NCBI RefSeq assembly: GCF_035751725.1
Contig: NZ_CP142104.1
Coordinates: forward strand, 2,914,001-2,978,000
From: Pseudomonas frederiksbergensis
GTDB taxonomy: Bacteria > Pseudomonadota > Gammaproteobacteria > Pseudomonadales > Pseudomonadaceae
Direction of reading: 5' to 3'
DNA length: 64,000 bases
Shown here: positions 1-64,000 of the stretch, one piece after another
Layout: every line of letters begins with the position of its first letter
Position numbering within the stretch: the stretch's first letter is position 1
Translations under genes and position numbers: made by a program
Notes under the pieces: model-generated
Told to the model about the DNA's origin: nothing
Seen by the model: the letters and a program-made list of their open reading frames with translations, nothing else
Database searches by the model: none

Positions 1-263
1 GCTCCCTGGTCCTTGGCTTGGGCCGCGCCCTGGGTGAAACGATGGCGCTGGCCATGCTGGTGGGCAATGCCAACACCCTTTCGCTCTCGCTGTTCGCACC
101 GGCCAACACACTCGCCGCGCTGCTGGCGCTGAACTTCCCCGAGGCCGGGCCGAACGAGATCGAGGTGTTGATGTATGCCGCGCTGGTGCTGATGTTCATC
201 ACGCTGCTGGTGAACATCATCGGTTCGATGATCATGATGTACGCCCAACGGGGTAACAAGTAA
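1..263 (+). CDS. pstC: Phosphate ABC transporter permease PstC, C-terminal fragment
   Basis: The reading frame is open from the first bases, so the gene begins upstream of the window; only about the last 86 residues are present. The fragment starts with the conserved GLGRALGETMALAML stretch that follows the EAA loop in PstC proteins and ends with one or two hydrophobic segments (ALVLMFITLLVNIIGSMIM). PstC is one of the two inner-membrane channel subunits of the high-affinity phosphate importer PstSCAB. The TAA stop overlaps the pstA ATG (TAATG), indicating translational coupling. PstS and the rest of pstC should lie immediately upstream. No phoU follows pstB, so this may be a secondary Pst locus. 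Confidence 0.9.
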   Translation, partial: SLVLGLGRALGETMALAMLVGNANTLSLSLFAPANTLAALLALNFPEAGPNEIEVLMYAALVLMFITLLVNIIGSMIMMYAQRGNK

Positions 264-1174
264 TGACTGATCTGACTGCTGCAACAGACTTGACGGCTCC
301 AGCGGGCGCGATGCCTAGCCTGCAGCGCAGGTTCGAGGGGCGGGCCCTGCGCAGCCTTATCTTGACCACTCTAGTATGGGCGGGCGCATTGCTGGCCAGC
401 GTGCCGCTGATTTCCGTGCTCTATATGCTGATCACCCGCGGTGGCGCTCGCCTGAACCTGGAAGTCTTCACCGAGCTGCCGCCGACCGGCTTCGAGATGG
501 GCGGCGGCTTCGGCAACGCGATGGCGGGCACCTTCGTGATGGTGGGTATCGCGGCGGCCATCGCGGTGCCCGTCGGCATCATGGCGGCGATCTTCCTCGC
601 CGAGCTTGGGCCGGACAGCAAGCTGGCGAACGCCGCGCGCTTCGCCGCCAAGATGCTCACCGGCCTGCCGTCGATTCTGGCCGGGGTGTTTGCCTACGCG
701 CTGGTGGTGATGACCACCGGCACGTATTCGGCTCCGGCGGGGGGCGTGGCATTGGCAGTGCTGATGCTGCCTATCGTCGTGCTGACGGCGGAAGAGTCGA
801 TGCGGATGGTGCCCAAGATCATGAAGGACGCCGCCTATGGCATGGGCTGCACCCGCTCCCAGGTGATCTGGAAAATCATCTTGCCTACCGGCATGCCGGC
901 GATCCTCACCGGCGTGATGCTGGCGGTGGCGCGTGCGGCGGGCGAGACCGCGCCATTGCTGTTTACTGCGCTGTTCAGCAACTACTGGATCTACCACCAG
1001 GGCAACCTGGAGGTCATGAATCCGACTGCATCGCTTGCAGTGCTGATCTACAACTTCTCCGGCATGCCTTTCGACAACCAACTCGAGCTCGCATGGGCGG
1101 CCTCGTTGGTGCTGGTGATGATCGTGCTGGTCGTGAACATCATCAGCCGTATTTTCGGCAAGCCCAAGTATTAA
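263..1174 (+). CDS. pstA: Phosphate ABC transporter permease PstA
   Basis: A 303-residue inner-membrane permease. A cytoplasmic N-terminal tail (about 1-30) precedes hydrophobic segments at about 33-58, 87-113, 134-150, 160-176, 212-235 and 272-295. The EAA cytoplasmic loop that docks on the ATPase is visible at about 189-217 (DAAYGMGCTRSQVIWKIILP), followed by the family stretch ARAAGETAPLLFTALFSNYW. It pairs with PstC to form the phosphate channel energised by PstB. The start overlaps the pstC stop by one base and pstB follows after 18 bases, so the three genes form one operon. Length and motifs match ordinary PstA proteins. Confidence 0.93.
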   Translation: MTDLTAATDLTAPAGAMPSLQRRFEGRALRSLILTTLVWAGALLASVPLISVLYMLITRGGARLNLEVFTELPPTGFEMGGGFGNAMAGTFVMVGIAAAIAVPVGIMAAIFLAELGPDSKLANAARFAAKMLTGLPSILAGVFAYALVVMTTGTYSAPAGGVALAVLMLPIVVLTAEESMRMVPKIMKDAAYGMGCTRSQVIWKIILPTGMPAILTGVMLAVARAAGETAPLLFTALFSNYWIYHQGNLEVMNPTASLAVLIYNFSGMPFDNQLELAWAASLVLVMIVLVVNIISRIFGKPKY

Positions 1175-1192
1175 GAACGGGAGCATCTGATT

Positions 1193-2011
1193 TTGAACGT
1201 ATCCACTGCGCAAATAGCCGCTCCGTTTGTCACCCAGGCGCCTGTAGTCATGGACTGCAAACTGGACAAGATTTTCTACGGCAACTTCATGGCAGTACGT
1301 GACAGCCACGTGCCGATCGAGAAAAACAAGATCACCGGCTTCATCGGTCCTTCCGGCTGCGGCAAGAGTACCGTGCTGCGCAGCCTCAACCGGATGAACG
1401 ATCTGGTGAAGGGCTTCCGCTTCGAGGGCCACGTGCATTTCCTTGGACAGGACGTCTATGGAAAGGGCGTTGATCCGGTGGTGGTGCGCCGTTATATCGG
1501 CATGGTGTTCCAACAGCCGAACCCGTTCTCGATGAGCATCTTCGACAACGTCGCGTTTGGCCTGCGCCTCAATCGCTACAAGGGCGACATCGGCGACCGG
1601 GTCAAGCATGCGCTGCAAGGCGCGGCGTTGTGGGACGAGGTCAAGGACAAGCTCAAGGTCAGCGGCCTGTCGCTCTCCGGTGGCCAGCAACAACGGCTGT
1701 GCATTGCCCGCGCCATCGCCACCGAGCCGGAGGTCCTGTTGCTGGATGAGCCCTGTTCGGCGCTCGATCCGATCGCGACCCGGCGGGTCGAAGAACTGAT
1801 GGTCGAGTTGAAAAAGGACTACACCATCGCGCTGGTGACCCACAACATGCAGCAAGCCATCCGTGTCGCTGACACCACGGCGTTCTTCTCGGTGGATATT
1901 TCCCAGGGCACGCGCACCGGTTACCTGGTGGAGATGGGCCCGACGACGCAGATTTTCGATAACCCCCGGGAACAGATGACCGGCGATTACATCAGTGGCA
2001 AGTTCAGCTAA
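1193..2011 (+). CDS. pstB: Phosphate ABC transporter ATPase PstB
   Basis: A 272-residue ABC ATPase that powers phosphate import through PstCA. Walker [10 protein letters not shown] lies at 52-60, followed by the Pst-typical RSLNRMNDL. The Q-loop region VFQQPNPF is at about 105-112, the signature LSGGQQQR at 161-168 and Walker B VLLLDEP at 181-187. The chosen start is TTG at 1193, behind GGGAGCATC; an ATG at 1250 would give a protein shorter by 19 residues but would still keep the whole ATPase core. The start is therefore less certain than the function. The gene follows pstA directly. A 94-base spacer with a good AAGGAG site separates it from the next gene, which is not the usual phoU. Confidence 0.92.
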
Positions 2012-2105
2012 GCGACACCTTCGATCAAGGCCGCATCCCTGCAGAAGCCAAATGGATTTGGCGGGCATCCGGTAGACATTTACCAAGCGTTTCCAAGGAG
2101 CACCA

Positions 2106-2804
2106 ATGCCTGCTACGCATCGCCTTGATTTGCCTGCCATTGAACGAGCACTGCGCGAAGTGCAGGAGCGCTTCGCCGCGCTGAGCCGGCACTTCACCGA
2201 GCCGCGCGACCCGCTGACGGACGAAGTGCTGCAAAATGTGCTTGAAGGCTATGCGCTGATTGACGACTATGTTGCCCGCGGCGTCGACCTGTTCGATCTC
2301 CAGCAACTGAACCTGATGCTTGAGATCAACGCCACGGTGCTCTGTGGCCGGGACCCGGCACGCCGGTTGGAATACGCGCAACACCTGGCCGCGACCGAGG
2401 CGCATTTCTTCAACAATGTTGAGGGAGGCATCAAGGACTTGTACAACTGGTATTGCGCGTATCGCAGTGAATCCGTCTGGAAGCGTGCGGCCGGGGTCTA
2501 CGTGCGGATCCTCAGCAAGCCGCAGTTGTTTATCGAGGGCAACAACCGCAGTGGGTCGCTGATCGTCAGCTACCTGCTCATGCGTGCGGGGCTTCCTCCT
2601 TTTGTGTTGTCACTGGAAAACGCCGAGGGCTACTTCAACCCGTCCTCGGTCATACGCAACTCTGCCAAGCATGGCGTCAAGGCACTGTACGAATTGCCCA
2701 AGATCAAGAAGAAATACGCAGCTTTCCTGGAAGAACAGGCACCGGACCCGATGAAGTTTTTCCTCAAGGGCAAATCGTTGCCCCTCACCCAAGGCGGTCA
2801 CTGA
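2106..2804 (+). CDS. Fic-fold protein with catalytic His replaced by Gln
   Basis: A 232-residue protein with a good AAGGAG site before the ATG. Residues 138-150 read KPQLFIEGNNRSG, which aligns with the Fic signature HPFxEGNGRxxR. The invariant His is Gln140, the following Pro is Leu, the second Gly is Asn and the final Arg is Ser/Gly. The continuation (YLLMRAGLPPFVL...EGYFNPSSV, about 156-182) matches the helix and flap region after the Fic loop. Fic enzymes transfer AMP or related groups to hydroxyl side chains, and the His is the general base, so this protein is either inactive for that reaction or uses altered chemistry. It overlaps the next gene by TGATG and lies downstream of pstB. The fold assignment is an inference from the motif; function is unknown. 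Confidence 0.6.
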   Translation: MPATHRLDLPAIERALREVQERFAALSRHFTEPRDPLTDEVLQNVLEGYALIDDYVARGVDLFDLQQLNLMLEINATVLCGRDPARRLEYAQHLAATEAHFFNNVEGGIKDLYNWYCAYRSESVWKRAAGVYVRILSKPQLFIEGNNRSGSLIVSYLLMRAGLPPFVLSLENAEGYFNPSSVIRNSAKHGVKALYELPKIKKKYAAFLEEQAPDPMKFFLKGKSLPLTQGGH

Positions 2805-3430
2805 TGAGCAGGGATCCGGCGTCAGCCAGGCGCAAATCCTTCGGCAGCCGGGTTGGGCAGGCCATCCGCGGCGCCCACCCGATGGGGCTGCTCAAGCGCC
2901 AGCGTATACGCATTTCGTTTGATATCGATGACACACTCGCTTGCCAACTCCATCACTGCGACGTCGAGCACAGCCGCTTGCCGGCCTGCGTCCACCGTTG
3001 GCTGGGGGAGCCTTTGCGCATGGGAACGCGCTCGCTGATCCGCGAGCTGCGTCGCCAGGGCTGCAGCATCTGGGTCTACACATCGTCCGGTCGCACGCCG
3101 TCCTACATCCGGCGTTGGCTGTTGCTGTACGGCATCCGTGTCGACGGTGTCGTCAATAGCGTGCTGCACAACCGTGCGTTGACGGTGCATGGGATGTGCG
3201 ACTCACCCTCAAAGTATCCGCCAGCGTTCGATATCGACTTGCACGTCGATGATTCCGAAGGCGTGCAGATCGAAGGGAACGACCACGGGTTTCGCGTCGT
3301 GGTGGTGCATCCGGAGGATGAGGGCTGGGCGCAAAAGGTTCTGGATGCGGTGGCCAGGGTCCAGGTGCAGCTTGATTGGCAGCAGAGACCGGTCCAGCGC
3401 GCTTCGTTGCGCCGGGTTACGCCTGTCTAG
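2804..3430 (+). CDS. HAD-superfamily hydrolase-like protein
   Basis: A 208-residue protein with a basic N-terminal tail (about 1-34). HAD motif I is ISFDIDDTL at 37-45 (Asp40 and Asp42). A motif II Thr/Ser is in VYTSSGR (91-97), a probable motif III Lys is in DSPSKYPP (about 137), and the motif IV acidic pair is LHVDDSEG (146-153). These are the residues needed for aspartyl-phosphate phosphatase chemistry, so a phosphohydrolase is plausible; the substrate is unknown. The gene is translationally coupled to the Fic-like gene upstream, suggesting the two act together, possibly one adding and the other removing a phosphate-linked group. That pairing is inference only. Confidence 0.6.
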   Translation: MSRDPASARRKSFGSRVGQAIRGAHPMGLLKRQRIRISFDIDDTLACQLHHCDVEHSRLPACVHRWLGEPLRMGTRSLIRELRRQGCSIWVYTSSGRTPSYIRRWLLLYGIRVDGVVNSVLHNRALTVHGMCDSPSKYPPAFDIDLHVDDSEGVQIEGNDHGFRVVVVHPEDEGWAQKVLDAVARVQVQLDWQQRPVQRASLRRVTPV

Positions 3431-3548
3431 CCAGTCCGGCGGCGGGTATCTATTCTATTTTATCGAACCTAACCTTCGAAATTAGCCGTCTATTTAGATA
3501 TGCGATGCGCAGGCAGAATTCTCCTCATCAACTTTCCCGAGGTGAAAT

Positions 3549-4472
3549 ATGAAAGCGATTCGCGTAGCGCAATACGGTCAGCCAGAAGGCTTGGTGTTCG
3601 AGGACATCCCATCGCCGGTTCCCGGCAAAAATGAAGTGTTGATCGAAGTCGCAGGCAGCGGCGTCAACCCGGTCGACTGGAAAGTACTTTCGGGGGCGAT
3701 GAAAGCGTTTATCCCGCTCCAGTTGCCCTACACGCCAGGGGTCGAAGTGGCCGGGCGCGTAGCGGCGATTGGAGAGGGCGTCACCGCGTTCTCGGTCGGC
3801 GACGAGGTGTTCGGTTTCATCAATATCGTGGGTGGTTATGCAACCGAGGCCGTCGCCAGCGTGGATCGTCTGGCGCGTCGGCCGAGCCGGTTGCCGGCGT
3901 TGCAGGCCGCTGGGGTTTCGGCGGTCGCACTGACCGCTTGGCAGGCGCTGCATGAACACGGGCAAATCAAGGCGGGCCAGCGCGTGCTGATCCACGGAGC
4001 AGCGGGTGGGGTGGGCAGCCTTGCGGTGCAACTGGCGCGGATCGCCGGTGCGGTAGTCATCGCGACGGCTTCGGCGGGCAATCATGATTATCTGCGTGGG
4101 CTGGGCGCCACTGAGGTGGTCGACTACAACCAGGTGCGGTTCGAGGCGGTTGTCGAGCCGGTCGACGTGGTGCTCGACCTGATTGGTGGCGACACCCAGG
4201 CACGCTCATGGTCGGTGCTGAAACCAGGCGGCGTGCTGGTTTCACCGGTGAGCCCACCCGATGCCACGAAAGCCCAAGCGGTCGCAGCTACCGGCAAACA
4301 TTTCGCGACGCGCTCCGACGGTGCGCAGTTGGAGCAGATCGCGGCGCTGTTCGAGTCCGGCGAGTTGGTCATTGACGTGGACGTGTTGCCGTTGTCCCAG
4401 GCCGAGGAGGCGCTGCGCAGAAGCTTGTCGGGGCACACCCGGGGCAAGCTGGTGCTCGACGCGAGTCGGTAA
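3549..4472 (+). CDS. NADP-dependent quinone oxidoreductase-like MDR protein
   Basis: A 307-residue zinc-independent medium-chain dehydrogenase/reductase. The N-terminal GroES-like domain covers about 1-125 and ends in the GDEVFGF stretch. The nucleotide-binding Rossmann domain has HGAAGGVGSLAVQLAR at 149-164. No structural zinc cysteine cluster is present, which fits the quinone oxidoreductase/YhdH-like branch rather than classical alcohol dehydrogenases. A GAGGTG ribosome site precedes the ATG. The AraC and LysR genes that follow run convergently and end 4 bases away, so they are candidate regulators of this gene. The physiological substrate cannot be inferred. Confidence 0.85.
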   Translation: MKAIRVAQYGQPEGLVFEDIPSPVPGKNEVLIEVAGSGVNPVDWKVLSGAMKAFIPLQLPYTPGVEVAGRVAAIGEGVTAFSVGDEVFGFINIVGGYATEAVASVDRLARRPSRLPALQAAGVSAVALTAWQALHEHGQIKAGQRVLIHGAAGGVGSLAVQLARIAGAVVIATASAGNHDYLRGLGATEVVDYNQVRFEAVVEPVDVVLDLIGGDTQARSWSVLKPGGVLVSPVSPPDATKAQAVAATGKHFATRSDGAQLEQIAALFESGELVIDVDVLPLSQAEEALRRSLSGHTRGKLVLDASR

Positions 4473-4475
4473 CGG

Positions 4476-5405
4476 TCACCCTTGGCGGTAAGCGCTTGGC
4501 GTGACGCCCACTTCCCGCCGGAACACCTGGGAAAAATGGCTTGGGCTGGAATAGCCGACTTCAAGGCCCACGTCGATGATGCTGCGCTCCGTTTCGAGCA
4601 GCAAGTGCCGGGCGCGGCTCATCCGCTGGCGGATAAAATACTGCGAGGGCGACAGGCCCGTGGCGCGCTTGAACATGCGGCTGAAGTGGTACTCGCTCAG
4701 CTCGGCGACCTGCGCCAGATGGGCGAGGCTGAAGTCGCTGTCCAGATGTTGATTCATCGCATCGATGACTCGGCGCAGCTTGTACGCCTGGAGCGCGCTG
4801 CTGCGTCGGGCTCCGCTGGGCGCATCGAAGTAGTTGCGAACCAGATGCACCGCCAGCGCCTGCGCCAGACCGTGGGTGAACAATGGACTGGGCTGACGTT
4901 CGTCGATGAGTTCGCTGCGCAGTTGATCCATCAACAAGCGCACTCGATCATCCCGGGCGCCTGAAATGTCGAGGAAGGTGACCGAGCCCCCCTGGTCGCC
5001 CAGCACGTCGCGAGCAGCCTGATCGATCAACGACAGGCCGAGATAGAGGTGCATCACCTCGAACGTGTCGCAGCCTTGGGTTTGCCAACGCATTTCGTAG
5101 GGCTGGTCGGTATTGGTGAGGAAGAAATCGCCGGCCCGAACGTCGGCGGCCTCCCATTCGCCTCCCTGGGAACGTTCCTCCACCCGAGCGGCGCCCGCGA
5201 GCACCAGGACCAGGAGTGGTTCCGCCACGGCAGGCACCAGGATCGGCTCGACGAGGCTGGGGTGGCTGAATAGCTGTACCACCACGTCCTGCATCGGCGG
5301 GTGTGATGGCAGAGCCTGCGGCTTGCCCGGCATGTAAGCGAGCATCGATTCGGCCGTGATGCGCTGATTGTCGTTCAGGGGGACCTCCAGTTCAGTCTTG
5401 TGCAT
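4476..5405 (-). CDS. AraC-family transcriptional regulator
   Basis: A 309-residue regulator if started at the ATG at 5405 (an in-frame ATG at 5414 is equally possible); upstream codons in the same frame lie inside the LysR gene and are probably untranslated. The N-terminal half is a cupin-like sensor of the AraC_binding_2 kind (LLVLVLAGAARVEER, DFFLTNTDQPYEMRW). The C-terminal about 100 residues form the double helix-turn-helix (FSLAHLAQVAELSEYHFSRM and IIDVGLEVGYSSPSHFSQVF). The first codons overlap the last codons of the LysR gene, so the two are probably cotranscribed. The neighbouring convergent oxidoreductase is a likely target. Confidence 0.85.
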   Translation of the reverse strand: MHKTELEVPLNDNQRITAESMLAYMPGKPQALPSHPPMQDVVVQLFSHPSLVEPILVPAVAEPLLVLVLAGAARVEERSQGGEWEAADVRAGDFFLTNTDQPYEMRWQTQGCDTFEVMHLYLGLSLIDQAARDVLGDQGGSVTFLDISGARDDRVRLLMDQLRSELIDERQPSPLFTHGLAQALAVHLVRNYFDAPSGARRSSALQAYKLRRVIDAMNQHLDSDFSLAHLAQVAELSEYHFSRMFKRATGLSPSQYFIRQRMSRARHLLLETERSIIDVGLEVGYSSPSHFSQVFRREVGVTPSAYRQG

Positions 5406-6315
5406 CCCGGGCATCGTCGGCAGCCTGCGTCCTGAAGCGCTCGATAAGCCACTTCGCGGCAGGTCCCGGTGGGGTGTCGGTGCGGTAGATGACATCAAAG
5501 GCGTAGTCGCCGCCAATGCAGTCCGGCAATTCAAGCCGCACCAGGCGGCCGCTGGCCAGGTCTTCGCTCACTCTATCGATGGGCATGTTGCCCCAGCCAA
5601 TGCCTTCGCGCAGTAACATGTGCTTGGCGCCGAGATCAGCCAGGCGCCAAGTGCGCGTACCGACGACCGCGAACTCCTGGTCCTGGGTGAGTCTGGAGCG
5701 ATCGGTGAGCACCAACTGCACGTGGCCGCGACCGGCACCCGGGGCATTGGGCCCGGACGCTGCCAAAGGGTGGTCGGGCGCGGCAACCGGTATCAGCGCC
5801 ACGCTGCCCACGCCAATGCGCTCGATGCCATCAAGGCTGTGGGTCAGGGGCCCGCTGACGCCCAACGACGCCCCTCGATCGAGTACCTTTTGCGCCACGG
5901 CGCCCAGGGCTTCGACATGGAGATGCAGCGATACGGTCGCAAATTCCTCCCGGAACGCCTTCAGCGCGTCGACCACACGCTCGCCGGGCATCATCACATC
6001 GAGCACCAGATGCACCTCGGCTTCCAGCCCGTGCAACAATCCACGGACCTTGGCCCGCAAACCGTCTATTCCGTTGTAAATGGTGCGCGCCTCAGCCAGA
6101 ACCGTGCGCCCGGCGTCGGTCAGTTGCGGTTTGCGAGTGGTCTTGCGATCGAACAGGCTGACGCCTAATTGCATTTCCAGGTTGGCGATCGAATAACTCA
6201 CCACCGAGGTGGCGCGATGCAGTTTACGTGCGGCGCCGGCGAAACTGCCGACGTCGACCACCGTGAGAAACACGCGTAACTGATCGAGGGTAGGGGTGCC
6301 CGGGTCTGGAATCAT
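5392..6315 (-). CDS. LysR-family transcriptional regulator
   Basis: A 307-residue LysR-type regulator. The winged helix-turn-helix is at about 10-68 (LDQLRVFLTVVDVGSFAGAA, then RATSVVSYSIANLEMQLG), and the periplasmic-binding-protein-like effector domain fills the rest. The ATG at 6315 is the first usable start. Its end overlaps the AraC start downstream by 14 bases, an unusual tandem of two different regulator types in one transcript. A perfect 7-bp inverted repeat lies about 30-50 bases upstream and may be its own operator. The effector is unknown. Confidence 0.88.
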   Translation of the reverse strand: MIPDPGTPTLDQLRVFLTVVDVGSFAGAARKLHRATSVVSYSIANLEMQLGVSLFDRKTTRKPQLTDAGRTVLAEARTIYNGIDGLRAKVRGLLHGLEAEVHLVLDVMMPGERVVDALKAFREEFATVSLHLHVEALGAVAQKVLDRGASLGVSGPLTHSLDGIERIGVGSVALIPVAAPDHPLAASGPNAPGAGRGHVQLVLTDRSRLTQDQEFAVVGTRTWRLADLGAKHMLLREGIGWGNMPIDRVSEDLASGRLVRLELPDCIGGDYAFDVIYRTDTPPGPAAKWLIERFRTQAADDARDAQD

Positions 6316-6344
6316 CGCTGGTCTCGTGAACGTTTCGATGCATA

Positions 6345-6365
6345 TTATCGGTGTTTTGCCGATAA
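6345..6365. promoter_or_regulatory. Inverted repeat upstream of the LysR gene
   Basis: TTATCGG-tgttttg-CCGATAA is a perfect 7-bp inverted repeat with a 7-base spacer, 30-50 bases upstream of the LysR start. Its size and position fit a LysR autoregulatory site. It also lies just past the end of the next gene on the same strand, so it could act as a weak hairpin instead. Confidence 0.4.
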
Positions 6366-6388
6366 GCCAGGCCCAGCTGAGCCTGTCG

Positions 6389-7123
6389 TCAGGCTGTCAT
6401 CGTGCGATTAAGGGCGACAATCTGCTCATGGGTAAACTGACCGCCGGGAGCCATGAACCTGGCGATCAGTGCGTCACGGTTTTGCGCTGCCCGCGCCTTG
6501 TCCGCCGTGTCCAGTGCCGGTTTCAGCTCTGGCAATGTCAACTCGGTGCAGTAAGCGGGTGTGCCTGGCTGCTGACGCCACGAGTCTTCGAGGCTGCCGG
6601 CGGCAAAAGCAGTGAAGCCTGTCTGCTCGACAAGATCCTGCGCCACTGCCACAGCGCTGGCATCATTCCCAGCCACGGGTAACGCTATGCGGGTTGAAGA
6701 CCCGGCTGGCTGGCCTTTGTCGGCAAGCGTGGCGGCGAGCAAGGCGTTCCATGCCTTGACGACTGGGCGGCCAAGCTGTTCGCTCACCCAGACGCTCTCG
6801 GGCTTGCCGTCATCGACTTCCTTGATTGCCCCGTCGCGTCCCGGATAGTAATTGGATGTATCGATGACGACGGTCTTCTCAGAAGCATTGCTCAACGTCT
6901 GCCGGAGATCCGGGTATCTGGCGAAGGGGATCGACAGGATTACGGCGTCCGCGCCGGACACCGCATCGTCCTTGGTCACCGCCTGTACGCCGATTTCGCT
7001 GGCAAGTTTCTGGATGGTTTGAGGCCCTTTCGAGTTCGCCAGCTTGATGTCATGGCCGCAGGCAGCGAGCTTGCGGGCAAGGGTCGCCCCAATGTTGCCT
7101 GCGCCGATAATTCCGATCTTCAT
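6389..7123 (-). CDS. NADPH-dependent F420-reductase-like (NpdG-type) oxidoreductase
   Basis: A 244-residue protein starting at the ATG at 7123, which is preceded by GCGAGGTGACTGAA. The N-terminus MKIGIIGAGNIGATLARKL is a perfect GxGxxG/A Rossmann fingerprint. The family is annotated as NADPH-dependent F420 reductase (NpdG) or as a NADP oxidoreductase with coenzyme F420-binding domain. Pseudomonads do not use F420 as a main cofactor, so the real substrate is probably another small redox compound. The stop of the SDR gene upstream is only 39 bases away on the same strand, so the two form one transcription unit controlled by the divergent TetR gene. Confidence 0.8.
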   Translation of the reverse strand: MKIGIIGAGNIGATLARKLAACGHDIKLANSKGPQTIQKLASEIGVQAVTKDDAVSGADAVILSIPFARYPDLRQTLSNASEKTVVIDTSNYYPGRDGAIKEVDDGKPESVWVSEQLGRPVVKAWNALLAATLADKGQPAGSSTRIALPVAGNDASAVAVAQDLVEQTGFTAFAAGSLEDSWRQQPGTPAYCTELTLPELKPALDTADKARAAQNRDALIARFMAPGGQFTHEQIVALNRTMTA

Positions 7124-7161
7124 TTCAGTCACCTCGCCTGTGAACAAATCTGCAAGTTTCA

Positions 7162-7920
7162 TCATTCTTGCGGTGGTTTGTAGCCCGCCAGCATCTTGAG
7201 AATCTCATCGTGTGAGCCGTTCGCTTCGGCAAACCGTAATGGCTTGGCGCGCTCGACGACAAGTTCCTTTGGAGTCGGATTGATTTCGAGCAGTTCGAAA
7301 ATCTCCTCCAGGAACTCGTCCAAGGGCATGGCGTTTTCGTCATTCTCCTGGCCAAGCAATGTGGTACGTACACCCGGCGGCGCAAGCTCGATCACTTCGA
7401 CCGACGAGGCCTCCAGCTGCACCCGAAGGCTTTGGGTAAACGAATGGACGGCCGCTTTGGTTGCGCTGTAGGTCGGTGTGGAAGGTAGCGGGACGAATGC
7501 CAAGGCAGAACTGACATTTACGATCGTGGCACTGGGCTGCTTGGTCAGTTGGGGAATAAATGTATACGCCAAGCGAATGGTGCCAAGCAGGTTCGTTGTC
7601 ACGATATTTTCGGCTGTGATCAGGTCATCCGGATCAGTCAGATCCTCCCAGTGCATGATGCCTGCGCTGTTGATCAGAACGTTCAAGTTCGGATGGCTGA
7701 TGGCAAGCGCTTCGCTGGCGCCCAGGATGGATTGTGGATCGCGCACGTCCAGCAACACGGAATCAATGCCGGGATGTTCCGCCACGATCTTGTCGAGCAG
7801 CGCCTTTCGCCGTCCCGCAATGATGACGTTGTTGCCTGCCTCGTGAAATTTGAGCGCCAGGCCAAGGCCTATGCCTGAGGTGCCGCCAGTAACCAGAATC
7901 GTGTTGCCAGTGCTGTTCAT
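7162..7920 (-). CDS. Short-chain dehydrogenase/reductase (DltE-like)
   Basis: A 252-residue classical SDR. The cofactor motif TGGTSGIGLG is at about 11-20, NSAGIMHWED is the NAG-type motif, VSSALAF carries the catalytic Ser, and YSATK (YxxxK) is the catalytic pair. The sequence resembles the DltE-like group of NAD(P)-dependent oxidoreductases. It is the first gene of the unit with the NpdG-like gene and lies divergent to a TetR gene. Two near-identical palindromes in the intergenic region suggest that the TetR protein represses this pair. Substrate unknown; a reactive carbonyl or quinone is a fair guess only. Confidence 0.87.
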   Translation of the reverse strand: MNSTGNTILVTGGTSGIGLGLALKFHEAGNNVIIAGRRKALLDKIVAEHPGIDSVLLDVRDPQSILGASEALAISHPNLNVLINSAGIMHWEDLTDPDDLITAENIVTTNLLGTIRLAYTFIPQLTKQPSATIVNVSSALAFVPLPSTPTYSATKAAVHSFTQSLRVQLEASSVEVIELAPPGVRTTLLGQENDENAMPLDEFLEEIFELLEINPTPKELVVERAKPLRFAEANGSHDEILKMLAGYKPPQE

Positions 7921-7943
7921 AGTAAACTCCGGTGTGAGTGCGT

Positions 7944-7991
7944 AAGCGGACAGATGTCCACTTAGGCAACGTACCGGACAGTTGTCCGCTT
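7944..7991. promoter_or_regulatory. Twin TetR-type operators between SDR and tetR
   Basis: Two palindromes with the same core lie between the divergent genes: GGACAgaTGTCC at 7948-7959 and GGACAgtTGTCC at 7976-7987. Their centres are 28 bases apart. Each core is extended by AAGC/ACTT or GCTT flanks. Arrangement and symmetry are typical of binding by the adjacent TetR-family protein to control both promoters. Confidence 0.75.
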
Positions 7992-8019
7992 AGCAATGCA
8001 TCAAGGAAAATTCTTGCTC

Positions 8020-8610
8020 ATGACCGACGAACCGGTGATGCGTTCTGACGCCAAGAAAAATCGCGAACGGATATTGGAAGTAGCCGTGGTCGAGCTGACA
8101 AACGATCCGGCGGTCCCGCTGAGCACCATCGCCAAGAAGGCCGGCGTAGGGCAGGGCACGTTCTATCGCCACTTCGCCACTCGGGAGAAGTTGATCTTCG
8201 AGGTTTATCAGTTCGAAATGCAGCAGGTGGCCTCGCTGGCGGAACAGCTACTTGCCACAAGAACACCCAAGGAGGCCCTGCGAGAATGGATGGACTGCCT
8301 GGCGGAATACGCAATGACGAAGGCGGGACTTGCGACGGCGATACGCCAGGCGTCCGCTGCCTACGAGTTTCCTGGAAAATCGGGGTATGCACCGGTCCAG
8401 GAGGCCGCAGAGTTGCTTTTGAGGGCGAATGAAAAGGCCGGGACCATTCGTAGCGGGGTCACCCATGACGACTTTTTCCTGGCCATTGGTGGCATATGGC
8501 AAATGGATTGCCAAAGCGAATGGCGCCCGCGTCTTGCCAGATTGATGGACCTGGTCATGGATGGCTTATGCGCCGGCAGCCCTGAAAGCCTGAAGAAAAA
8601 CGACGTTTAG
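8020..8610 (+). CDS. TetR-family transcriptional repressor
   Basis: A 196-residue regulator. I choose the ATG at 8020 (MTDEPVMRSD) because AAGGAAAA lies about 9 bases before it; an upstream ATG at 7996 lies against the second operator and has no ribosome site. The N-terminal helix-turn-helix reads LSTIAKKAGVGQGTFYRHF, followed by a mostly helical ligand domain. The C-terminal region (IGGIWQMDCQSEWRPRLARLMDLVMDGL) resembles TetR proteins annotated with the SbtR-like C-terminal domain. It probably represses itself and the divergent SDR/NpdG-like genes through the two palindromes just upstream. Ligand unknown. Confidence 0.87.
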   Translation: MTDEPVMRSDAKKNRERILEVAVVELTNDPAVPLSTIAKKAGVGQGTFYRHFATREKLIFEVYQFEMQQVASLAEQLLATRTPKEALREWMDCLAEYAMTKAGLATAIRQASAAYEFPGKSGYAPVQEAAELLLRANEKAGTIRSGVTHDDFFLAIGGIWQMDCQSEWRPRLARLMDLVMDGLCAGSPESLKKNDV

Positions 8611-8704
8611 CATTCAGCGCCGGGCCGTCTTTGAGAGGGGCGGCCTCCCATTACATCTCTGCCGAGCAACGCAACGTGCGTTCGATTGCTTCTTGGAAGA
8701 TTGA

Positions 8705-8726
8705 CATATCGCTAAATCTCGATATG
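8705..8726. promoter_or_regulatory. Operator 1 of the ArsR regulator
   Basis: CATATCG-N8-CGATATG is a perfect inverted repeat ending 8 bases before the arsR-type ATG, so it overlaps the likely promoter or leader. The same half-site and spacing (ATATCG-N8-CGATAT) recur before the next gene at 9053-9072, which supports a common binding protein. Confidence 0.78.
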
Positions 8727-8734
8727 ATCGCGCC

Positions 8735-9037
8735 ATGGACTTGATCGAAATATTCAAAGCGCTCTCAAACCCTACGCGCCTTCAAATTCTGAAGGGGTTG
8801 AAGGATCCCGCAAAGAACTTCCCTCCGCAGGATGAAGGAGACGTTCTCACGGTAGGCGTCTGCGTCAGTAGTATCCAAGAAGGCATCGGACTGTCGCAGT
8901 CAACGGTGTCTGGTTACCTTGCAACGCTGCAACGGGTGGGCTTGGTCGAAGTCAGGCGCATCGGTCAGTGGACCTACTACAAACGCAATGAAGCGAACAT
9001 CAGAGCACTTGGCGACATCATAGGGAAAGAGCTGTAA
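8735..9037 (+). CDS. ArsR-family winged-helix repressor
   Basis: A 100-residue one-domain ArsR/SmtB regulator. LSNPTRLQILKGLKDP is the N-terminal helix region and LSQSTVSGYLATLQRVGLVEVRRIG is the recognition helix and wing. The metal-binding CxC pair of arsenic or cadmium sensors is absent; the only Cys is in GVCVSSIQEG (about residue 48), so it is likely a non-metal (redox or small-molecule) sensor. It lies between two copies of the same dyad and is followed after 63 bases by an alcohol dehydrogenase-like gene on the same strand. Autoregulation and control of that gene are inferred from the dyads. Confidence 0.87.
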   Translation: MDLIEIFKALSNPTRLQILKGLKDPAKNFPPQDEGDVLTVGVCVSSIQEGIGLSQSTVSGYLATLQRVGLVEVRRIGQWTYYKRNEANIRALGDIIGKEL

Positions 9038-9051
9038 TTTTTTTGCCGTAT

Positions 9052-9073
9052 GATATCGAGATATCCCGATATC
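9052..9073. promoter_or_regulatory. Operator 2 of the ArsR regulator
   Basis: GATATCG-N8-CGATATC is a perfect inverted repeat between the ArsR stop and the oxidoreductase ATG at 9101. It shares ATATCG-N8-CGATAT with the site upstream of the ArsR gene. It lies about 30 bases before the start codon, suitable for repression. Confidence 0.78.
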
Positions 9074-9100
9074 CATTTTTATCGATACGAGGATCTACTC

Positions 9101-10075
9101 ATGAAAGCAATGATACTTAAAGCATTTGGCGGCCCGGAATCGTTCGAACTGCGTGACGTGCCCAAGCCGGTGCCTCAGGCAGGACAGGTTCTTGTGCGGG
9201 TACATGCGACCTCCATCAACCCCTTGGACTACCAGGTTCGACGTGGCGATTATCCCGACCTGGTGCAATTGCCGACCATTACCGGACACGACGTATCGGG
9301 TGTCGTCGAAAAAGTCGGACCCGGTGTAACGAGCTTCGCTCCGGGCGACGAAGTCTGGTACACGCCGCAAATATTCGACGGTCCGGGAAGCTACGCCGAA
9401 TACCACGTCGCGGCCGAAAACATCATTGCGAAGAAGCCTTCCTCACTGACTCATCTTGAGGCGGCAAGCCTGACGCTGGTTGGCGGGACGGTATGGGAAG
9501 CCCTGGTCGTACGCGCAGCGCTCAGGGTGGGCGAGAGCATTCTCATACACGGTGGGGCGGGGGGTGTCGGCCATGTGGCGATCCAGGTGGCAAAAGCCAT
9601 GGGGGCGCGGGTGTACACGACCGTGCGCGAGACAAACGCCAAGTTTGCACGCAGCCTGGGTGCCGATGTGATTATCGATTATGAAAAAGAAGATTACGTC
9701 GACGCCGTTATTCGGGAAACCGGTGGCCGGGGGGTCGATGTCGTATTCGACACCATCGGCGGTAACACACTGTCACGCAGTCCGGACCTGCTCGCACAAC
9801 TTGGCCGTGTTGTCACGATCGTCGACATTGCCCAGCCACAAAACGTTGTCCAGGCCTGGGGCAAGAACGCGAGCTATCACTTCGTTTTCACCCGACAGAA
9901 CCGCGGCAAGCTCGACGAGTTGAGCACATTGGTAGAGCGCGGCCAGTTGCGACCACATGTTGGCGCGGTCTATTCGCTTGCCGATATCCCGCTCGCCCAT
10001 GCCCGGCTGGAAAGCGCCAACAACGGTATCCGAGGAAAAATCGCGATAGCGATCGAGCCATCGCTCATTTCGTAG
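9101..10075 (+). CDS. Quinone oxidoreductase-like MDR protein under ArsR control
   Basis: A 324-residue medium-chain dehydrogenase/reductase, started at ATG 9101 behind ACGAGGATC. The N-terminal catalytic domain (about 1-125) includes [18 protein letters not shown] and GDEVWYTPQ. The NADPH-binding fold has [16 protein letters not shown] and a nearby IDYEKEDY. No zinc-binding cysteines are seen. It is a second member of the same superfamily as the gene at 3549-4472 but is clearly different in sequence. The ArsR-type dyad sits in its upstream region, and a small ABM-domain gene follows 44 bases later, so the three probably form one regulon responding to a reactive organic compound. Confidence 0.86.
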
Positions 10076-10119
10076 ATACAACCTGGATAACCATCCAAGC
10101 CATTTTTTCGAGGCACATC

Positions 10120-10464
10120 ATGATTTATGAAATCGCTCTGCTCCCGGTTCACAAAGAACGCATTGGCATGTTCCCGCGCGCATTCGCCGAGGTCGCTCCG
10201 TTGCTCACCCGCGCAAAGGGGTACCGCGGCCACTTGCTAGCGCAAGGGATTGAAACGCCCCAGCAATTCAACCTGATCGTGCGATGGCAATCACTGGAGG
10301 ATCACACGCCGGGTTTCGAAGAAAGCGAGGACAATCGGATGTTCATGAAGGGCTTGGAGGAATATTTTTCGGAAGAACCGAGGGTCTATCATATCCAGGA
10401 AACATCTTTTGCTACGGATGGATCTGATGGTTCGAACAGTCCCGTCAGCATCGGATGGACCTGA
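10120..10464 (+). CDS. Antibiotic biosynthesis monooxygenase (ABM) domain protein
   Basis: A 114-residue protein with a dimeric alpha/beta-barrel pattern: an N-terminal strand MIYEIALLPV, a helix FPRAFAEVAPLL, then strands GYRGHLLAQGIE and FNLIVRWQSLEDHT. This is the layout of the ABM family (YgiN-like quinol monooxygenases and heme-degrading relatives). An FxxSEDNRMF stretch (W/F-ES) is typical of the family. A CGAGGCA site precedes the ATG. It is downstream of the ArsR-controlled oxidoreductase and may act on the same quinone or aromatic compound. The residues after about 100 are low-complexity and probably a disordered tail. Confidence 0.75.
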   Translation: MIYEIALLPVHKERIGMFPRAFAEVAPLLTRAKGYRGHLLAQGIETPQQFNLIVRWQSLEDHTPGFEESEDNRMFMKGLEEYFSEEPRVYHIQETSFATDGSDGSNSPVSIGWT

Positions 10465-10627
10465 GTGCAGACAATACGGCAGTTGCTTGCGGGACGCGTC
10501 TTGCAGCGTGGCCCGCAACATTGCCATGGAAAAAATTCTGAGCAATCAGCCTTGCGTCTACGTCCAAACTCCTCAACGCATTCTTTAGATGCCAGAATCT
10601 CCTGACTGAATCGTTTTGGAAATCACC

Positions 10628-12481
10628 ATGCTTCGCGTATTTGAACAGCGACTCGATCCTTTTCCGCCTGACGAACTCCCTCCACCGCCCGACGGCCTGG
10701 CTCGGTTCCTGTGGGCATGCACGCGGGGCGCCCGTGGTTATGTCCTGGCGTTCGCGCTGCTCAGCGCCGGTGTGTCGATTTACGAAGCCTGGCTGTTTTC
10801 ATTTCTCGGCCAGGTCGTGGATTTGCTGTCGACCTGGCAGTCAGGCGGCGATGCGGCAGCCCAGGAGAGTCGAGTGCTGTGGGGGATCGGCATCATGCTG
10901 GTGACCAGTATTGGGCTGGTTGCGTTGCGCACGATGGTGCAGCACCAGATATTGGCGATCAACTTGCCGTTGCGCCTGCGCTGGGATTTCCATCGATTGA
11001 TGCTGCGACAAAGCCTGTCGTTCTTCTCGGATGAATTCTCCGGCCGGGTCACCACCAAGGTGATGCAAACGGCGCTGTCGGTGCGCGAGGTGCTGTTCAC
11101 CCTCATCGAGATCGTTCCCGGGATCGGCGTGTATTTCATTGCGATCATCGCCCTGGCCGGCGGATTTGACCTGAAGCTGATGCTGCCTTTCCTTGCCTGG
11201 GTGGTCTTGTTCGGTATTGCCATGCGGTACTTCGTGCCGCGCCTGGAGAAAGTCGGGCAGGAACAGGCCAATGCGCGATCGTCGATGACAGGGCGTGTTT
11301 CGGACGCCTACACCAACATCACCACGGTAAAGCTGTTCTCCCACTCCAAGCGCGAAGCGCATTTTGCCCGTGCTGCCATGGAGGATTTCAAGCAAACCGG
11401 CTTTCGCCAGATGCGCCTGGTCAGCCAGTTCGAAATCGTCAACCAGGCCTTGGTGGTCGGGTTGATCATGGGGTCGGGCGGGTATGCCCTGTGGCTTTGG
11501 CATCAAGGTGAAGTCGGCACCGGGGCCGTCGCGGCGATCACTGCCATGGCGTTGCGCATCAATGGCATGTCGCACTGGATCATGTGGCAAATGACCTCGC
11601 TGTTCGAGAGCATCGGTACCGTGCAGGATGGCATGGAGACCCTGACCCGTGGCCCCAAGGTGCAGGATGCGCCGAATGCCGGCGTGCTGGTAACCACCGG
11701 TGGTGCGGTAACGTTCGACAACGTGAGTTTCAATTACAACGGTGAACGCCAGGTGCTCGATGGCCTGAGCCTGAGCATTCGCCCAGGGGAAAGGATTGGT
11801 CTGGTAGGCCGCTCCGGTGCCGGGAAATCCACGCTGATCAACCTGCTGCTGCGTTTCTATGACGTGGACAGCGGCGAGATTCGAATCGATGGGCAGAACA
11901 TCGCGCACGTCACCCAGGACAGCTTGCGCAGCGCCATCGGCATGGTCACCCAGGACACGTCGCTGCTGCACCGGTCCATCCGCGACAACATCGCCTATGG
12001 CCGCCCTGACGCGACGGAGGAACAGATCCGCAGCGCAGCGGCCAGCGCCCAGGCCGATGGGTTCATCAACCAACTGAGCGATAAGCAAGGTCACTCCGGC
12101 TATGACACCCTCGTGGGCGAACGTGGCATCAAGCTTTCGGGCGGCCAGCGGCAACGCATCGCCATCGCCCGGGTAATGCTCAAGAATGCCCCGATTTTGC
12201 TGCTTGACGAAGCCACCAGCGCGCTGGACTCCGAAGTCGAGGTCGCCATCCAGGAGAGCCTTGACGAAATGATGAAGGGCAAGACGGTGATCGCCATTGC
12301 GCATCGGCTGTCGACGATCGCGGCTATGGACCGGCTTATCGTGATGGATGAAGGGCGAATTATCGAGCAAGGCACCCACAGCGAATTGCTCGGGAAGAAC
12401 GGGACTTATGCGCGGCTCTGGCATCACCAGAGTGGCGGGTTTCTGGGTGAGGATCAGGGGGTGGTTGAGGCGGTGGAGTAG
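10628..12481 (+). CDS. ABC exporter half-transporter (fused permease-ATPase)
   Basis: A 617-residue type IV ABC exporter from the ATG at 10628 (GGA 8 bases upstream). The transmembrane domain with six segments spans about 35-330 (for example YVLAFALLSAGVSIYEAWLF and VYFIAIIALAGGF). The ATPase domain has Walker A GRSGAGKST, the signature LSGGQRQR, Walker B ILLLDEATSALDSE and the H-loop IAHRLST. It belongs with multidrug or lipid exporters of the MsbA/YddA-like group and probably works as a homodimer. Cargo is unknown. A gap of about 160 bases upstream contains a weak hairpin (TTGCGGG...CCCGCAA, about 10485-10519), so it is likely transcribed on its own. Confidence 0.9.
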   Translation: MLRVFEQRLDPFPPDELPPPPDGLARFLWACTRGARGYVLAFALLSAGVSIYEAWLFSFLGQVVDLLSTWQSGGDAAAQESRVLWGIGIMLVTSIGLVALRTMVQHQILAINLPLRLRWDFHRLMLRQSLSFFSDEFSGRVTTKVMQTALSVREVLFTLIEIVPGIGVYFIAIIALAGGFDLKLMLPFLAWVVLFGIAMRYFVPRLEKVGQEQANARSSMTGRVSDAYTNITTVKLFSHSKREAHFARAAMEDFKQTGFRQMRLVSQFEIVNQALVVGLIMGSGGYALWLWHQGEVGTGAVAAITAMALRINGMSHWIMWQMTSLFESIGTVQDGMETLTRGPKVQDAPNAGVLVTTGGAVTFDNVSFNYNGERQVLDGLSLSIRPGERIGLVGRSGAGKSTLINLLLRFYDVDSGEIRIDGQNIAHVTQDSLRSAIGMVTQDTSLLHRSIRDNIAYGRPDATEEQIRSAAASAQADGFINQLSDKQGHSGYDTLVGERGIKLSGGQRQRIAIARVMLKNAPILLLDEATSALDSEVEVAIQESLDEMMKGKTVIAIAHRLSTIAAMDRLIVMDEGRIIEQGTHSELLGKNGTYARLWHHQSGGFLGEDQGVVEAVE

Positions 12482-12528
12482 GCGAGAGCTCTAACCCACT
12501 TCACTGGAGCACAACCAGCGCATCACTT

Positions 12529-13701
12529 CTACACAACCGCCACCCGACTTCCGCTCATGTAACACAGCAGCCCGCCGATGGCGGTCAGTGCGCTCAAGGC
12601 ATAGAACATCGTCGGTGCCGGGGTATGTAGCAGCAGGTAGCCGCAGATGACCGGGCTCAGGGCGCCACCGAGGGCTGCCAGGTTTTGTGCGCCGTAGTAG
12701 CTGCCGCGCAGTTCTTCCGGGGCCAGGGTATCGACGAAAAGGAATTCGGCCGGGTAGATGATCATTTCACCGAGGGTGAATATGAACATGGCCGCGCACC
12801 AGGTCAGCATATCGTCCGCCAGGCTGAAGCCGATCAGGCCCAGGATGAACAGGCTGGTGCCTACGGCAATCCAATAGCGCAACTTCTCGCGGTCGAGGAA
12901 CCGGCCGATCTGGTATTGCAACAGAATGACTGTGATTGCGTTGCAGGCGAGCAGGGCGGCCATGATTTGCAACGCGCGCTCGGAGTCGTGGGTCACCAGC
13001 AGATACTGTGACAGATAGAGAGTAAAGCGGCCGTGTACCACCGTGCTGAGTAGACAGCCGCAGGTGAACATGATCAGGGTGCGGTCATTTTTCAGGGTAT
13101 TCAGCGTCGTGAGGAAACTGGGCGGCGTCGACGTGGCCGGTTTCGATGCGGGGTCCGCAGGAATGCCGGTCATCAGGAAAATGCTCGCAAACGCGATGCT
13201 CCCGGCGATCAGGAAGGGTGCGATCGGATAGACGCCGGCAATCACCACGCCGAGCATGGGGCCTGTGGCATAGCCAATGTTGGTCAGGGTGTAGCGCAGA
13301 GAAAACGCCTTGGCCCGCTGGCCGATCGGCAGGTTTTCGCTGAGGATCGCCTTGGAGCCGATCAGGAACAACGCGGACGCGGTCTCGGTGATGACGACGG
13401 TCAGGGTGGTCAGGTAAAGGTTTTCGGCAAAGGTCAGCAGCACGAAGCCGATGGCGCTGGAGAGCATCGCCAGGATCAGCAACCGACGTTTTTCCAGGCG
13501 ATCGATGACGTAGCCACCGTACAGGGCCAACAGGGTGGCGGTGAACACCGCGATGCCGAGCAGCAAGCCAACGTCCTGTTGGTCGAGGCCCAACTTATTG
13601 CTCAGGAACAGCGTGAGCAAGGGGCTGGTGATGGCGCGGCTGACCACGATGGTCAGTGAGACGATCATCAAGCGTCGTATGACGAGCGAGTAAGTGGCCA
13701 C
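12529..13701 (-). CDS. MFS transporter (MdtH/YdeE-like)
   Basis: A 390-residue, 12-helix major facilitator. The cytoplasmic loop after helix 2 reads GGYVIDRLEKRRLLI, and GSYYGAQNLAALGGALSPV lies in the C-terminal half. I place the start at GTG 13701, 17 bases after the MmgE/PrpD stop and downstream of AAGGAC; codons further upstream in the same frame lie mostly inside that gene. The start is uncertain. It is the last gene of the reverse-strand island beginning near 21059. It may export an end product or import the substrate alongside the ABC system. Confidence 0.82.
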   Translation of the reverse strand: MATYSLVIRRLMIVSLTIVVSRAITSPLLTLFLSNKLGLDQQDVGLLLGIAVFTATLLALYGGYVIDRLEKRRLLILAMLSSAIGFVLLTFAENLYLTTLTVVITETASALFLIGSKAILSENLPIGQRAKAFSLRYTLTNIGYATGPMLGVVIAGVYPIAPFLIAGSIAFASIFLMTGIPADPASKPATSTPPSFLTTLNTLKNDRTLIMFTCGCLLSTVVHGRFTLYLSQYLLVTHDSERALQIMAALLACNAITVILLQYQIGRFLDREKLRYWIAVGTSLFILGLIGFSLADDMLTWCAAMFIFTLGEMIIYPAEFLFVDTLAPEELRGSYYGAQNLAALGGALSPVICGYLLLHTPAPTMFYALSALTAIGGLLCYMSGSRVAVV

Positions 13702-13717
13702 GGTGATGCAAATGTCC

Positions 13718-15094
13718 TTATTCAGATATCGGTTCTCGCCACGACGACCCAAGCCAGCGTTCCAGTGTGCGGACGGATTCCATTTCTTCAATGCACTGCA
13801 GTTGTTCCATCAGTCCAGCCGCCTGTTCGGGTGGCATCACCCGCGTCGCCAAGTCGAGAAACTTCTCTTCCAGGGCCACATCAGTCAGTGGATTACCCGG
13901 CGCCCCCGATGGCACGTCTACGCACAGGCTCGCCTGCCGACCCTCCACGGTCCGCAGCGTCACCACCGGCTCGCCATCCTCGGACAGGCGTGGGTCTACT
14001 TCAAGATGGATGCGCGACATCCACTGGCCCATGCGTGGATCGCTGCGCTGCAGATCGCCATAAGCCTGCAATCGACAATGCCCCTGCACCAGTTGCGCCG
14101 CCAAGGCGTACGGCAGGCTCATTTGTGCGCCGGCAAGGGTGGTGACGTCCCGACCGCCACACATGCGGTGGAGAAACCCGCTTAGCGAAACGTGTACGTC
14201 TTCGACCTTGTCGAGCCGTACGTTCAATTGATCCAGCAGCAGGCCCAGGGCGTCGATGGCCGAATGCGTGCCTCGGCAGGACGCGTAGGGTTTGATCGAG
14301 CAGCGGGCGAGCTTCCAGGCCATGCCGAGGTCGGCATCCAGCGCTTCGGGTGTTGAAGTTGCCGGAGCCAGGGTTTTCAGGAAGCCACCCCAGACGTCGT
14401 CGAATAACTGCGTCGGGCCACTGATGCCTTGCTGGGCAAATCGCGCCGCCGACAGGCCACCTTCCGCGGCGCGTCCGCTGTGCAGTTTCTTGCTTTGCGA
14501 GCCGTCGTGAATAAAGGCCCATAAGCCGCCACTGAAGCTGCCGGCGATGCCCAGGGCCGAAAGGGTCTGGCGCGCATCCAGGCCGAGGACACGTGCGCAG
14601 GCGGCGGCTGCTCCGAACACGCCACAGGTCGCGGTGGAATGCCAGCCGGCGCCGTTGTGGGCGGAATAACCGCCGCAGGATTCGAGCACCCGACGGCCCA
14701 CTTCGTAGCCGATCACGACCGCGTTGACGAATTCGCGACCGGTTATTGGCTGTGAGATCAACGTCATTGCCGCCATCACTGCTGGCAGGACGACGGCGCC
14801 GGAATGATCGCAACCACCGGTATCATCCAGCTCCAGGGCATGGGCGGCCACGCCGTTGAGCATCGCCGCCTGAGATGCGCAAACCTTCGCGCCAGTGCCC
14901 CAGACCGGTACGTTTCCTGCCTCCCCCGCGAAGACCGTGCGTGCCTGCTCGGCGACACCGCTGTCGGCGCCGGCCAGCGCTGCGCCGAACGTATCGAGGA
15001 TGTGCCGCTTGGCTTGTGCCACCAATGCATGTGGTAGATCTTCGAATCGCAGGTCAACACACCATCGCGCCAGGCGTTGCAAGCGTTCGCTCAT
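13718..15094 (-). CDS. MmgE/PrpD-family protein (dehydratase or epimerase type)
   Basis: A 458-residue MmgE/PrpD protein starting at the ATG at 15094, which overlaps the stop of the deacetylase-like gene (ATGA). Family features are AAHALELDDT near residue 86, the N-terminal helical stretch DLPHALVAQAKRHILDTFGA, WHSTATCGVFGAAAA and SIKPYASCRGTHSAID. The superfamily includes 2-methylcitrate dehydratase, aconitate decarboxylase and iminodisuccinate epimerase. With a C-N lyase of the argininosuccinate-lyase family in the same island, the epimerase role on an N-substituted aspartate is an attractive inference. The exact reaction cannot be read from sequence. Confidence 0.82.
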   Translation of the reverse strand: MSERLQRLARWCVDLRFEDLPHALVAQAKRHILDTFGAALAGADSGVAEQARTVFAGEAGNVPVWGTGAKVCASQAAMLNGVAAHALELDDTGGCDHSGAVVLPAVMAAMTLISQPITGREFVNAVVIGYEVGRRVLESCGGYSAHNGAGWHSTATCGVFGAAAACARVLGLDARQTLSALGIAGSFSGGLWAFIHDGSQSKKLHSGRAAEGGLSAARFAQQGISGPTQLFDDVWGGFLKTLAPATSTPEALDADLGMAWKLARCSIKPYASCRGTHSAIDALGLLLDQLNVRLDKVEDVHVSLSGFLHRMCGGRDVTTLAGAQMSLPYALAAQLVQGHCRLQAYGDLQRSDPRMGQWMSRIHLEVDPRLSEDGEPVVTLRTVEGRQASLCVDVPSGAPGNPLTDVALEEKFLDLATRVMPPEQAAGLMEQLQCIEEMESVRTLERWLGSSWREPISE

Positions 15095-15993
15095 GAAACA
15101 GAGCCCCATGAAACAGAGCCCCGATAATGTCGCTCATAGACCGACGCCGGATGGTCTTCAGCAACCGGCCCTGCGGTTGCGGCCCACCACTGCGCGACCT
15201 TAGCGCCGGTGGCGATCCACACGTCATCGTGTTGTTGGATGCCCTTGATCAACTCACGCAGCACGCCTATCCGTCCCGGCGTGGCGATGATTTCCGGGTG
15301 CAGGCGAAGCACGTAGCAAAGGCCAAACCGGTGAAACCCTGCGAAGTCCATTTGCAGGTTGCCCAGGGTGTGGCTGTAGGAGGCGATTCGTGATTGTGCG
15401 GGTGGCACCGCCGGGCTCAGGTTGAAGGCGAAGTAAGGCTCATCCTCCAGTTCATAGTGCAGCGGCACTTCAATCACGCTGGGAGCAGTCGGGTGAGCGA
15501 ATGGCAAGTCATCGCCGCGCCACGATGAAGACCAGCGAATACCCTGGTCTTTCAAGGCCTCTATGAACCCCGGCGCGCCATTGCCCGCCGGGATTCGGAA
15601 ACCGACCGGGCGCTGGCCGGTCAGCCTGGCCAGGGTTTCGCAGCCCTTGGCGATGTCGTCGCTTTGCGCCATCAGGTCCAGCGTGTCGTAGTCCTGATGA
15701 CGGTAGCCGGCGCAGGCAACTTCATGACCATCGGCCAGGATCGCCTGGATGTGCCCAGGGTTTTGCTCGGCAACAATACCGGGGACAAACCAACTGCTGG
15801 GCACGCCAAGTTCCCTGAACAGGCCGAGCAAACGCTCCACGCCGCGCTGGGTACCGTAGCGCCATACCGACAGGGTCTTTTCGCGCCCGGCGACTTCCGA
15901 GGCCTGCGTGAGAATACCGTGGATATCGTTGTAGTCGACGGTCAGTACCACGGCGCAGCGATAGCCGTTCGGCCAGATTGGAATGTCAACCAT
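15091..15993 (-). CDS. NodB-fold hydrolase paralog A, first metal His missing
   Basis: A 300-residue polysaccharide deacetylase/PuuE-like protein from ATG 15993 (AAGGAG upstream). It shares a common layout with the neighbouring paralog: VLTVDYND (Asp20), SSWFVPGIV and GHEVACAGYRHQ at 89-100. The paralog has HGYKH at 95-99, while here residue 95 is Ala, so the first metal-binding His of the NodB H-xxx-H motif is lost and His99 is kept. It may be a non-metal amidohydrolase (as PuuE allantoinase is reported to be) or an inactive partner. The C-terminal end carries an in-frame duplication (GSVSWGSVS). It overlaps both neighbours, so it is in the operon. Confidence 0.82.
   Translation of the reverse strand: MVDIPIWPNGYRCAVVLTVDYNDIHGILTQASEVAGREKTLSVWRYGTQRGVERLLGLFRELGVPSSWFVPGIVAEQNPGHIQAILADGHEVACAGYRHQDYDTLDLMAQSDDIAKGCETLARLTGQRPVGFRIPAGNGAPGFIEALKDQGIRWSSSWRGDDLPFAHPTAPSVIEVPLHYELEDEPYFAFNLSPAVPPAQSRIASYSHTLGNLQMDFAGFHRFGLCYVLRLHPEIIATPGRIGVLRELIKGIQQHDDVWIATGAKVAQWWAATAGPVAEDHPASVYERHYRGSVSWGSVS
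15093..15122. repeat. 15-bp perfect tandem duplication
   Basis: ATGAAACAGAGCCCC occurs twice in direct succession (15093-15107 and 15108-15122). It lies at the very end of paralog A, adds five residues to its tail, and runs into the start codon of the MmgE/PrpD gene. It looks like a recent slippage event. Confidence 0.9.
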
Positions 15994-16828
15994 GATGATG
16001 CTCCTTGAGCCACCACCGGGCGACGTCACGGCAGGTGGCGAACCACACGTCGTCACGGGTGCGCATGTATTCGAAGAGTTTTTCCAGCAGCAGGATGCGG
16101 CCCGGCTTACCGGTAATCTTGGGGTGGAAGAGGGTGGTCAGGCATAACCCTTCATCCATGGCGCCGTCGTATTCGCGGCACCAGTTATCCAGGGTCAGCG
16201 CGTAACTGGCGGTGCGATCCAGCCCGGAAGGGAAGTTCGGTGCGCGGGTGTAGGCGAGGGAGGCGTAATCGTCCATTTCCCAGCGACCAGGAATTTCCAC
16301 CAGTGGCGTACCGAACCCCGGCACGTTCACCAGGTACGGCCGGTCATCGCCGCGCATGCTGCTGGAGTAGGTAACACCCGCCTCCACCAGCATGGCCGGG
16401 GTTTCGGCGCGCCAGTCGCCGGACGGCGTACGAAAGCCTTCGGCGCGAATATTCAGGTGTTTCCAGAACACCTCGCGAGAGATCTTCATCACGTCCTTCT
16501 GCTGTTCCAGCGTCAGGGCGTAAAAAGATTCGTGTTTGTAACCGTGATAAGCCACTTCATGGCCGCGCTCGACAATCGCCTGGCATTGTCTCGGCCAGTT
16601 CTCCACGACCCAGGCCGGGACGAAGAACGTCGTTGGGATACGGAACTCATCCAGTAGGTCCAGCAGGCGTGGCAGCGCCCGGTAAGGACCGTAGCCGCCG
16701 AACCCGAAGTACTCGGGCTTGCGCCAGATCGATCCGTTGAGCATGGCATCACCGGTCGGGCCATCGAGGTCGAAGGCCAGGGCGAGGCAGGCCTTGTGCG
16801 GGGTGGGCCAGGTGGGTAAGGAGGACAT
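15986..16828 (-). CDS. NodB-fold hydrolase paralog B (PuuE/cyclic-imidase-like)
   Basis: A 280-residue polysaccharide deacetylase-family protein. I choose the ATG at 16828 (GGAGTGCTAGCG before it); a GTG at 16837 falls in the ribosome site. Visible motifs are LAFDLDGPTGD (Asp20, Asp22), TTFFVPAWV, GHEVAYHGYKHE with His95 and His99, GFRTPSGDWR and the late LFHPKITGKPGR. The late His and the large N-terminal loop with GFGGYGPYR are usual for the allantoinase/imidase-like branch that acts on cyclic amides rather than chitin. Its stop overlaps the start of paralog A by 8 bases. The pair may form a heteromer or act in sequence on one substrate. Confidence 0.85.
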   Translation of the reverse strand: MSSLPTWPTPHKACLALAFDLDGPTGDAMLNGSIWRKPEYFGFGGYGPYRALPRLLDLLDEFRIPTTFFVPAWVVENWPRQCQAIVERGHEVAYHGYKHESFYALTLEQQKDVMKISREVFWKHLNIRAEGFRTPSGDWRAETPAMLVEAGVTYSSSMRGDDRPYLVNVPGFGTPLVEIPGRWEMDDYASLAYTRAPNFPSGLDRTASYALTLDNWCREYDGAMDEGLCLTTLFHPKITGKPGRILLLEKLFEYMRTRDDVWFATCRDVARWWLKEHHHG

Positions 16829-16870
16829 CGCTAGCACTCCAATAATCTACAGATAAACCACAATCCCCAT

Positions 16871-16960
16871 GGGAGCGAGCCTGCTCGCGAATGCGGCGGT
16901 TCAGCCAACACTGATGTTGAATGAATACTGCTTTCACGAGTAGGCTCGTTCGCATTGGCT
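16871..16960. repeat. REP element pair (one copy degenerate)
   Basis: A REP-type unit GGGAGCGAGCCTGCTCGCGA (16871-16890, continuing to ATGCGG) is followed by a decayed inverted copy around 16935-16960 (ACGAGTAGGCTCGTTCGCA). It sits between the deacetylase-like gene and the solute-binding protein gene, which run in the same direction, so it may attenuate or process the message. Confidence 0.75.
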
Positions 16961-16973
16961 TGGGGAAATCAGC

Positions 16974-17798
16974 TCATTTCCCAGCGTTGATCGTCACGGT
17001 CTTGATCGCTCCCAGTTCCAGGTCCCACTTCTTGAGGATCGCCTGGTAGCTGCCATCATCGATCATGCTTTGCAGCGCAACCTTCACCGCCTCGCTGAGC
17101 TCAGGTTTCTTCTTGCTCACGCCCATCCCGCTGTACTGCTCGGAGATCGGCAGACCCACGGTCTTGTACATGTCCTTTTCCTGAGTCTTGAGGTACGGCA
17201 GGGTTTCACTGCCTTGCATGGCTGCATCGATGCGGCTCTGGCGCAGTTGCGCACGGGCATCGGCCGAGCCTTCGGTGCCGATCACATTGATCGCGGGCTT
17301 GCCGGCGGCTTCACAGTGGGCTTTGCTCCAGTCGGCGATTTCCGCCGGAAAGTTGGTGCGGCGGCTGGTGCCGACTTTCTTGCCGCACAGGTCGATGATT
17401 TCGTTGATGTCCTTGTTTTTCTGCAAGGTGTAGAACTGCGGACCACTGGTGAAATAGTCGACAAAGGTCACGCTGGCCTGACGCTCGGCGGTGTCGGTCA
17501 TGCCCGACAGCACCATGTCCACGCGGTCGGTGGTCAGGGCGTTGATCATTTGTTCGAAGCCGGTTTCCTGCCATTTGACCTTCACCCCAAGACGCTCACC
17601 CAGGGCGTTGCCCAAGTCATAGTCAAAGCCGGTGAGGGTGTTGGTGGCCGGATCCTTGAAATCCATTGGCGGGTAGTTCGGCATGATTGCTACGACGATT
17701 TCGCCCTTGGCCTTGATGCTGGCCGGCAATTGGGCCGCGAAAGTGAAGCCGGAGGCCATGACGCCTGCGAGTACTGCTGGAATAATGAAGTTCTTCAT
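16974..17798 (-). CDS. Polar amino acid ABC transporter substrate-binding protein
   Basis: A 274-residue family 3 solute-binding protein. A signal peptide covers about residues 1-22 (MKNFIIPAVLAGVMASGFTF, cleavage near FAA-Q). The mature part shows the family pattern: YPPMDFKDP, LTGFDYDLGNALGERLG, WQETGFEQMINALTTDRVDM and SVTFVDYFTSG. It delivers a polar amino acid or amino-acid-like ligand to the permease encoded upstream in the same operon. Two Cys (DLCGKKVG and AHCEAAG) may form a periplasmic disulfide. The neighbouring enzymes suggest an N-substituted amino acid as ligand; that is inference. Confidence 0.88.
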   Translation of the reverse strand: MKNFIIPAVLAGVMASGFTFAAQLPASIKAKGEIVVAIMPNYPPMDFKDPATNTLTGFDYDLGNALGERLGVKVKWQETGFEQMINALTTDRVDMVLSGMTDTAERQASVTFVDYFTSGPQFYTLQKNKDINEIIDLCGKKVGTSRRTNFPAEIADWSKAHCEAAGKPAINVIGTEGSADARAQLRQSRIDAAMQGSETLPYLKTQEKDMYKTVGLPISEQYSGMGVSKKKPELSEAVKVALQSMIDDGSYQAILKKWDLELGAIKTVTINAGK

Positions 17799-17837
17799 GG
17801 TCGTTCTCTTATGAGTGTTGTGAGCGCCAACCGGCGC

Positions 17838-18602
17838 TTAGGTTCGAACGGCAGAAATGAAGCTCTGGGTGCGGGGATTTTGCGGACTTATTAGTATTTC
17901 TTCGGGGCTTCCAGCCTCCACGATCTGCCCGTCGTCCATGAACACCATGCGGTTGGAAACCTCGCGAGCGAAGCCCAGTTCATGGGTGACGACGATCATG
18001 GTCATGCCGGTCTGCGCAAGATCGCGCATTACCGACAGCACCTCACCGACCAGTTCCGGGTCGAGTGCCGAAGTGGGTTCATCGAACAGCATCAGCTTGG
18101 GGCGCATGGCCAGTGCGCGGGCGATGGCGACGCGTTGCTGCTGGCCGCCCGAAAGCTCGATCGGATAGCTGTTGCGCTTGTCGCCCAGCCCGACGCGGGC
18201 GAGCAACTCCAGCGCTTCTTCATTCGCCTCTTTCGGGGAGCGCTTGAGCACCTGGCACGGGCCTTCGATGATGTTCTGCAGCACGGTCATGTGCGGGAAC
18301 AGGTTGAAACGCTGGAACACCATGCCGGTGGACAGGCGCTGGCGAGCGACCTGCGTTTCGTTTAGCTCGTGCAGCTTGTTGCCGACGATCCGGTAACCCA
18401 CCAGTTCGCCATCAACCCACAAGCCGCCCTTGTCTATTTTTTCCAGTTGGTTGACGCAGCGCAGCAAGGTGCTCTTGCCCGAACCGGAAGGGCCGATGAT
18501 GCACAACACTTCGCCTTGTTCGACTTCGATGTCGATGTCTTTCAGCGCGTGGAATTGGTCGAAATATTTGTTCAGGCCCACGGCCTTGACGATGCTTCTC
18601 AT
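17838..18602 (-). CDS. Polar amino acid ABC transporter ATPase
   Basis: A 254-residue ATPase starting at ATG 18602 (GAGG 8 bases before, 10 bases after the permease stop). Walker [10 protein letters not shown] is at 37-45, Q-loop [13 protein letters not shown] at about 95-107, signature LSGGQQQR at 150-157, Walker [15 protein letters not shown] at 170-183 and H-loop VTHELGF. This is the GlnQ/HisP-like branch that energises polar amino acid uptake. It sits between its permease and binding protein genes in a standard operon order. Confidence 0.92.
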
Positions 18603-18612
18603 GTAGGGCTCC

Positions 18613-19491
18613 TCAAGAACGCTTGCCGGCGCCGCGGGCGAAACGACGCTCCAGGCGGCTTTGGCCAAAGGACAGGACCGTGACGGTGGCCAGGTACCAG
18701 ATACCGGCAACGATCAGCAGCTCCATCACGCGGGCGTTGGCGTAGTAGATGTTCTGGGCGTTGTAGAGCAACTCCGAGTACTGGATAACGCTCGCCAGCG
18801 ATGTCATCTTCACCATGCTGATGAACTCGTTGCCCACCGGCGGGATGATGATGCGCATGGCCTGGGGCAGGATGATCCGGCGCAGCGCTTGCAGGCGCGG
18901 CATGCCGATGGACTTGGCGGCTTCATATTGCCCGGTGTCCACCGATAGCAGCCCGGCGCGCACCACTTCGGCGGTGTAGGCGCCCTGGTTGATGCTCAAG
19001 CCGAACAGTGCAGCCACGAACGGCGTCATCAGGCTCACGGTGTCCATCTCGAACAGGCCGGGGATGCCGATGGTGGGGAATATCAGCGCCAGGTTGAACC
19101 ATAACAGCAGTTGCAGGATCAGCGGCGTACCGCGAAACAGCCAGGTATAGGTCAACGCCACGTACCGCAGGATCGGGTTGGCCGACATGCGCATGATCGC
19201 GGTGATCACGCCGAACACGATGCCCAGCGCCATTGCCAGCACCGCCATGACGATGGTGTTGAGCAAGCCCCACATGATCGCCTGGGAGGTCAGGAACTGG
19301 CCGATGTAAGACCATTCGATCTTGCCTTCGGCGAACGCACGTACCAGCCCGATGAGTGCGATGACGATCACCGTGGCGAAGAAGATCCGTCCGTAGTAGC
19401 GCCGGGGCACATGATCGTATTGGGTAATGTCGAACTGGTTTTCCGCCAGCTTGCGCTCCGCCTGGAGTCGTTCTGCCTGTGTCTGGCTCAT
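18613..19491 (-). CDS. Polar amino acid ABC transporter permease
   Basis: A 292-residue inner-membrane permease of the HisM/GlnP type. A hydrophilic N-terminus of about 35 residues precedes the first helix ([18 protein letters not shown]). The conserved core reads [16 protein letters not shown], and the EAA loop is [24 protein letters not shown]. Only one permease gene is present, so it probably forms a homodimer. A double REP element separates it from the lyase gene upstream. Confidence 0.9.
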
Positions 19492-19524
19492 GTTGGTTCT
19501 CCGTACTTGGCTTCGGCGCTATCG

Positions 19525-19616
19525 CTGTGGGAGCGAGCTTGCTCGCGATAGCGGTGGATCAGTCCAAGCTGATGTTGATGGTGAAACCGTAATCGCGAGC
19601 AAGCTCGCTCCCACAG
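19525..19616. repeat. Inverted pair of REP elements
   Basis: A 25-base arm beginning CTGTGGGAGCGAGC at 19525-19549 is perfectly complementary to the arm at 19592-19616 (ending GCTCGCTCCCACAG). Each arm also contains its own small hairpin. This is the typical Pseudomonas REP doublet. It lies between the lyase and permease genes, both on the reverse strand, so it could stabilise or terminate part of the transcript. Confidence 0.88.
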
Positions 19617-19631
19617 GTTCTGCGTCATGAC

Positions 19632-21059
19632 CTAAAGGCGAAATCCTTGATAGTCCTCGGTCCATTGCTGCTGGGCGGCGAGGGCGGTTTTCAGGCGCCC
19701 GATCTGTTCACGCACCCGTTGTGGAGCGGTTCCACCCCAGCCGTTGCGCGCAGCGATGGCGGCTTCGAGGGTCAGGCTTTCACGTACTTCCGGGGTGAGG
19801 CGCGGGTCGATTTCAGCCAGCAGCGCTGAAGAGGCTTCCCACAATTCAATGTCGTGTTTCTCGCACGCCTTGACCAATGCCCCGGTGATTTCATGCGCTT
19901 CCTTGAACGGAACGCCGCGCACCGCCAGCCAGTCGGCCACTTCAGTGGCGAGGGTAAAGCCCAGCGGTGCCTGGCGCCGTAACTCCTCGACGTTGACCTG
20001 CATGGTCGCAACCATTCCGGCCATGGCCGGCAGCACCAGCAGCAGGGTGTCGACGCTGTCGAGTACGCCGTGCTTGTCTTCGCTCAAGTCACGGTTGTAA
20101 GACAGCGGCAGCGATTTGAGGGTGGACAACAGGCCGGTCAGGTTACCGATCAGCCGACCCGCCTTGCCCCGCGCCAATTCGGCGATGTCCGGATTCTTCT
20201 TCTGCGGCATGATCGAACTGCCGGTGGCGTAGGCATCGTCCAATTCGACCCAGCGAAACTGCCGTGACGACCACAGGCATAACTCTTCGGCGAGGCGCGA
20301 GATATTGATGCCGAGCATGCTAGCGATGAACAGGAATTCGGCGACGTGATCACGACTGGCCACGGCATCGATCGAGTTTTCGCAAACCCCGCTGTAACCC
20401 ATTTCCTTTGCCGACTGCTGAGGTAAACGAGCGATGGCCGAGCCCGCCATGGCCGCGGCACCCAGCGGTGACAGCGACGTGCGTGCGTCCCAGTCCACCA
20501 GGCGCTGCACGTCGCGCAGCATCGATTGGGCGTGGGCGAGCAAGTGATGAGCAAACACGATCGGCTGCGCCTGCTGCAGGTGGGTAAAACCGGGGCAGAT
20601 GCTCTCGACGTGCTGCTCGGCCTGGTCCACCAGCGCCTGTTGCAGGCCCAGGACCTCAACGGCCAGGGTGCGCACATGGTCACGCAGGAACAGCCGCAGG
20701 TCGTTGGCGGTCTGGTCATTTCGCGAGCGACCGGCGCGCAGCTTGCCACCCAGGGCACCCAAGCGTTCGGTCAACAGCCGCTCGATGAAGGTGTGTACGT
20801 CTTCGTCATCCAACGTCGGGGCAATGCTGCCGGTGCGGTAGTCCGCGCCGATACGCTCCAGCGCGTCGAGCATCGCCAGGGTTTCTTGCTCACTTAGCAG
20901 TCCGGCGCGCTGCAACTCCCGGGCATGGGCCTTGGATCCGGCAAGGTCGTACGGAGTGAGCCGGAAGTAACGCTCAGGGCAACGGGACAGGGCCGCCAAG
21001 GCTTCGGAAGGACCGCTTTGGAAGCGGGCACCCCAGAGACGATCGGTGGTTTGGGACAT
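19632..21059 (-). CDS. Argininosuccinate-lyase-family C-N lyase
   Basis: A 475-residue member of the fumarase/aspartase superfamily, argininosuccinate lyase branch. WGARFQSGPSE opens the protein; AGRSRNDQTAND is at 109-120, GFTHLQQAQP at 157-166 (His160), and the superfamily signature GSSIMPQKKNPD at 280-291 carries the catalytic Ser loop. These enzymes release fumarate from an N-(1,2-dicarboxyethyl) compound. It may be a real ArgH paralog. Its place with an amino acid importer, an MmgE/PrpD protein and cyclic-amide-type hydrolases, away from arginine genes, favours a catabolic lyase similar to those acting on iminodisuccinate or ethylenediamine disuccinate. Divergent to a LysR gene. Confidence 0.85.
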   Translation of the reverse strand: MSQTTDRLWGARFQSGPSEALAALSRCPERYFRLTPYDLAGSKAHARELQRAGLLSEQETLAMLDALERIGADYRTGSIAPTLDDEDVHTFIERLLTERLGALGGKLRAGRSRNDQTANDLRLFLRDHVRTLAVEVLGLQQALVDQAEQHVESICPGFTHLQQAQPIVFAHHLLAHAQSMLRDVQRLVDWDARTSLSPLGAAAMAGSAIARLPQQSAKEMGYSGVCENSIDAVASRDHVAEFLFIASMLGINISRLAEELCLWSSRQFRWVELDDAYATGSSIMPQKKNPDIAELARGKAGRLIGNLTGLLSTLKSLPLSYNRDLSEDKHGVLDSVDTLLLVLPAMAGMVATMQVNVEELRRQAPLGFTLATEVADWLAVRGVPFKEAHEITGALVKACEKHDIELWEASSALLAEIDPRLTPEVRESLTLEAAIAARNGWGGTAPQRVREQIGRLKTALAAQQQWTEDYQGFRL

Positions 21060-21181
21060 TGTTGTTTTCCTCGTCTGTAACGCGAACTGGAACGGGTACC
21101 CCGGGCGATGACGTCGCTACAGAATCAGCGAACGAAGTCAGGCCAGAGCAGTTATCAAGAGGGCAGTTGCATCGGTGCGAG

Positions 21182-21222
21182 AGCTGATCGAAGTGTCAGC
21201 TTTTAATGTTTCGAGATCAGCT
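21182..21222. promoter_or_regulatory. Candidate LysR-binding dyads in the lyase-lysR divergent region
   Basis: The 294-base region between the lyase (ending upstream at 21060) and the lysR start (21354) holds AGCTGA-N8-TCAGCT at 21182-21201 and a further half GATCAGCT at 21215-21222. The last pairs perfectly with AGCTGATC at 21182-21189. Repeated half-sites in a divergent promoter are what a LysR regulator needs. The rest of the region is AT-rich and shows no gene. Confidence 0.5.
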
Positions 21223-21353
21223 GTTTGGCGCTGATGTTCCGGATTTATTGGCGGTTGCCAAGCCTGGTTTTCTGTGTTCATTATTATTAGGCCAGCGTGT
21301 TTTTGTTGTTGGGCACAGGTTGTTGAATAGGGCGCCAGAGGTAAATAAGCATT

Positions 21354-22319
21354 ATGGAAACCCCACTTTCCAATTCCGGAAACCTGCCGCCTAAAGCGCC
21401 GCACAGGGCGCCGCTGACCCTCAGCGGGCTGGACTTCAAATTGCTCAAAGTTTTCAAGGCCGTGGTTGAGGCGGGCGGCTTCAGTGCCGCGCAGAATGAG
21501 TTGAACGTGGGGTTGGCAGCGATCAGCAAACAGATTTCCGACCTGGAAATCCGTATCGGCATGCGCCTTTGCACGCGGGGGCGAGAGGGTTTTCATCTGA
21601 CCGAAGAAGGGCGTCTGGTGTATCAGGCGTCAATCGATCTATTTGCTTCGGTTGACAACTTTCGAGATCGCCTTAGTTCAGCGCAAAATGAACTTGTCGG
21701 TGACCTTGGAGTGGGTGTTATTGACAACACAATCTCGGATACAAATTCCCCGTTAGTTTCCGCGCTTAGACGGATCAATGAACAGTCGCCCAAGGTCAGG
21801 TTTCAACTCCAGGCCACGCAACTTGATGAGGTTGAAAGAGGGGTTGTCGAGGGGCGGCTGGTGGCGGGCATCGTGCCGATTTATCAGAAACGCGAAGAGT
21901 TCGATTATTACGCACTTTACGAAGAACGCTCGGAGGTATATTGCGCCCTTGGCCATCCACTATTCTCGATGGCGGATGCAGACATGGATGAAGATGTGCT
22001 GAAGGAGCATGAGTGCATCAACCATCGCTACGCGGTGCATCGCGACAAACTGAAATTCGCCCGCTACGACAGCTTTTCCGCCTCGGCCACCCAAGTGGAG
22101 GCCGTTGCGCTGCTGATCAAGACCGGCCGTTTTCTTGGCTTCCTTCCCCAGCATTACGCGGCGCCATTGGTGGCGCGGGGAGAGTTTCGCGCGGTGCGCC
22201 CGGACCTGATCAACATCGTCACGCCGTTCAGTCTGATACTGCGGCATAACATCGTGCGCAGTCCTTTGGTCAAGGCATTTGCCCAGGCACTGGGCGTGGA
22301 TTTGAAAGTTACGGTCTGA
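21354..22319 (+). CDS. LysR-family regulator of the lyase/ABC island
   Basis: A 321-residue LysR regulator. An unstructured leader of about 22 residues precedes the helix-turn-helix (LDFKLLKVFKAVVEAGGFSA, then LAAISKQISDLEIRIGMRL). The effector-binding domain has GIVPIYQKREEFDYY and the closing FLPQHYAAPLVARGE, similar to LysR proteins of amino acid metabolism. The gene is divergent to the C-N lyase and is the only regulator of the island, so it is the likely activator. The ATG at 21354 has no strong ribosome site. Confidence 0.86.
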   Translation: METPLSNSGNLPPKAPHRAPLTLSGLDFKLLKVFKAVVEAGGFSAAQNELNVGLAAISKQISDLEIRIGMRLCTRGREGFHLTEEGRLVYQASIDLFASVDNFRDRLSSAQNELVGDLGVGVIDNTISDTNSPLVSALRRINEQSPKVRFQLQATQLDEVERGVVEGRLVAGIVPIYQKREEFDYYALYEERSEVYCALGHPLFSMADADMDEDVLKEHECINHRYAVHRDKLKFARYDSFSASATQVEAVALLIKTGRFLGFLPQHYAAPLVARGEFRAVRPDLINIVTPFSLILRHNIVRSPLVKAFAQALGVDLKVTV

Positions 22320-22379
22320 TGGTCTGCGCACCTTGCTTCGTGTATTCAACGCGGGGTATGGGCCCAAGCTTCCAGGCGC

Positions 22380-23999
22380 TCAGTGACGCGGCGCTGAAAG
22401 CTCGTACACCTGGCTCCAGGCGATATTGAATCGAGCGAGGAATTTTCGGATTCGATCGGAGTCATTGGGCGATGCCTTGGCTGTCCGGCTGCACGCGAAG
22501 AGCTTTCGCCCGGCATCCGCTTGGCTTGCGCAGGTTCGGCATACCGTCAAGACCGACTCCAGTTGAAGGCGATCGAACAAGTCAATCTCAAGCCCTGAGT
22601 CAGCCAAGTGCTCGGACAATGGGTCAGAGGTTGCCGGCAGCCGCCAGTCTTGGCGAAGTCGCTCCAACTCCCCCTCCACAAGCGCAACGTCGATGCGACC
22701 GCTGTCCGCCAGGGTCGCCATCCGTGTGATCGACGCGCAGAGCTGCCTGAAGTTTCCGGACCAGCTGGCACCCCGGCTGGTCGCGAAAGACAAATACCGA
22801 CGCCGAGCTTCGGCATTGAAGCGAACCATATGGCCGTTGTCCCTGGCATATCGCTGCAGTTCGAAATCGATGTTCGGTTCGATGTCCTCGCTCCGGTTGG
22901 CGAGGCCCGGCAGCACAAAAGTCCAGATATTGATCCTGGCGAGCAAATCCTCGCGGAACTGGCCGTCGATGACGCGCGCCTGCAGATCCTGATTGGTACC
23001 GGCGATCAAGGTAAAGTCCGACTCGACTTCTTTGTCGGAGCCCATCGGCAAAAATCTTTTTTCTTCAATTGCCTTGAGGAGCAGCGCTTGTTCATCGAGC
23101 GCAAGCTCGCCGATTTCATCGAGGAACAACACGCCTTTGTGAGCCGAGCGCAACAAACCATGTCGCGCCTGTTGAGCACCCGTGAATGCGCCTTTGGTAT
23201 GACCGAACAGCGTCGACATTGCGCTATCGCCGCGCAAGGTGGCGCAGTTGACCTCGACGAATGCGCCATCAATCTGGTGGCGGCTACGTTTGAGCTCGTA
23301 GATCTGGCGCGCAAGGAATGATTTGCCCGCCCCCGTGGGGCCACTGATCAAGATCGGAGCCCGAGATCGAGCGGCGACCCGCTCGATCTGTTCGATGGTC
23401 CGGTTGAATGCAGCGTTGCGCGTCGCAATGCCGGACTTGAGCAGCTCCGTGCCTTCCAGGCGTTCAGCCTGGAATCGCTTCGCGATTTGGTCGTAGCGCT
23501 GCAGGTCGAGGTCGGTGACAACATACTTGCCTGTCGGGGCCGAGTCATCAGCCCGTACGCCATTAGGCTGCGTCTGTATCAGTTTGGCGGGAATGTGCCG
23601 AGACTCGGCCAGCAGGAACCAGACGATCTGCTGGACGTGAGTGCCTGTCGTAATGTGGACAAGGTAATCCTCACCAGCGGTGTCAAACGGATAGTCAGCC
23701 GCGAAGTCATGCAGCGAGGCATAGACCTCTTCGAAATCCCAGGCGTTCTGCATCGCCATGGGATGCAGGCGAACCTCGGTCTCAGGCGACACCTGGGCGA
23801 TATCTGTCGCGACTTTCAGGGCAAGATCGGTATCCCAGGGCGCGTCCCCATGAATCAGTTCAAGGCGATCGATGAGCAGGTCGGGTTGTTGGCACAGCGA
23901 GAGGGTTGGGCGCCATTTGCTCCAGCGCTGCGAACCTTTTCCCACACGGTCTAGCTTCGATCCTAGGATTCCGATGGCGACTGTCTTTTTTGCGATCAT
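22380..23999 (-). CDS. rtcR: Sigma-54 activator RtcR
   Basis: A 539-residue regulator close to the usual RtcR length, starting at ATG 23999 behind AGGATAGG. The N-terminal about 180 residues form the RtcR sensor domain (VAIGILGSKLDRVG, HITTGTHVQQIVWFLLAESR), related to CARF-type nucleotide sensors. The AAA+ core has Walker A GPTGAGKS at 220-227, the sigma-54 contact loop GAFTGA at 270-275 and Walker B VLFLDEIGEL at 290-299. The C-terminal part carries DNA-binding helices. It is divergent to rtcB and should activate the -24/-12 promoter there when RNA damage products are sensed. Confidence 0.92.
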   Translation of the reverse strand: MIAKKTVAIGILGSKLDRVGKGSQRWSKWRPTLSLCQQPDLLIDRLELIHGDAPWDTDLALKVATDIAQVSPETEVRLHPMAMQNAWDFEEVYASLHDFAADYPFDTAGEDYLVHITTGTHVQQIVWFLLAESRHIPAKLIQTQPNGVRADDSAPTGKYVVTDLDLQRYDQIAKRFQAERLEGTELLKSGIATRNAAFNRTIEQIERVAARSRAPILISGPTGAGKSFLARQIYELKRSRHQIDGAFVEVNCATLRGDSAMSTLFGHTKGAFTGAQQARHGLLRSAHKGVLFLDEIGELALDEQALLLKAIEEKRFLPMGSDKEVESDFTLIAGTNQDLQARVIDGQFREDLLARINIWTFVLPGLANRSEDIEPNIDFELQRYARDNGHMVRFNAEARRRYLSFATSRGASWSGNFRQLCASITRMATLADSGRIDVALVEGELERLRQDWRLPATSDPLSEHLADSGLEIDLFDRLQLESVLTVCRTCASQADAGRKLFACSRTAKASPNDSDRIRKFLARFNIAWSQVYELSAPRH

Positions 24000-24150
24000 G
24001 CAACCTATCCTGAAAGATATACACCGATAGAAAAGTATAGTTTCCTGACAGTTCATTTGGATAGCAATGCGGCGTTGCGTGTCTGCCAAAGGTGAATAAG
24101 GCCTTAAAAATCAATAATCTAATGGTTTCATGGGCCGCCCAAGAAGGAAG

Positions 24151-24167
24151 TTGGCATGCTGCTCGCT
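24151..24167 (+). promoter_or_regulatory. Sigma-54 promoter of rtcBA
   Basis: TTGGCATGCTGCTCGCT matches the sigma-54 consensus TGGCACG-N4-TTGCA with GG and GC exactly 12 bases apart; the -12 box has one mismatch. It is 37 bases before the rtcB start, so transcription would begin near 24178. RtcR is encoded divergently. The stretch 24000-24150 contains an IR TATAC-N12-GTATA (24018-24039) that could hold the activator site or the rtcR promoter. Confidence 0.75.
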
Positions 24168-24203
24168 ATGGAGCTCCCACACAAAATACCAAGGAGCGAA
24201 ACA

Positions 24204-25430
24204 ATGACCACTCAAACCTACCAGTTGCTTGAGGTCGAAAACGGCAAGCCCATCAAAATGTGGACCCGAGGCGTCCCGGTTGAGCCGGAGGCTAAGCAAC
24301 AACTGATGAACACTGCGCAGATGCCGTTCGTGTTCAAGCACATGGCTGTCATGCCCGATGTTCACTTGGGAAAGGGTTCGACCATCGGCAGCGTGATCCC
24401 GACCAAGGGTGCAGTCATCCCTGCAGCCGTCGGGGTCGACCTTGGGTGCGGGATGTCGGCAGTGCGCACTTCACTTCACGCCACCGACCTTCCCGACAAC
24501 CTGTTCGGCCTACGTACGGCCATCGAGAAAGCTGTTCCGCATGGACGCACCTCCGGGCGCAACGGCCGTGACAAAGGTGCCTGGGAAACGACTCCGGAGG
24601 TTGTCGATCAGGCCTGGTCGGCGCTTGAAGGCCGGTTCGACCTCATCATCGACAAGCACCCGCGCCTGAAAAAAACCAACAACCACAAACATCTCGGGAC
24701 GTTGGGTACCGGCAACCATTTCGTCGAGGTGTGCCTGGACGAAGCCGACCATGTCTGGGTGATGCTCCACACCGGTTCCCGTGGCGTAGGGAACATGATC
24801 GGCACCTACTTCATCGAGAAGGCCCGCGAGGAAATGCGCGAGCACATGGTGAACCTGCCTGACCGGGACCTGGCCTACCTGCGTGAAGGCACGTCCAGCT
24901 TCGATGACTACGTCGAGGCGGTTGAATGGGCCCAGGACTTCGCCAAGCAGAACCGCGCGGTAATGATGCTTGCGGTGCTCGACGCCGTACGATCGATTAT
25001 CACCAAGCCTTTCGAATCCCGGCTGATCGCCGTTGACTGCCACCATAACTATGTGGAGCAGGGCACCTACTTTGGAGAAGACATCCTCCTTACTCGTAAA
25101 GGCGCCGTCTCGGCGCAGAAGGGGCAGATGGGGATCATCCCTGGGTCGATGGGCGCCAAGAGCTTCATCGTGCGCGGGCTGGGGAACGAGGAGGCGTTCT
25201 GCAGTTGCTCGCATGGTGCAGGTCGGGTGATGAGCCGTACCAAGGCCAAGGCGGTGTTTACTGTCGAGGATCAAGTCCGGGCGACCGCCCATGTCGAGTG
25301 CCGTAAGGATGAGGCCGTCATCGACGAGATCCCGATGGCCTACAAGGACATCGACGCGGTAATGGCCGCCCAGCGCGACTTGGTGGAAGTGGTCCATACC
25401 TTGCGCCAAGTCGTCTGCGTGAAGGGCTGA
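24204..25430 (+). CDS. rtcB: RNA-splicing ligase RtcB
   Basis: A 408-residue RtcB ligase from ATG 24204, 7 bases after AAGGAG. RtcB joins 2',3'-cyclic phosphate or 3'-phosphate RNA ends to 5'-OH ends, using GTP and Mn2+. Metal and nucleotide residues are visible: AVGVDLGCGM (Asp79, Cys82), LGTGNHFVEV at about 167-176, HTGSRGVGN, and the guanylylated His in CSCSHGAGRVMSR near the C-terminus. Length matches E. coli RtcB. rtcA follows after 3 bases. The unit is under RtcR/sigma-54 control. Confidence 0.95.
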   Translation: MTTQTYQLLEVENGKPIKMWTRGVPVEPEAKQQLMNTAQMPFVFKHMAVMPDVHLGKGSTIGSVIPTKGAVIPAAVGVDLGCGMSAVRTSLHATDLPDNLFGLRTAIEKAVPHGRTSGRNGRDKGAWETTPEVVDQAWSALEGRFDLIIDKHPRLKKTNNHKHLGTLGTGNHFVEVCLDEADHVWVMLHTGSRGVGNMIGTYFIEKAREEMREHMVNLPDRDLAYLREGTSSFDDYVEAVEWAQDFAKQNRAVMMLAVLDAVRSIITKPFESRLIAVDCHHNYVEQGTYFGEDILLTRKGAVSAQKGQMGIIPGSMGAKSFIVRGLGNEEAFCSCSHGAGRVMSRTKAKAVFTVEDQVRATAHVECRKDEAVIDEIPMAYKDIDAVMAAQRDLVEVVHTLRQVVCVKG

Positions 25431-25433
25431 TTA

Positions 25434-26465
25434 ATGAGCCAGGATCTGATTCTGATCGACGGCGCCCATGGAGGAGGGCAGGTGCTGCGCACCGCCCTCA
25501 GCCTTTCCATCATTACCGGTCGACCGTTTCGAATGACGGAGATACGCGGTAAGCGCTCCCGTCCCGGATTGTTGCGCCAGCACCTCACTGCCGTGCGAGC
25601 TGCGGCTGAGATTTGTGGCGCAAGGATCCACGGGGTGGAACTCAACTCGACGGCCATCGAATTCCGGCCTGCAAGCGTAAGGGCAGGGGACTATTCATTT
25701 GCAATCGGAACTGCCGGCAGCACGATGTTGGTGTTGCAGACCCTGTTGCCTGCGCTCCTGCAAGCGGATGGACCCAGTACCGTCCGGATTAGCGGGGGGA
25801 CGCATAACCCGGCCGCGCCGCCCTTCGATTTCATCCAGAAGGCGTGGCTGCCCTTGATCCAGCGCATGGGAGCGCGGGTGGAATTGGCGCTGCTCAGGCA
25901 TGGATTCGTACCGGGTGGAGGCGGCTTGGTAGAGGCCACCGTACGACCTTCGGCCCTCAAGCCGCTGACGTTGGATGGGGAAATGGAACCTATCACCATT
26001 GTCTCGGCTGGCGCGCTGGTTTCGGCCCTTCCTGCCTCGATTGGCAACCGGGAGCTTGATCGGCTCGCGGCAAGTCTCGGGCTGGAGCGGCGCCATCTGT
26101 CCGTTACCGACCTGGGGGATCAGGCGGGACCAGGCAATGTCGTATCGATCACAGCCATGAAGGCCGGGATTACCGAGGTGTTCTCCAGCATCGGGCAAGA
26201 ACGCATGCGTGCGGAGCAGGTCGCTGACGAGGCGATCGACGAATTCACAGCGTGGGCTCAATCGAATTCAGCGGTAGGCAATCACTTGGCGGATCAACTG
26301 ATGCTGCCGATGGCAATTGCCGGTGCGGGCAAACTCACCACGGTGCGCCTGAGCAATCACATCCGAACGAATGCCGCTGTTATCCAGCAGTTCATCGATC
26401 TGGATGTGCGGCTGACGGAAGGTAGCAATCAGGCCAGTATTGCTGTTGGGCTGCATCCTCGCTAG
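25434..26465 (+). CDS. rtcA: RNA 3'-terminal phosphate cyclase RtcA
   Basis: A 343-residue cyclase that converts RNA 3'-phosphate ends into 2',3'-cyclic phosphates through an RNA-adenylate intermediate. The N-terminus IDGAHGGGQVLRTALSLS, the RPGLLRQHLTAV stretch, the ISGGTHNPAAPPFDFI signature, FVPGGGG and the C-terminal nucleotidyl-acceptor His in GNHLADQLMLPMA are all present. It starts 3 bases after rtcB and completes the rtcBA RNA end-repair operon. Nothing in the sequence suggests damage to the gene. Confidence 0.95.
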   Translation: MSQDLILIDGAHGGGQVLRTALSLSIITGRPFRMTEIRGKRSRPGLLRQHLTAVRAAAEICGARIHGVELNSTAIEFRPASVRAGDYSFAIGTAGSTMLVLQTLLPALLQADGPSTVRISGGTHNPAAPPFDFIQKAWLPLIQRMGARVELALLRHGFVPGGGGLVEATVRPSALKPLTLDGEMEPITIVSAGALVSALPASIGNRELDRLAASLGLERRHLSVTDLGDQAGPGNVVSITAMKAGITEVFSSIGQERMRAEQVADEAIDEFTAWAQSNSAVGNHLADQLMLPMAIAGAGKLTTVRLSNHIRTNAAVIQQFIDLDVRLTEGSNQASIAVGLHPR

Positions 26466-26573
26466 ACGGTTTCCAGTCAGCCCGCTGAGTCAGCGCCAAT
26501 CGTTTGTGTCGCCTCAAACCGTGGCCCTACGTTTACACTTGACGGTCACACCCCTTGGAAGGAACGTCCCCCG

Positions 26574-27947
26574 GTGAACCTCAACGACGCCAGCTTCGAA
26601 GAACTGCTCAACGCTCTCCACGACGGCGTCTATATCACCGATGGCGACGGCAAGACGTTGAAGGTCAATCAAGCCTACGAACGCCTGACCGGGCTCAGCG
26701 GTGCGGATCTCCTCGGCCGATCCATGGAGGAGCTGGTGAAGGAGGGCGTTATCTCGCAATCGGCCACGCTGCGTGTATTGCACGGTGGCCGGCCTGTGTC
26801 GGTGATGCAGAGCCTGAGCCATGGCAAGAAATTGCTCGTCAGCGCCACGCCGATCCTCGACGCTGGAAAGCGGATTTCATACGTGGTCAGTACCGTGCGC
26901 GACATGACTGAACTGCTGCGCATGAAACACGAGCGCGATGAGTTGCAACAGCTCAAGCAACTGCGCAACAGCACCGCCAAGCTCCATGCCGGTCAACAAG
27001 ACAATCTGCTGCGTTCGCCGCTCATGGCCGACCAGGAGGTTTCCGGCCGAGTCCTCTCATTGGCCCGGCAGGTCGCCAGCAGTTCGGTAAAGGTGCTGCT
27101 TCAAGGCGAAACCGGCGTCGGAAAGACCCTCGTCGCGCAATTCATCCATAACGCCAGCCCGCGTGCCAGCGAACCATTCCTTGCGCTCAACTGCGGTGCG
27201 CTGCCCGAGAATCTGATCGAAGCCGAGCTGTTTGGCTACGCGCCGGGAGCGTTCACCGGCGCAGGTCCCAAAGGCAAGCGTGGCCTGCTGGAACTGGCGC
27301 ATCACGGCACGTTGTTTCTCGATGAGATCGGTGATCTGCCGCTGCCGGTGCAAGTCAAGCTGCTCAAGGTCATCGAAGAAAATCGCTTCATTCCCGTCGG
27401 AGGCCTGGAGCTGAAGGAGGTCGATGTACGCATCATCAGCGCCACCCACCATGATCTCAAGCAACGCGTGGCGCAGGGGAGTTTTCGGGCTGATCTGTAT
27501 TACCGGCTCAACGTGGTGCCGATCCACATTCCGGCACTGCGCGAACGCAGGGAGGAGATTGCGCCGCTGCTGCATTACTACCTTGATCGATTTAATACCC
27601 GTTATGAGCGCCAGGTCCGATGGAGTCTGGAAGCCCTCGATTTGATGTGCGAATACGCCTGGCCCGGCAACATTCGCGAATTGATCAACGTGGTTGAACG
27701 GCTGGTGGTGACCAATCAGACCGGGACTGTCGAGGCGCTCGATATGCCTGAAGAGATCCTCGACCTCAACCCGCCTGATACCAATGGCACGGGCTTGCCG
27801 TTGCGCAAGGTAGTGGAAAACGCCGAGCGGACTGCAATTCGCGCCGCGCTGCGCGAGCACAAGACCACGCGCCTCGCGGCCAAGGCTCTGGGCGTGAGCC
27901 AGGCGACGGTGGTGCAGAAAATGAAACGCTGGGAACAGTCTGATTAG
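26574..27947 (+). CDS. PAS-domain sigma-54-dependent activator
   Basis: A 457-residue enhancer-binding protein from GTG 26574 (AAGGAA upstream). An N-terminal PAS sensor spans about 5-115 (LLNALHDGVYITDGDGKTLK). The AAA+ domain carries Walker A GETGVGKT at 178-185, GAFTGA at 225-230 and Walker B LFLDEIGDL at 247-255. The Fis-like helix-turn-helix is at about 430-453 (TRLAAKALGVSQATVVQKMK). It is directly followed by a strong dyad and a -24/-12 promoter in front of an iron-type alcohol dehydrogenase gene, so that gene is its obvious target. The PAS ligand is unknown. Confidence 0.93.
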   Translation: MNLNDASFEELLNALHDGVYITDGDGKTLKVNQAYERLTGLSGADLLGRSMEELVKEGVISQSATLRVLHGGRPVSVMQSLSHGKKLLVSATPILDAGKRISYVVSTVRDMTELLRMKHERDELQQLKQLRNSTAKLHAGQQDNLLRSPLMADQEVSGRVLSLARQVASSSVKVLLQGETGVGKTLVAQFIHNASPRASEPFLALNCGALPENLIEAELFGYAPGAFTGAGPKGKRGLLELAHHGTLFLDEIGDLPLPVQVKLLKVIEENRFIPVGGLELKEVDVRIISATHHDLKQRVAQGSFRADLYYRLNVVPIHIPALRERREEIAPLLHYYLDRFNTRYERQVRWSLEALDLMCEYAWPGNIRELINVVERLVVTNQTGTVEALDMPEEILDLNPPDTNGTGLPLRKVVENAERTAIRAALREHKTTRLAAKALGVSQATVVQKMKRWEQSD

Positions 27948-27988
27948 TTTTCTGATCAACACCGTGGAAATCGATCAGAAAACTGATC
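27946..27988. promoter_or_regulatory. Upstream activator dyads for the sigma-54 regulator
   Basis: AGTTTTCTGATC (27946-27957) and GATCAGAAAACT (27973-27984) form a perfect 12-bp inverted repeat with a 15-base spacer. The second arm is itself part of the palindrome GATCAG-AAAA-CTGATC (27973-27988). The cluster is about 80-115 bases upstream of the -24/-12 promoter, the normal distance for enhancer sites, and starts within the regulator's stop codon. Confidence 0.78.
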
Positions 27989-28031
27989 GCCGCTGACCGG
28001 CGATACGCCTCCCTGGCTTGATATAAATCGC

Positions 28032-28058
28032 GCAAAGCCCCCCATCACGGGGCTTTGC
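28032..28058. terminator. Strong hairpin, possible terminator without U-tract
   Basis: GCAAAGCCCC (28032-28041) pairs perfectly with GGGGCTTTGC (28049-28058) over a 7-base loop. No run of T follows. It lies between the activator dyads and the sigma-54 promoter and could end the regulator transcript. Confidence 0.55.
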
Positions 28059-28063
28059 GGGCA

Positions 28064-28080
28064 TTGGCACGGCTTTCGCT
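28064..28080 (+). promoter_or_regulatory. Sigma-54 promoter of the alcohol dehydrogenase gene
   Basis: TTGGCACGGCTTTCGCT has the full TGGCACG -24 box and GC at -12 with correct 12-base spacing. Transcription would start about 40 bases before the ATG at 28130. The dyads at 27946-27988 lie upstream. Confidence 0.82.
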
Positions 28081-28129
28081 ATTCCGTTTGGCACGTCTTC
28101 CATAAAACAACATCAACTGGACGAGCCCG

Positions 28130-29278
28130 ATGAATATCGCTTCTTTCAAAATCGCCAACAAATTGATCACTGGACCCGGCGCAATCGAGCAGCTTTGCGC
28201 TGAGCTGACGCGCCTGGAGGTCAACAATCCGCTGATCGTCACAGACACCGTCCTGGTGAACTCCGGCACCGTTGACCTGGCGCTGGCGCAGCTCGGTGAT
28301 CGTCGCTACGGCATTTTCGACCAGGTCAAACCGGAGCCCGAAGTGATCATCGTCGAGGAGTGCACCCGCGCCTATACCCAGGGTGGCCACGACGGATTGA
28401 TTGCGGTGGGCGGCGGCAGTGCCATCGATATCGCCAAGGGGGTCGCGGCCTATGCCGGTCATTCAGGTGCGCTGACGGAGCTGTTCGGTGTCGATCTGGT
28501 GAAACGCAAGGGCCCGCCCTTGATTGCCATCCCGACGACCGCCGGTACAGGTTCGGAAGTGACCAACGTCGCGATTTTCTCCGACAAGCAAGCGCAGCTG
28601 AAGAAAGGCATCGTCAGTGATTACCTGCTGCCCGACGTGGCGCTGGTCAGTCCGACCATGACGTTGACCTGTCCACGCAGTGTTACGGCGGCCAGTGGCG
28701 TCGACGCGCTGGTACATGCGGTCGAGTCCTATCTCTCAGTCAACGCTTCGCCAATCACCGATGCTATCGCACTGGGTGCGATCAAGCTGATCACCAAGGC
28801 ACTGCCGAAGGCTTATGCCAACCCGACCAACTTGAAAGCACGAGAAGACATGGCCACCGGCAGCCTGATGGCCGGCATGGCATTCGGCAATGCAGGGGTA
28901 GGGGCGGTGCATGCACTGGCGTACCCATTGGGCGGACGGTTCAATATCGCCCACGGTGTCAGCAACGCCTTGCTGCTGCCGTACGTAATGGAGTGGAACA
29001 AGACGGCTTGCGTCGAGCGTTTCCGTGGTATCGCCGAAGCCATGGGCGTGCGCGTCGCAAACCTCAACGACAAGGATGCGGCGGATCAGGCGGTGAAGGC
29101 GATGGCGGATCTATGTGCCGCAGTGGATATCCCCACGGGCCTGCGCAGCTTCAACGTGCCGGAGGAGGCCATTCCAGCAATGGCGGAGGAGGCCAGCAAG
29201 ATCGACCGATTGATGCGCAACAATCCGCGCAAGCTGACGGCAGCCGATATCGAGAAGATTTACCGCGCGGCCTACTGA
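28130..29278 (+). CDS. Iron-containing alcohol dehydrogenase
   Basis: A 382-residue group III (Fe-ADH) dehydrogenase. The nucleotide-binding stretch VGGGSAIDIAKGVAAY is at about 87-102, PTTAGTGSEVTNVAIF follows, and the metal region has HAVESYLS and HALAYPLGGRFNIAHG with several His. This family interconverts alcohols and aldehydes with NAD(P). A sigma-54 promoter and upstream dyads precede it, and the activator is encoded just upstream, so expression is likely induced by the alcohol or a related compound. A transporter gene follows 74 bases later. Confidence 0.9.
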   Translation: MNIASFKIANKLITGPGAIEQLCAELTRLEVNNPLIVTDTVLVNSGTVDLALAQLGDRRYGIFDQVKPEPEVIIVEECTRAYTQGGHDGLIAVGGGSAIDIAKGVAAYAGHSGALTELFGVDLVKRKGPPLIAIPTTAGTGSEVTNVAIFSDKQAQLKKGIVSDYLLPDVALVSPTMTLTCPRSVTAASGVDALVHAVESYLSVNASPITDAIALGAIKLITKALPKAYANPTNLKAREDMATGSLMAGMAFGNAGVGAVHALAYPLGGRFNIAHGVSNALLLPYVMEWNKTACVERFRGIAEAMGVRVANLNDKDAADQAVKAMADLCAAVDIPTGLRSFNVPEEAIPAMAEEASKIDRLMRNNPRKLTAADIEKIYRAAY

Positions 29279-29352
29279 TTTTTAAGCCACGTCTCGGTTT
29301 ATTTCCGGAGCGTGCGCTCGCCATGACAAGACCAATAACTCAGGTGAACCCA

Positions 29353-30798
29353 ATGTCCGACACTCCTGCGCAGCGGAGCGAAAGCCCGTACATTCCGCTC
29401 GGTCCCTTCAAGGTCCGGCTGCCGTTTCTGCATTACAAAATCGAACTTCCAGATTATCTCCAGGGCTTGCTGATGTGTGCCGTGGACCTGGCTGCCATTC
29501 CGCTGATGACCGAACTGCTCGGCATGCCATTTGAAGTCGCGCTTGCTGTCGTGATGCTCAACGGCTTGCTGTACCTCGCGCACCATCTGCTCGGCGACCC
29601 GACCGTACCGGGCTGGATCACCCCGGCGGTGCCCCTGTTGATGGCTTATTGTGCGCAATTCCCGATGGGCCCGGAGCGTGTCCACGCGTTGATTGCCTTC
29701 CAGTTGATGCTGGGGGTTTTCTCGATCGCCTTGGGGGCGACCGGAATGGCGAAAAAGGTGGTGGAATTCGTGCCCTCGGCGATCAAGTCCGGGATCATCG
29801 TCGGGGCCGGCTTGAGTGCGGTAATCGCGGTGTTCCAAGTAGGCGGAAAATTCAATGTGCTGCCCTGGACAATTTCCATTGCGGTCGGCATCGCCTTTTA
29901 TCTGATCTTTTCCCAGCACTTCAATGAGCTCAAGCAGCGCAACCGCTTCTGGTGGAACTTCGCCAAGCTCGGCATCCTGCCGATCATTCTGCTGGCAGTG
30001 GTGATTGCCCCGTTGTTTGGTGAAGCACCATGGCCAACCCTTCAGTGGGGTATCAGCCAACCGGACTTTGCAGGCTTGTGGAACAACTACACCGTGTTCG
30101 GACTGGGCATGCCGCCACTGTCCATGTTCATCTCCGCGCTGCCGACCATGCTTGCGGCCTACATCATCGTGTTCGGCGACGTGCTCAGCGCAAAATCGCT
30201 TCTCGATGAGGCAGAAACTGTCCGCTCCGACGAAGTTGTCGACTACAACCCCGATCGCGCGCACCTGATCTTCGGCGCGCGTAATGCGTTCATGAGCATC
30301 TTCGGCCCGGATGTCGCCATGTGCGGGCCCAAGTGGGCGGCGATGCTGGTGGTGGTGATCGAGCGCTTCAAAGGTGGGCCGAAGGTGATGAAGTCGATCA
30401 TCGGCGGCGTCGGGTCGTTCCGTTGGGGGACCAACAGCGGTCTGTTGCTGTTGCCGGTCGTGACGTTGGTACAGCCGATTCTCGGTGTCGCGTTGTCTCT
30501 GACGCTGCTGATCCAGGGTTACGTGAGCGTGCGCCTTGGCATTCTTGAAGCCAGAAGCCAGCGCGACCTGGGCATCGCCGGCGTGATCGGCGCGGTACTG
30601 GCGATCAAAGGCGCGAGCTGGGCATTCGGCATTGGCGTTGTGTTGTGCCTGCTGATTTATGGCAAGAATTTTTTCAAGGGGGAGGTGGATGGGACGTTTG
30701 CCAAGGATTTGAAGGGAATGGGTAACACCAAGCCAATCGGCGATGATGAGTCCGCGACGGAGATCAAGCGAATGGAGGGCAGGGCTGTGACAGAGTGA
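29353..30798 (+). CDS. Polytopic NCS2/SulP-like permease
   Basis: A 481-residue integral membrane protein from ATG 29353 (AGGTGA just upstream; an ATG at 29323 is weaker). About 10-12 hydrophobic segments are visible, for example LLMCAVDLAAIPLMTELLG, SGIIVGAGLSAVIAVFQVGG and LGILPIILLAVVIAPLFG. The pattern GDPTVPGWITPAVPLL near the start and FGPDVAMCGPKW in the second half resemble, but do not clearly match, nucleobase (NCS2) or sulfate-type carriers. It lies downstream of the iron alcohol dehydrogenase under the same sigma-54 control and may import its substrate. Family placement is tentative. Confidence 0.7.
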   Translation: MSDTPAQRSESPYIPLGPFKVRLPFLHYKIELPDYLQGLLMCAVDLAAIPLMTELLGMPFEVALAVVMLNGLLYLAHHLLGDPTVPGWITPAVPLLMAYCAQFPMGPERVHALIAFQLMLGVFSIALGATGMAKKVVEFVPSAIKSGIIVGAGLSAVIAVFQVGGKFNVLPWTISIAVGIAFYLIFSQHFNELKQRNRFWWNFAKLGILPIILLAVVIAPLFGEAPWPTLQWGISQPDFAGLWNNYTVFGLGMPPLSMFISALPTMLAAYIIVFGDVLSAKSLLDEAETVRSDEVVDYNPDRAHLIFGARNAFMSIFGPDVAMCGPKWAAMLVVVIERFKGGPKVMKSIIGGVGSFRWGTNSGLLLLPVVTLVQPILGVALSLTLLIQGYVSVRLGILEARSQRDLGIAGVIGAVLAIKGASWAFGIGVVLCLLIYGKNFFKGEVDGTFAKDLKGMGNTKPIGDDESATEIKRMEGRAVTE

Positions 30799-30827
30799 AC
30801 GGGATTGGGGCGGTCATCCTCGATATT

Positions 30828-30852
30828 AGAGGAGGGTGCGCCTCACCCCTCT
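30828..30852. terminator. Bidirectional hairpin terminator between convergent genes
   Basis: AGAG-ga-GGGTG pairs with CACCC-CTCT around a 5-base loop (cgcct), with a two-base bulge; ATTTGTTTGG follows on the + strand. It sits between the permease stop and the stop codon of the convergent reverse-strand gene, and overlaps the latter. Confidence 0.6.
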
Positions 30853-31555
30853 ATTTGTTTGGTGTGAGTTCTTGGACGACCTCACGCATCATGTCCTCGG
30901 AAACTTCAATTTCTTGCCGGAATTTACTGGGGCGCAGGACATGGTCCTCATTGTACTTGGCGTCTATCCCGGTACCGAACGCTTCGTCTCTCTGAATCAT
31001 TTTATTTAAAGCTTCAACGACGCTGCTATCGCTGGTGGCAATCTTGTGCGCGCCTACGTAGCCATCCACGAGCGTTTCGGCGTAACCGTGTATTTCGCAA
31101 TTATGATAAAGATACAGCTTCATCATGCAGGCAAATGAGTGGGCGAAAGATCTTTTGGTGCCGCTTGGCAGTGCGGAGTTACAACCATAGATTTTTATCT
31201 TGCCGGCAAAAGACCGGTTCAATAAAACGTCTTTTTTCAACGTTCTGGCCAGAACCAATGCAGAAATGGACTCGCTGTCGGCAGAGGCCTCCTTGGATAT
31301 GATGGTACTTCCGGGAGCGCAATGTCCAAAAATATAGATGACCTCGTCAGGGCCTATACAGCTCTGCAAACGTACTGCGAGACGTTTTTTCGAAGGTCCA
31401 TCGAAGGTGAAGAATTCGTAATCGGCCAGGTCCGTCCTTTCTGTGTTGGCTTCAATTTTTGAGCGTCTGGCCTTCCGCCAGTTTTCCCTGGTATTGACCC
31501 ATTGCTTGGATTGTGCAGAAAAGGGACATATCACGATGCGTGAATGTTTGCACAT
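30851..31555 (-). CDS. Orphan protein with C80/caspase-like His/Cys pattern
   Basis: A 234-residue protein with an excellent GGAGGAA site before ATG 31555. No signal peptide or membrane segment is seen. Two hydrophobic strands each end in a potential catalytic residue: EVIYIFGHCAPG with His78 and GKIKIYGCNSALPSG with Cys125. This strand-GH, strand-GC arrangement is that of clan CD cysteine peptidases, especially the C80 toxin autoprocessing and caspase-like groups. A late IHGYAETLVDGY also fits. The body is basic in the N-terminal 45 residues. Base composition is AT-richer than the flanks, suggesting acquisition. No toxin, immunity or secretion gene is adjacent. The peptidase call is an inference from pattern only. 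Confidence 0.45.
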   Translation of the reverse strand: MCKHSRIVICPFSAQSKQWVNTRENWRKARRSKIEANTERTDLADYEFFTFDGPSKKRLAVRLQSCIGPDEVIYIFGHCAPGSTIISKEASADSESISALVLARTLKKDVLLNRSFAGKIKIYGCNSALPSGTKRSFAHSFACMMKLYLYHNCEIHGYAETLVDGYVGAHKIATSDSSVVEALNKMIQRDEAFGTGIDAKYNEDHVLRPSKFRQEIEVSEDMMREVVQELTPNK

Positions 31556-31860
31556 AGCGCTTCCTCCGAGCGAAAAATCTCCATCCTGAAGAAATTCTAG
31601 CCAAGCCTGGCGGTTTAGCTATCGACGCTGAAGCGTTCGGCTTTTACGAATTGACCTGGATGGGGGTGGAGGCCTCATGGCGAGATATAAGAGACAAACA
31701 TCCTGTTTAACATAATATACATTATGCGCATATAGCGTTTAATATCGCAGCCCATCACAGGCCACTTTCAGCACACACATCCCGGTCTGGCCTCAAGATC
31801 CGAGGCTGGGATGCTGACAGTCAGCAATCCCATCACCTACGTGAACACCCGGTCAAAACC
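31556..31860. other. AT-rich intergenic region
   Basis: A 305-base stretch between two reverse-strand genes. It is AT-rich, with a small dyad CATAAT-atac-ATTATG at 31711-31726. I see no coding potential, tRNA or repeat here; it presumably holds the promoter of the C80-like gene. Confidence 0.6.
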
Positions 31861-32457
31861 TTATAGCGGCTCGGCCGTTTCTATCAGCGAATTAAGCACC
31901 AGTTTGATCTCCGTCGCGGGATCCTTGTGTCCCTGCAGAATCAAGCCTTCCGACAGCGCGGTAAATGTCTTGGCGAGTGCTGCGTACGCCAACGGAGGTT
32001 TCTTTCCGGCATGATTGAAAATAATCGTAATCAGCTTACCCAAGGCCTCGCTGTTTTCTTCATGCAGGTCGTAATAATGCTTCGCGAACTCCTCATCACG
32101 CAGAGCGATCAACTGCATCTCCGCATCAAGAACGGCGCAATTGGTATTGTTCTTAAGGGTGTCGATATAGGCATTCAAACCTTGGGTGAGCTGTTCCGCC
32201 GAGTAGCCGCCGGCCAAGGTATTGCCCAAGCGATCGATCTCCACCCGTTTGAAGCGCTGGGTCAGTTGCAGGAGCAGTTCCGACTTGCTTGAGAAGTTTG
32301 AAAAGAATGCGCCTTTTGAATAACCGGCCTCTTCGGAGATCGTGTTTACACTGGCGGCGTGAAAGCCTTTCTTGATCATCAGTTCTGTTGCGGTATCGAA
32401 TAACTTGTCTCTTGTTATTTGCTGGCTTTCCTCTCGACCTAATCTTTTCTTAATCAC
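31861..32457 (-). CDS. TetR-family regulator, probable cluster regulator
   Basis: A 198-residue TetR protein. The helix-turn-helix lies at about 20-65 (LFDTATELMIKKGFHAASVN, then EEAGYSKGAFFSNFSSKSEL). The C-terminal part has the helix pattern of TetR ligand domains with a DAEMQLIALRDEEFAKHYYDL segment. It is divergent to the biosynthetic operon beginning at 32916, across a 458-base region with a palindrome next to its own start. A role as repressor of that operon, perhaps responding to its product, is a reasonable inference given that AfsA-type butyrolactones classically act on TetR-type receptors. Confidence 0.85.
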   Translation of the reverse strand: MIKKRLGREESQQITRDKLFDTATELMIKKGFHAASVNTISEEAGYSKGAFFSNFSSKSELLLQLTQRFKRVEIDRLGNTLAGGYSAEQLTQGLNAYIDTLKNNTNCAVLDAEMQLIALRDEEFAKHYYDLHEENSEALGKLITIIFNHAGKKPPLAYAALAKTFTALSEGLILQGHKDPATEIKLVLNSLIETAEPL

Positions 32458-32915
32458 GCCCTCGGCTCCTTTGGCCCGAAAATCTATAGTTGTAACTAGA
32501 TGAAACCACTCTACGATTCAGCCTGCGAACAGATGTTTGCACCTTAACATCCACCTAAGCTCTTTTGCATTTAAAGTTTCAGAAGAGCCATGTGAGTACC
32601 GTGTACTTTTACTCTGGCGGACCGCAGAAAAACGCCGATTTCAGCGAGGCCCCGTCCCCCTTCTGCCATGTCCACTCTGCCCTCGAAATCTCCATAACCG
32701 CCTCGGTGACTGAGAAATGGCGCCATCAGTATGACGCAAATTCGCTGAGACCTCACGTCTCAGCCCCGTGCTAGACGCTTCGCTATTATTTTATTCATGA
32801 AATACCGCTTGATTTTCAGATACCGAATGGTTTTTACTTGCGCCGTTGGATGAGCCAACACCTGTCCGGACGATGACATTGCCCGAGCAGGTACCTCACA
32901 GGGAGCAGGATTTTA
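32458..32915. promoter_or_regulatory. Divergent regulatory region of the biosynthetic operon
   Basis: A 458-base non-coding stretch, AT-richer than the genes around it. It contains the 12-bp palindrome TAGTT-gt-AACTA at 32487-32498 near the TetR start, and a perfect 7-bp stem GCTGAGA...TCTCAGC at 32744-32764. A CTATTATTTTATTC stretch near 32780-32795 could hold a -10 element of a forward promoter. The leader to the first gene at 32916 would then be about 120 bases. No credible ORF is present. Confidence 0.55.
32487..32498. promoter_or_regulatory. Palindrome next to the TetR gene
   Basis: TAGTTGTAACTA is a perfect 12-bp palindrome (TAGTT-gt-AACTA) about 30 bases upstream of the TetR start, a typical autoregulatory operator position. 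Confidence 0.5.
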
Positions 32916-33932
32916 ATGGAATATGCCTTCGTCACAGGCGCTACGGGCCTGCTTGGCAACAACGTTGTCCACGCGCTGTTGAAACGCAACATCAAGGTCA
33001 AGGCGCTTGTGCGTTCCGTGGAAAAAGCCAAGAAGCAATTTGGCGGCCTGCCGGTCGAGTTCGTCGAGGGCGATATGCTTGACGTGAAGGCATTCAGCCA
33101 CGCACTTGAAGGCTGCGATGCGTTGTTTCACACCGCCGCGTACTTTCGCGATAGCTATAAAGGTGGGAAACACTGGCAGAAACTCTATGACACTAACGTA
33201 ACGGGCACCGAGCGCCTGTTGCAGGCCGCCTATGCTGCGGGTATTCGGCGTGCAGTCCATACCTCTTCGATTGCAGTGTTGAAAGGCGCCAAAGACCAGG
33301 TCATCGACGAAACCATGTCCCGGGACGAGTCGGAAGCCGACGATTACTATTTGAGCAAGATCCTCTCTGAGCAAAAGGTTCGGGAGTTCCTGGCTGTGCA
33401 TCCGGACATGTTTGTTGCAATGGTGTTGCCCGGCTGGATGTTCGGCCCCGGGGACATTGGTCCCACCTCCTCCGGTCAGTTCCTGCTGGATTTCGTTGGG
33501 CGAAAGCTGCCGGGCGTTCTCCCAGGGAGCTTTTCAGTCGTAGATGCGCGGGACGTCGCGGAGCATCAAATCGCGGCGATTACCCGCGGTAGATCGGGTG
33601 AGCGTTATCTGGCAGCCGGCAATCATATGGATATGAAGAGTATTTTCCGCGCACTGTCCAACGTCAGTGGGATCAAGGCACCTGAGCGAGCTGTGCCATT
33701 GTTCATGTTGCGCGTTATCGCGTTTGCCTATGAGTGCTATTACCGGGTCACGAAGAAGCCGGTGCTGATCAGTACTTCCACGGTCAAGCTCATTGAACAA
33801 GAACAAGGACGAACGCACTTCAGTCACAGCAAGAGTTCCAGCGAACTTAAATGCGCGTTCCGCCCTGTCAGTGAAACACTGACCGATACCTTGGACTGGT
33901 ATCGCAATAACAACTATATAAAGCTCAACTAA
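32916..33932 (+). CDS. NAD(P)-dependent epimerase/reductase (extended SDR)
   Basis: A 338-residue extended SDR of the dihydroflavonol reductase / 3-beta-hydroxysteroid dehydrogenase-like group. The Rossmann fingerprint TGATGLLG is at 7-14, the active-site HTSSIAVLKG at about 115-124, and Tyr144/Lys148 (YYLSK) form the YxxxK pair. PGWMFGPGD follows. It probably reduces or oxidises a keto group on a pathway intermediate. It is the first gene of the operon that continues with the ligase after a 67-base gap. In the AfsA model it could reduce the butenolide or ketone stage; that role is inferred from context. Confidence 0.82.
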   Translation: MEYAFVTGATGLLGNNVVHALLKRNIKVKALVRSVEKAKKQFGGLPVEFVEGDMLDVKAFSHALEGCDALFHTAAYFRDSYKGGKHWQKLYDTNVTGTERLLQAAYAAGIRRAVHTSSIAVLKGAKDQVIDETMSRDESEADDYYLSKILSEQKVREFLAVHPDMFVAMVLPGWMFGPGDIGPTSSGQFLLDFVGRKLPGVLPGSFSVVDARDVAEHQIAAITRGRSGERYLAAGNHMDMKSIFRALSNVSGIKAPERAVPLFMLRVIAFAYECYYRVTKKPVLISTSTVKLIEQEQGRTHFSHSKSSSELKCAFRPVSETLTDTLDWYRNNNYIKLN

Positions 33933-33999
33933 ACCAAATAGCCTGCCTCTGCAGTACTTTTTTATCTGGCCATAACTTCAAGGATTGAGAGGTTGGTGA

Positions 34000-35505
34000 A
34001 TGAAAAGCCTTACCTGTAAACAAGGTTTCCTGCATCGTTTCGTCGATTTTTCAGAGAGCCATCCGGACAATGTTGCGATCAGGAATCTGGACGCGGACGA
34101 AACCGTCACTTATCGGGCGTTGCGCATCCGCGCCGAAGAGTGCAACGGCCTCCTCGATGGCCTGGGCATATCACCCGGCGTAAAAGTCGCACTGGTCTTG
34201 CCCAACGGCGTTGATTTCATCGCGTATTACCTGGCGATCATCGGACGTGGCGCTATTCCCGTGATCTTGAATCACAAATTGACCGCATTCGAGCTTAGCA
34301 ACGTGCTGAGGATTGCCCAGCCAGTGCTGATCGTCACCACCGACACGTTGTGTGAACAACACCTGGAAACATTGCAGCCGTTCCGGTCCCTGATACTGAG
34401 TACCGGCGATGAGCCTTCGGCGCCATTACCAAAAAACGCAGTGATCGCGTCCGGCCTACCACGCCAGGCATTGCCCTTGTCGTTGCCGGAAGACGATGCA
34501 ATCGTCTCGGTCCAGTTCACGTATCGGGGCGTCGGCAAACCCCTGGCCGTGACTCACCGCTACCTTGATCTGACGCAGTCAAGTGATGGCCTGCACGAGC
34601 AGTTTCATCCCCAGGGCATCGGTTCGGTCCACTTGGTGACGCTGCCGCTGTATGCCATTTTCGGCCTGTCCGTGATGATGGTGTTTCCGTTGAGCATCGG
34701 TGCCACGTTGCTGATGACCAACACCCTGCTCAACCGCGACCTGGCGCAAGTCTTGTCTGAGCACCAAGTCACCTTTGCCTGCCTGGTGCCGGATGTCATT
34801 CGGTATTTCAACGCCCGGCTGGTAAAACGCAAAGGCGCGCTGTTGCCCCTGCACCCTCGACTGATGATCTATTCCGGCGGCAGCCATCTGCCCGCCGATG
34901 AAGCCGAGAAGCTTGGAAAACTGCTGGGTTGCGCTCCTGTCCTGCAAGGCTACGGCTTGACCGAAAGCATGCCGGTGATCGTCCAAAGCTCCGTTGGCGC
35001 GGTTCATCGTGGCGCCATGGGCCAACCCATCAGCGGCGTAGAACTGAGGGTTGTCGACGCGCACGGACGGGACGTCGCGGCTGGGGCCATTGGTGAACTG
35101 TGGATCCGTGGACCGATGGTCACGCCAGGCTATGAGGATGAGCCGCAGCTCAATGCCTATTCTTTCCGTGACGGTTGGTTTCATACCGGTGACCTGGTCT
35201 GGCGCGACGACGAAGGTCACGTGTTTTTCTACTGCCAACGCCTGCGCATTTCAAAAATCAAGGCGCAGATGGTCGACCTGGCGGAGATCGAGTCCATCGC
35301 GCTCCAGCATCCCGACGCGGTACGCGCCAAGGCCTACATCGTCCCAGACCAAAAAGAAGTCAACGTATTGCACTTGTCCGTGGAGGGCAACGGCGGCCTG
35401 AGCCAGAACGATGTATCCACCCTGCTAGCCCGATATCTCTCTGGTTTCAAACTGCCCAAATTCATCGAGATTGTCCCTCTCAAGGAAGAGATTCATGCAC
35501 GCTGA
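34000..35505 (+). CDS. Acyl-AMP ligase-like protein with altered catalytic motifs
   Basis: A 501-residue ANL-superfamily protein. Core motifs YGLTES (318-323), GELWIRGPMVTPGY and GWFHTGDL (392-399) are intact. The P-loop, normally TSGTTGxPKG, reads TYRGVGKPLAV (174-184), so Ser/Thr positions and the PKG Lys are lost. The C-terminal catalytic Lys of the PxTxxGKxxR motif is absent: the protein ends VPLKEEIHAR. These losses would impair adenylation in a standard enzyme. It may instead bind or transfer an acyl chain, or do only the thioester step. It overlaps the HAD gene by 11 bases. The natural partner would be the carrier protein at 37976-39058. Confidence 0.8.
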   Translation: MKSLTCKQGFLHRFVDFSESHPDNVAIRNLDADETVTYRALRIRAEECNGLLDGLGISPGVKVALVLPNGVDFIAYYLAIIGRGAIPVILNHKLTAFELSNVLRIAQPVLIVTTDTLCEQHLETLQPFRSLILSTGDEPSAPLPKNAVIASGLPRQALPLSLPEDDAIVSVQFTYRGVGKPLAVTHRYLDLTQSSDGLHEQFHPQGIGSVHLVTLPLYAIFGLSVMMVFPLSIGATLLMTNTLLNRDLAQVLSEHQVTFACLVPDVIRYFNARLVKRKGALLPLHPRLMIYSGGSHLPADEAEKLGKLLGCAPVLQGYGLTESMPVIVQSSVGAVHRGAMGQPISGVELRVVDAHGRDVAAGAIGELWIRGPMVTPGYEDEPQLNAYSFRDGWFHTGDLVWRDDEGHVFFYCQRLRISKIKAQMVDLAEIESIALQHPDAVRAKAYIVPDQKEVNVLHLSVEGNGGLSQNDVSTLLARYLSGFKLPKFIEIVPLKEEIHAR

Positions 35506-36106
35506 CAGCACGCAACCGGTACTGGCCGTTTTCGATTTCGACGGTACATTGACCGACAGGCACACCTTCTGGCGCTACATGCGCTTCATTGTTGGCACCC
35601 GGGCATTCTGGCTCAGGATCATTCCCCTGTTGCCGAAAATGCTCAGCGTCATTCTCGGGATCACTCCGTTGATGCAGGCACGTCTGGCGTTCATTGCCTG
35701 TTACCTCGGCGGTTTGACGGTCGAGCAAGAGCGCGAGCACGCCAGGTATTTCATCACCGAGCAATTGCCGCTCTGGCTCAGACCTGAAGCGATGCGGCGC
35801 CTGCAATGGCACCAATCCATGGGGCACGTCACCGCGCTCGTCAGCAACTCACCAGAAAACTACCTGATTCCCTGGGGACAGGCCGTGGGTTTCGATCATG
35901 TCTGCGGCACCCGCCTGGCGGTCGCCGGGAACAAGCTGACGGGAGGGATATCCGGTACCAATTGTGTCGACCGGGAGAAAGTCGCTCGGCTCAGGGACTG
36001 CATGAGCAACCTCGACGATTTCTACATCTACGCCTATGGCGATTCGTCAGGTGACGCAGCGCTGCTGGGCCTCGCCAATTCTCCCTTCTACAGAAACTGG
36101 TACTGA
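35495..36106 (+). CDS. HAD-IB family phosphatase
   Basis: A 203-residue HAD subfamily IB protein from ATG 35495, behind AAGGAAGAG and overlapping the ligase gene. Motif I VFDFDGTLTD, motif II LVSNSPE, motif III Lys in VDREKVARL and motif IV YAYGDSSGD are all intact, so it should be an active phosphohydrolase. Hydrophobic stretches at about 28-75 form the cap helices (IIPLLPKMLSVILGI). In A-factor-type biosynthesis a phosphate ester left from the C3 unit has to be removed, and this enzyme is well placed to do so; that link is inference. The next gene starts 3 bases after the stop. Confidence 0.85.
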   Translation: MHADSTQPVLAVFDFDGTLTDRHTFWRYMRFIVGTRAFWLRIIPLLPKMLSVILGITPLMQARLAFIACYLGGLTVEQEREHARYFITEQLPLWLRPEAMRRLQWHQSMGHVTALVSNSPENYLIPWGQAVGFDHVCGTRLAVAGNKLTGGISGTNCVDREKVARLRDCMSNLDDFYIYAYGDSSGDAALLGLANSPFYRNWY

Positions 36107-36109
36107 TCG

Positions 36110-37873
36110 ATGAACACTCTGAGCACCTTGGCCCAAACGCCTTGCAAACAGCCGGGCAGCGCTCCGACGGTGATGATCGTCGGTGCCGGTCCTATCGGCC
36201 TGTCGCTGGCGATCATGTTGAAGCAATGGGGGGTTTCTTTCCGCATCATTGAAAAGAACGCGGGTCCTTCCACCGCGACCAAGGCGATGGCCATCCATTC
36301 CAGGACCCTGGAGATTTTTCGTGACCTGGGCATTGCCGACCAGGCGATCGCCGAGGGGTTCACCATCAATCAGTTCTCGGTCCAGTCAAACGCCAAGCGC
36401 GTGCTGAACTATAACTTTTCCTACCTGGATGCTACCTATCCCCTGCTACTCAGCCTGCCGCAGCCGCAGACGGAAAAGCTCCTGTTGCAGCGGTTGAATG
36501 AGTTGGGTGCGGACGTCGAATGGAACACTGAACTGGTCGATCTTGAAAACCAGCCTGGGTCCGTGGCGATGACCTTGCGGCACGCCGACGGCCGCGACGA
36601 ATCCTTCTCCAGCCGCTGGGCGGTGGCGTGCGACGGAGCCCGCAGCAATATCCGCAAACGCCTGGGCATGACCTTCGAGGGCTCCTCCTACGATCGTTTT
36701 TTCATGCTGGCCGACGCCGACATCGAGTGGTCCGGCAGCAAGGACGAGGGCGCGTTTTTCCTTGGCGCCCAGGACGGTTATGTCGCGGTTGCGCCGATCA
36801 GCGACCAGTCCCGCTATCGCCTTTTCATCGAGATGCCTTACGACCTGCCACCCGAAGGCGAGCGCCCTCCCCTCACCCTGGAGAATTTCCAGCGGCTGTG
36901 CGAGGGGCGTGGGCAAAAGATGACGCTGTCAAACATTTCATCGACCACCATTGCCTCGTTCCAGCACCGTCGGGTGGAGTCATTGCAGCAGGGCTCGGTC
37001 TTCCTGGTGGGTGACTCCGCGCACATCGGCAGCCCTATCGGCGGCCAATGGATGAACCTGGGCATTTCCGAGGCATACAACCTGGCGTGGAAACTTGCCT
37101 ATGTCGATCAAGGCCTGGCCGATCCATCGTTGCTGGACAGCTACAACGCCGAACGCTATCCGGTGGCCCTTGAAGTGGAAAACACCGCACATCGACTCAC
37201 GGGACTGATCACCGTCAGGCATCCGGCCCTGGTGTGGTTGCGCGATAACGTCCTGCCGCTGTTGAGCAATCGGCAGAAGATCCAGCGCAAGCTGCCGTCG
37301 ATGATCTCCGGGCATCAATACCACTACGGCAAAAGCGAATACATCCAGGAATCGTTGACTCGGCAGCAGCGCTGGAGCTGGAAAAAGAAAGGCAGGCGAA
37401 ACCCGTTCCAGCCACCGGCGCCTCGCGCGGGACAATTGGCACCCGACGTCGAGCTGTGGGAGCGGCAAGGCAAGCAGCCCAAGCGCTTGATCGATCTGTT
37501 CCAGGGATCGTTCACCCTGTTGATCTTCAGCGCGACCGACCAATTTTCTCCGGTGTTGCCGAGCCTTTATTCATTGGCCGCATCGGTAGAGCGAGACTAC
37601 CCGGCCATCAGGGCCTACTGCGTGGTCGACGCGTTGAGCAGCATCGGGCTGCCGGCGGAGCAATCCACCCTGCTCGACCCTGACTGGCGTCTGCACAAGC
37701 GCTACCACGCCAAGGAAGGCACGCTGATGCTGGTTCGTCCCGATGGCTACATCGCCTTCCAGGGCGCCGACGCCGTCACGCTGATGACGTACCTGATCGT
37801 CAGGTCCGGGCTGCGCAAGGGCGTCGGTAAAACACTGTTTAGCGAGATGGATGCGCTGGAACTGCAGCTTTAA
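36110..37873 (+). CDS. FAD-dependent aromatic-hydroxylase-type monooxygenase
   Basis: A 587-residue class A flavoprotein. The FAD-binding GAGPIG is at 25-30, the DG motif ACDGARSNIRKRL at 173-185, and the GD motif GDSAHIGSPIGGQWMNLG at 301-318. The C-terminal about 170 residues have the thioredoxin-like dimerisation domain seen in phenol hydroxylase/MhpA/TfdB-type enzymes (VELWERQGKQPKRLIDLF onwards). It uses NAD(P)H and O2 to hydroxylate an aromatic or enolic substrate. In this operon it is likely a tailoring oxygenase for the polyketide-like product. It starts 3 bases after the phosphatase stop. Confidence 0.87.
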   Translation: MNTLSTLAQTPCKQPGSAPTVMIVGAGPIGLSLAIMLKQWGVSFRIIEKNAGPSTATKAMAIHSRTLEIFRDLGIADQAIAEGFTINQFSVQSNAKRVLNYNFSYLDATYPLLLSLPQPQTEKLLLQRLNELGADVEWNTELVDLENQPGSVAMTLRHADGRDESFSSRWAVACDGARSNIRKRLGMTFEGSSYDRFFMLADADIEWSGSKDEGAFFLGAQDGYVAVAPISDQSRYRLFIEMPYDLPPEGERPPLTLENFQRLCEGRGQKMTLSNISSTTIASFQHRRVESLQQGSVFLVGDSAHIGSPIGGQWMNLGISEAYNLAWKLAYVDQGLADPSLLDSYNAERYPVALEVENTAHRLTGLITVRHPALVWLRDNVLPLLSNRQKIQRKLPSMISGHQYHYGKSEYIQESLTRQQRWSWKKKGRRNPFQPPAPRAGQLAPDVELWERQGKQPKRLIDLFQGSFTLLIFSATDQFSPVLPSLYSLAASVERDYPAIRAYCVVDALSSIGLPAEQSTLLDPDWRLHKRYHAKEGTLMLVRPDGYIAFQGADAVTLMTYLIVRSGLRKGVGKTLFSEMDALELQL

Positions 37874-37975
37874 GTCGCGACTGCCTTTGCCTCTTGATGA
37901 CAGGGCCCCGGCGCGGGCCCTGGCATTCGACTATCGATTCAGAACACCTACCTATTCAGGGTTAAGGAGAACCTC

Positions 37976-39058
37976 ATGCGCTTGCAGCTTAACGACGTCG
38001 TGCAGGAATTCATCGTGTCCAACGGAAAAATAGCCCATAGCTATTTCTCCCTTTCGGAAAAGATCATCGATTCGCTGTGCGAATCCAACATCGCCAAGGA
38101 ATCGATCCTGATGCGCCTGCTGGAACAGGCGGAAACGGTCACGGCACATTATTTCAATGCCCATCAGCAGGTGCTCGAGGGCGTCTATGCCCATGGCATT
38201 GAAGCACCCGTCGGTAAAAGCGTCGCGACGCTCGAGCCGGTACAGGGGCATTCACCAGTCCTGCCAGCGGCGCCTGTCGCCGAGCAACCGGCGGCGCCCA
38301 ACTACGCGCAATGGCTGCGCGCCGAAATAAGCAAAGTCACAGGGTTCAGGAACGAACAAATCGATCTCGACCAGAGCTTTGAAAGCCTGGGCATCGACTC
38401 CCTGGGGCTGGTAGACATCTTCGAATCGTTGGCCCAGCACTTTCCGGACAAGAAGGACCTGACCTCGGCGCTGTTCGACGCCCCGACCCCAACGGCATTG
38501 CTCGCCAGGCTCGAAGCCGATGCGCATGCGCCCGCCGAAGGTATAGAGGCCTGGGTGATCGCACAGTTGGCGGTCATGACCGGTTTCACTGTTGAGCAGA
38601 TTGACAGCGAACAAAGTTACGAAAGCCTGGGAATGGACTCGTTGGTGCAGTTGGACTTCCTCGAAGCGGTTGTCGCTCAGTGGCCACAGCTCAAGGCCAG
38701 GAGCAGCGAGCTGGCCAACGCCAAATCTGCCATGCAAACCGTTGCCTTGATTGAAGACATGCTCGGCAACGCCGAGGTGCCCGGCGCTATTCCCGACATG
38801 CCTGCAGCCGCCGCCACCCGCTCCGACACGCCGATCAGCGATGCGCTTTTCGATGCCCTCGCGCCGTTGGTTCCACAAGCTGCCCAATCATTGGACATCC
38901 AGACGCCCTTCGCACAATTGGGGCTCAACGGTTTCGACCGGGAAGCCCTTTGCCAGTCAATGGCGCAGGCAACCCCCGCCAGTGAGTTCGCCGGCGAAGC
39001 CTTGATGTCGCGCCGCACGCCACAAGATGCGCTGTCGCTCCTGGCGAGAATGGGCTGA
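37976..39058 (+). CDS. Triple acyl carrier protein, third domain without Ser
   Basis: A 360-residue protein. An N-terminal region of about 80 helical residues (about 1-80) resembles no carrier and may be a docking domain. Three carrier-like repeats follow: residues about 108-182 with ESLGIDSLGLVD (Ser142), about 188-262 with ESLGMDSLVQLD (Ser222), and about 285-357 with AQLGLNGFDREA, where Gly319 replaces the phosphopantetheine Ser. Linkers are rich in Pro/Ala. The first two should be loaded by a phosphopantetheinyl transferase and carry the growing chain; the third is probably structural. It immediately precedes the KS-AfsA gene, its natural partner. Confidence 0.85.
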   Translation: MRLQLNDVVQEFIVSNGKIAHSYFSLSEKIIDSLCESNIAKESILMRLLEQAETVTAHYFNAHQQVLEGVYAHGIEAPVGKSVATLEPVQGHSPVLPAAPVAEQPAAPNYAQWLRAEISKVTGFRNEQIDLDQSFESLGIDSLGLVDIFESLAQHFPDKKDLTSALFDAPTPTALLARLEADAHAPAEGIEAWVIAQLAVMTGFTVEQIDSEQSYESLGMDSLVQLDFLEAVVAQWPQLKARSSELANAKSAMQTVALIEDMLGNAEVPGAIPDMPAAAATRSDTPISDALFDALAPLVPQAAQSLDIQTPFAQLGLNGFDREALCQSMAQATPASEFAGEALMSRRTPQDALSLLARMG

Positions 39059-39142
39059 CGCCTTAGGGCAAGCGCAGCCAGCACATGGAATGGAAACCGG
39101 ATGGTCGACAGGTCACCCGCTTAGAGTAGTCAGGAGACAGGT

Positions 39143-42100
39143 ATGAGTGGCGCGGTTACAACAGACGCCGAGTTGTGTTTCAGCGCAATGGCCGGCGAAT
39201 TCCCGGGGGCGCCTTCGATGGAGGCCCTCTGGCAGTTACTTTCCCAGGGCCGGATCGCGCCGATCCAGGCGATGTCGGCACGTTGGGAGCTGGACAGGCA
39301 GGCGATATTCTCGGCAAAGACTGGCGAGAAGGACCGTACTTACCTCGACAGCGCGTTTTGCCTGACCGACGACGCTTCGATCCCTTCGCGCCATGACGGT
39401 CGGCAGGTCGCCATCGGCAAGAAAGTGCTCCAGGCGTTGCTCACCGAACTGGCCGCCCAGGGCTCGGTGCCGGATACCGGGCGCACGGCATTGATCGTCG
39501 CAACCTCTTGGAGCGATGAAAGCTATTTCGCGACCGGAACGACGACCAACACCGCCGTGCCGCTCGGTTTTACACCGGGCGAACAAGTGGCTGAACTGGC
39601 CCGCGCGCTTGGCTTGGGTGGGCCGGCGTTATCGGTGGACACCGCCTGCAGTTCCTTCCCTTATGCAATCGATATGGCCAAGGCGTTGCTCGACAGCGGG
39701 CAGGCGGACAACGCAATCGTGATGGCCCTCAACACCGTCCTGCCACCGGCGCTGTTCCTGGGCTTCTCGCAACTGACGGCTTTCTCCGCGCGGGCCAGCA
39801 TGCAGGCGTTCGGCGAGGACGCCGACGGCATCGTGCCGGGAGAATGTGCGGCAGCGTTCCTGATCGAGCCCGTCTGCGCAGCCTTGGCCGCCAAGCGCCA
39901 GCCCCTGGGTGTCCTGCGCGCTTTGGGCTTGTCTGCCGACGGTGCCGAAGGCTCGGTGTTCGCCCCCGGCAAGCAGGCCCAGTTCTCAGCCTATCAACGT
40001 GCCTATCGCGAGCTCGATCCAGGCAGCGTGGACTATATCGAGACCCATGGCACCGGCACCCCGTTGGGTGACGCGACGGAGTTGGCTTCGCTGCAAAGCT
40101 TCTTCGCGCCCCATCGCCCGGCCGACCAGAAATTGACCATCGGCTCGATCAAGTCGGTGATCGGTCACCCGCTGGCCGCCGCAGGAGGCGCTTCACTCGC
40201 CAAGGCCTTGATGATCCTGCGCCACAAGGGCATCCCGCCCCAACCTGACTATCGGCCCAGCGCAAAAGTCGACGGGACTTGCCTGCGCCTTGCCACGCAG
40301 CAGGTACAACCCTTGGCGGAACGTCAGTCGGCGATCCGTATCGGCATTTCCAGTTTCGGCTTTGGCGGTGCCAACGCGCACCTGGTGGTGGACGAGTACG
40401 TTGCCGCCGAGCGCCCCGTCGCGGCCCGTGTCGTGCCCGGCGTGTTGACGCTGGACCTGGCCATTGTCGAGGCGGAAGCGGCGTTCGGCGCCTGCGATTC
40501 GCTGCAATCATTCAAGCAACAGCTCGACCAATCTGGAGCCCCGTCCGTGACGTTCCCTTATGGACGTTTCGTTGATTACCGCGGCGACGTGACTCCACCG
40601 TTGTCGGGGAAATTCCTCGCCCGGGACCACATGATCGATATCGCCGGTTTCGGCATGGGCCCCAAACCCCTGGCCCATGTCGATCCGTTCAAGCTGTTGA
40701 TCACCGATCGGGTCAACCATCTGCTGCGGCGTTTGCCAGGCGTGGCGGGCTCGGTCGGCACCGCCATGGTGATGTGCTGCAACATGGGTGGGGAACGGTT
40801 CAGCAACGCGTACAGCAGCGCCGAGCATTTTTACGCCCGCGGCCAGGGCACGCCGCCAGGTGTTGAGGTCACCGACGTGGCGACCATGCTGCCGAACATG
40901 CTGTCCGGCTACCCGGCGCAGATTTTCGATTTCAAGGGCTTCCACCAGACGCTGGCCGGCACGCCAGGGCTGTTCTGGCACACGCTGCTGGCTTCGCCAC
41001 AATGGTTCGGGCAAGGCATCTCGACGCTCCTGCTCGGCGCCGGCCGCTTTATCAGTAGCGAGATCGAAATCGACCGAGCCCGGCGCAGCAGAGCGGTGCA
41101 AGGTGAAGGGCTTGGGCTGATCGCCCTGCGTCCCTACCATCCAGAGGCCGGCGAAAAACCACTGCTGGTGATTCGCTCGGCGGTCCTTGCCCATGCTGCG
41201 CAATCCCTTGACCAAGCCTGCCGGTTGGTGGGGAAAGCGATCGGCGAGTACCCGCATCAGCACGTCTGCGAACTGGCAGCCGATGGGGTTCAAGCCAGCG
41301 GATCGCTTCGAGAAAAGACAGGATTCCTGGCGGAGGCCAGCGGTATCGAAACCCTGCTGGCCGTGACCTTGAATTCATCGGTTCACTCGGTGATCGAGGT
41401 CCGCGAAGCCGGCAAGCCATTGATGTGGCTGTTCACTGAACGGCTTCGGGAATGGACACCCGAGGCAGAGCCGGCCCCTGCCATAAAGCATCCGTTCACG
41501 TTGCGGTTTGCCCATCCGGTGCCTCACTCGGCACAGGAAGTCATCGCGCCGACACGTCCCGGCCACGTTGTCCGCGAACCGCAACACGACGGTGTCGACG
41601 TGCTGCAACTCAGCGATATGCTGACCAGCACCGTCCTGGCCGGTTTGCGTGTTCGCGTTCGCGCCATGGAAGGGCTTTTCGCCTTGCAGCGGGGATCCGG
41701 ATCCCAGCGGCCGACCAACTGGCAACGGCGTGCGCAAAACACCGTAATCAAGCACATCCAGCGCGACGCCCACTCGCTGCGCGCCGAGCTGGTGGTGGAC
41801 GAAACGCACCCCTACTTCTTCGATCATCCGCTGGATCACATCCCCGGCATCCTCTTGCTCGAAGGCGTCATGCAATTGGCTGAGCTGGCCATGCCTTCAC
41901 TCAACGGACGGGTTGCCTACGTCAAAACGCTGAGCATCAGGTTCCAGCAATACGTGCAAAAGGAAGGGACCATCGAGCTGCACCTGGAGCAAGAGCAGGA
42001 CGCCCTCTTCCAGGCCAAGGTGGTCCAGGGCGGCAAGCTGATGTGCACCTGCACCCTGGGATTGGCCTACAGCTCGGCCTTCGAAATCTCGCCGCCGGGC

Positions 42101-42553
42101 GAATTCACGGCCCGTCGTTGTGGCGACAAGGCCCTGTTGCACAAGGCCAGGGCAGAAAACGTCATTGTCAGCGACATGAGCGGCGTTGCCCAAGGGTTGA
42201 GTGTCGATACGATCAAACTGCCGGATGGGCATTTTTTCCATGAAGGCGACCCCGCGCATTACTCGATGGTGTATTTCCTCGAAGTCGCGCGCCAGTGCTA
42301 CATGCAGATCGCCCACTGCCATTTGCGGATCCCCCTCGATACGCCCATGAACCTGTTGACCTTGAGTTTCACCCTGGACCGGCCCATCCCTCGGAACAGC
42401 CCGCTGTCGCTGGCGCCGCAAGCCGGCCTGGATGCGCAACTGCAATCGTTCAAGACCAACCGCATCCATATCGACCTGTTCAACCGGGGCGAAAAGATCG
42501 GCCAGGCCAACATCACCGCCCAGGTGCTGAGTCGAACCGCGCCGGCAGCCTGA
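39143..42553 (+). CDS. Ketosynthase / degenerate KS / tandem AfsA-type hotdog fusion
   Basis: An 1136-residue multidomain enzyme. Residues about 8-420 form a ketosynthase with the full triad: Cys169 in VDTACSSF, His302 in ETHGTGTPLGD and His342 in SVIGHPLAAAG. Residues about 470-770 look like a second KS fold without the active Cys (MLPNMLSGYPAQIFDFKGFH), like a chain-length factor. The C-terminal 270 residues hold two hotdog repeats of the AfsA family. One has HPYFFDHPLDHIPGILLLE at 889-907, close to the AfsA motif HPxxxxxPxDHVPGMLLLE. The second begins LLHKARAENVIVSDM (999-1013) and contains YFLEVARQC. AfsA couples a beta-ketoacyl chain to dihydroxyacetone phosphate, so this may make and release a butenolide. 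No AT or KR domain is present. The architecture is unfamiliar to me. Confidence 0.8.
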   Translation: MSGAVTTDAELCFSAMAGEFPGAPSMEALWQLLSQGRIAPIQAMSARWELDRQAIFSAKTGEKDRTYLDSAFCLTDDASIPSRHDGRQVAIGKKVLQALLTELAAQGSVPDTGRTALIVATSWSDESYFATGTTTNTAVPLGFTPGEQVAELARALGLGGPALSVDTACSSFPYAIDMAKALLDSGQADNAIVMALNTVLPPALFLGFSQLTAFSARASMQAFGEDADGIVPGECAAAFLIEPVCAALAAKRQPLGVLRALGLSADGAEGSVFAPGKQAQFSAYQRAYRELDPGSVDYIETHGTGTPLGDATELASLQSFFAPHRPADQKLTIGSIKSVIGHPLAAAGGASLAKALMILRHKGIPPQPDYRPSAKVDGTCLRLATQQVQPLAERQSAIRIGISSFGFGGANAHLVVDEYVAAERPVAARVVPGVLTLDLAIVEAEAAFGACDSLQSFKQQLDQSGAPSVTFPYGRFVDYRGDVTPPLSGKFLARDHMIDIAGFGMGPKPLAHVDPFKLLITDRVNHLLRRLPGVAGSVGTAMVMCCNMGGERFSNAYSSAEHFYARGQGTPPGVEVTDVATMLPNMLSGYPAQIFDFKGFHQTLAGTPGLFWHTLLASPQWFGQGISTLLLGAGRFISSEIEIDRARRSRAVQGEGLGLIALRPYHPEAGEKPLLVIRSAVLAHAAQSLDQACRLVGKAIGEYPHQHVCELAADGVQASGSLREKTGFLAEASGIETLLAVTLNSSVHSVIEVREAGKPLMWLFTERLREWTPEAEPAPAIKHPFTLRFAHPVPHSAQEVIAPTRPGHVVREPQHDGVDVLQLSDMLTSTVLAGLRVRVRAMEGLFALQRGSGSQRPTNWQRRAQNTVIKHIQRDAHSLRAELVVDETHPYFFDHPLDHIPGILLLEGVMQLAELAMPSLNGRVAYVKTLSIRFQQYVQKEGTIELHLEQEQDALFQAKVVQGGKLMCTCTLGLAYSSAFEISPPGEFTARRCGDKALLHKARAENVIVSDMSGVAQGLSVDTIKLPDGHFFHEGDPAHYSMVYFLEVARQCYMQIAHCHLRIPLDTPMNLLTLSFTLDRPIPRNSPLSLAPQAGLDAQLQSFKTNRIHIDLFNRGEKIGQANITAQVLSRTAPAA

Positions 42554-42610
42554 CGTCCCGAGCTGTCCTTTTTCGAGCCCGACCATGCGCCTGACCGGCG
42601 AGGTAAACCC

Positions 42611-43087
42611 ATGAACGATGTCACCGTAAAAATCATAGTCAAGTCGCCGCCTGCGGTCATTTGGAACATCTGGAGCGATTTCCCGCATGCGCCACTTTGG
42701 GACACCGATGTGCGCCATTGCGAACTCGATGGCCCGTTCCAGGCCGGGACGCTTGGCAAGTGCGTTCTCAAGAACGGCCTGCGAATGCCATTGAGACTGG
42801 AAGCGGTGGAGTTCCAGGAAAGCTACCGCAACAGCGCCAGGTTGCTGTGGATGGACTTGGAGTTCGACCACCGGCTGCGCCGGCTTTCACCCAGTGAAAC
42901 CCAAGTCATCCATACCGCCAGGATCGCCGGCCCGTTGAGTTTCCTCTACCGACGGCTGATCCGCAAAGCGTTGACCGCGGCAATGACTACCGCTCTCGAC
43001 AACCTGGCCACGCTCGCTGAGCGGCGGGCCAACACCAGCGGCACGCCCGCCAGCGAGAAACCGGAAAGCCATTTGCACCTTGTATGA
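42611..43087 (+). CDS. SRPBCC-family polyketide cyclase-like protein
   Basis: A 158-residue START/Bet v1-like (SRPBCC) protein. The N-terminal MNDVTVKIIVKSPPAVIWNI, followed by WSDFPHAPLWDTDV, is the usual first strand and helix pair, and the long C-terminal helix (KALTAAMTTALDNLATLAER) closes the ligand cavity. Such proteins act as aromatase/cyclases in polyketide pathways or as lipid carriers. An AGGTAA site precedes the ATG. Position 57 bases after the KS-AfsA gene suggests it guides cyclisation or dehydration of the product. The last codons overlap an upstream in-frame start of the next gene. Confidence 0.8.
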   Translation: MNDVTVKIIVKSPPAVIWNIWSDFPHAPLWDTDVRHCELDGPFQAGTLGKCVLKNGLRMPLRLEAVEFQESYRNSARLLWMDLEFDHRLRRLSPSETQVIHTARIAGPLSFLYRRLIRKALTAAMTTALDNLATLAERRANTSGTPASEKPESHLHLV

Positions 43088-43161
43088 CGCAACGTCGGGC
43101 GTTGCGACTTGAGCGCTGGCGCCCGCTGATCTTTTTGATAACGGAACACTTCGGACCGAGC

Positions 43162-43860
43162 ATGAACCTACTGAAAAACACTCAATACCTGGCGATGGGC
43201 ATCATTGGCATGAGCGCTGTGGTGCCGGCATTGAGCTGCGCCGACACGCTTGGCCCCTACGCCAGCCTGATGGGCGGCGCGAACTGGGTATCGGCGCAAG
43301 ACCTGAACCAGAACGACCTGGATTTCGTCGAGATGGAATTCAACCAGCCGCTCGACTCCGGCTATGCCACCGGGCTGGCCCTGGGCTGGCGATTCCCGGT
43401 CGGGCTGAGACCCGAAATCGAACTGAGCTACCGCAAGAACACCCTGACCCAATTCAATAATCGCGTCTATGAAGGCGGCGGGAGCATCGACGGCAAAGGC
43501 GAAGAGGAAGCCACGAGCCTGATGGCCAACCTCTGGTACGACTTCATGAACCTTCCTGCACCGTTCAACCGGTTCACCCCGTACATCGGCGGCGGCCTGG
43601 GCTATGCCACCTTGACCGTCAGCGGCCTGGAGGCCGGGGGCGTCGAATTCGGCGGAACCCATCGCGACACGGTGTCGGCTTATCAACTGGGCGCGGGAGT
43701 CGGTTACGAGTTCACCGAGAACTGGTCCATGTCGGTGGATTACCGGTGCCTGAAAACCAGCGAAGCACACTTCGGTGACATCGAGCGCCTGCCCCAGGGC
43801 GACGTGAGCACCGAATACGAAGCCCAATCGGTGATGCTCGGCCTGCGTTACTGGCTCTGA
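43162..43860 (+). CDS. Outer-membrane beta-barrel protein
   Basis: A 232-residue protein if started at ATG 43162 (MNLLKNTQYLAMGIIGMSAV), which gives a clean signal peptide ending near ALSCA-D. The mature part alternates hydrophobic and polar residues in strands (GYATGLALGWRFPVGLRPEI, YIGGGLGYATL, YQLGAGVGYEFTENWSMSVD) and ends in a C-terminal aromatic/Leu strand (GLRYWL), as in OmpA/OmpW-like small barrels. It closes the biosynthetic operon and may carry the lipophilic product across the outer membrane. An upstream ATG at 43084 would add 26 residues without a signal sequence and is less likely. Confidence 0.78.
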   Translation: MNLLKNTQYLAMGIIGMSAVVPALSCADTLGPYASLMGGANWVSAQDLNQNDLDFVEMEFNQPLDSGYATGLALGWRFPVGLRPEIELSYRKNTLTQFNNRVYEGGGSIDGKGEEEATSLMANLWYDFMNLPAPFNRFTPYIGGGLGYATLTVSGLEAGGVEFGGTHRDTVSAYQLGAGVGYEFTENWSMSVDYRCLKTSEAHFGDIERLPQGDVSTEYEAQSVMLGLRYWL

Positions 43861-43911
43861 TGCGACAGGCCGGCGCCCTGCCCAGGCCGGGCGCCGATTT
43901 GCGTAGCGGGC

Positions 43912-44775
43912 TCAGGACGCAGCCGTCTCTCGCGCCAGGCCGAGGAACGCCGACGGCAGCCGAGCCTGGCGGCGCTCCTTGAGGCAATAGAGGTACTCGG
44001 CGATCAGCGGCGCGCCTTCCAGCTCGACGACTTTGAGCTGCGGGTTCTCCGGCACTTCATGACGGGCGATGATGCTGATGCCGATGTTGCGCAGGACCGC
44101 TTCGCGAATCGACTCGCGACTGCCAATTTCCAACAATGGCCCGGTCGCCACGCCGGCTTCTCGTAGCAAGGTTGTGGTGAGCGCGCGGGTGGTCGAGCCT
44201 TTTTCCCGCATCAGCAGGCAGTGCCCGGCCAATGCACCGGGTGCCACACGATCGTGGCTGGCCAACGGGTGGCTGCGGTGCATCGCCACGACGAGCGGGT
44301 CGTGGCCCAATACCAATCGGGTCAACCGAGCGTCTTCGACCAGTTGCGAGGACGCGGCCAGGTCCACGCGGTACTCCTCCAGCGCCTCGATGACCTGCAG
44401 CGAGTTGCCGATTTCCAGAGTCACTTCGCACAGGGGAAACTGATCGCGAAAGCCCTTGATGATATCGAGCACGTAGTACGGCGCCGTGGCGCCAATTCGC
44501 AGCGTGCCCTGCACCTGGCCGCTGTTGCGCAGGAAAAACTCGATGTCGGCTTCCTGCTGCAACAGCTTCTGCACCATCGGCAACAACTGCGCGCCTTCGT
44601 CGCTGAGCGTCAGGCGCCGGCCGCCGCGAAAGAACAGTTCGACGCCGTACTGGGCTTCCAGATTGCGGATCTGCGTGGTCACCGTCGGCTGGCTGAGCCC
44701 CAGTTTCTTGGCCGCCTGGGTGACGCTGGCCAGGCGAGCAACCATGTGGAAAGACTTCAGCTCGGCGCTGAGCAT
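43912..44775 (-). CDS. LysR-family regulator of the oxyanion importer
   Basis: A 287-residue LysR protein from ATG 44775 (CTGGAG upstream). The DNA-binding domain reads LKSFHMVARLASVTQAAKKL, then SQPTVTTQIRNLEAQYG. The effector domain includes GTLRIGATAPYYVLDIIKGF and GISIIARHEVPENPQ. It resembles CysB/CbbR-like regulators next to phosphonate-type importers. The gene is divergent to the substrate-binding protein at 44936, so it probably controls that operon. Its 3' end faces the barrel gene of the biosynthetic operon, with 51 bases between. Confidence 0.86.
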   Translation of the reverse strand: MLSAELKSFHMVARLASVTQAAKKLGLSQPTVTTQIRNLEAQYGVELFFRGGRRLTLSDEGAQLLPMVQKLLQQEADIEFFLRNSGQVQGTLRIGATAPYYVLDIIKGFRDQFPLCEVTLEIGNSLQVIEALEEYRVDLAASSQLVEDARLTRLVLGHDPLVVAMHRSHPLASHDRVAPGALAGHCLLMREKGSTTRALTTTLLREAGVATGPLLEIGSRESIREAVLRNIGISIIARHEVPENPQLKVVELEGAPLIAEYLYCLKERRQARLPSAFLGLARETAAS

Positions 44776-44935
44776 GATGGTGAGGCTCCAGAAATAGGAT
44801 GGGGGCAAGCGACTATAAAGATTTACCTGATCACCGGAAACGATCAAAATCGCTCCCACTCGTCTACCCTCACAACGCGCCCGGCAAGAACGCCTGGCGC
44901 TTGAATATTCATGCTTCCATGCACCGGAGATTTTC

Positions 44936-45787
44936 ATGCTCAAGCGTACCCTGGCACTGGCCGTCGGTTTCACCCTGACCGTGAGCGCTGTCCTGGCGCA
45001 GGCCGCCGACACCTTGAAAGTCAGCGCAATTCCCGACGAGGCGCCGACCGAACTGCTGCGCAAATTCAAGCCACTGGGTGCATACCTGGAACAGCAGATC
45101 GGCATGAAAGTCGAATTCGTGCCCGTGAGCGACTACCCCGCCGTGGTCGAGGCGCTGGCCACCGACCGGATCGACCTGGCCTGGCTGGGCGGCTTCACCT
45201 TCGTCCAGGCCCGCCTGAAGACCGGCAACGCCAATCCCCTGGTGCAACGTGAACAGGACGCGCAGTTCACCAGTAAATTCATCAGCGCCGACCCAGCCGT
45301 CAAATCCCTTGCCGACCTGGAGGGCAAGAGCTTCGCCTTCGGCTCGATCTCGTCCACTTCGGGCAGCCTGATGCCGCGCTACTTCATGCTCAAGGACGGC
45401 ATCAAGCCGGAAACCTACTTCAGCCGCGTAGGCTATTCAGGTGCCCATGACGCGACCGCGGCCTGGGTCCAGGCCGGCAAGGTCGATGCCGGTGTGCTCA
45501 ACGCCAGCGTCTGGGACAAACTGGTCGCCGCCGGCAAGGTCGACACCAGCAAGGTCAAGGTCTTCGCCACCACCCCGGCGTACTTCGACTACAACTGGAC
45601 GGTGCGCGGCACCCTCGACCCGGCACTGGCGGCCAAGATCAAGGCCGCGTTCCTGGCGCTTGATCCGGCGAATCCGAAAGACAAGGAGATCCTTGATCTG
45701 CAGGCCGCCAGTCGCTTCATCGAAACCAAGCCCGAAAACTACAAGGGCATCGAAGAAGCCGCACGCGCCGCCGAACTGCTCAAATGA
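44936..45787 (+). CDS. PhnD-type substrate-binding protein (putative selenate/phosphonate)
   Basis: A 283-residue periplasmic protein. The signal peptide is about 1-24 (MLKRTLALAVGFTLTVSAVL, cleavage after AQAA). The mature sequence has the PhnD pattern: LKVSAIPDEAPTELLRKFK, VPVSDYPAVVEALATDRIDL, AWLGGFTFVQAR and GSISSTSGSLMPRYFM. Proteins of this branch are annotated as phosphonate, phosphite or putative selenate binding. No phosphonate C-P lyase genes are near, so the ligand is open. It opens a four-gene importer operon whose genes all overlap by a few bases. Confidence 0.88.
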   Translation: MLKRTLALAVGFTLTVSAVLAQAADTLKVSAIPDEAPTELLRKFKPLGAYLEQQIGMKVEFVPVSDYPAVVEALATDRIDLAWLGGFTFVQARLKTGNANPLVQREQDAQFTSKFISADPAVKSLADLEGKSFAFGSISSTSGSLMPRYFMLKDGIKPETYFSRVGYSGAHDATAAWVQAGKVDAGVLNASVWDKLVAAGKVDTSKVKVFATTPAYFDYNWTVRGTLDPALAAKIKAAFLALDPANPKDKEILDLQAASRFIETKPENYKGIEEAARAAELLK

Positions 45788-46581
45788 CATTGCGCCTGAC
45801 CCAGGCCAGCGTCGTCCATGCCAACGGCGCCCAGGCGCTGCGCGGTGTGGACCTGCACCTGCGTGCAGGGGAACAGGTCGCGATCATCGGCCCGTCCGGC
45901 GCCGGCAAGTCCAGCCTGCTCAACGTCCTGGCCACCGCGCTGCGTCCTGGTAACGGTGAAGTCGACGTGCTGGGCGAGCGGGTCTGGCAACTGCCGGCGC
46001 GCCAGCGTCAACGCCTGCGCTCACGCATTGGTCTCATTCACCAAGCGCCTCCCCTGCCCCCGCGCCAACGCGTGATCACGGCGGTGCTGGCGGGCAAACT
46101 GGGGCAATGGGGTATCGGCAAGAGCCTGCTGAACCTGCTCCATCCGCTGGATATTCCCGGGGCACGCGCGGCCTTGGCGCGCCTGGACCTGGGCGAAAAG
46201 CTGTTCGTTCAATGCCAGCAATTGTCCGGTGGGCAGCTGCAACGCGTCGGCATCGCCCGCGTGCTGTACCAGGCGCCGGAGGTGTTGCTGGCGGATGAAC
46301 CGGTATCGGCGATGGACCCGGTGCTCGCCGAGCACACGCTGTCAGTGCTTTGCCAGCATGCCCGGGAACACCAGGTTACCCTGGTGACCAGCCTGCATGC
46401 GGTGGATCTCGCGCTGGCGCACTTTTCCCGGATCATCGGTTTGCGTGACGGCCAGGTACTCTTCGACTTGCCGACGGAAGCGGTCGACCGCCGGCAGCTC
46501 GATACGCTTTATGCCAACGAGCAACTGGAGTCGCTGTCGAGCCCGCCTCCACCTTCGAGCGTGCAGATTCCGCGATGCTGA
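45784..46581 (+). CDS. PhnC-type ABC transporter ATPase
   Basis: A 265-residue ATPase. Walker A GPSGAGKSS is at 36-44, LIHQAPPLPPRQRV is the Q-loop region, QLSGGQLQRVGIARVL the signature, LLADEPVSAMDP the Walker B and TSLHAVDLALAHF the H-loop. It overlaps the binding protein gene by ATGA and the first permease gene by 7 bases. It energises uptake through the two PhnE-like permeases that follow. It is shorter in the helical domain than amino acid ATPases, typical for PhnC. Confidence 0.9.
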   Translation: MTLRLTQASVVHANGAQALRGVDLHLRAGEQVAIIGPSGAGKSSLLNVLATALRPGNGEVDVLGERVWQLPARQRQRLRSRIGLIHQAPPLPPRQRVITAVLAGKLGQWGIGKSLLNLLHPLDIPGARAALARLDLGEKLFVQCQQLSGGQLQRVGIARVLYQAPEVLLADEPVSAMDPVLAEHTLSVLCQHAREHQVTLVTSLHAVDLALAHFSRIIGLRDGQVLFDLPTEAVDRRQLDTLYANEQLESLSSPPPPSSVQIPRC

Positions 46582-47402
46582 AGCGTGACGCTCGGGACCC
46601 CGCCGCCCGCCCTCGCCTGTTCCTTGGTCTGCTGGCCGTTGCCCTGCTGTGGCCGGGCATCCATTTCAGCGAGTTGGACCTGGGGGTGCTGCTGGCCAGC
46701 GATAGCCAGAGCGAGATGGGCCGGTTCGTCGCCGCGTTCTGGCCACCGGCTCATGACGAAACGTTTGTCGAACTGCTGCTGCAAGCCACGCTGCAGACGC
46801 TTGCCATTGCCACCGCTGGCATGGCCTTGGCGCTGCTGTTGGCCGTTCCCGCCAGCCTGCTCGCCAGCCGGGCGTTGTCGTTGTCTGCCGCATATCGCGC
46901 TGGCAGGCCCGGCTACTGGGGCCAATGGTTGCGTTGGCCGGTCCGTGCGCTGCTGATTTTCCTGCGCAGCGTGCCGGAGATCGTCTGGGCCTTGCTGTTT
47001 GTCCGTGCCGTCGGCCTCGGACCGACGGCCGGGGTACTCGCCATTGCGATCACTTACAGCGGCATGCTGGGCAAGGTCTACGCGGAAATCTTCGAGTCCG
47101 TCGACCAGCGCCCGGCACACGCACTGATGCAAGCCGGCAGCGGTCGGCTCGCGGCCTTCTGCTACGGCATCCTGCCCAATGTCGCCGCCGAGCTGCTGTC
47201 GTACACCGTGTACCGCTGGGAATGCGCCATCCGCGCCTCGGTGGTGATGGGGTTCGTCGGGGCTGGCGGGCTGGGCCAGCAGATGGACCTGTCGTTGCGC
47301 ATGTTCGCCGGCGGCGAAGTCGCGAGCTTGCTGCTGACTTTCCTGATATTGGTGCTGCTCGCCGACCAGCTCAGTCGCGTGCTGCGCTGGAGGTTGGCAT
47401 GA
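46575..47402 (+). CDS. PhnE-type ABC transporter permease 1
   Basis: A 275-residue permease with about five hydrophobic segments, such as LFLGLLAVALLWPGIHFSEL and the stretch LAIATAGMALALLLAVPASLL. The core motif RALLIFLRSVPEIVWALLF and the EAA-like loop (EIFESVDQRPAHALMQAGS) match PhnE proteins. It overlaps the ATPase gene by 7 bases and the next permease by 4 bases (ATGA). The tandem permeases probably form a heterodimer. Confidence 0.88.
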   Translation: MLKRDARDPAARPRLFLGLLAVALLWPGIHFSELDLGVLLASDSQSEMGRFVAAFWPPAHDETFVELLLQATLQTLAIATAGMALALLLAVPASLLASRALSLSAAYRAGRPGYWGQWLRWPVRALLIFLRSVPEIVWALLFVRAVGLGPTAGVLAIAITYSGMLGKVYAEIFESVDQRPAHALMQAGSGRLAAFCYGILPNVAAELLSYTVYRWECAIRASVVMGFVGAGGLGQQMDLSLRMFAGGEVASLLLTFLILVLLADQLSRVLRWRLA

Positions 47403-48166
47403 ATCGCCTGCTCAACGCTTTGTTGCTGCTGTGCATCGGTGCAGCGGTGGTGGCCTCGTTCGTCTATCTGGGTATCGACCTGGGCGCGCTCGGCGAGCAC
47501 TCGAACCTCAAGCAGATGGCCGCTTATGCCCAGCGCTTCCTGACACCTGACCTGAGCCCGGCCTACCTGAAAGCGATCGGCCATGGCGCGCTGGAAACCA
47601 TCGCCATGTCCGCCCTAGGCACCCTGCTCGCGGCAGTGTTGGGCTTGGCCTTGGCGCTACCTGCCGCCGGGCGCCTTGGCTGGCCGTTGCAGAGCGCATC
47701 GCGCCTGTTGTTGAACGCCCTGCGCGCGGTTCCGGAGCTGGTTTGGGCCGCGCTGATGGTGCTTGCCGCCGGGCTTGGCCCCAACGCCGGTACACTGGCG
47801 CTGGCCCTGCACACCGTTGGCGTACTCGGCCGGCTATTTGCCGAAGCCTTGGAAAACACCCCGTCGCAACCCGCCGACGCCATCCGCCTCCAGGGCGGCA
47901 GCGCCCTCTTGGCCTTCTGCTACGGCACGTTGCCCAACCTGATGCCGCAACTGTTGGCCTACACCTTATACCGCTGGGAAAATAATATCCGCATGGCCAG
48001 CGTCCTGGGTTTCGTCGGCGCCGGCGGCCTGGGCCAGATGCTTTACGTCAGCCTCAGCCTGTTCCAGGAGGCCCAAGGCAGCACGGTGATCCTGGCGATG
48101 CTGCTGCTGGTCTTCACCGTCGATACGTTGAGCAGTTGGAGTCGTCAGCGCTGGGTCAAGGCTTGA
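47399..48166 (+). CDS. PhnE-type ABC transporter permease 2
   Basis: A 255-residue permease from ATG 47399, coupled to permease 1 by ATGA. It carries the same core as its partner (RLLLNALRAVPELVWAALMV) and an EAA-like loop (EALENTPSQPADAIRLQGG), then GFVGAGGLGQMLYVSLSLF. The two permeases are diverged duplicates. The operon ends here, 15 bases before the end of the convergent porin gene. A terminator is not obvious in that short gap. Confidence 0.88.
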   Translation: MNRLLNALLLLCIGAAVVASFVYLGIDLGALGEHSNLKQMAAYAQRFLTPDLSPAYLKAIGHGALETIAMSALGTLLAAVLGLALALPAAGRLGWPLQSASRLLLNALRAVPELVWAALMVLAAGLGPNAGTLALALHTVGVLGRLFAEALENTPSQPADAIRLQGGSALLAFCYGTLPNLMPQLLAYTLYRWENNIRMASVLGFVGAGGLGQMLYVSLSLFQEAQGSTVILAMLLLVFTVDTLSSWSRQRWVKA

Positions 48167-48181
48167 CGGGTTGAGGTCCCG

Positions 48182-49423
48182 TCACCACAACGCCATCGTA
48201 TAGCTGACGATCAGCCGGTTTTCATCCAGGTCATTGCCGAAATTCGAACGCACCGTTGCGTTGCGCCACTTCAAGCCCAGCCCCTTCAAGGTGCCGTCCT
48301 GCACCACGTAGGCAATGTCGGTGTTGCGCTCCCATTCCTGGCCTTCCCCTGGCGCGCTGCGTTGCACGTTGTCGCCGCGGATGTAGCGGGTCATGAAGGT
48401 CAGGCCCGGCACACCGACTGCGGCGAAGTTGTAGTCGTAGCGGGCTTGCCACGAGCGTTCGTCGACGTTAGCGAAATCGCCGATCTGCACGAAGTTGACC
48501 AGGTACGGATCGCTGCGTGAGATGTAGGGAAACGGATCGTCACCGCTCATGCGCTGATAGCCCAGGCCGAACGCGTGGCCGGCGAGGCTATAGGTGAACA
48601 GCGCGCCGAATGCCTGGTTGTCGATCGCACGGAAACTGCCGTCCTCGGTGCTTCGCGAATAGCGCACGTCACTTTTCAATGACTGGCCGTTGCCCAGGTC
48701 CAGGGTATGGATGAAGCCGAGGTAGTTCTGCTGGTAGATATCCTCAAGCTTGCCGTAGCGGTATTGCGCCGTGAGGTTGGGCAGGAACTGGTAGTCCGCC
48801 CCGGCGAACTGGAACTTGTCGCTGGTGCCGCCGATGCGATTGGCGGTCATGTCCTGGTAGTCCGTGGAATCGACAAAATTGATCTGGGCAAGCTGCCCGG
48901 CGGTGAGCTTCAGACGATCGATTTCCTGCACATTCAATAGCCCGCCCTTGAAGGTGCCCGGCAGCAGGCGCGTGTCGTTCGAATTGACCACCGGGTCCTT
49001 GATTTGCAGCGTACCGGCTTTCAACGTGCTGTTGGACAAGCGCATCTTCGCCGTCAGGCCGATTTCGCCGTAGCGATCCTGGGAGCCGCCGGACCGGTCC
49101 GCTGGCAAAAGATTGGTGCCGGCGGTGCCACCGCCCGAGTCCAGTTTGAAACCGGCCATGGCCAAGGCGTCCAGGCCAAAACCCAAGGTGCCGGCCGTGT
49201 ACCCCGACTCCATGCGCAACAGGAACCCTTGTGCCCACTCCTCGGCTTTGTCCCGAGCGCCCTCTTGCCTGAAATCGCGGTTGAAATAAAAGTTGCGGGC
49301 TTCCAGGCTGGCCTTGCTGTCGCCAATGAAATCGGCGTGGGCGATCGGTGCGCCGATCAGGCCCAGGCCGAGCAATGGACCGAGGGGTGATCGGCTGCAA
49401 CGGGTGTCGATGAAACGGGGCAT
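48182..49423 (-). CDS. OprD-family outer-membrane porin
   Basis: A 413-residue substrate-specific porin from ATG 49423, with AAGGAG just upstream. A signal peptide covers about residues 1-25 (to IAHA-D). The mature start DFIGDSKASLEARNFYFNRD is the hallmark of OprD/OpdK proteins. Alternating strands with YQDMTANRIGG, YGKLEDIYQQNYLG and a final VSYTMALW strand complete the 18-strand barrel pattern. OprD members take up basic amino acids or aromatic/carboxylic acids. It is divergent to a LysR gene, with a REP-like palindrome between. Confidence 0.93.
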   Translation of the reverse strand: MPRFIDTRCSRSPLGPLLGLGLIGAPIAHADFIGDSKASLEARNFYFNRDFRQEGARDKAEEWAQGFLLRMESGYTAGTLGFGLDALAMAGFKLDSGGGTAGTNLLPADRSGGSQDRYGEIGLTAKMRLSNSTLKAGTLQIKDPVVNSNDTRLLPGTFKGGLLNVQEIDRLKLTAGQLAQINFVDSTDYQDMTANRIGGTSDKFQFAGADYQFLPNLTAQYRYGKLEDIYQQNYLGFIHTLDLGNGQSLKSDVRYSRSTEDGSFRAIDNQAFGALFTYSLAGHAFGLGYQRMSGDDPFPYISRSDPYLVNFVQIGDFANVDERSWQARYDYNFAAVGVPGLTFMTRYIRGDNVQRSAPGEGQEWERNTDIAYVVQDGTLKGLGLKWRNATVRSNFGNDLDENRLIVSYTMALW

Positions 49424-49507
49424 GGCGTGCTCCTTTTTATGGGCGCGAACGATCCCTTCGGGGACGGCGTACGCGCCTCGCTTATTGTTTGGGGCAGTGC
49501 GGGTAGT

Positions 49508-49535
49508 GTGGCGAGGGAGCAAGCTCCCTCGCCAC
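49508..49535. repeat. 28-bp perfect palindrome (REP-like)
   Basis: GTGGCGAGGGAGC-AA-GCTCCCTCGCCAC is a perfect inverted repeat between the divergent porin and LysR genes. It belongs to the common Pseudomonas GTGGCGAGGGAGCTTGCTCCC repeat class, not to a specific operator. Confidence 0.8.
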
Positions 49536-49677
49536 GGGGCGGATTCTTCGCATTGGCGCGGTACAGCGTCAAACGGGAAAAAAGCAGGCGCGGGCATAAG
49601 AAAATTTGATGCGCGTCGAGCCTCGACCTGGAGTAACAATTGCAACCATAAGAACGATAAACGCCAAGAGAACCACC

Positions 49678-50616
49678 ATGAACCTCAAGTTTCTCGAAAC
49701 CTTCGTCTGGGTTGCTCGCCTGCAAAGCTTCAGCCTGACCGCCGAAAAGATGTTCAGCACCCAGGCAGCGATTTCCAGTCGGATCGCGTCACTGGAAGAC
49801 GAGCTGGGCCTGCGCCTGTTCGTGCGTGATTCGCGGGGCGTGTCATTGACGCCGGAAGGCATCAAGGTGCTTGAGTACGCGGAGCAGATGCTCGAAGTCC
49901 AGCGCGCCCTGAAGCAGTCGTTGGACAAAAGCACCCCGCAGCAGGGCCTGGTGCGCATCGGCGTGATGGACACGGTGATCCACACCTGGCTCAGCCCATT
50001 GATGTCGATGCTGATGCAGGCATTCCCCGCCGTGGAGATCGAAATCACCGCCGACGCGGCGCGCAACCTCTGCGATCAACTGCAAAAAGGTTACCTGGAC
50101 ATCGCCTTCCAGACCGATCTGGTCCGCCATGAAAGCGTACGCAATCTGGAACTGGGCCACTACCCGATGCACTGGATCGCCGCCAGCCAATCGATTTACG
50201 CCCGGCCCTATGCCTCGCTGACGGAAATGGCGAGCGAACGCATCATCACTTTCGTCAAGCAATCGCGCCCGCACCAGGACGTGCTCAACCTGCTGTATGC
50301 CCATGGCGTCGGTACACCACGGGTCAGTTGCGTCAATTCGGTATCGGCCATGACCCGACTGATACGCGACGGTTTCGGCATCGGCGCGTTGCCGGCGGCG
50401 CTGGTGGCCAAGCCGCTGGCCCGTGGCGAGTTGATTCAGCTGGAACCCGGTGCGCCTCTGCCCCAGCTCGATGTCGTTGCATCGTGGCGCGCGGGCGTGG
50501 GGCTGGAATTGATCGAGAGCATCGTGCAGATGAGCCGACAGGTGGTTTGCCAATACGCCACGGACGTCGGGCCGCTGCGCATGGTGGCGGCGCCGGGGTT
50601 ATTGAAGGGCGAATAA
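49678..50616 (+). CDS. LysR-family regulator, paralog 1
   Basis: A 312-residue LysR protein from ATG 49678. The N-terminus [20 protein letters not shown], the recognition helix [20 protein letters not shown] and the effector-domain start [18 protein letters not shown] are almost repeated in a second LysR gene at 52150. The two therefore arose by duplication and flank a DUF1445 and a SnoaL-like gene. It lies divergent to the OprD porin and upstream of the DUF1445 gene, so either could be its target. Confidence 0.88.
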
Positions 50617-50713
50617 CTTTTACTTGTCAGGGGGTAGCAACTTTCCTTGTTGGACGCCGTCGCCCGGGTTTTCTACAAAGGGATCTCTAAAAAAAACCAA
50701 TGGAGCCCCCACG

Positions 50714-51517
50714 ATGAACTCATCAGCCCTGACATTCGAACAGCTGCAGCAATGTTCGCCGCAGGCCTTGCGCCAGAACATTGCGGCCGGTCGATACCAC
50801 GGCCACACCAGCGGCCTGGGCCAGGGTCGGGTGCAAGCCAACATCGTCATCTTGCCAGGAGATTGGGCCGACGAATTCCTGCGCTACTGCACACTCAACC
50901 GCCAAGCTTGTCCGCTGCTGGACGTGACAGAACCGGGCGATCCTTTCCTGCGCAACCTGGGCGCTCCCATCGATATCCGCCACGAGGTGCCGCGCTACCG
51001 GATCTTCGACCACGGCGAGTTGAACGAAGAACCCACAGACATCGAACACTTTTGGCGCGATGATCTGGTGACGTTCGCCCTCGGCTGCTCTTTTTCTTTC
51101 GAGCAACCGTTGCTTGAGGCCGGCATACGCTTGAGGCACATCGACCTGGGTCGCAACGTCGCCATGTTCCGCACCAACATCGACACACGCCCCACCGCGC
51201 GACTGTCTGGCAAAATGGTCGTGACCATGCGCCCGATGAAGGCCGCAGCGGCGATCCAGGCGATCCAGATCACCGGGCGCATGCCCAACGTCCACGGCGC
51301 CCCGGTGCACATCGGTGACCCGGCACTGATCGGTATTCGCTCGCTGGACGCGCCGGACTACGGCGATGCAGTACCGGTCCAAAGCGATGAAATACCGGTG
51401 TTCTGGGCCTGTGGCGTAACGCCGCAATCGGTGGTCCAGGCTTCGCGTCCGCCGCTGTGCATCACCCACGCGCCGGGCTGCATGCTGGTAACGGACCTCT
51501 GGAACAGCGCACTGTGA
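50714..51517 (+). CDS. DUF1445 (YcsI-like) putative hydro-lyase
   Basis: A 267-residue protein from ATG 50714 (GGAG 9 bases before). The family pattern is clear: [57 protein letters not shown] and the C-terminal [10 protein letters not shown] and [12 protein letters not shown]. Members are annotated as putative hydro-lyases or D-glutamate cyclase-like proteins. The conserved Cys/His residues (GCSFS, CGVTPQ, HAPGCM) may form the active site. It lies between the two LysR paralogs with a SnoaL-like gene behind it, suggesting a small acid catabolic unit. No direct evidence for the substrate. Confidence 0.82.
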
Positions 51518-51542
51518 CCCCTCAAACACATAAGGAGATTTG

Positions 51543-52103
51543 ATGAGCAGCCCGCGACGATCCATCGAGCAGTACATCCGCGCCAAGGACGGCAATCGCC
51601 CTCACCTGCTGGCCCAGGCCTTTACCGATGACGCCACCCTGGACATGGTGGTCCGCACCGGGTCCATTTCGTTCCCGGATCACGTCGAAGGCCGTGGCGC
51701 CATCGGTGATGTGCTGGTCAGCCGGTTTAACCAGACCTTCGAAAACGTCTACACGTTTTGCCTGGACGCTCCTCCCGAGGCCAGCACCGAGTCCAGCACC
51801 GAGGCGTTCCAGTGCCGATGGTTGGTTGCCATGTCTGACAAGCACAGCGGTGAAGTCCGGGTGGGTTGCGGCCGGTATGACTGGCGGTTCAGCCCCCAGT
51901 CGTGGTTGGCCGGGGGACTCACCATAACTATCGAACACATGAGCACCTTGCCGGCAACCGACCTGCCGGCGGTCATGGCCTGGGTGTCGCGCTTGGCGTA
52001 TCCATGGTGCAGCGTCGAGGCCGCCGTGGACACGGTGCCGGATTCAAGCAAGCTTCAAGACGTGATCCAATACCTGTCAGCCAGATGGGGCCGACAGGTT
52101 TGA
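51543..52103 (+). CDS. SnoaL/NTF2-like protein
   Basis: A 186-residue protein from ATG 51543, preceded by TAAGGAGATT. The first part has the SnoaL-like cone pattern (SIEQYIRAKDGNRPHLLAQA, DDATLDMVVRTGS, GRGAIGDVLVSRF). Such folds act as small isomerases, hydrolases or carriers. It starts 25 bases after the DUF1445 stop, so both are in one operon. The C-terminal part (about 135-186) is helical and less typical. Function unknown. Confidence 0.65.
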   Translation: MSSPRRSIEQYIRAKDGNRPHLLAQAFTDDATLDMVVRTGSISFPDHVEGRGAIGDVLVSRFNQTFENVYTFCLDAPPEASTESSTEAFQCRWLVAMSDKHSGEVRVGCGRYDWRFSPQSWLAGGLTITIEHMSTLPATDLPAVMAWVSRLAYPWCSVEAAVDTVPDSSKLQDVIQYLSARWGRQV

Positions 52104-52149
52104 TTTCCCTGCGCTTTCCCTGGCTATCAGTTTCGAGGAGCGGCACGAC

Positions 52150-53091
52150 ATGAACATCAAGTTCCTGGAAACCTTTGTCTGGGTTGCCCGGCTGAAAAGC
52201 TTCCGGCTCACAGCGGAAAAGCTCTTCACCACCCAAGCGTCCATTTCCAGCCGGATCGCGGCCCTGGAAGATGAAATGGGCGTGCGCCTGTTCGTGCGCG
52301 ACCCCAAAGGCGTGTCGCTGACATCCGAAGGCCAGCGGGTGCTCGAATATGCCGAGCGCATCATGGACACCATGCAGAGCATGAAGGCGGTGATCAAGGA
52401 TCCGCGCCAAGTACGTGGGCGAATTCGCATCGGCGCGATGGACACGGTGATCCACACTTGGCTCAGCCCGTTGGTGACACGCCTGATGGAATGCTACCCG
52501 GCGCTGGAAATCGAATTGTCGGCCGACACCGCGAGCAACCTGTGCTCGCAGCTGGAAAAGGGTTATCAGGACATCATCTTCCAGACCGATATCCTGCGCC
52601 TTGACAGCGTGCGCAATACCCTCCTGACCCGTTATCCGATGCATTGGGTGGTGCGCACCGGCTCAGCCTATGACCGTGACTATGCTTCACTGGACGACCT
52701 GTCCCAGGAACGCATCGTGACCTTTTCGCGCAACTCCCGGCCGCACCAGGACATCCTCAACCTCCTGCACTCGGCCAATATCGTCTCGCCACGCATCAAT
52801 TGCGTGAACTCGGCGTCGGCCATCACACGCCTGGTGCGCGACGGCTTCGGCATCGGCGCCATGCCCGCAGCGCTGGTCCAAGGCGAACTGACCCAGGGCA
52901 CATTGAGGCTGGTGGACGGCGTGCCGCTGCCCTCGGTGATGGACATCGTCGCGAGCTGGCGCACCGGCGCCGGGATGGAACGGGTCGAGGATATCGTCAG
53001 CCTGACCCGGGAAGTGGTCGACGAGTTCGTCGCGCAATTACCCGCTCAGTACCGGTTGGCGGCGGATGCGGGCGCTACAGGCTGTCAGTGA
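52150..53091 (+). CDS. LysR-family regulator, paralog 2
   Basis: A 313-residue LysR protein. Its sequence closely follows paralog 1 over the DNA-binding domain ([40 protein letters not shown]) and through [12 protein letters not shown] and KGYQDIIFQTDI. It differs more in the effector-binding lobe, so ligands may be related but not identical. A GAGGAGCGGCACGAC site precedes the ATG. It follows the SnoaL-like gene by 46 bases. Confidence 0.88.
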   Translation: MNIKFLETFVWVARLKSFRLTAEKLFTTQASISSRIAALEDEMGVRLFVRDPKGVSLTSEGQRVLEYAERIMDTMQSMKAVIKDPRQVRGRIRIGAMDTVIHTWLSPLVTRLMECYPALEIELSADTASNLCSQLEKGYQDIIFQTDILRLDSVRNTLLTRYPMHWVVRTGSAYDRDYASLDDLSQERIVTFSRNSRPHQDILNLLHSANIVSPRINCVNSASAITRLVRDGFGIGAMPAALVQGELTQGTLRLVDGVPLPSVMDIVASWRTGAGMERVEDIVSLTREVVDEFVAQLPAQYRLAADAGATGCQ

Positions 53092-53178
53092 ACTGCAACA
53101 TCGCCTCCCTATCCTGAAACGAGCGCACCACGGTGTACCGCCAGGTGCGGCCGCTCGGGATGGTCCAGGGAGTTCGCC

Positions 53179-54555
53179 ATGAAGATCAGCGTGTTCGGCA
53201 GTGGTTACGTTGGGTTGGTGCAAGCCGTCGTGTTGGCCGAAGTCGGCCATGACGTGGTGTGCATGGACATCGATGAAAAAAAGATCGAGCACCTGCGTCA
53301 AGGCCAGGTCAGCATTTTCGAACCCGGCCTGGCGACGCTGGTGCGCGAGGGGCTCGATGCCGGGCGCTTGCGTTTTACCAGCGACGAGCAGGTTGCCGTC
53401 AAGCATGGACAGGTCCTGTTCATTGCCGTAGGTACGCCATCCAGGGAAGACGGCTCGGCAGATCTTCGCCAAGTCCTCGCCGTCGGTGAGGCCGTGGCAC
53501 GCTACGGCGAGCAATCACTGGTGGTCGTGGAAAAATCCACCGTGCCGGTGGGCACGGGCGATATCTTGCGCGCGCACATCGACAAATGCCTGCTCAAGGC
53601 CGGCCGCCTGCTGCAGTTCGATATTGTCTCCAACCCGGAATTTCTGAAGGAAGGCTCCGCCGTAGCCGATTGCCGGCGTCCTGATCGCATCGTGATCGGC
53701 TGCGAGCGCGAAGAAGTGCGCGAAACCATGCGCGACCTGTACGCGCCATTCAACCGCAATCATGACCGGATCCTGTTCATGGATGTGCGCAGCGCCGAGC
53801 TGACCAAATACGCCGCCAACGGCATGCTGGCGACCAAGATCAGCTTCATCAACCAGATCGCCGAGCTGGCCGAACACCTCGGTGCCGACATCGAGTCGGT
53901 GCGCCAAGGCATCGGCGCCGATTCACGCATCGGCTATCACTTCATTTATCCGGGGTGCGGCTACGGCGGCTCGTGCTTTCCCAAGGACATGCGCGCCTTG
54001 ATCCACACCGCAGAACAGGCGCATTGCTCCAGTGACCTGCTGCAAGCGGTGGAAACCATCAATCTGCGGCAGAAACACAAGCTGTTCGAACGCATCAAGG
54101 CGTTCTACCAGGGCGATTTGCGTGGCAAGACCTTTGCGCTGTGGGGCTTGGCCTTCAAGCCCAACACCGACGACATGCGCGACGCTCCGAGTCGCACGCT
54201 GCTGGAAGCGTTATGGGCGGCAGGGGCCAGCGTACGGGCGTTCGATCCCGAAGCCATGCAACAGACTCAGTTGCTCTACCCCAACGAGTCGAAACTGATG
54301 CTGATGGGCACGCCTGAGTCCGTGCTGGCAGGCTCGGATGCGTTGATCATCTGCACCGAATGGCAGTCGTTCAAGGCGCCTGATTTCCAATTGATCCGGC
54401 AGCGCCTGAAGGCGCCTGTGATTTTCGATGGCCGCAACCTATATGATCCGGACCGCATGGCGGACAAAGGCTTTACCTATTTCCCGATGGGCCGCGGCCA
54501 ATCCTGCAGCTTGCCCATCGCGCAGCAACCTTGGTTGCGCGCCAGGATCGCCTGA
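53179..54555 (+). CDS. ugd: UDP-glucose 6-dehydrogenase
   Basis: A 458-residue enzyme that oxidises UDP-glucose to UDP-glucuronate with two NAD+. The N-terminal Rossmann motif MKISVFGSGYVGLV, EKSTVPVGTG, SNPEFLKEGSAV, KYAANGMLATKISFINQI and the catalytic Cys in GCGYGGSCFPKD (near residue 260) are all present. The C-terminal UDP-binding domain has WGLAFKPNTDDMRDAPS. UDP-glucuronate feeds exopolysaccharide or lipid A aminoarabinose. It stands alone, ahead of a clear terminator, so it is a single-gene unit. Confidence 0.94.
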   Translation: MKISVFGSGYVGLVQAVVLAEVGHDVVCMDIDEKKIEHLRQGQVSIFEPGLATLVREGLDAGRLRFTSDEQVAVKHGQVLFIAVGTPSREDGSADLRQVLAVGEAVARYGEQSLVVVEKSTVPVGTGDILRAHIDKCLLKAGRLLQFDIVSNPEFLKEGSAVADCRRPDRIVIGCEREEVRETMRDLYAPFNRNHDRILFMDVRSAELTKYAANGMLATKISFINQIAELAEHLGADIESVRQGIGADSRIGYHFIYPGCGYGGSCFPKDMRALIHTAEQAHCSSDLLQAVETINLRQKHKLFERIKAFYQGDLRGKTFALWGLAFKPNTDDMRDAPSRTLLEALWAAGASVRAFDPEAMQQTQLLYPNESKLMLMGTPESVLAGSDALIICTEWQSFKAPDFQLIRQRLKAPVIFDGRNLYDPDRMADKGFTYFPMGRGQSCSLPIAQQPWLRARIA

Positions 54556-54663
54556 CCTCTACTTCAAAATAAATGCACTCAACCAGCATTAATATGAATT
54601 TGTAAGCGAGGGAAGCGACCGGCACACTGTGCATCGTTCCTCCCCCAAACTGTTGGAACACTT

Positions 54664-54702
54664 AAAGGGCTTTCTGGGACTCTCCCGTAAGCCCCTTTTT
54701 TT
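54664..54702 (+). terminator. Rho-independent terminator after ugd
   Basis: GGGCTT (54667-54672) pairs with AAGCCC (54689-54694), with an inner GGG/CCC pairing, flanking AA/TT and a seven-T run after the stem (TTTTTTT). It follows the ugd stop by about 110 bases and ends before the HPP gene. Confidence 0.82.
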
Positions 54703-54726
54703 GTTGGTTTTTTGGATTCTCGCTTA

Positions 54727-55434
54727 ATGTTTTCACGCTGGTTCCCCGCTGCTATCAATACCCGTCCCACCGAATGGAGCCGTGCCGCGATTGGCATGGC
54801 CCTGGGAACAATGTTCAGTGTCTGGCTCTGTGGCCAAGTGTTCGGTCTTGAAGTGGCCCAGCATCTAATCGGCCCGCTTGGGGCCTCGGCAGTCTTGCTG
54901 TTCGCCGTGTCGTCGGGCGCCTTGGCCCAACCCTGGTCAATTTTCGGCGGATACCTGTGTGCGTCGGTCGTCGCGTTGCTGGTCGCCCATGTATTGGGCC
55001 GCACGCTGGGCAGCGCTTGCCTGGCGGCCGGCATGGCGCTGGTGTTGATGTGCTGGCTGCGTTGCCTGCATCCACCGGCCGGTGCCCTGGCGGCGACGCT
55101 GGTACTGGCGGATGCGTCAATTGTCGCCCTGGACTGGCAGGCGGTTGGCGCCGCAATGCTCGCCGGTTCCGGCCTGCTCGCCTTTGCGTTGGCGTACAAC
55201 AACCTGACGCGCGTGCGCTATCCCAAGCGCGCCAGCGAGCCGGTCCCCGTCATTCCGGCGGACCACCCGCCCGTGGATCGCCAGGCCATTACCGCCGCCG
55301 ACTTGAAATCGGCACTTGAGGAAATGGAAGCATTCTTCGACGTAACCCCTGAGGATCTCGAACAATTAATCCACGCCAGCGAGCGTCATGCCAAGCGCCG
55401 CAGCATCACGGAGGTGCTGTCGGGTCGCGGCTGA
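54727..55434 (+). CDS. HPP-family membrane protein
   Basis: A 235-residue protein from ATG 54727. Hydrophobic segments lie at about 24-40, 47-68, 72-95, 101-118 and 130-155; the family hallmark LHPPAGALAATLVLAD falls in the fourth or fifth. The C-terminal about 60 residues are hydrophilic (EMEAFFDVTPEDLEQLIHAS) and cytoplasmic. HPP proteins include cyanobacterial nitrite transporters; the role in pseudomonads is unclear. It lies after a strong terminator, so it has its own promoter, perhaps in 54703-54726 or overlapping the terminator region. Confidence 0.8.
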   Translation: MFSRWFPAAINTRPTEWSRAAIGMALGTMFSVWLCGQVFGLEVAQHLIGPLGASAVLLFAVSSGALAQPWSIFGGYLCASVVALLVAHVLGRTLGSACLAAGMALVLMCWLRCLHPPAGALAATLVLADASIVALDWQAVGAAMLAGSGLLAFALAYNNLTRVRYPKRASEPVPVIPADHPPVDRQAITAADLKSALEEMEAFFDVTPEDLEQLIHASERHAKRRSITEVLSGRG

Positions 55435-55568
55435 GCCTGTGGCTGCTATAAATATGCAGACAGGACCTGCACGTATCCCGGTTGTGCAATGCAAATTTGC
55501 ACTGTTACGATCCCGACCGGGTACGCGCTACGTTATTCATAAATAACAACAAAAGCAGGGAGTTAGCG

Positions 55569-56675
55569 ATGACAGCTCAGGTTTCATCCCAAGCTGCGGG
55601 CAGCGTCGAAACCGCGCCATACGAGGTGTTGGTCGACGTCCGCAACCATATTGGCCACTTGACCCTGAACCGCCCCGCCGGCCTCAATGCCCTCACCTTG
55701 GGCATGGTGCGCAGCTTGCAGCAGCAACTCGATGCCTGGGCGCAGGACGCGCAGATTCGTGCGGTGGCCCTGCGCGGTGCCGGGGGCAAGGCGTTCTGCG
55801 CCGGCGGTGATATCCGCTCGCTGTACGACAGCCACAAGCAGGGCGACACCCTGCATGAAGACTTCTTCGTCGAGGAATATGCCCTCGACTTGACTATCCA
55901 CCACTACCGCAAGCCGATTCTGGCCCTGATGGACGGCTTCGTGCTCGGCGGTGGCATGGGCCTGGCGCAAGGCGCCGACCTGCGCGTGGTGACCGAACGC
56001 ACCCGCCTGGGCATGCCCGAGGTGTCCATCGGTTATTTCCCGGACGTGGGCGGCAGTTATTTCCTCCCGCGCATTCCCGGCGAGCTGGGCATCTACCTGG
56101 GCGTGAGTGGCGTGCATATCCGCGCCGCGGACGCGTTGTACTGCGGGCTCGCCGATTGGTACCTCGATAGCCACAAGCTCGCCCAGCTCGATGAACGCCT
56201 CGATCGCCTGGAGTGGCGCGACACGCCTCTCAAGGATCTGCAAAGCCTGCTGGCGAAGATGGCGGTCCAACAACTCCCCGCCCCGCCCCTGGCCGATCTG
56301 CGCCCTGCCATCGATCATTTCTTCGCCCTGCCCGATGTGCCAAGCATGGTCGAGCAGTTGCGCCAGGTCACGGTTGCCAACAGCCATGAATGGGCATTGG
56401 AGACCGCCGACCTGCTGGAAACCCGCTCGCCTTTGGCCATGGCGGTGACCCTGGAGATGTTGCGCCGCGGTCGCCACCTGAGCCTGGAAGACTGCTTCGC
56501 CCTTGAACTGCACCTGGATCGCCAATGGTTCGAGCGCGGTGACCTGATCGAAGGCGTGCGCGCCTTGCTGATCGATAAAGACAAGAGCCCGCGCTGGAAC
56601 CCGCCGACCCTGGAGGCGCTGGACGCCGCAGCCGTGGCGAGTTTCTTCGACGGCCTCGACTACCACGGGAACTGA
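55569..56675 (+). CDS. 3-hydroxyisobutyryl-CoA hydrolase-like protein
   Basis: A 368-residue member of the enoyl-CoA hydratase superfamily, HIBCH type, from ATG 55569 (AGGGAG upstream). The crotonase residues are in [36 protein letters not shown] and [16 protein letters not shown]; the long C-terminal extension separates it from hydratases. HIBCH releases 3-hydroxyisobutyrate from its CoA ester in valine catabolism. The isobutyryl-CoA dehydrogenase-like gene starts 2 bases after its stop, which supports that role. Confidence 0.86.
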
Positions 56676-56677
56676 AC

Positions 56678-57829
56678 ATGCAAGACCTTGAGCTGACCGA
56701 AGAACAAGTGATGATCCGCGACATGGCCCGTGATTTCGCCCGCGGTGAAATCGCGCCCCACGCTCAAGCCTGGGAGAAAGCCGGCTGGATCGACGATGGC
56801 CTGGTAGCGAAGATGGGCGAATTGGGCCTGCTGGGCATGGTCGTTCCCGAAGAATGGGGCGGCACCTATGTCGATTACGTGGCCTACGCCCTTGCCGTGG
56901 AAGAAATCTCCGCGGGCGACGGTGCCACCGGCGCGTTGATGAGTATCCACAACTCGGTGGGCTGCGGGCCGGTGCTCAATTTCGGCACCGACGAACAGAA
57001 ACAGACCTGGCTGGCGGACCTTGCCAGCGGCCAGGCGATTGGCTGCTTCTGCCTGACCGAACCCCAGGCCGGCTCCGAAGCGCACAATCTGCGCACCCGC
57101 GCCGAACTGCGGGACGGCCAGTGGGTGATCAACGGCGCCAAGCAGTTCGTCAGCAATGGCAAACGGGCGAAACTGGCGATTGTCTTCGCCGTCACCGACC
57201 CGGACCTCGGCAAGAAAGGCATCTCGGCTTTCCTGGTGCCGACGGACACCCAAGGTTTCAACGTCGATCGCTCCGAACACAAAATGGGCATTCGCGCCTC
57301 GGACACCTGTGCAGTGACATTGAGCAACTGCACCGTCCCCGAGGCCAATCTGTTGGGCGCCAGGGGCAAAGGCCTGGCCATCGCCCTCTCCAACCTCGAA
57401 GGTGGCCGCATCGGCATCGCCGCCCAGGCACTAGGCATTGCCCGCGCGGCGTTCGAAGCGGCCCTGGTCTACTCCCGCGATCGGGTGCAGTTCGACAAGC
57501 CGATCATCGAGCACCAGAGCATCGCCAACCTGCTGGCCGACATGCACACCCGCCTGAACGCAGCCCGCCTGCTGATTCTCCATGCCGCACGCCTGCGCAG
57601 CGCTGGCAAGCCATGCTTGTCGGAGGCGTCGCAAGCCAAGCTATTTGCTTCGGAAATGGCAGAAAAAGTCTGCTCGTCGGCGATACAGATCCATGGGGGG
57701 TATGGGTATCTGGAGGATTATCCGGTGGAGCGCTACTACCGGGATGCGCGCATTACCCAGATCTATGAGGGGTCGAGCGAGATACAGCGGATGGTGATTG
57801 CCCGGGAGTTGAAGCACTACCTGGTGTGA
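56678..57829 (+). CDS. Acyl-CoA dehydrogenase, isobutyryl-CoA dehydrogenase-like
   Basis: A 383-residue FAD acyl-CoA dehydrogenase. FAD and substrate motifs include [20 protein letters not shown], the adenine-binding ISAFLVPTD stretch, and [20 protein letters not shown], followed by the catalytic Glu region [18 protein letters not shown]. It oxidises a short branched acyl-CoA at the alpha-beta position, most likely isobutyryl-CoA. It is coupled to the HIBCH-like gene. The 3' side faces the isoleucine operon across a REP pair. Confidence 0.87.
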
Positions 57830-57840
57830 GGTCCAGGCTT

Positions 57841-57925
57841 CGCGAGCAGGCTCCCACAGAGTTTGGTGGTGTACACAGTATCTCGTACACCTCAAGTCCA
57901 CGGTGGGAGCCTTCTCGCGAATGCG
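57841..57925. repeat. REP elements between convergent operons
   Basis: CGCGAGCAGGCTCCCACAG (57841-57859) and GTGGGAGCCTTCTCGCGAAT (57903-57922, continuing GCG) are inverted REP copies that fill the gap between the convergent acyl-CoA dehydrogenase and enoyl-CoA hydratase genes. They may act as a shared bidirectional terminator. Confidence 0.82.
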
Positions 57926-57930
57926 CCGCC

Positions 57931-58704
57931 TTACTTGTCTTGGAATTGCGCAGCACGCTTGGCCACGAATGCGGCCATGCCTTCCTTCTGGTCCTGGGTC
58001 GCAAACGCGGCGTGGAACACCCGGCGTTCGAAACGCACGCCTTCGGACAGGCTGACTTCGAAGGCGCGGTTGACCGTTTCCTTGACCATCATGCTGATGG
58101 GCACCGATTTGGAGGCAATCAGCGCTGCGGTTTTCAGTGCTTCGTCCAGCAGCTCATCAGCCGGCACGATGCGCGCGACGATGCCGCAACGCTCGGCTTC
58201 CACCGCATCAATAAAGCGCCCGGTCAGGCACATTTCCATGGCCTTGGCCTTGCCTACCGCGCGTGTCAGGCGTTGGGTGCCGCCCATGCCCGGCAACACG
58301 CCGAGGTTGATTTCCGGCTGGCCGAACCTGGCGTTGTCGCCGGCCAGGATGAAATCGCACATCAAGGCCAATTCACATCCGCCGCCCAAGGCAAAACCGT
58401 TCACCGCCGCGATGATCGGCTTGCGGCGATTGGCAACGCGGTCGCTGTCGCTGAACAGGTCATCAAGGTAGATCTGCGGGTAGGTCAGTTCGGCCATTTC
58501 CTTGATGTCGGCGCCAGCGGCGAAGGCTTTTTTCGAGCCGGTCAGCACGATGCAACCGATCTTCGGGTCCGCTTCGAGGCTGTCCAGCGCCTGGTTAAGC
58601 TCGCTGACGATCTGTGCATTGAGGGCGTTCAGCGCTTCGGGACGGTTCAGCGTGATCAGGCCGACGTGGTCCTTGATCTCCAATAAAATCGTTTCGTAAT
58701 TCAT
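57931..58704 (-). CDS. Enoyl-CoA hydratase (tiglyl-CoA type)
   Basis: A 257-residue crotonase from ATG 58704 (CAGGAGTCCTGC upstream). Active-site regions are clear: [13 protein letters not shown], the oxyanion hole [11 protein letters not shown] and [15 protein letters not shown], with the catalytic Glu in [20 protein letters not shown]. It adds water to an alpha-beta unsaturated acyl-CoA; with its neighbours the substrate is probably tiglyl-CoA. It is the last gene of the operon. Confidence 0.9.
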
Positions 58705-58717
58705 GCAGGACTCCTGT

Positions 58718-59851
58718 TCAAAGATTGCGCGAAATAACCATGCGCTGGATATCACTGGTGCCTTCGTAGATCTGGCAGACCCGCACGTCGCGGTAGATGC
58801 GCTCCAGCGGGAAATCGTTGAGATAACCGTAACCGCCCAAGGTCTGCAACGCCATGGAGCATACCTTCTCGGCCATTTCCGAGGCGAACAGCTTGGCCAT
58901 GGACGCTTCCACCAGTGCTGGCTGGCCGTCATCGCGCAGGGCGGCGGCGTGGTGGACCATCTGCCGCGCCACGGCAATCTGCGTCGCCATGTCGGCCAGA
59001 CGGAACGCCACGGCCTGATGCTCGATGATCGGCTTGCCGAAGCTCTGGCGCTCACGGGCATAATCGCGAGCCGCTTCGAACGCCGCGCGAGCCATGCCCA
59101 CCGATTGCGCCGCGATGCCGACGCGTCCACCTTCCAGGTTCGCCAGGGCGATCTTATAGCCCTCGCCCTCTTCTCCCAGCCGATTGGCCACCGGGACCTT
59201 TACGTCTTCGAAAAGGATCTGGCAGGTATCGGAGGCATGCTGGCCGAGTTTGTCTTCAACCCGTGCCACGCTGTAGCCCGGTGAATCGGTGGGCACGATA
59301 AACGCGCTGATGCCGCGCTTGCCGGCGCTCGGATCGGTGACCGCAAAGACAATGACCACCCCGGCGTTCTGCCCGGAGGTAATGAACTGCTTGCTGCCGT
59401 TGAGCACATAATGATCGCCCTCGAGCCGCGCCCGCGTCTTCAAGCTGCTGGCATCGGAGCCGGCCTGGGGCTCGGTCAGGGCGAAGGCGCCGAGCATCGT
59501 GCCGCTGGCCAGTGGCGTGAGGAACTTGGCCTTCTGTTCATCGTTGCCGAACTTGAGGATCGGCACGCAACCCACCGAGTTATGCACGCTCATGATGGTC
59601 GAGCATGCGCCATCGCCAGCGGCGATTTCCTCCAGTGTCATCGCGTAGGCCAGATAACCGGTGTCACAACCGCCCCACTGTTCAGGCACCAGCATGCCGA
59701 AAAAGCCGAGCTCGGCCATTTCACCGATGGCTTCCTTGGGAAAACGGTGCTCACGGTCCCACTCGGCCGAGAACGGTTTCAAACGCTCCTGGGCGAACTG
59801 TCGGGCCATGTCGCGGATCTGGGTCTGTTCTTCAGTCGGGAGCATGGGCAT
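58718..59851 (-). CDS. Acyl-CoA dehydrogenase, 2-methylbutyryl-CoA type
   Basis: A 377-residue FAD acyl-CoA dehydrogenase. [58 protein letters not shown] and the catalytic region [18 protein letters not shown] are typical of short branched-chain enzymes. It is related to, but distinct from, the dehydrogenase at 56678 on the other strand. Position between thiolase and hydratase suggests 2-methylbutyryl-CoA as substrate. Confidence 0.9.
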
Positions 59852-59854
59852 TCC

Positions 59855-61042
59855 TTAATACAGGCATTCAACGGCCATAGCCGTGGCTTCGCCGCCGCCG
59901 ATACAGATGGCCGCGACGCCGCGCTTGAGGCCTTTTTGGCGCAGGGCCGAGAGCAGTGTCACCAGGATGCGTGCGCCGGACGCACCTATCGGATGGCCTA
60001 GGGCGCAGGCACCGCCATGGACGTTGACCCTGTCATGGGGGATTTCCAGCTTGTCCATGGTCACCAGCCCTACCACGGCGAAGGCTTCGTTGACCTCGAA
60101 CAGATCAACGTCCCCAAGCGACCAGCCGGTCTTGCCCATCAGCTTCTTGACCGCGCCGATCGGTGCCGTGGGGAACAGCCCCGGGGCATCGGCATAGGCC
60201 GCATGGCCATGAATGACCGCCAAGGGCTTCAACCCGCGCTGTTGCGCCTGGCTCTGGCGCATCATCACCAGGGCCGCGGCGCCGTCGGAAATCGAACTGG
60301 CGTTGGCCGCCGTCACCGTGCCGCCGTCGCGAAAGGCAGGCTTGAGCGTGGGGATCTTGTCGATGCGTGCCTTGGGCGGTTGCTCGTCGTGGCGAACGGT
60401 GACCTGTTCCTTGCCGACCATGACCTGCAGCGGCACGATTTCGGCATCGAAACTGCCGTCCTTGATCGCCTGTTGGGCGCGGGTGGTGGACGCGATGGCG
60501 AAGGCATCCTGGGCCTCGCGGCTGTAGCCGTTGGCCTCGGCGCAATCCTCGGCAAAGGTGCCCATCAGGCGCCCCTTGTCGTAGGCGTCTTCGAGGCCGT
60601 CGAGGAACATGTGGTCCAGGACCTTGCCATGGCCCATGCGCAAACCACTGCGGGCGCGATCCAGAAGATACGGAGCGTTGGACATGCTTTCCATGCCACC
60701 TGCGACCACGACGTCGGCGCTGCCGGCGATCAGCATGTCATGGGCCAGGATCGCCGCTTCCATGCCCGAACCACACATCTTGTTCAGCGTGGTGCAACGG
60801 GTCGATTTGTCGAGCCCGGCGCCCAGCGCTGCCTGCCGTGCCGGCGCCTGGCCTTGCCCGGCGGCGAGCACGCAACCGAACAGCACTTCTTCGACCGCGC
60901 CGGGCGCGATGCCGGCACGTTCAACGGCGGCCTTGATGGCGGCGGAACCCAGCTGCGGCGCGGTCAGGCTTTTGAGTTCGCCCTGGAAGCCGCCCATCGG
61001 GGTGCGGACGGCGCTGACGATGACAATCGGATCGTTGGACAT
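59855..61042 (-). CDS. Acetyl-CoA acetyltransferase (2-methylacetoacetyl-CoA thiolase)
   Basis: A 395-residue thiolase. The nucleophile Cys90 is in LNKMCGSGMEAAILA; NVHGGACALGHPIGASGAR holds the catalytic His, and AAICIGGGEATAMAV the second Cys. It cleaves 2-methylacetoacetyl-CoA to propionyl-CoA and acetyl-CoA in isoleucine breakdown, or acts as a general acetoacetyl-CoA thiolase. The dehydrogenase gene begins 3 bases after its stop. Confidence 0.9.
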   Translation of the reverse strand: MSNDPIVIVSAVRTPMGGFQGELKSLTAPQLGSAAIKAAVERAGIAPGAVEEVLFGCVLAAGQGQAPARQAALGAGLDKSTRCTTLNKMCGSGMEAAILAHDMLIAGSADVVVAGGMESMSNAPYLLDRARSGLRMGHGKVLDHMFLDGLEDAYDKGRLMGTFAEDCAEANGYSREAQDAFAIASTTRAQQAIKDGSFDAEIVPLQVMVGKEQVTVRHDEQPPKARIDKIPTLKPAFRDGGTVTAANASSISDGAAALVMMRQSQAQQRGLKPLAVIHGHAAYADAPGLFPTAPIGAVKKLMGKTGWSLGDVDLFEVNEAFAVVGLVTMDKLEIPHDRVNVHGGACALGHPIGASGARILVTLLSALRQKGLKRGVAAICIGGGEATAMAVECLY

Positions 61043-61053
61043 GACAAATCCTC

Positions 61054-61818
61054 CTATTTGGCGGCCATGCGCAAGGCGCCGTCGAGACGGATCACCTCGC
61101 CGTTGAGCATGCTGTTTTCAATGATATGCCGGACCAGCGCCGCGTACTCGGCGGGTTTGCCCAGGCGTGGCGGGAACGGCACGCCGGCGGCCAGGGAATC
61201 TCGCACTTCAGGGGTCATGCCGGCCATCATCGGGGTTTCGAAGATACCCGGCGCGATGGTCATCACGCGGATGCCGAAACGCGCCAGTTCACGGGCGGCA
61301 GGCAGGGTCAGGCTGGCGATCGCGCCCTTGGACGCCGAGTAGGCGGCCTGGCCGATCTGGCCGTCGAAAGCCGCTACCGATGCGGTGTTGATGATCACAC
61401 CGCGCTCGCCATCGGCGTTGGCCTCGGTTTCGGCAATGGCCGCGGCGGCCAGGCGCAACAGATTGAAACTGCCGATCAGGTTGACGTTGATCACCTGGCT
61501 GAAACTGGCGAGGGCGTGAGGACCGTTCTTGCCGAGGATCTTCTCGCCGCGCACGATGCCCGCGCAGTTGACCAAGCCATTGAGGCCACCGAATGCATCG
61601 ACCGCAGCCTTGACCGCGGCTTCGGCTGCCGCTTCGTTGCTGATGTCCGCGACCACGCTCTGGCAACCAAGCTTTTGTGCCTGGGCGGCCACCGCGTCGG
61701 CATTGAGGTCCACCAACATCACCTTGGCGCCAGCCTTGACCAGCATTTCACCGGTGGCCGCGCCAAGGCCGGAAGCGCCGCCGCTGATGAGGAAAATCTT
61801 GTTGTCGATCTGCATCAT
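61054..61818 (-). CDS. 3-hydroxy-2-methylbutyryl-CoA dehydrogenase-like SDR
   Basis: A 254-residue SDR from ATG 61818 (AAGGAAACC upstream; an ATG follows in the next codon). [19 protein letters not shown] is the NAD fingerprint, ADISNEAA the ribose contact, [16 protein letters not shown] the NAG motif, [20 protein letters not shown] leads to YSASK, the catalytic pair. The sequence resembles type II 3-hydroxyacyl-CoA dehydrogenases (HSD10), which oxidise 2-methyl-3-hydroxybutyryl-CoA. The place next to the thiolase fits that step. Confidence 0.88.
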
Positions 61819-61831
61819 GGTTTCCTTGGAT

Positions 61832-63496
61832 TCAAGCCGAAACGTTCTTCGCCAATGTCTCTTGGACTTTGGCGATTTCCTGGTTGCGCAAGATAAAGCG
61901 CTGCAACTTGCCGCTCGGGGTTTTCGGCAAGTCGCTGACAAATTCGATTTCACGGGGATAGGCATGGGCCGCCAGGCGCTTGCGCACGTGCTGGCGCAGT
62001 TCTTCGGCCAGCTCTGGCGCGGCGCGGTACTGGGCGCTGAGCACCACGAAGGCTTTTACCAGCTCGGTACGCTCCGGATCAGGCTTGCCGACCACGGCGG
62101 CCTCGACCACCGCCGGGTGCTCGATCAGCGCGCTTTCCACATCGAACGGGCCAACGCGATAGCCGGACGTGGTAATCACATCATCGCTGCGCCCGACGAA
62201 GCTGATGCTGCCGTCCGGATTGAATTCAACGGTGTCACCGCTCAGGTAATAATCACCGACGAAGGCCTTGGTCGGGCCGCCCTGGTAACCGGCGAACCAG
62301 CACATCGGTGACTGGCTGCGGTCGACGGCAAGAATACCCGGCTGGCCTACACCGAGTTCCTGATGGTTTTCATCCAACACCACGATGCGATGGCCCGGCG
62401 AAGCGAAACCTGCCGCGCCCTGGTGCACCGGATGGTCGAGACCGTGGTGATTGCACAGCACCATGCCCAGTTCAGTTTGGCCGTAATGGTCGTGGATCAC
62501 CACGTCCAGGTTGTCGGCAAACCAGCGGATCACTTCCGGGTTCAGCGGCTCGCCGGCGCTGCTGACGATGCGCAACTTGCCCTTGATCGACCGGGCGAAC
62601 TGGTCGCCGCCGGCAATCAGCAAGCGATACGCGGTGGGCGAACCCGCCAGGTTGGTGATGCCGTATTTATTAATGACCCGGCAGGTGCTGTCCAGGGTGA
62701 ACGGGCCGTCGTAGAACGTGATGGGGTGCCCCATCGCCAACGGCCCGGTCACGCCGAAATAGATGCCGTAGGCCCAGCCGGGATCGGCAACGTTCCAAAA
62801 GGCGTCTTCAGGGCGCAGGTCCACGGCGTCGCGCATGTAGCTCTGGAACGCGACGATGGCCTTGAGCGGCACCGACAGTGCCTTGGCCGGTCCCGTCGTG
62901 CCAGAGGTGAACATCAGCAGGAACGGATCCTCGCCGGTCAGCATCAGTGGCTCGCAGTGGTTGGATTGGTTGGCGACCTCGGCCCAGAAGCTGAAATCGC
63001 CGCGGACGATGCCCTGCCCTTTTTCGCCGCCGACCGTCACGACGATGGGGCAACCGGCCACTTCGTCGAGTTTGGGGCGGTTGGTGGCGTCGGTGACCAC
63101 TACCCGGGCGCCGGAGCTGCCGAGGCGATGTTCGATGGCCTTGGGACCGAACGCGGTGAAAAGCGGCTGGTACACCGCGCCGATGCGCCACGTGGCCAGC
63201 ACCACGATCAGCAACTCCGCAGTACGCGGCAACAAGCCAGCAACCTTGTCGCCCTTGCCAACACCTTGGGCGCGCAGGAAATTGGCGAAGCGCGCCGCGT
63301 TGTCTTGCAGGTCACGGTAAGTCCAGGTCGCATCGCTGCCGTCACGGCCCTCCCAGAACAAGGCGATACGTCCCGGCAAGGCGTGCCGGTCGCAACATTC
63401 GACGCAGGCATTGAGCGCTTCGAGCGAGCCGTGCAACGCGGCATTGACGGTGTGCAGGTAATCGAACTGCGACGTGGCGGACGAGTAATCGCGCAT
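61832..63496 (-). CDS. Acyl-CoA synthetase (AMP-forming, short/branched chain)
   Basis: A 554-residue ANL enzyme from ATG 63496. All catalytic motifs are intact: P-loop [63 protein letters not shown] and the A10 lysine in [11 protein letters not shown]. This contrasts with the altered ligase at 34000-35505. It is the first gene of the isoleucine/2-methylbutyrate operon and probably activates 2-methylbutyrate or a similar acid so that the pathway also works on the free acid. Confidence 0.88.
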
Positions 63497-63651
63497 GACC
63501 AGAATCCCTCTGTACTTTTTATTGGTGGGGGAACCGTGAATAGCAGGCAAATACTCGCGCCGAAGTGCCCGCGCGGCAATGGTCAAAGCCCTCAAGTTGC
63601 TTGACTGGTTTGGCCATGGACCAAAGTAGGTATTGGCTGTTCGCGAGGGCG

Positions 63652-64000
63652 TCAGCCAGGCTCGTTGAGGATCAAACTGCGATAGTGTCCGGGATTGGAC
63701 CCGGACCACTTGCGAAACGCCTTGTAGAACGAACTGGCGTCGGAAAACCCCAGGCGCGAGGCAATCTCCACGAAACTGATGGACGGTTCGGCCAGCCAGG
63801 CAATCGCCAGCTCCTTGCGCACACCGTCCTTGAGCGCCTGGTAGGTCTGCCCCTCCTCCGCCAGGCGCCGGCGCAGGGTCGAGGCGGAAACGCACAGCCG
63901 CTGGGCCAGGGCCTCGGTTTCCGGCCATTGCTCGGCGGGCAACTGGCGCAAATCGTGCCGGATACGACTGGCGAGGCTTTGCGGGTCGCGGTATTTGACC
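63652..64000 (-). CDS. AraC-family regulator, C-terminal part (cut by window end)
   Basis: The frame stays open to the last base of the window, so the N-terminal part lies outside. The visible about 115 residues contain the AraC DNA-binding domain: ALAQRLCVSASTLRRRLAEE and ISFVEIASRLGFSDASSFYK, followed by AFRKWSGSNPGHYRS. The arrangement with an N-terminal sensor of Arabinose_bd type is usual for regulators next to this operon in Pseudomonas. It lies 155 bases upstream of the acyl-CoA synthetase on the same strand and is its likely activator. Confidence 0.85.
   Translation of the reverse strand, partial: VKYRDPQSLASRIRHDLRQLPAEQWPETEALAQRLCVSASTLRRRLAEEGQTYQALKDGVRKELAIAWLAEPSISFVEIASRLGFSDASSFYKAFRKWSGSNPGHYRSLILNEPG

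Follow-up and report, generated by a model that had tools for sequence, protein, structure and literature searches.

Streptomyces makes its classic hormones by AfsA-type chemistry, and the release of chains from a polyketide synthase (PKS) by this chemistry was called unprecedented only in 2020 (PMC7756379, PMC7756420). In the gladiostatin system, the AfsA-like domain condenses 3-ketothioesters with dihydroxyacetone phosphate (DHAP) in vitro (PMC7756379). In the gladiofungin system, AfsA-like chain release from the PKS is supported by deletion, whilst a single Glu-to-Ala edit that used the AfsA guide left production unchanged (PMC7756420). The Burkholderia gladioli synthases concerned (GdsF and GlaE) combine ketosynthase (KS) chemistry with a subsequent chain-releasing PF03756 domain, in clusters that include phosphatase and oxidoreductase genes (PMC7756379, PMC7756420, PMC10574677). 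In Pseudomonas, an appendix published in 2021 lists 'PKS 1' of Ps664 as A / T / KS-AT-KR-T-KS-AT-KR-T / KS-AfsA / TE, with an unknown product (PMC8719888).

The locus described here lies in a 64,000-nucleotide stretch of Pseudomonas frederiksbergensis DNA (the window) and encodes a KS fused to AfsA-type hotdog domains. The original prediction recognised no described system with this domain order, a claim that is too strong in view both of the published AfsA-like release of gladiostatin and gladiofungin (PMC7756379, PMC7756420) and of the KS-AfsA entry of Ps664 (PMC8719888). With GdsF and GlaE, the window protein has in common the KS chemistry followed by a PF03756 domain, and a phosphatase and oxidoreductases encoded nearby. 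Those proteins belong to multimodular trans-AT lines, GdsF ending in an ACP-PBS didomain, whereas the window protein contains one KS and one dead KS, with acyl carrier proteins (ACPs) in another gene; an ACP directly upstream in the chain, as in GdsF, was sought, and no PP-binding domain was found in the window protein (ACPs in 37976-39058). The likeness to Ps664 'PKS 1', drawn from listed domains only, is that both Pseudomonas gene clusters encode a KS-AfsA protein; the difference is that no AT, PKS-type KR or TE was found among the operon genes described here (PMC8719888).

Domain architecture

The original description of a complete N-terminal KS carrying Cys169, His302 and His342 was borne out by matches above cut-off to PF00109 (103.2 bits) and PF02801 (106 bits), and all three residues are invariant across alignment A1, in each of its 45 rows, one of which is the window protein. 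Both motifs quoted in that description, HPYFFDHPLDHIPGILLLE (residues 889-907) and LLHKARAENVIVSDM (residues 998-1012), are present in the open reading frame (Table 1). A1 consists of the window protein (P0001) and 44 of its 78 listed relatives, the most distant sharing 34% identity with it; P0002 (identical), P0031 (truncated), P0079 (weak) and many close relatives were omitted. Alignment A2 combines 38 of the 78 with the window piece. Among the matches listed, 77 of 78 span at least 91% of residues 440-1136 (identity 29-100%), which, together with the profile scores, excludes chance. VIA-align of the full model gave 50 rows shown, led by ketosynthases, although this method barely tests other parts of the protein such as the middle or the hotdogs. 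The original prediction mentioned neither the middle of approximately 400 residues, nor the reversed hotdog order described below, nor the gene content of the operon.

Table 1. Features of the KS-AfsA locus in window coordinates, with profile scores and occurrence in related loci.
Feature	Coordinates	Strand	Evidence
Divergent TetR-family regulator	31861..32457	-	PF00440 51.8 bits; 7/9 loci
Extended SDR (epimerase/3-beta-HSD type), putative reductase	32916..33932	+	PF01370 90.4 bits; 9/9 loci (L023-L031)
AMP-binding acyl ligase, putative starter activation	34000..35505	+	PF00501 197.7 bits; 9/9 loci
HAD-IB phosphatase, putative butenolide-phosphate phosphatase	35471..36106	+	TIGR01490 123.9 bits (cut-off 98.3); 9/9 loci
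FAD-dependent aromatic-type monooxygenase	36110..37873	+	PF01494 253.6 bits, PF21274 30.6 bits; 9/9 loci
Tandem acyl carrier protein	37976..39058	+	PF00550 62.5 bits, one stretch, residues 112-179
KS - KS-like - AfsA protein	39143..42553	+	1136 aa, ATG start
Ketosynthase domain, residues 11-430	39173..40432	+	Cys169/His302/His342 intact
KS-like domain, chain-length-factor-like, residues ~434-790	40442..41512	+	Catalytic triad absent
First AfsA hotdog, residues ~862-978, FFDHPLDHIPGILLLE motif	41726..42076	+	PF03756 48.6 bits; matches ScbA C-terminal half
Second AfsA hotdog, residues ~996-1130, LLHKARAENVIV...E..RQ......H	42128..42532	+	PF03756 41.7 bits; matches ScbA N-terminal half
Polyketide cyclase/START-like protein	42611..43087	+	PF10604 44.3 bits (cut-off 27.4); 8/8 loci reaching so far
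Outer-membrane beta-barrel protein, last gene of the set	43084..43860	+	PF13505 56.5 bits (cut-off 28.7); 8/8 loci reaching so far

The middle domain gave no match to Pfam or NCBIfam profiles, and the positions of the catalytic triad are lost from it (A1 alignment, hhalign). Against a profile built from 37 further KS sequences, namely those with at least 380 residues and no stop from the 66 loci L037-L102, hhalign returned 97.1%/97.0%, with 11 controls at no more than 2.2%; against the KS columns of its own family the outcome was uneven (8.7%/93.1%, or 73.8%/96.2% under another option setting). By inspection of an AlphaFold2 model, the main strands and helices are ordered as in a KS, and the sole rows to E 10 when the middle-domain profile was compared with PDB sequences, three FabF-type synthases (E 0.37-0.42), point the same way without significance. 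Judged by profile alignment and by the model, the domain is a degenerate ketosynthase fold of chain-length-factor-like character. Its stand-alone relatives, three proteins at E <= 0.001 among 8000 scored candidates, have the appearance of partial or broken members of this KS-AfsA family. Taken as a whole, the window protein is best described as a synthase of the KS-chain-length-factor (KS-CLF) type, probably iterative, that carries a predicted butenolide-synthase domain in reordered form.

The AfsA-type hotdogs

Assignment of the C-terminal region to the AfsA family, as originally proposed, was upheld by the PF03756 search, in which the whole protein scored 80.1 bits and each repeat singly exceeded the cut-off of 24 (Table 1). 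Profile scores did not indicate a plain dehydratase: the first repeat reached 16.9 bits for FabA (PF07977, cut-off 23) and 16.7 bits for FabZ (NF000582, cut-off 113), and neither model was listed for the second repeat in the profile search. The description of tandem AfsA-type domains is correct in that two AfsA-family hotdogs are present; as ScbA and AfsA proteins are themselves composed of two such hotdogs, the pair constitutes one AfsA unit rather than two.

Tandem hotdogs are also found at the end of PfaC, whose DH-DH tail is formed of FabA-like dehydratase hotdogs (PF07977). The window protein resembles PfaC and PfaA in its KS, its triad-less KS-like domain and its C-terminal hotdogs, and in that the adjoining gene encodes tandem ACPs (PfaC KS-CLF: PMC12895367), and the double hotdog could accordingly be read as the dehydratase of an iterative PUFA-synthase-like system (KS-CLF-DH as in PfaC) instead of a butenolide synthase. 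This reading draws further on the hotdog His and Glu retained, with a weak FabA/FabZ score, in the first repeat, and on a Bacteriovoracaceae relative whose upstream gene encodes AT-ACP-ACP-KR. We nevertheless consider it improbable: both dehydratase scores fall below their cut-offs where that of AfsA is passed twice, the FabZ-type glutamate E907 is replaced by Ala in 5 of 45 A1 rows, and Pfam searches of the Pseudomonas operon genes found no PKS-type KR above cut-off. The sole reductase candidate of the operon, the SDR, falls short of the KR cut-off at 19.8 of 22.6 bits. Nor was an AT, TE or ER found among these genes.

Likeness to the AfsA, ScbA and BarX proteins of Streptomyces lies in the two PF03756-type hotdogs and in the conserved residues common to both halves. 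The Streptomyces proteins are stand-alone enzymes, whereas in the window protein the hotdogs share a chain with a KS, and the halves are oppositely ordered in all seven annotated ScbA/BarX sequences. On the ScbA/BarX equivalog NF041195, the first repeat aligns to profile positions 189-289 and the second to 4-147; the window protein therefore does not follow the profile order, and at 108.7 of 200 bits it misses the cut-off. This reversal is defined with respect to ScbA. Given the reversed repeat order and the missed ScbA/BarX cut-off, the substrate could differ.

Individual residues were compared between the window protein and seven of the 13 proteins of one set, seven ScbA-annotated proteins and two plasmid genes related to AfsA. 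Two of the proteins included, P0083 and P0084, are pieces of the same KS-AfsA family; eight ScbA-type proteins (the seven annotated ScbA/BarX and P0092) served as the reference. With these eight, the first repeat shares H889, D894, H895, D898, H899, P901, G902, E907 and Q911, and the second H1000, H1030, E1047, R1050, Q1051 and H1058. Invariant throughout A1 are D894, H895, D898, H899, Q911, H1000, K1001, N1006, E1047, R1050, Q1051 and H1058. Of two distant proteins with the same hotdog order, that of S. durmitorensis is missing H889, E907 and Q911, and that of Aliiroseovarius H1000, H1030, R1050 and H1058. One might suppose the AfsA-type domain to be a non-catalytic or structural remnant, the operon making a simple KS/cyclase product, since AfsA-type activity is here a prediction and another part of the same protein, the middle KS-like domain, has no catalytic residues. 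This is very improbable in our view, as the twelve polar or charged hotdog positions remain invariant over 45 rows to 34% identity, unlike the lost catalytic residues of the middle domain.

The operon and its conserved gene set

Gene content was read from the loci matching beyond the KS (L023-L036, among 80 listed of 570 confirmed loci). The conserved set runs in the order SDR, acyl-AMP ligase, HAD phosphatase, FAD monooxygenase, ACPs, KS-AfsA protein, cyclase and outer-membrane barrel, and probably makes a lactone. The HAD-IB phosphatase motif FDFDGTLT (DxDGT) is kept in nine of nine relatives (L023-L031), and HAD phosphatase genes lie near the ScbA gene in two of seven canonical loci, for which short flanks were read. 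Besides the first ACP, which Pfam recognises, the ACP gene encodes by motif (13 sequences compared) a second ACP that has its Ser (GMDSL) and, third, an ACP-like stretch in which the Ser is missing (GLNGF).

Two more specific identities for genes of this neighbourhood were rejected. Firstly, as a ScbR-type butyrolactone receptor the adjacent TetR regulator scored 38.6 of 150 bits (NF041196), and 40.2 with the FasR model. Secondly, a beta-lactone/olefin (OleC/OleD-like) pathway for the SDR and AMP ligase fell short, the SDR scoring 76.8 and 80.7 of 580 bits with OleD-type models and 240.4 of 367.65 with HpnA.

Far relatives of the window protein (L036 and the S. durmitorensis plasmid gene) adjoin PPDK/PEP-binding and ICMT-type genes, and a HAD relative, sought at E <= 1e-5 in the far loci L034-L036, was found in none of them; the wider family may for these reasons hold more than one chemistry. 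Such neighbourhoods, like the reversed hotdog order and the missed ScbA cut-off, would suit an AfsA-type domain that releases its chain onto another nucleophile, be it a small alcohol, a phosphorylated C3 or C4 compound or water, to give an ester or acid that is not a butenolide. We regard this as unlikely, though worth bearing in mind: the HAD phosphatase occurs in all nine loci L023-L031 and the AfsA signature residues are retained.

A predicted route to a butenolide

The best explanation of the locus, held with rather more belief than doubt, is that a stand-alone, probably iterative KS / chain-length-factor-like / butenolide-synthase protein is central to an eight-gene biosynthetic operon. 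Points that weigh against it are the missed ScbA/BarX cut-off and reversed repeat order, the Ala at E907 in 5 of 45 A1 rows, the shared residues missing from the two distant proteins, the unchanged production after the Glu-to-Ala edit in gladiofungin work, the failure to find a HAD relative in L034-L036, and the uneven scores of the middle domain against its own family's KS columns. In the predicted route, the AMP ligase would load a carboxylic acid starter onto one of the tandem ACPs, and the KS, working together with the dead KS-like domain, would extend it by malonyl units supplied in trans, with the cyclase possibly folding the chain. The double hotdog would join the beta-ketoacyl group from the ACP to DHAP and release a phosphorylated butenolide; the HAD enzyme would remove the phosphate, and the SDR and FAD monooxygenase would reduce and oxidise the product. 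Each catalytic step is one that we infer, as are DHAP as the nucleophile, the iteration and the product; iteration and malonyl supply are assumed because the operon has no AT and no PKS-type KR.

The original suggestion, that a single protein might both build and release a butenolide, is retained in part. AfsA-type release onto DHAP stays the preferred interpretation, strengthened by the presence of the HAD phosphatase, SDR, acyl-AMP ligase and ACPs in the gene set as well as by the shared conserved residues. As the work of a single protein it is too simple: separate genes encode the ACPs, the starter ligase and the phosphatase, and neither an AT nor a PKS-type KR passes its Pfam cut-off in the operon genes. 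More tentatively, the family might form a class of compact iterative synthases, in which a KS-CLF pair like that of PUFA synthases or of type II systems carries, in the dehydratase place, a butenolide synthase of opposite hotdog order. Such a class would amount to a Gram-negative acyl or aryl butenolide pathway of its own outside modular PKS lines, its product possibly a signalling lactone as in Streptomyces.

Distribution and significance

The survey of KS-AfsA fusions across the genus proposed in the original prediction located the protein in 22 of 398 Pseudomonas genomes, and also outside the genus; a viral origin was rejected, as no relative was confirmed among viral contigs. A protein of KS, dead KS and AfsA domains would offer a small, tractable butenolide-release system and a likely lactone source, and the KS-AfsA family provides a natural test of whether function depends on how the two AfsA halves are arranged. 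The butyrolactone rule of antiSMASH rests on AfsA. In P. brassicacearum 3Re2-7, a 'butyrolactone' region called by antiSMASH is described as having no known relatives (PMC6722718), and the KS-AfsA operon may account for such regions in Pseudomonas. GC content, taken in 2-kb steps over 31000-43999, varies from 0.494 to 0.640 with its minimum at the TetR gene, and does not clearly set the operon apart.

A ketosynthase fused to reversed AfsA hotdogs

The predicted KS-AfsA gene was confirmed as a real open reading frame, in whose product Pfam recognises N- and C-terminal ketosynthase domains and two AfsA stretches, and its claimed AfsA membership held, PF03756 being passed by each repeat separately. 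Against PDB sequences, the best 60 of 149 rows for the whole protein were synthases matching through the N-terminal ketosynthase; the AfsA part alone returned a single, unrelated row (E 0.019). The ScbA/BarX profile aligns in reverse, with the first repeat at profile positions 189-289 and the second at 4-147. When profiles built from the two repeats were run on 17 sequences, the order was second-first in all eight of one group (seven plasmid proteins annotated ScbA/BarX, and the protein P0092) and first-second in all nine of the other: the window protein, 'AfsA-related' proteins of S. durmitorensis and Aliiroseovarius, and six further proteins. Two of this second group, P0083 and P0084, are fragments from the window protein's own KS-AfsA family. 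Separate blastp of the halves agreed wherever matches were found. Despite the reversed order, most conserved residues are retained in both halves, some being lost in the S. durmitorensis and Aliiroseovarius proteins. In two first-second proteins thioesterase-like sequence precedes the hotdogs (P0085, by Pfam label; P0087, by eye). Aliiroseovarius crassostreae has a match on seven plasmids besides that tabulated.

At least 78 proteins share the layout at E <= 0.001, and in 77 of these 78 the match spans 91% or more of residues 440-1136; names among the relatives listed, where given, are Pseudomonas, Serratia, Gibbsiella, Klebsiella, Rubrivivax, Betaproteobacteria, Chloroflexi and Planctomycetota. 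Matches at E <= 1e-40 occurred in 56 of 398 genomes of the genus: 22, the window's included, hold the KS-AfsA protein proper (best E of 0; one split across two contigs), and the listed matches of the other 34 are confined to the KS part. Across 369 genomes of the class, the ScbA profile matched three at E <= 0.001, the window's own genome included, and none above the profile's cut-off.

A ketosynthase-like middle domain

Neither Pfam nor NCBIfam recognises anything in residues 436-849. Compared by profile with an alignment of 37 KS sequences taken from other loci, the middle domain gave 97.1% and 97.0% by direction over 291 columns, against at most 2.2% in 11 controls (three other operon enzyme families and reversed alignments); comparison with the family's own KS columns was uneven (8.7% and 93.1% in one run, 73.8% and 96.2% in another). 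In the predicted model, the main strands and helices track, on our reading, the KS order minus one helix-strand pair. The KS cysteine aligns to Pro608, a column with Cys in none of the 45 family rows, the HGTGT stretch lies opposite a gap, and the second KS histidine aligns to Phe728 (His in 2 of 45 rows). Together, lost triad positions, profile comparison and modelled order argue that the middle domain is very probably a ketosynthase fold unable to condense, resembling a chain length factor or the KS' of PfaB, described as a shorter, triad-less KS-type domain (PMC12895367); it may act as a chain length factor. The distant relatives L034-L036 have a shorter middle part, of which only the core can be aligned.

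Coordinates of features in the window, its KS-AfsA protein and related loci (E, strand; H, helix)
Feature	Position	Strand	Description
KS-AfsA gene	39143-42553	+
ACP gene	37976-39058		Two serine-motif stretches (first a Pfam match), then a third without serine
Barrel gene	43084-43860		Outer-membrane beta-barrel, regular member of the biosynthetic set; 4-base overlap with cyclase gene
ORF next to operon	30851-31555	-	234 aa; no match in Pfam (E <= 0.01) or NCBIfam (E <= 0.001)
RNA repair operon	22380-26465		RtcR (794.4 bits, cut-off 650), RtcB-like gene, RtcA
Middle domain, first half (model)	E434-448, H454-461, H515-529, E540-545, E600-606, H610-623, E628-635
Middle domain, second half (model)	H640-648, E656-664, E675-682, H689-695, E705-710, H735-743, E748-755, E758-767
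Bacteriovoracaceae locus	L036:6297-20102		AT-ACP-ACP-KR, KS-AfsA, AMP ligase, two ICMT-type methyltransferases, SDR, PPDK/PEP-utiliser
Aliiroseovarius crassostreae plasmid gene	L104:4016-4918		AfsA-related, hotdogs ordered as in the window protein; flanked by trpA and FAD oxidoreductase genes

Proposed chain release and published precedent

The original prediction had AfsA transferring a beta-ketoacyl group to dihydroxyacetone phosphate (DHAP), so that one protein could build and release a butenolide. In mechanism this was judged mostly right; the prediction recognised no described system with this domain order, though the chemistry itself has precedent. AfsA and the gladiostatin PBS domain convert a beta-ketothioester and DHAP to a phosphorylated butenolide (PMC7756379), and gladiofungin was no longer made once part of the AfsA domain had been deleted, a single Glu-to-Ala edit there leaving the metabolic profile unchanged (PMC7756420). 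Release would then require a phosphatase; both clusters contain candidates (PMC7756379, PMC7756420), and the operon encodes a HAD-IB phosphatase that carries the DxDGT motif. By analogy with this chemistry, and given the phosphatase, we hold with moderate confidence that the AfsA-type domain most likely releases the chain onto DHAP. Family membership of the FAD monooxygenase and cyclase suggests a cyclised or aromatic product.

Layout and hotdog order nevertheless differ from those of the ScbA-type enzymes tested and, by their descriptions, of published PKS release systems; the portions of published descriptions examined mention neither a reversal of the hotdogs nor a dead KS. Within open-licence literature, preprints excluded, 'KS-AfsA' appears in PMC8719888 alone, whose Pseudomonas Ps664 cluster, of product not known, is listed with a 'KS-AfsA domain', and the accessible portions yielded no study of the operon. 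In P. brassicacearum 3Re2-7, antiSMASH marks a 'Butyrolactone' region for which no relatives are known (PMC6722718); going by species, it may be this operon, which is present in P. brassicacearum 48H11 (L023).

Gene neighbourhood and far relatives

SDR, AMP ligase, HAD phosphatase, FAD monooxygenase and ACP genes occur in all nine named loci (L023-L031), with the SDR on the opposite strand in L031 (a MAG labelled Neisseria), and a TetR gene in seven. Cyclase and barrel genes occur in all eight that extend that far; L027 stops inside the KS-AfsA gene, and another contig of the same strain (L032) has both. Monooxygenase, ACP, cyclase and barrel surround the gene in 18 of the 19 short loci (L004-L022), only the first two being found in L022. 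The LysR gene beyond the barrel belongs, by profile, with the adjacent phosphonate/selenate-type transporter. The third ACP-like stretch (GLNGF) lacks serine in all 13 compared sequences, distant ones included, which would leave it carrier-like and conserved but unable to carry; the ACP gene of L030 lacks the first stretch.

In four far relatives (L033-L036) an AMP ligase adjoins the KS-AfsA gene; no HAD relative was found in them, L033 being very short. In L034-L036 the gene upstream has a match to the ACP protein as well, and in L036 it reads AT-ACP-ACP-KR. This arrangement suggests either loss of AT and KR from the Pseudomonas form or their recruitment in trans. On the S. durmitorensis plasmid (L103), too, an AfsA-related gene adjoins ICMT and PEP/pyruvate-binding genes; given such neighbours in both L036 and L103, a second AfsA-related pathway, possibly needing PEP-type phosphotransfer, may be common to two phyla.
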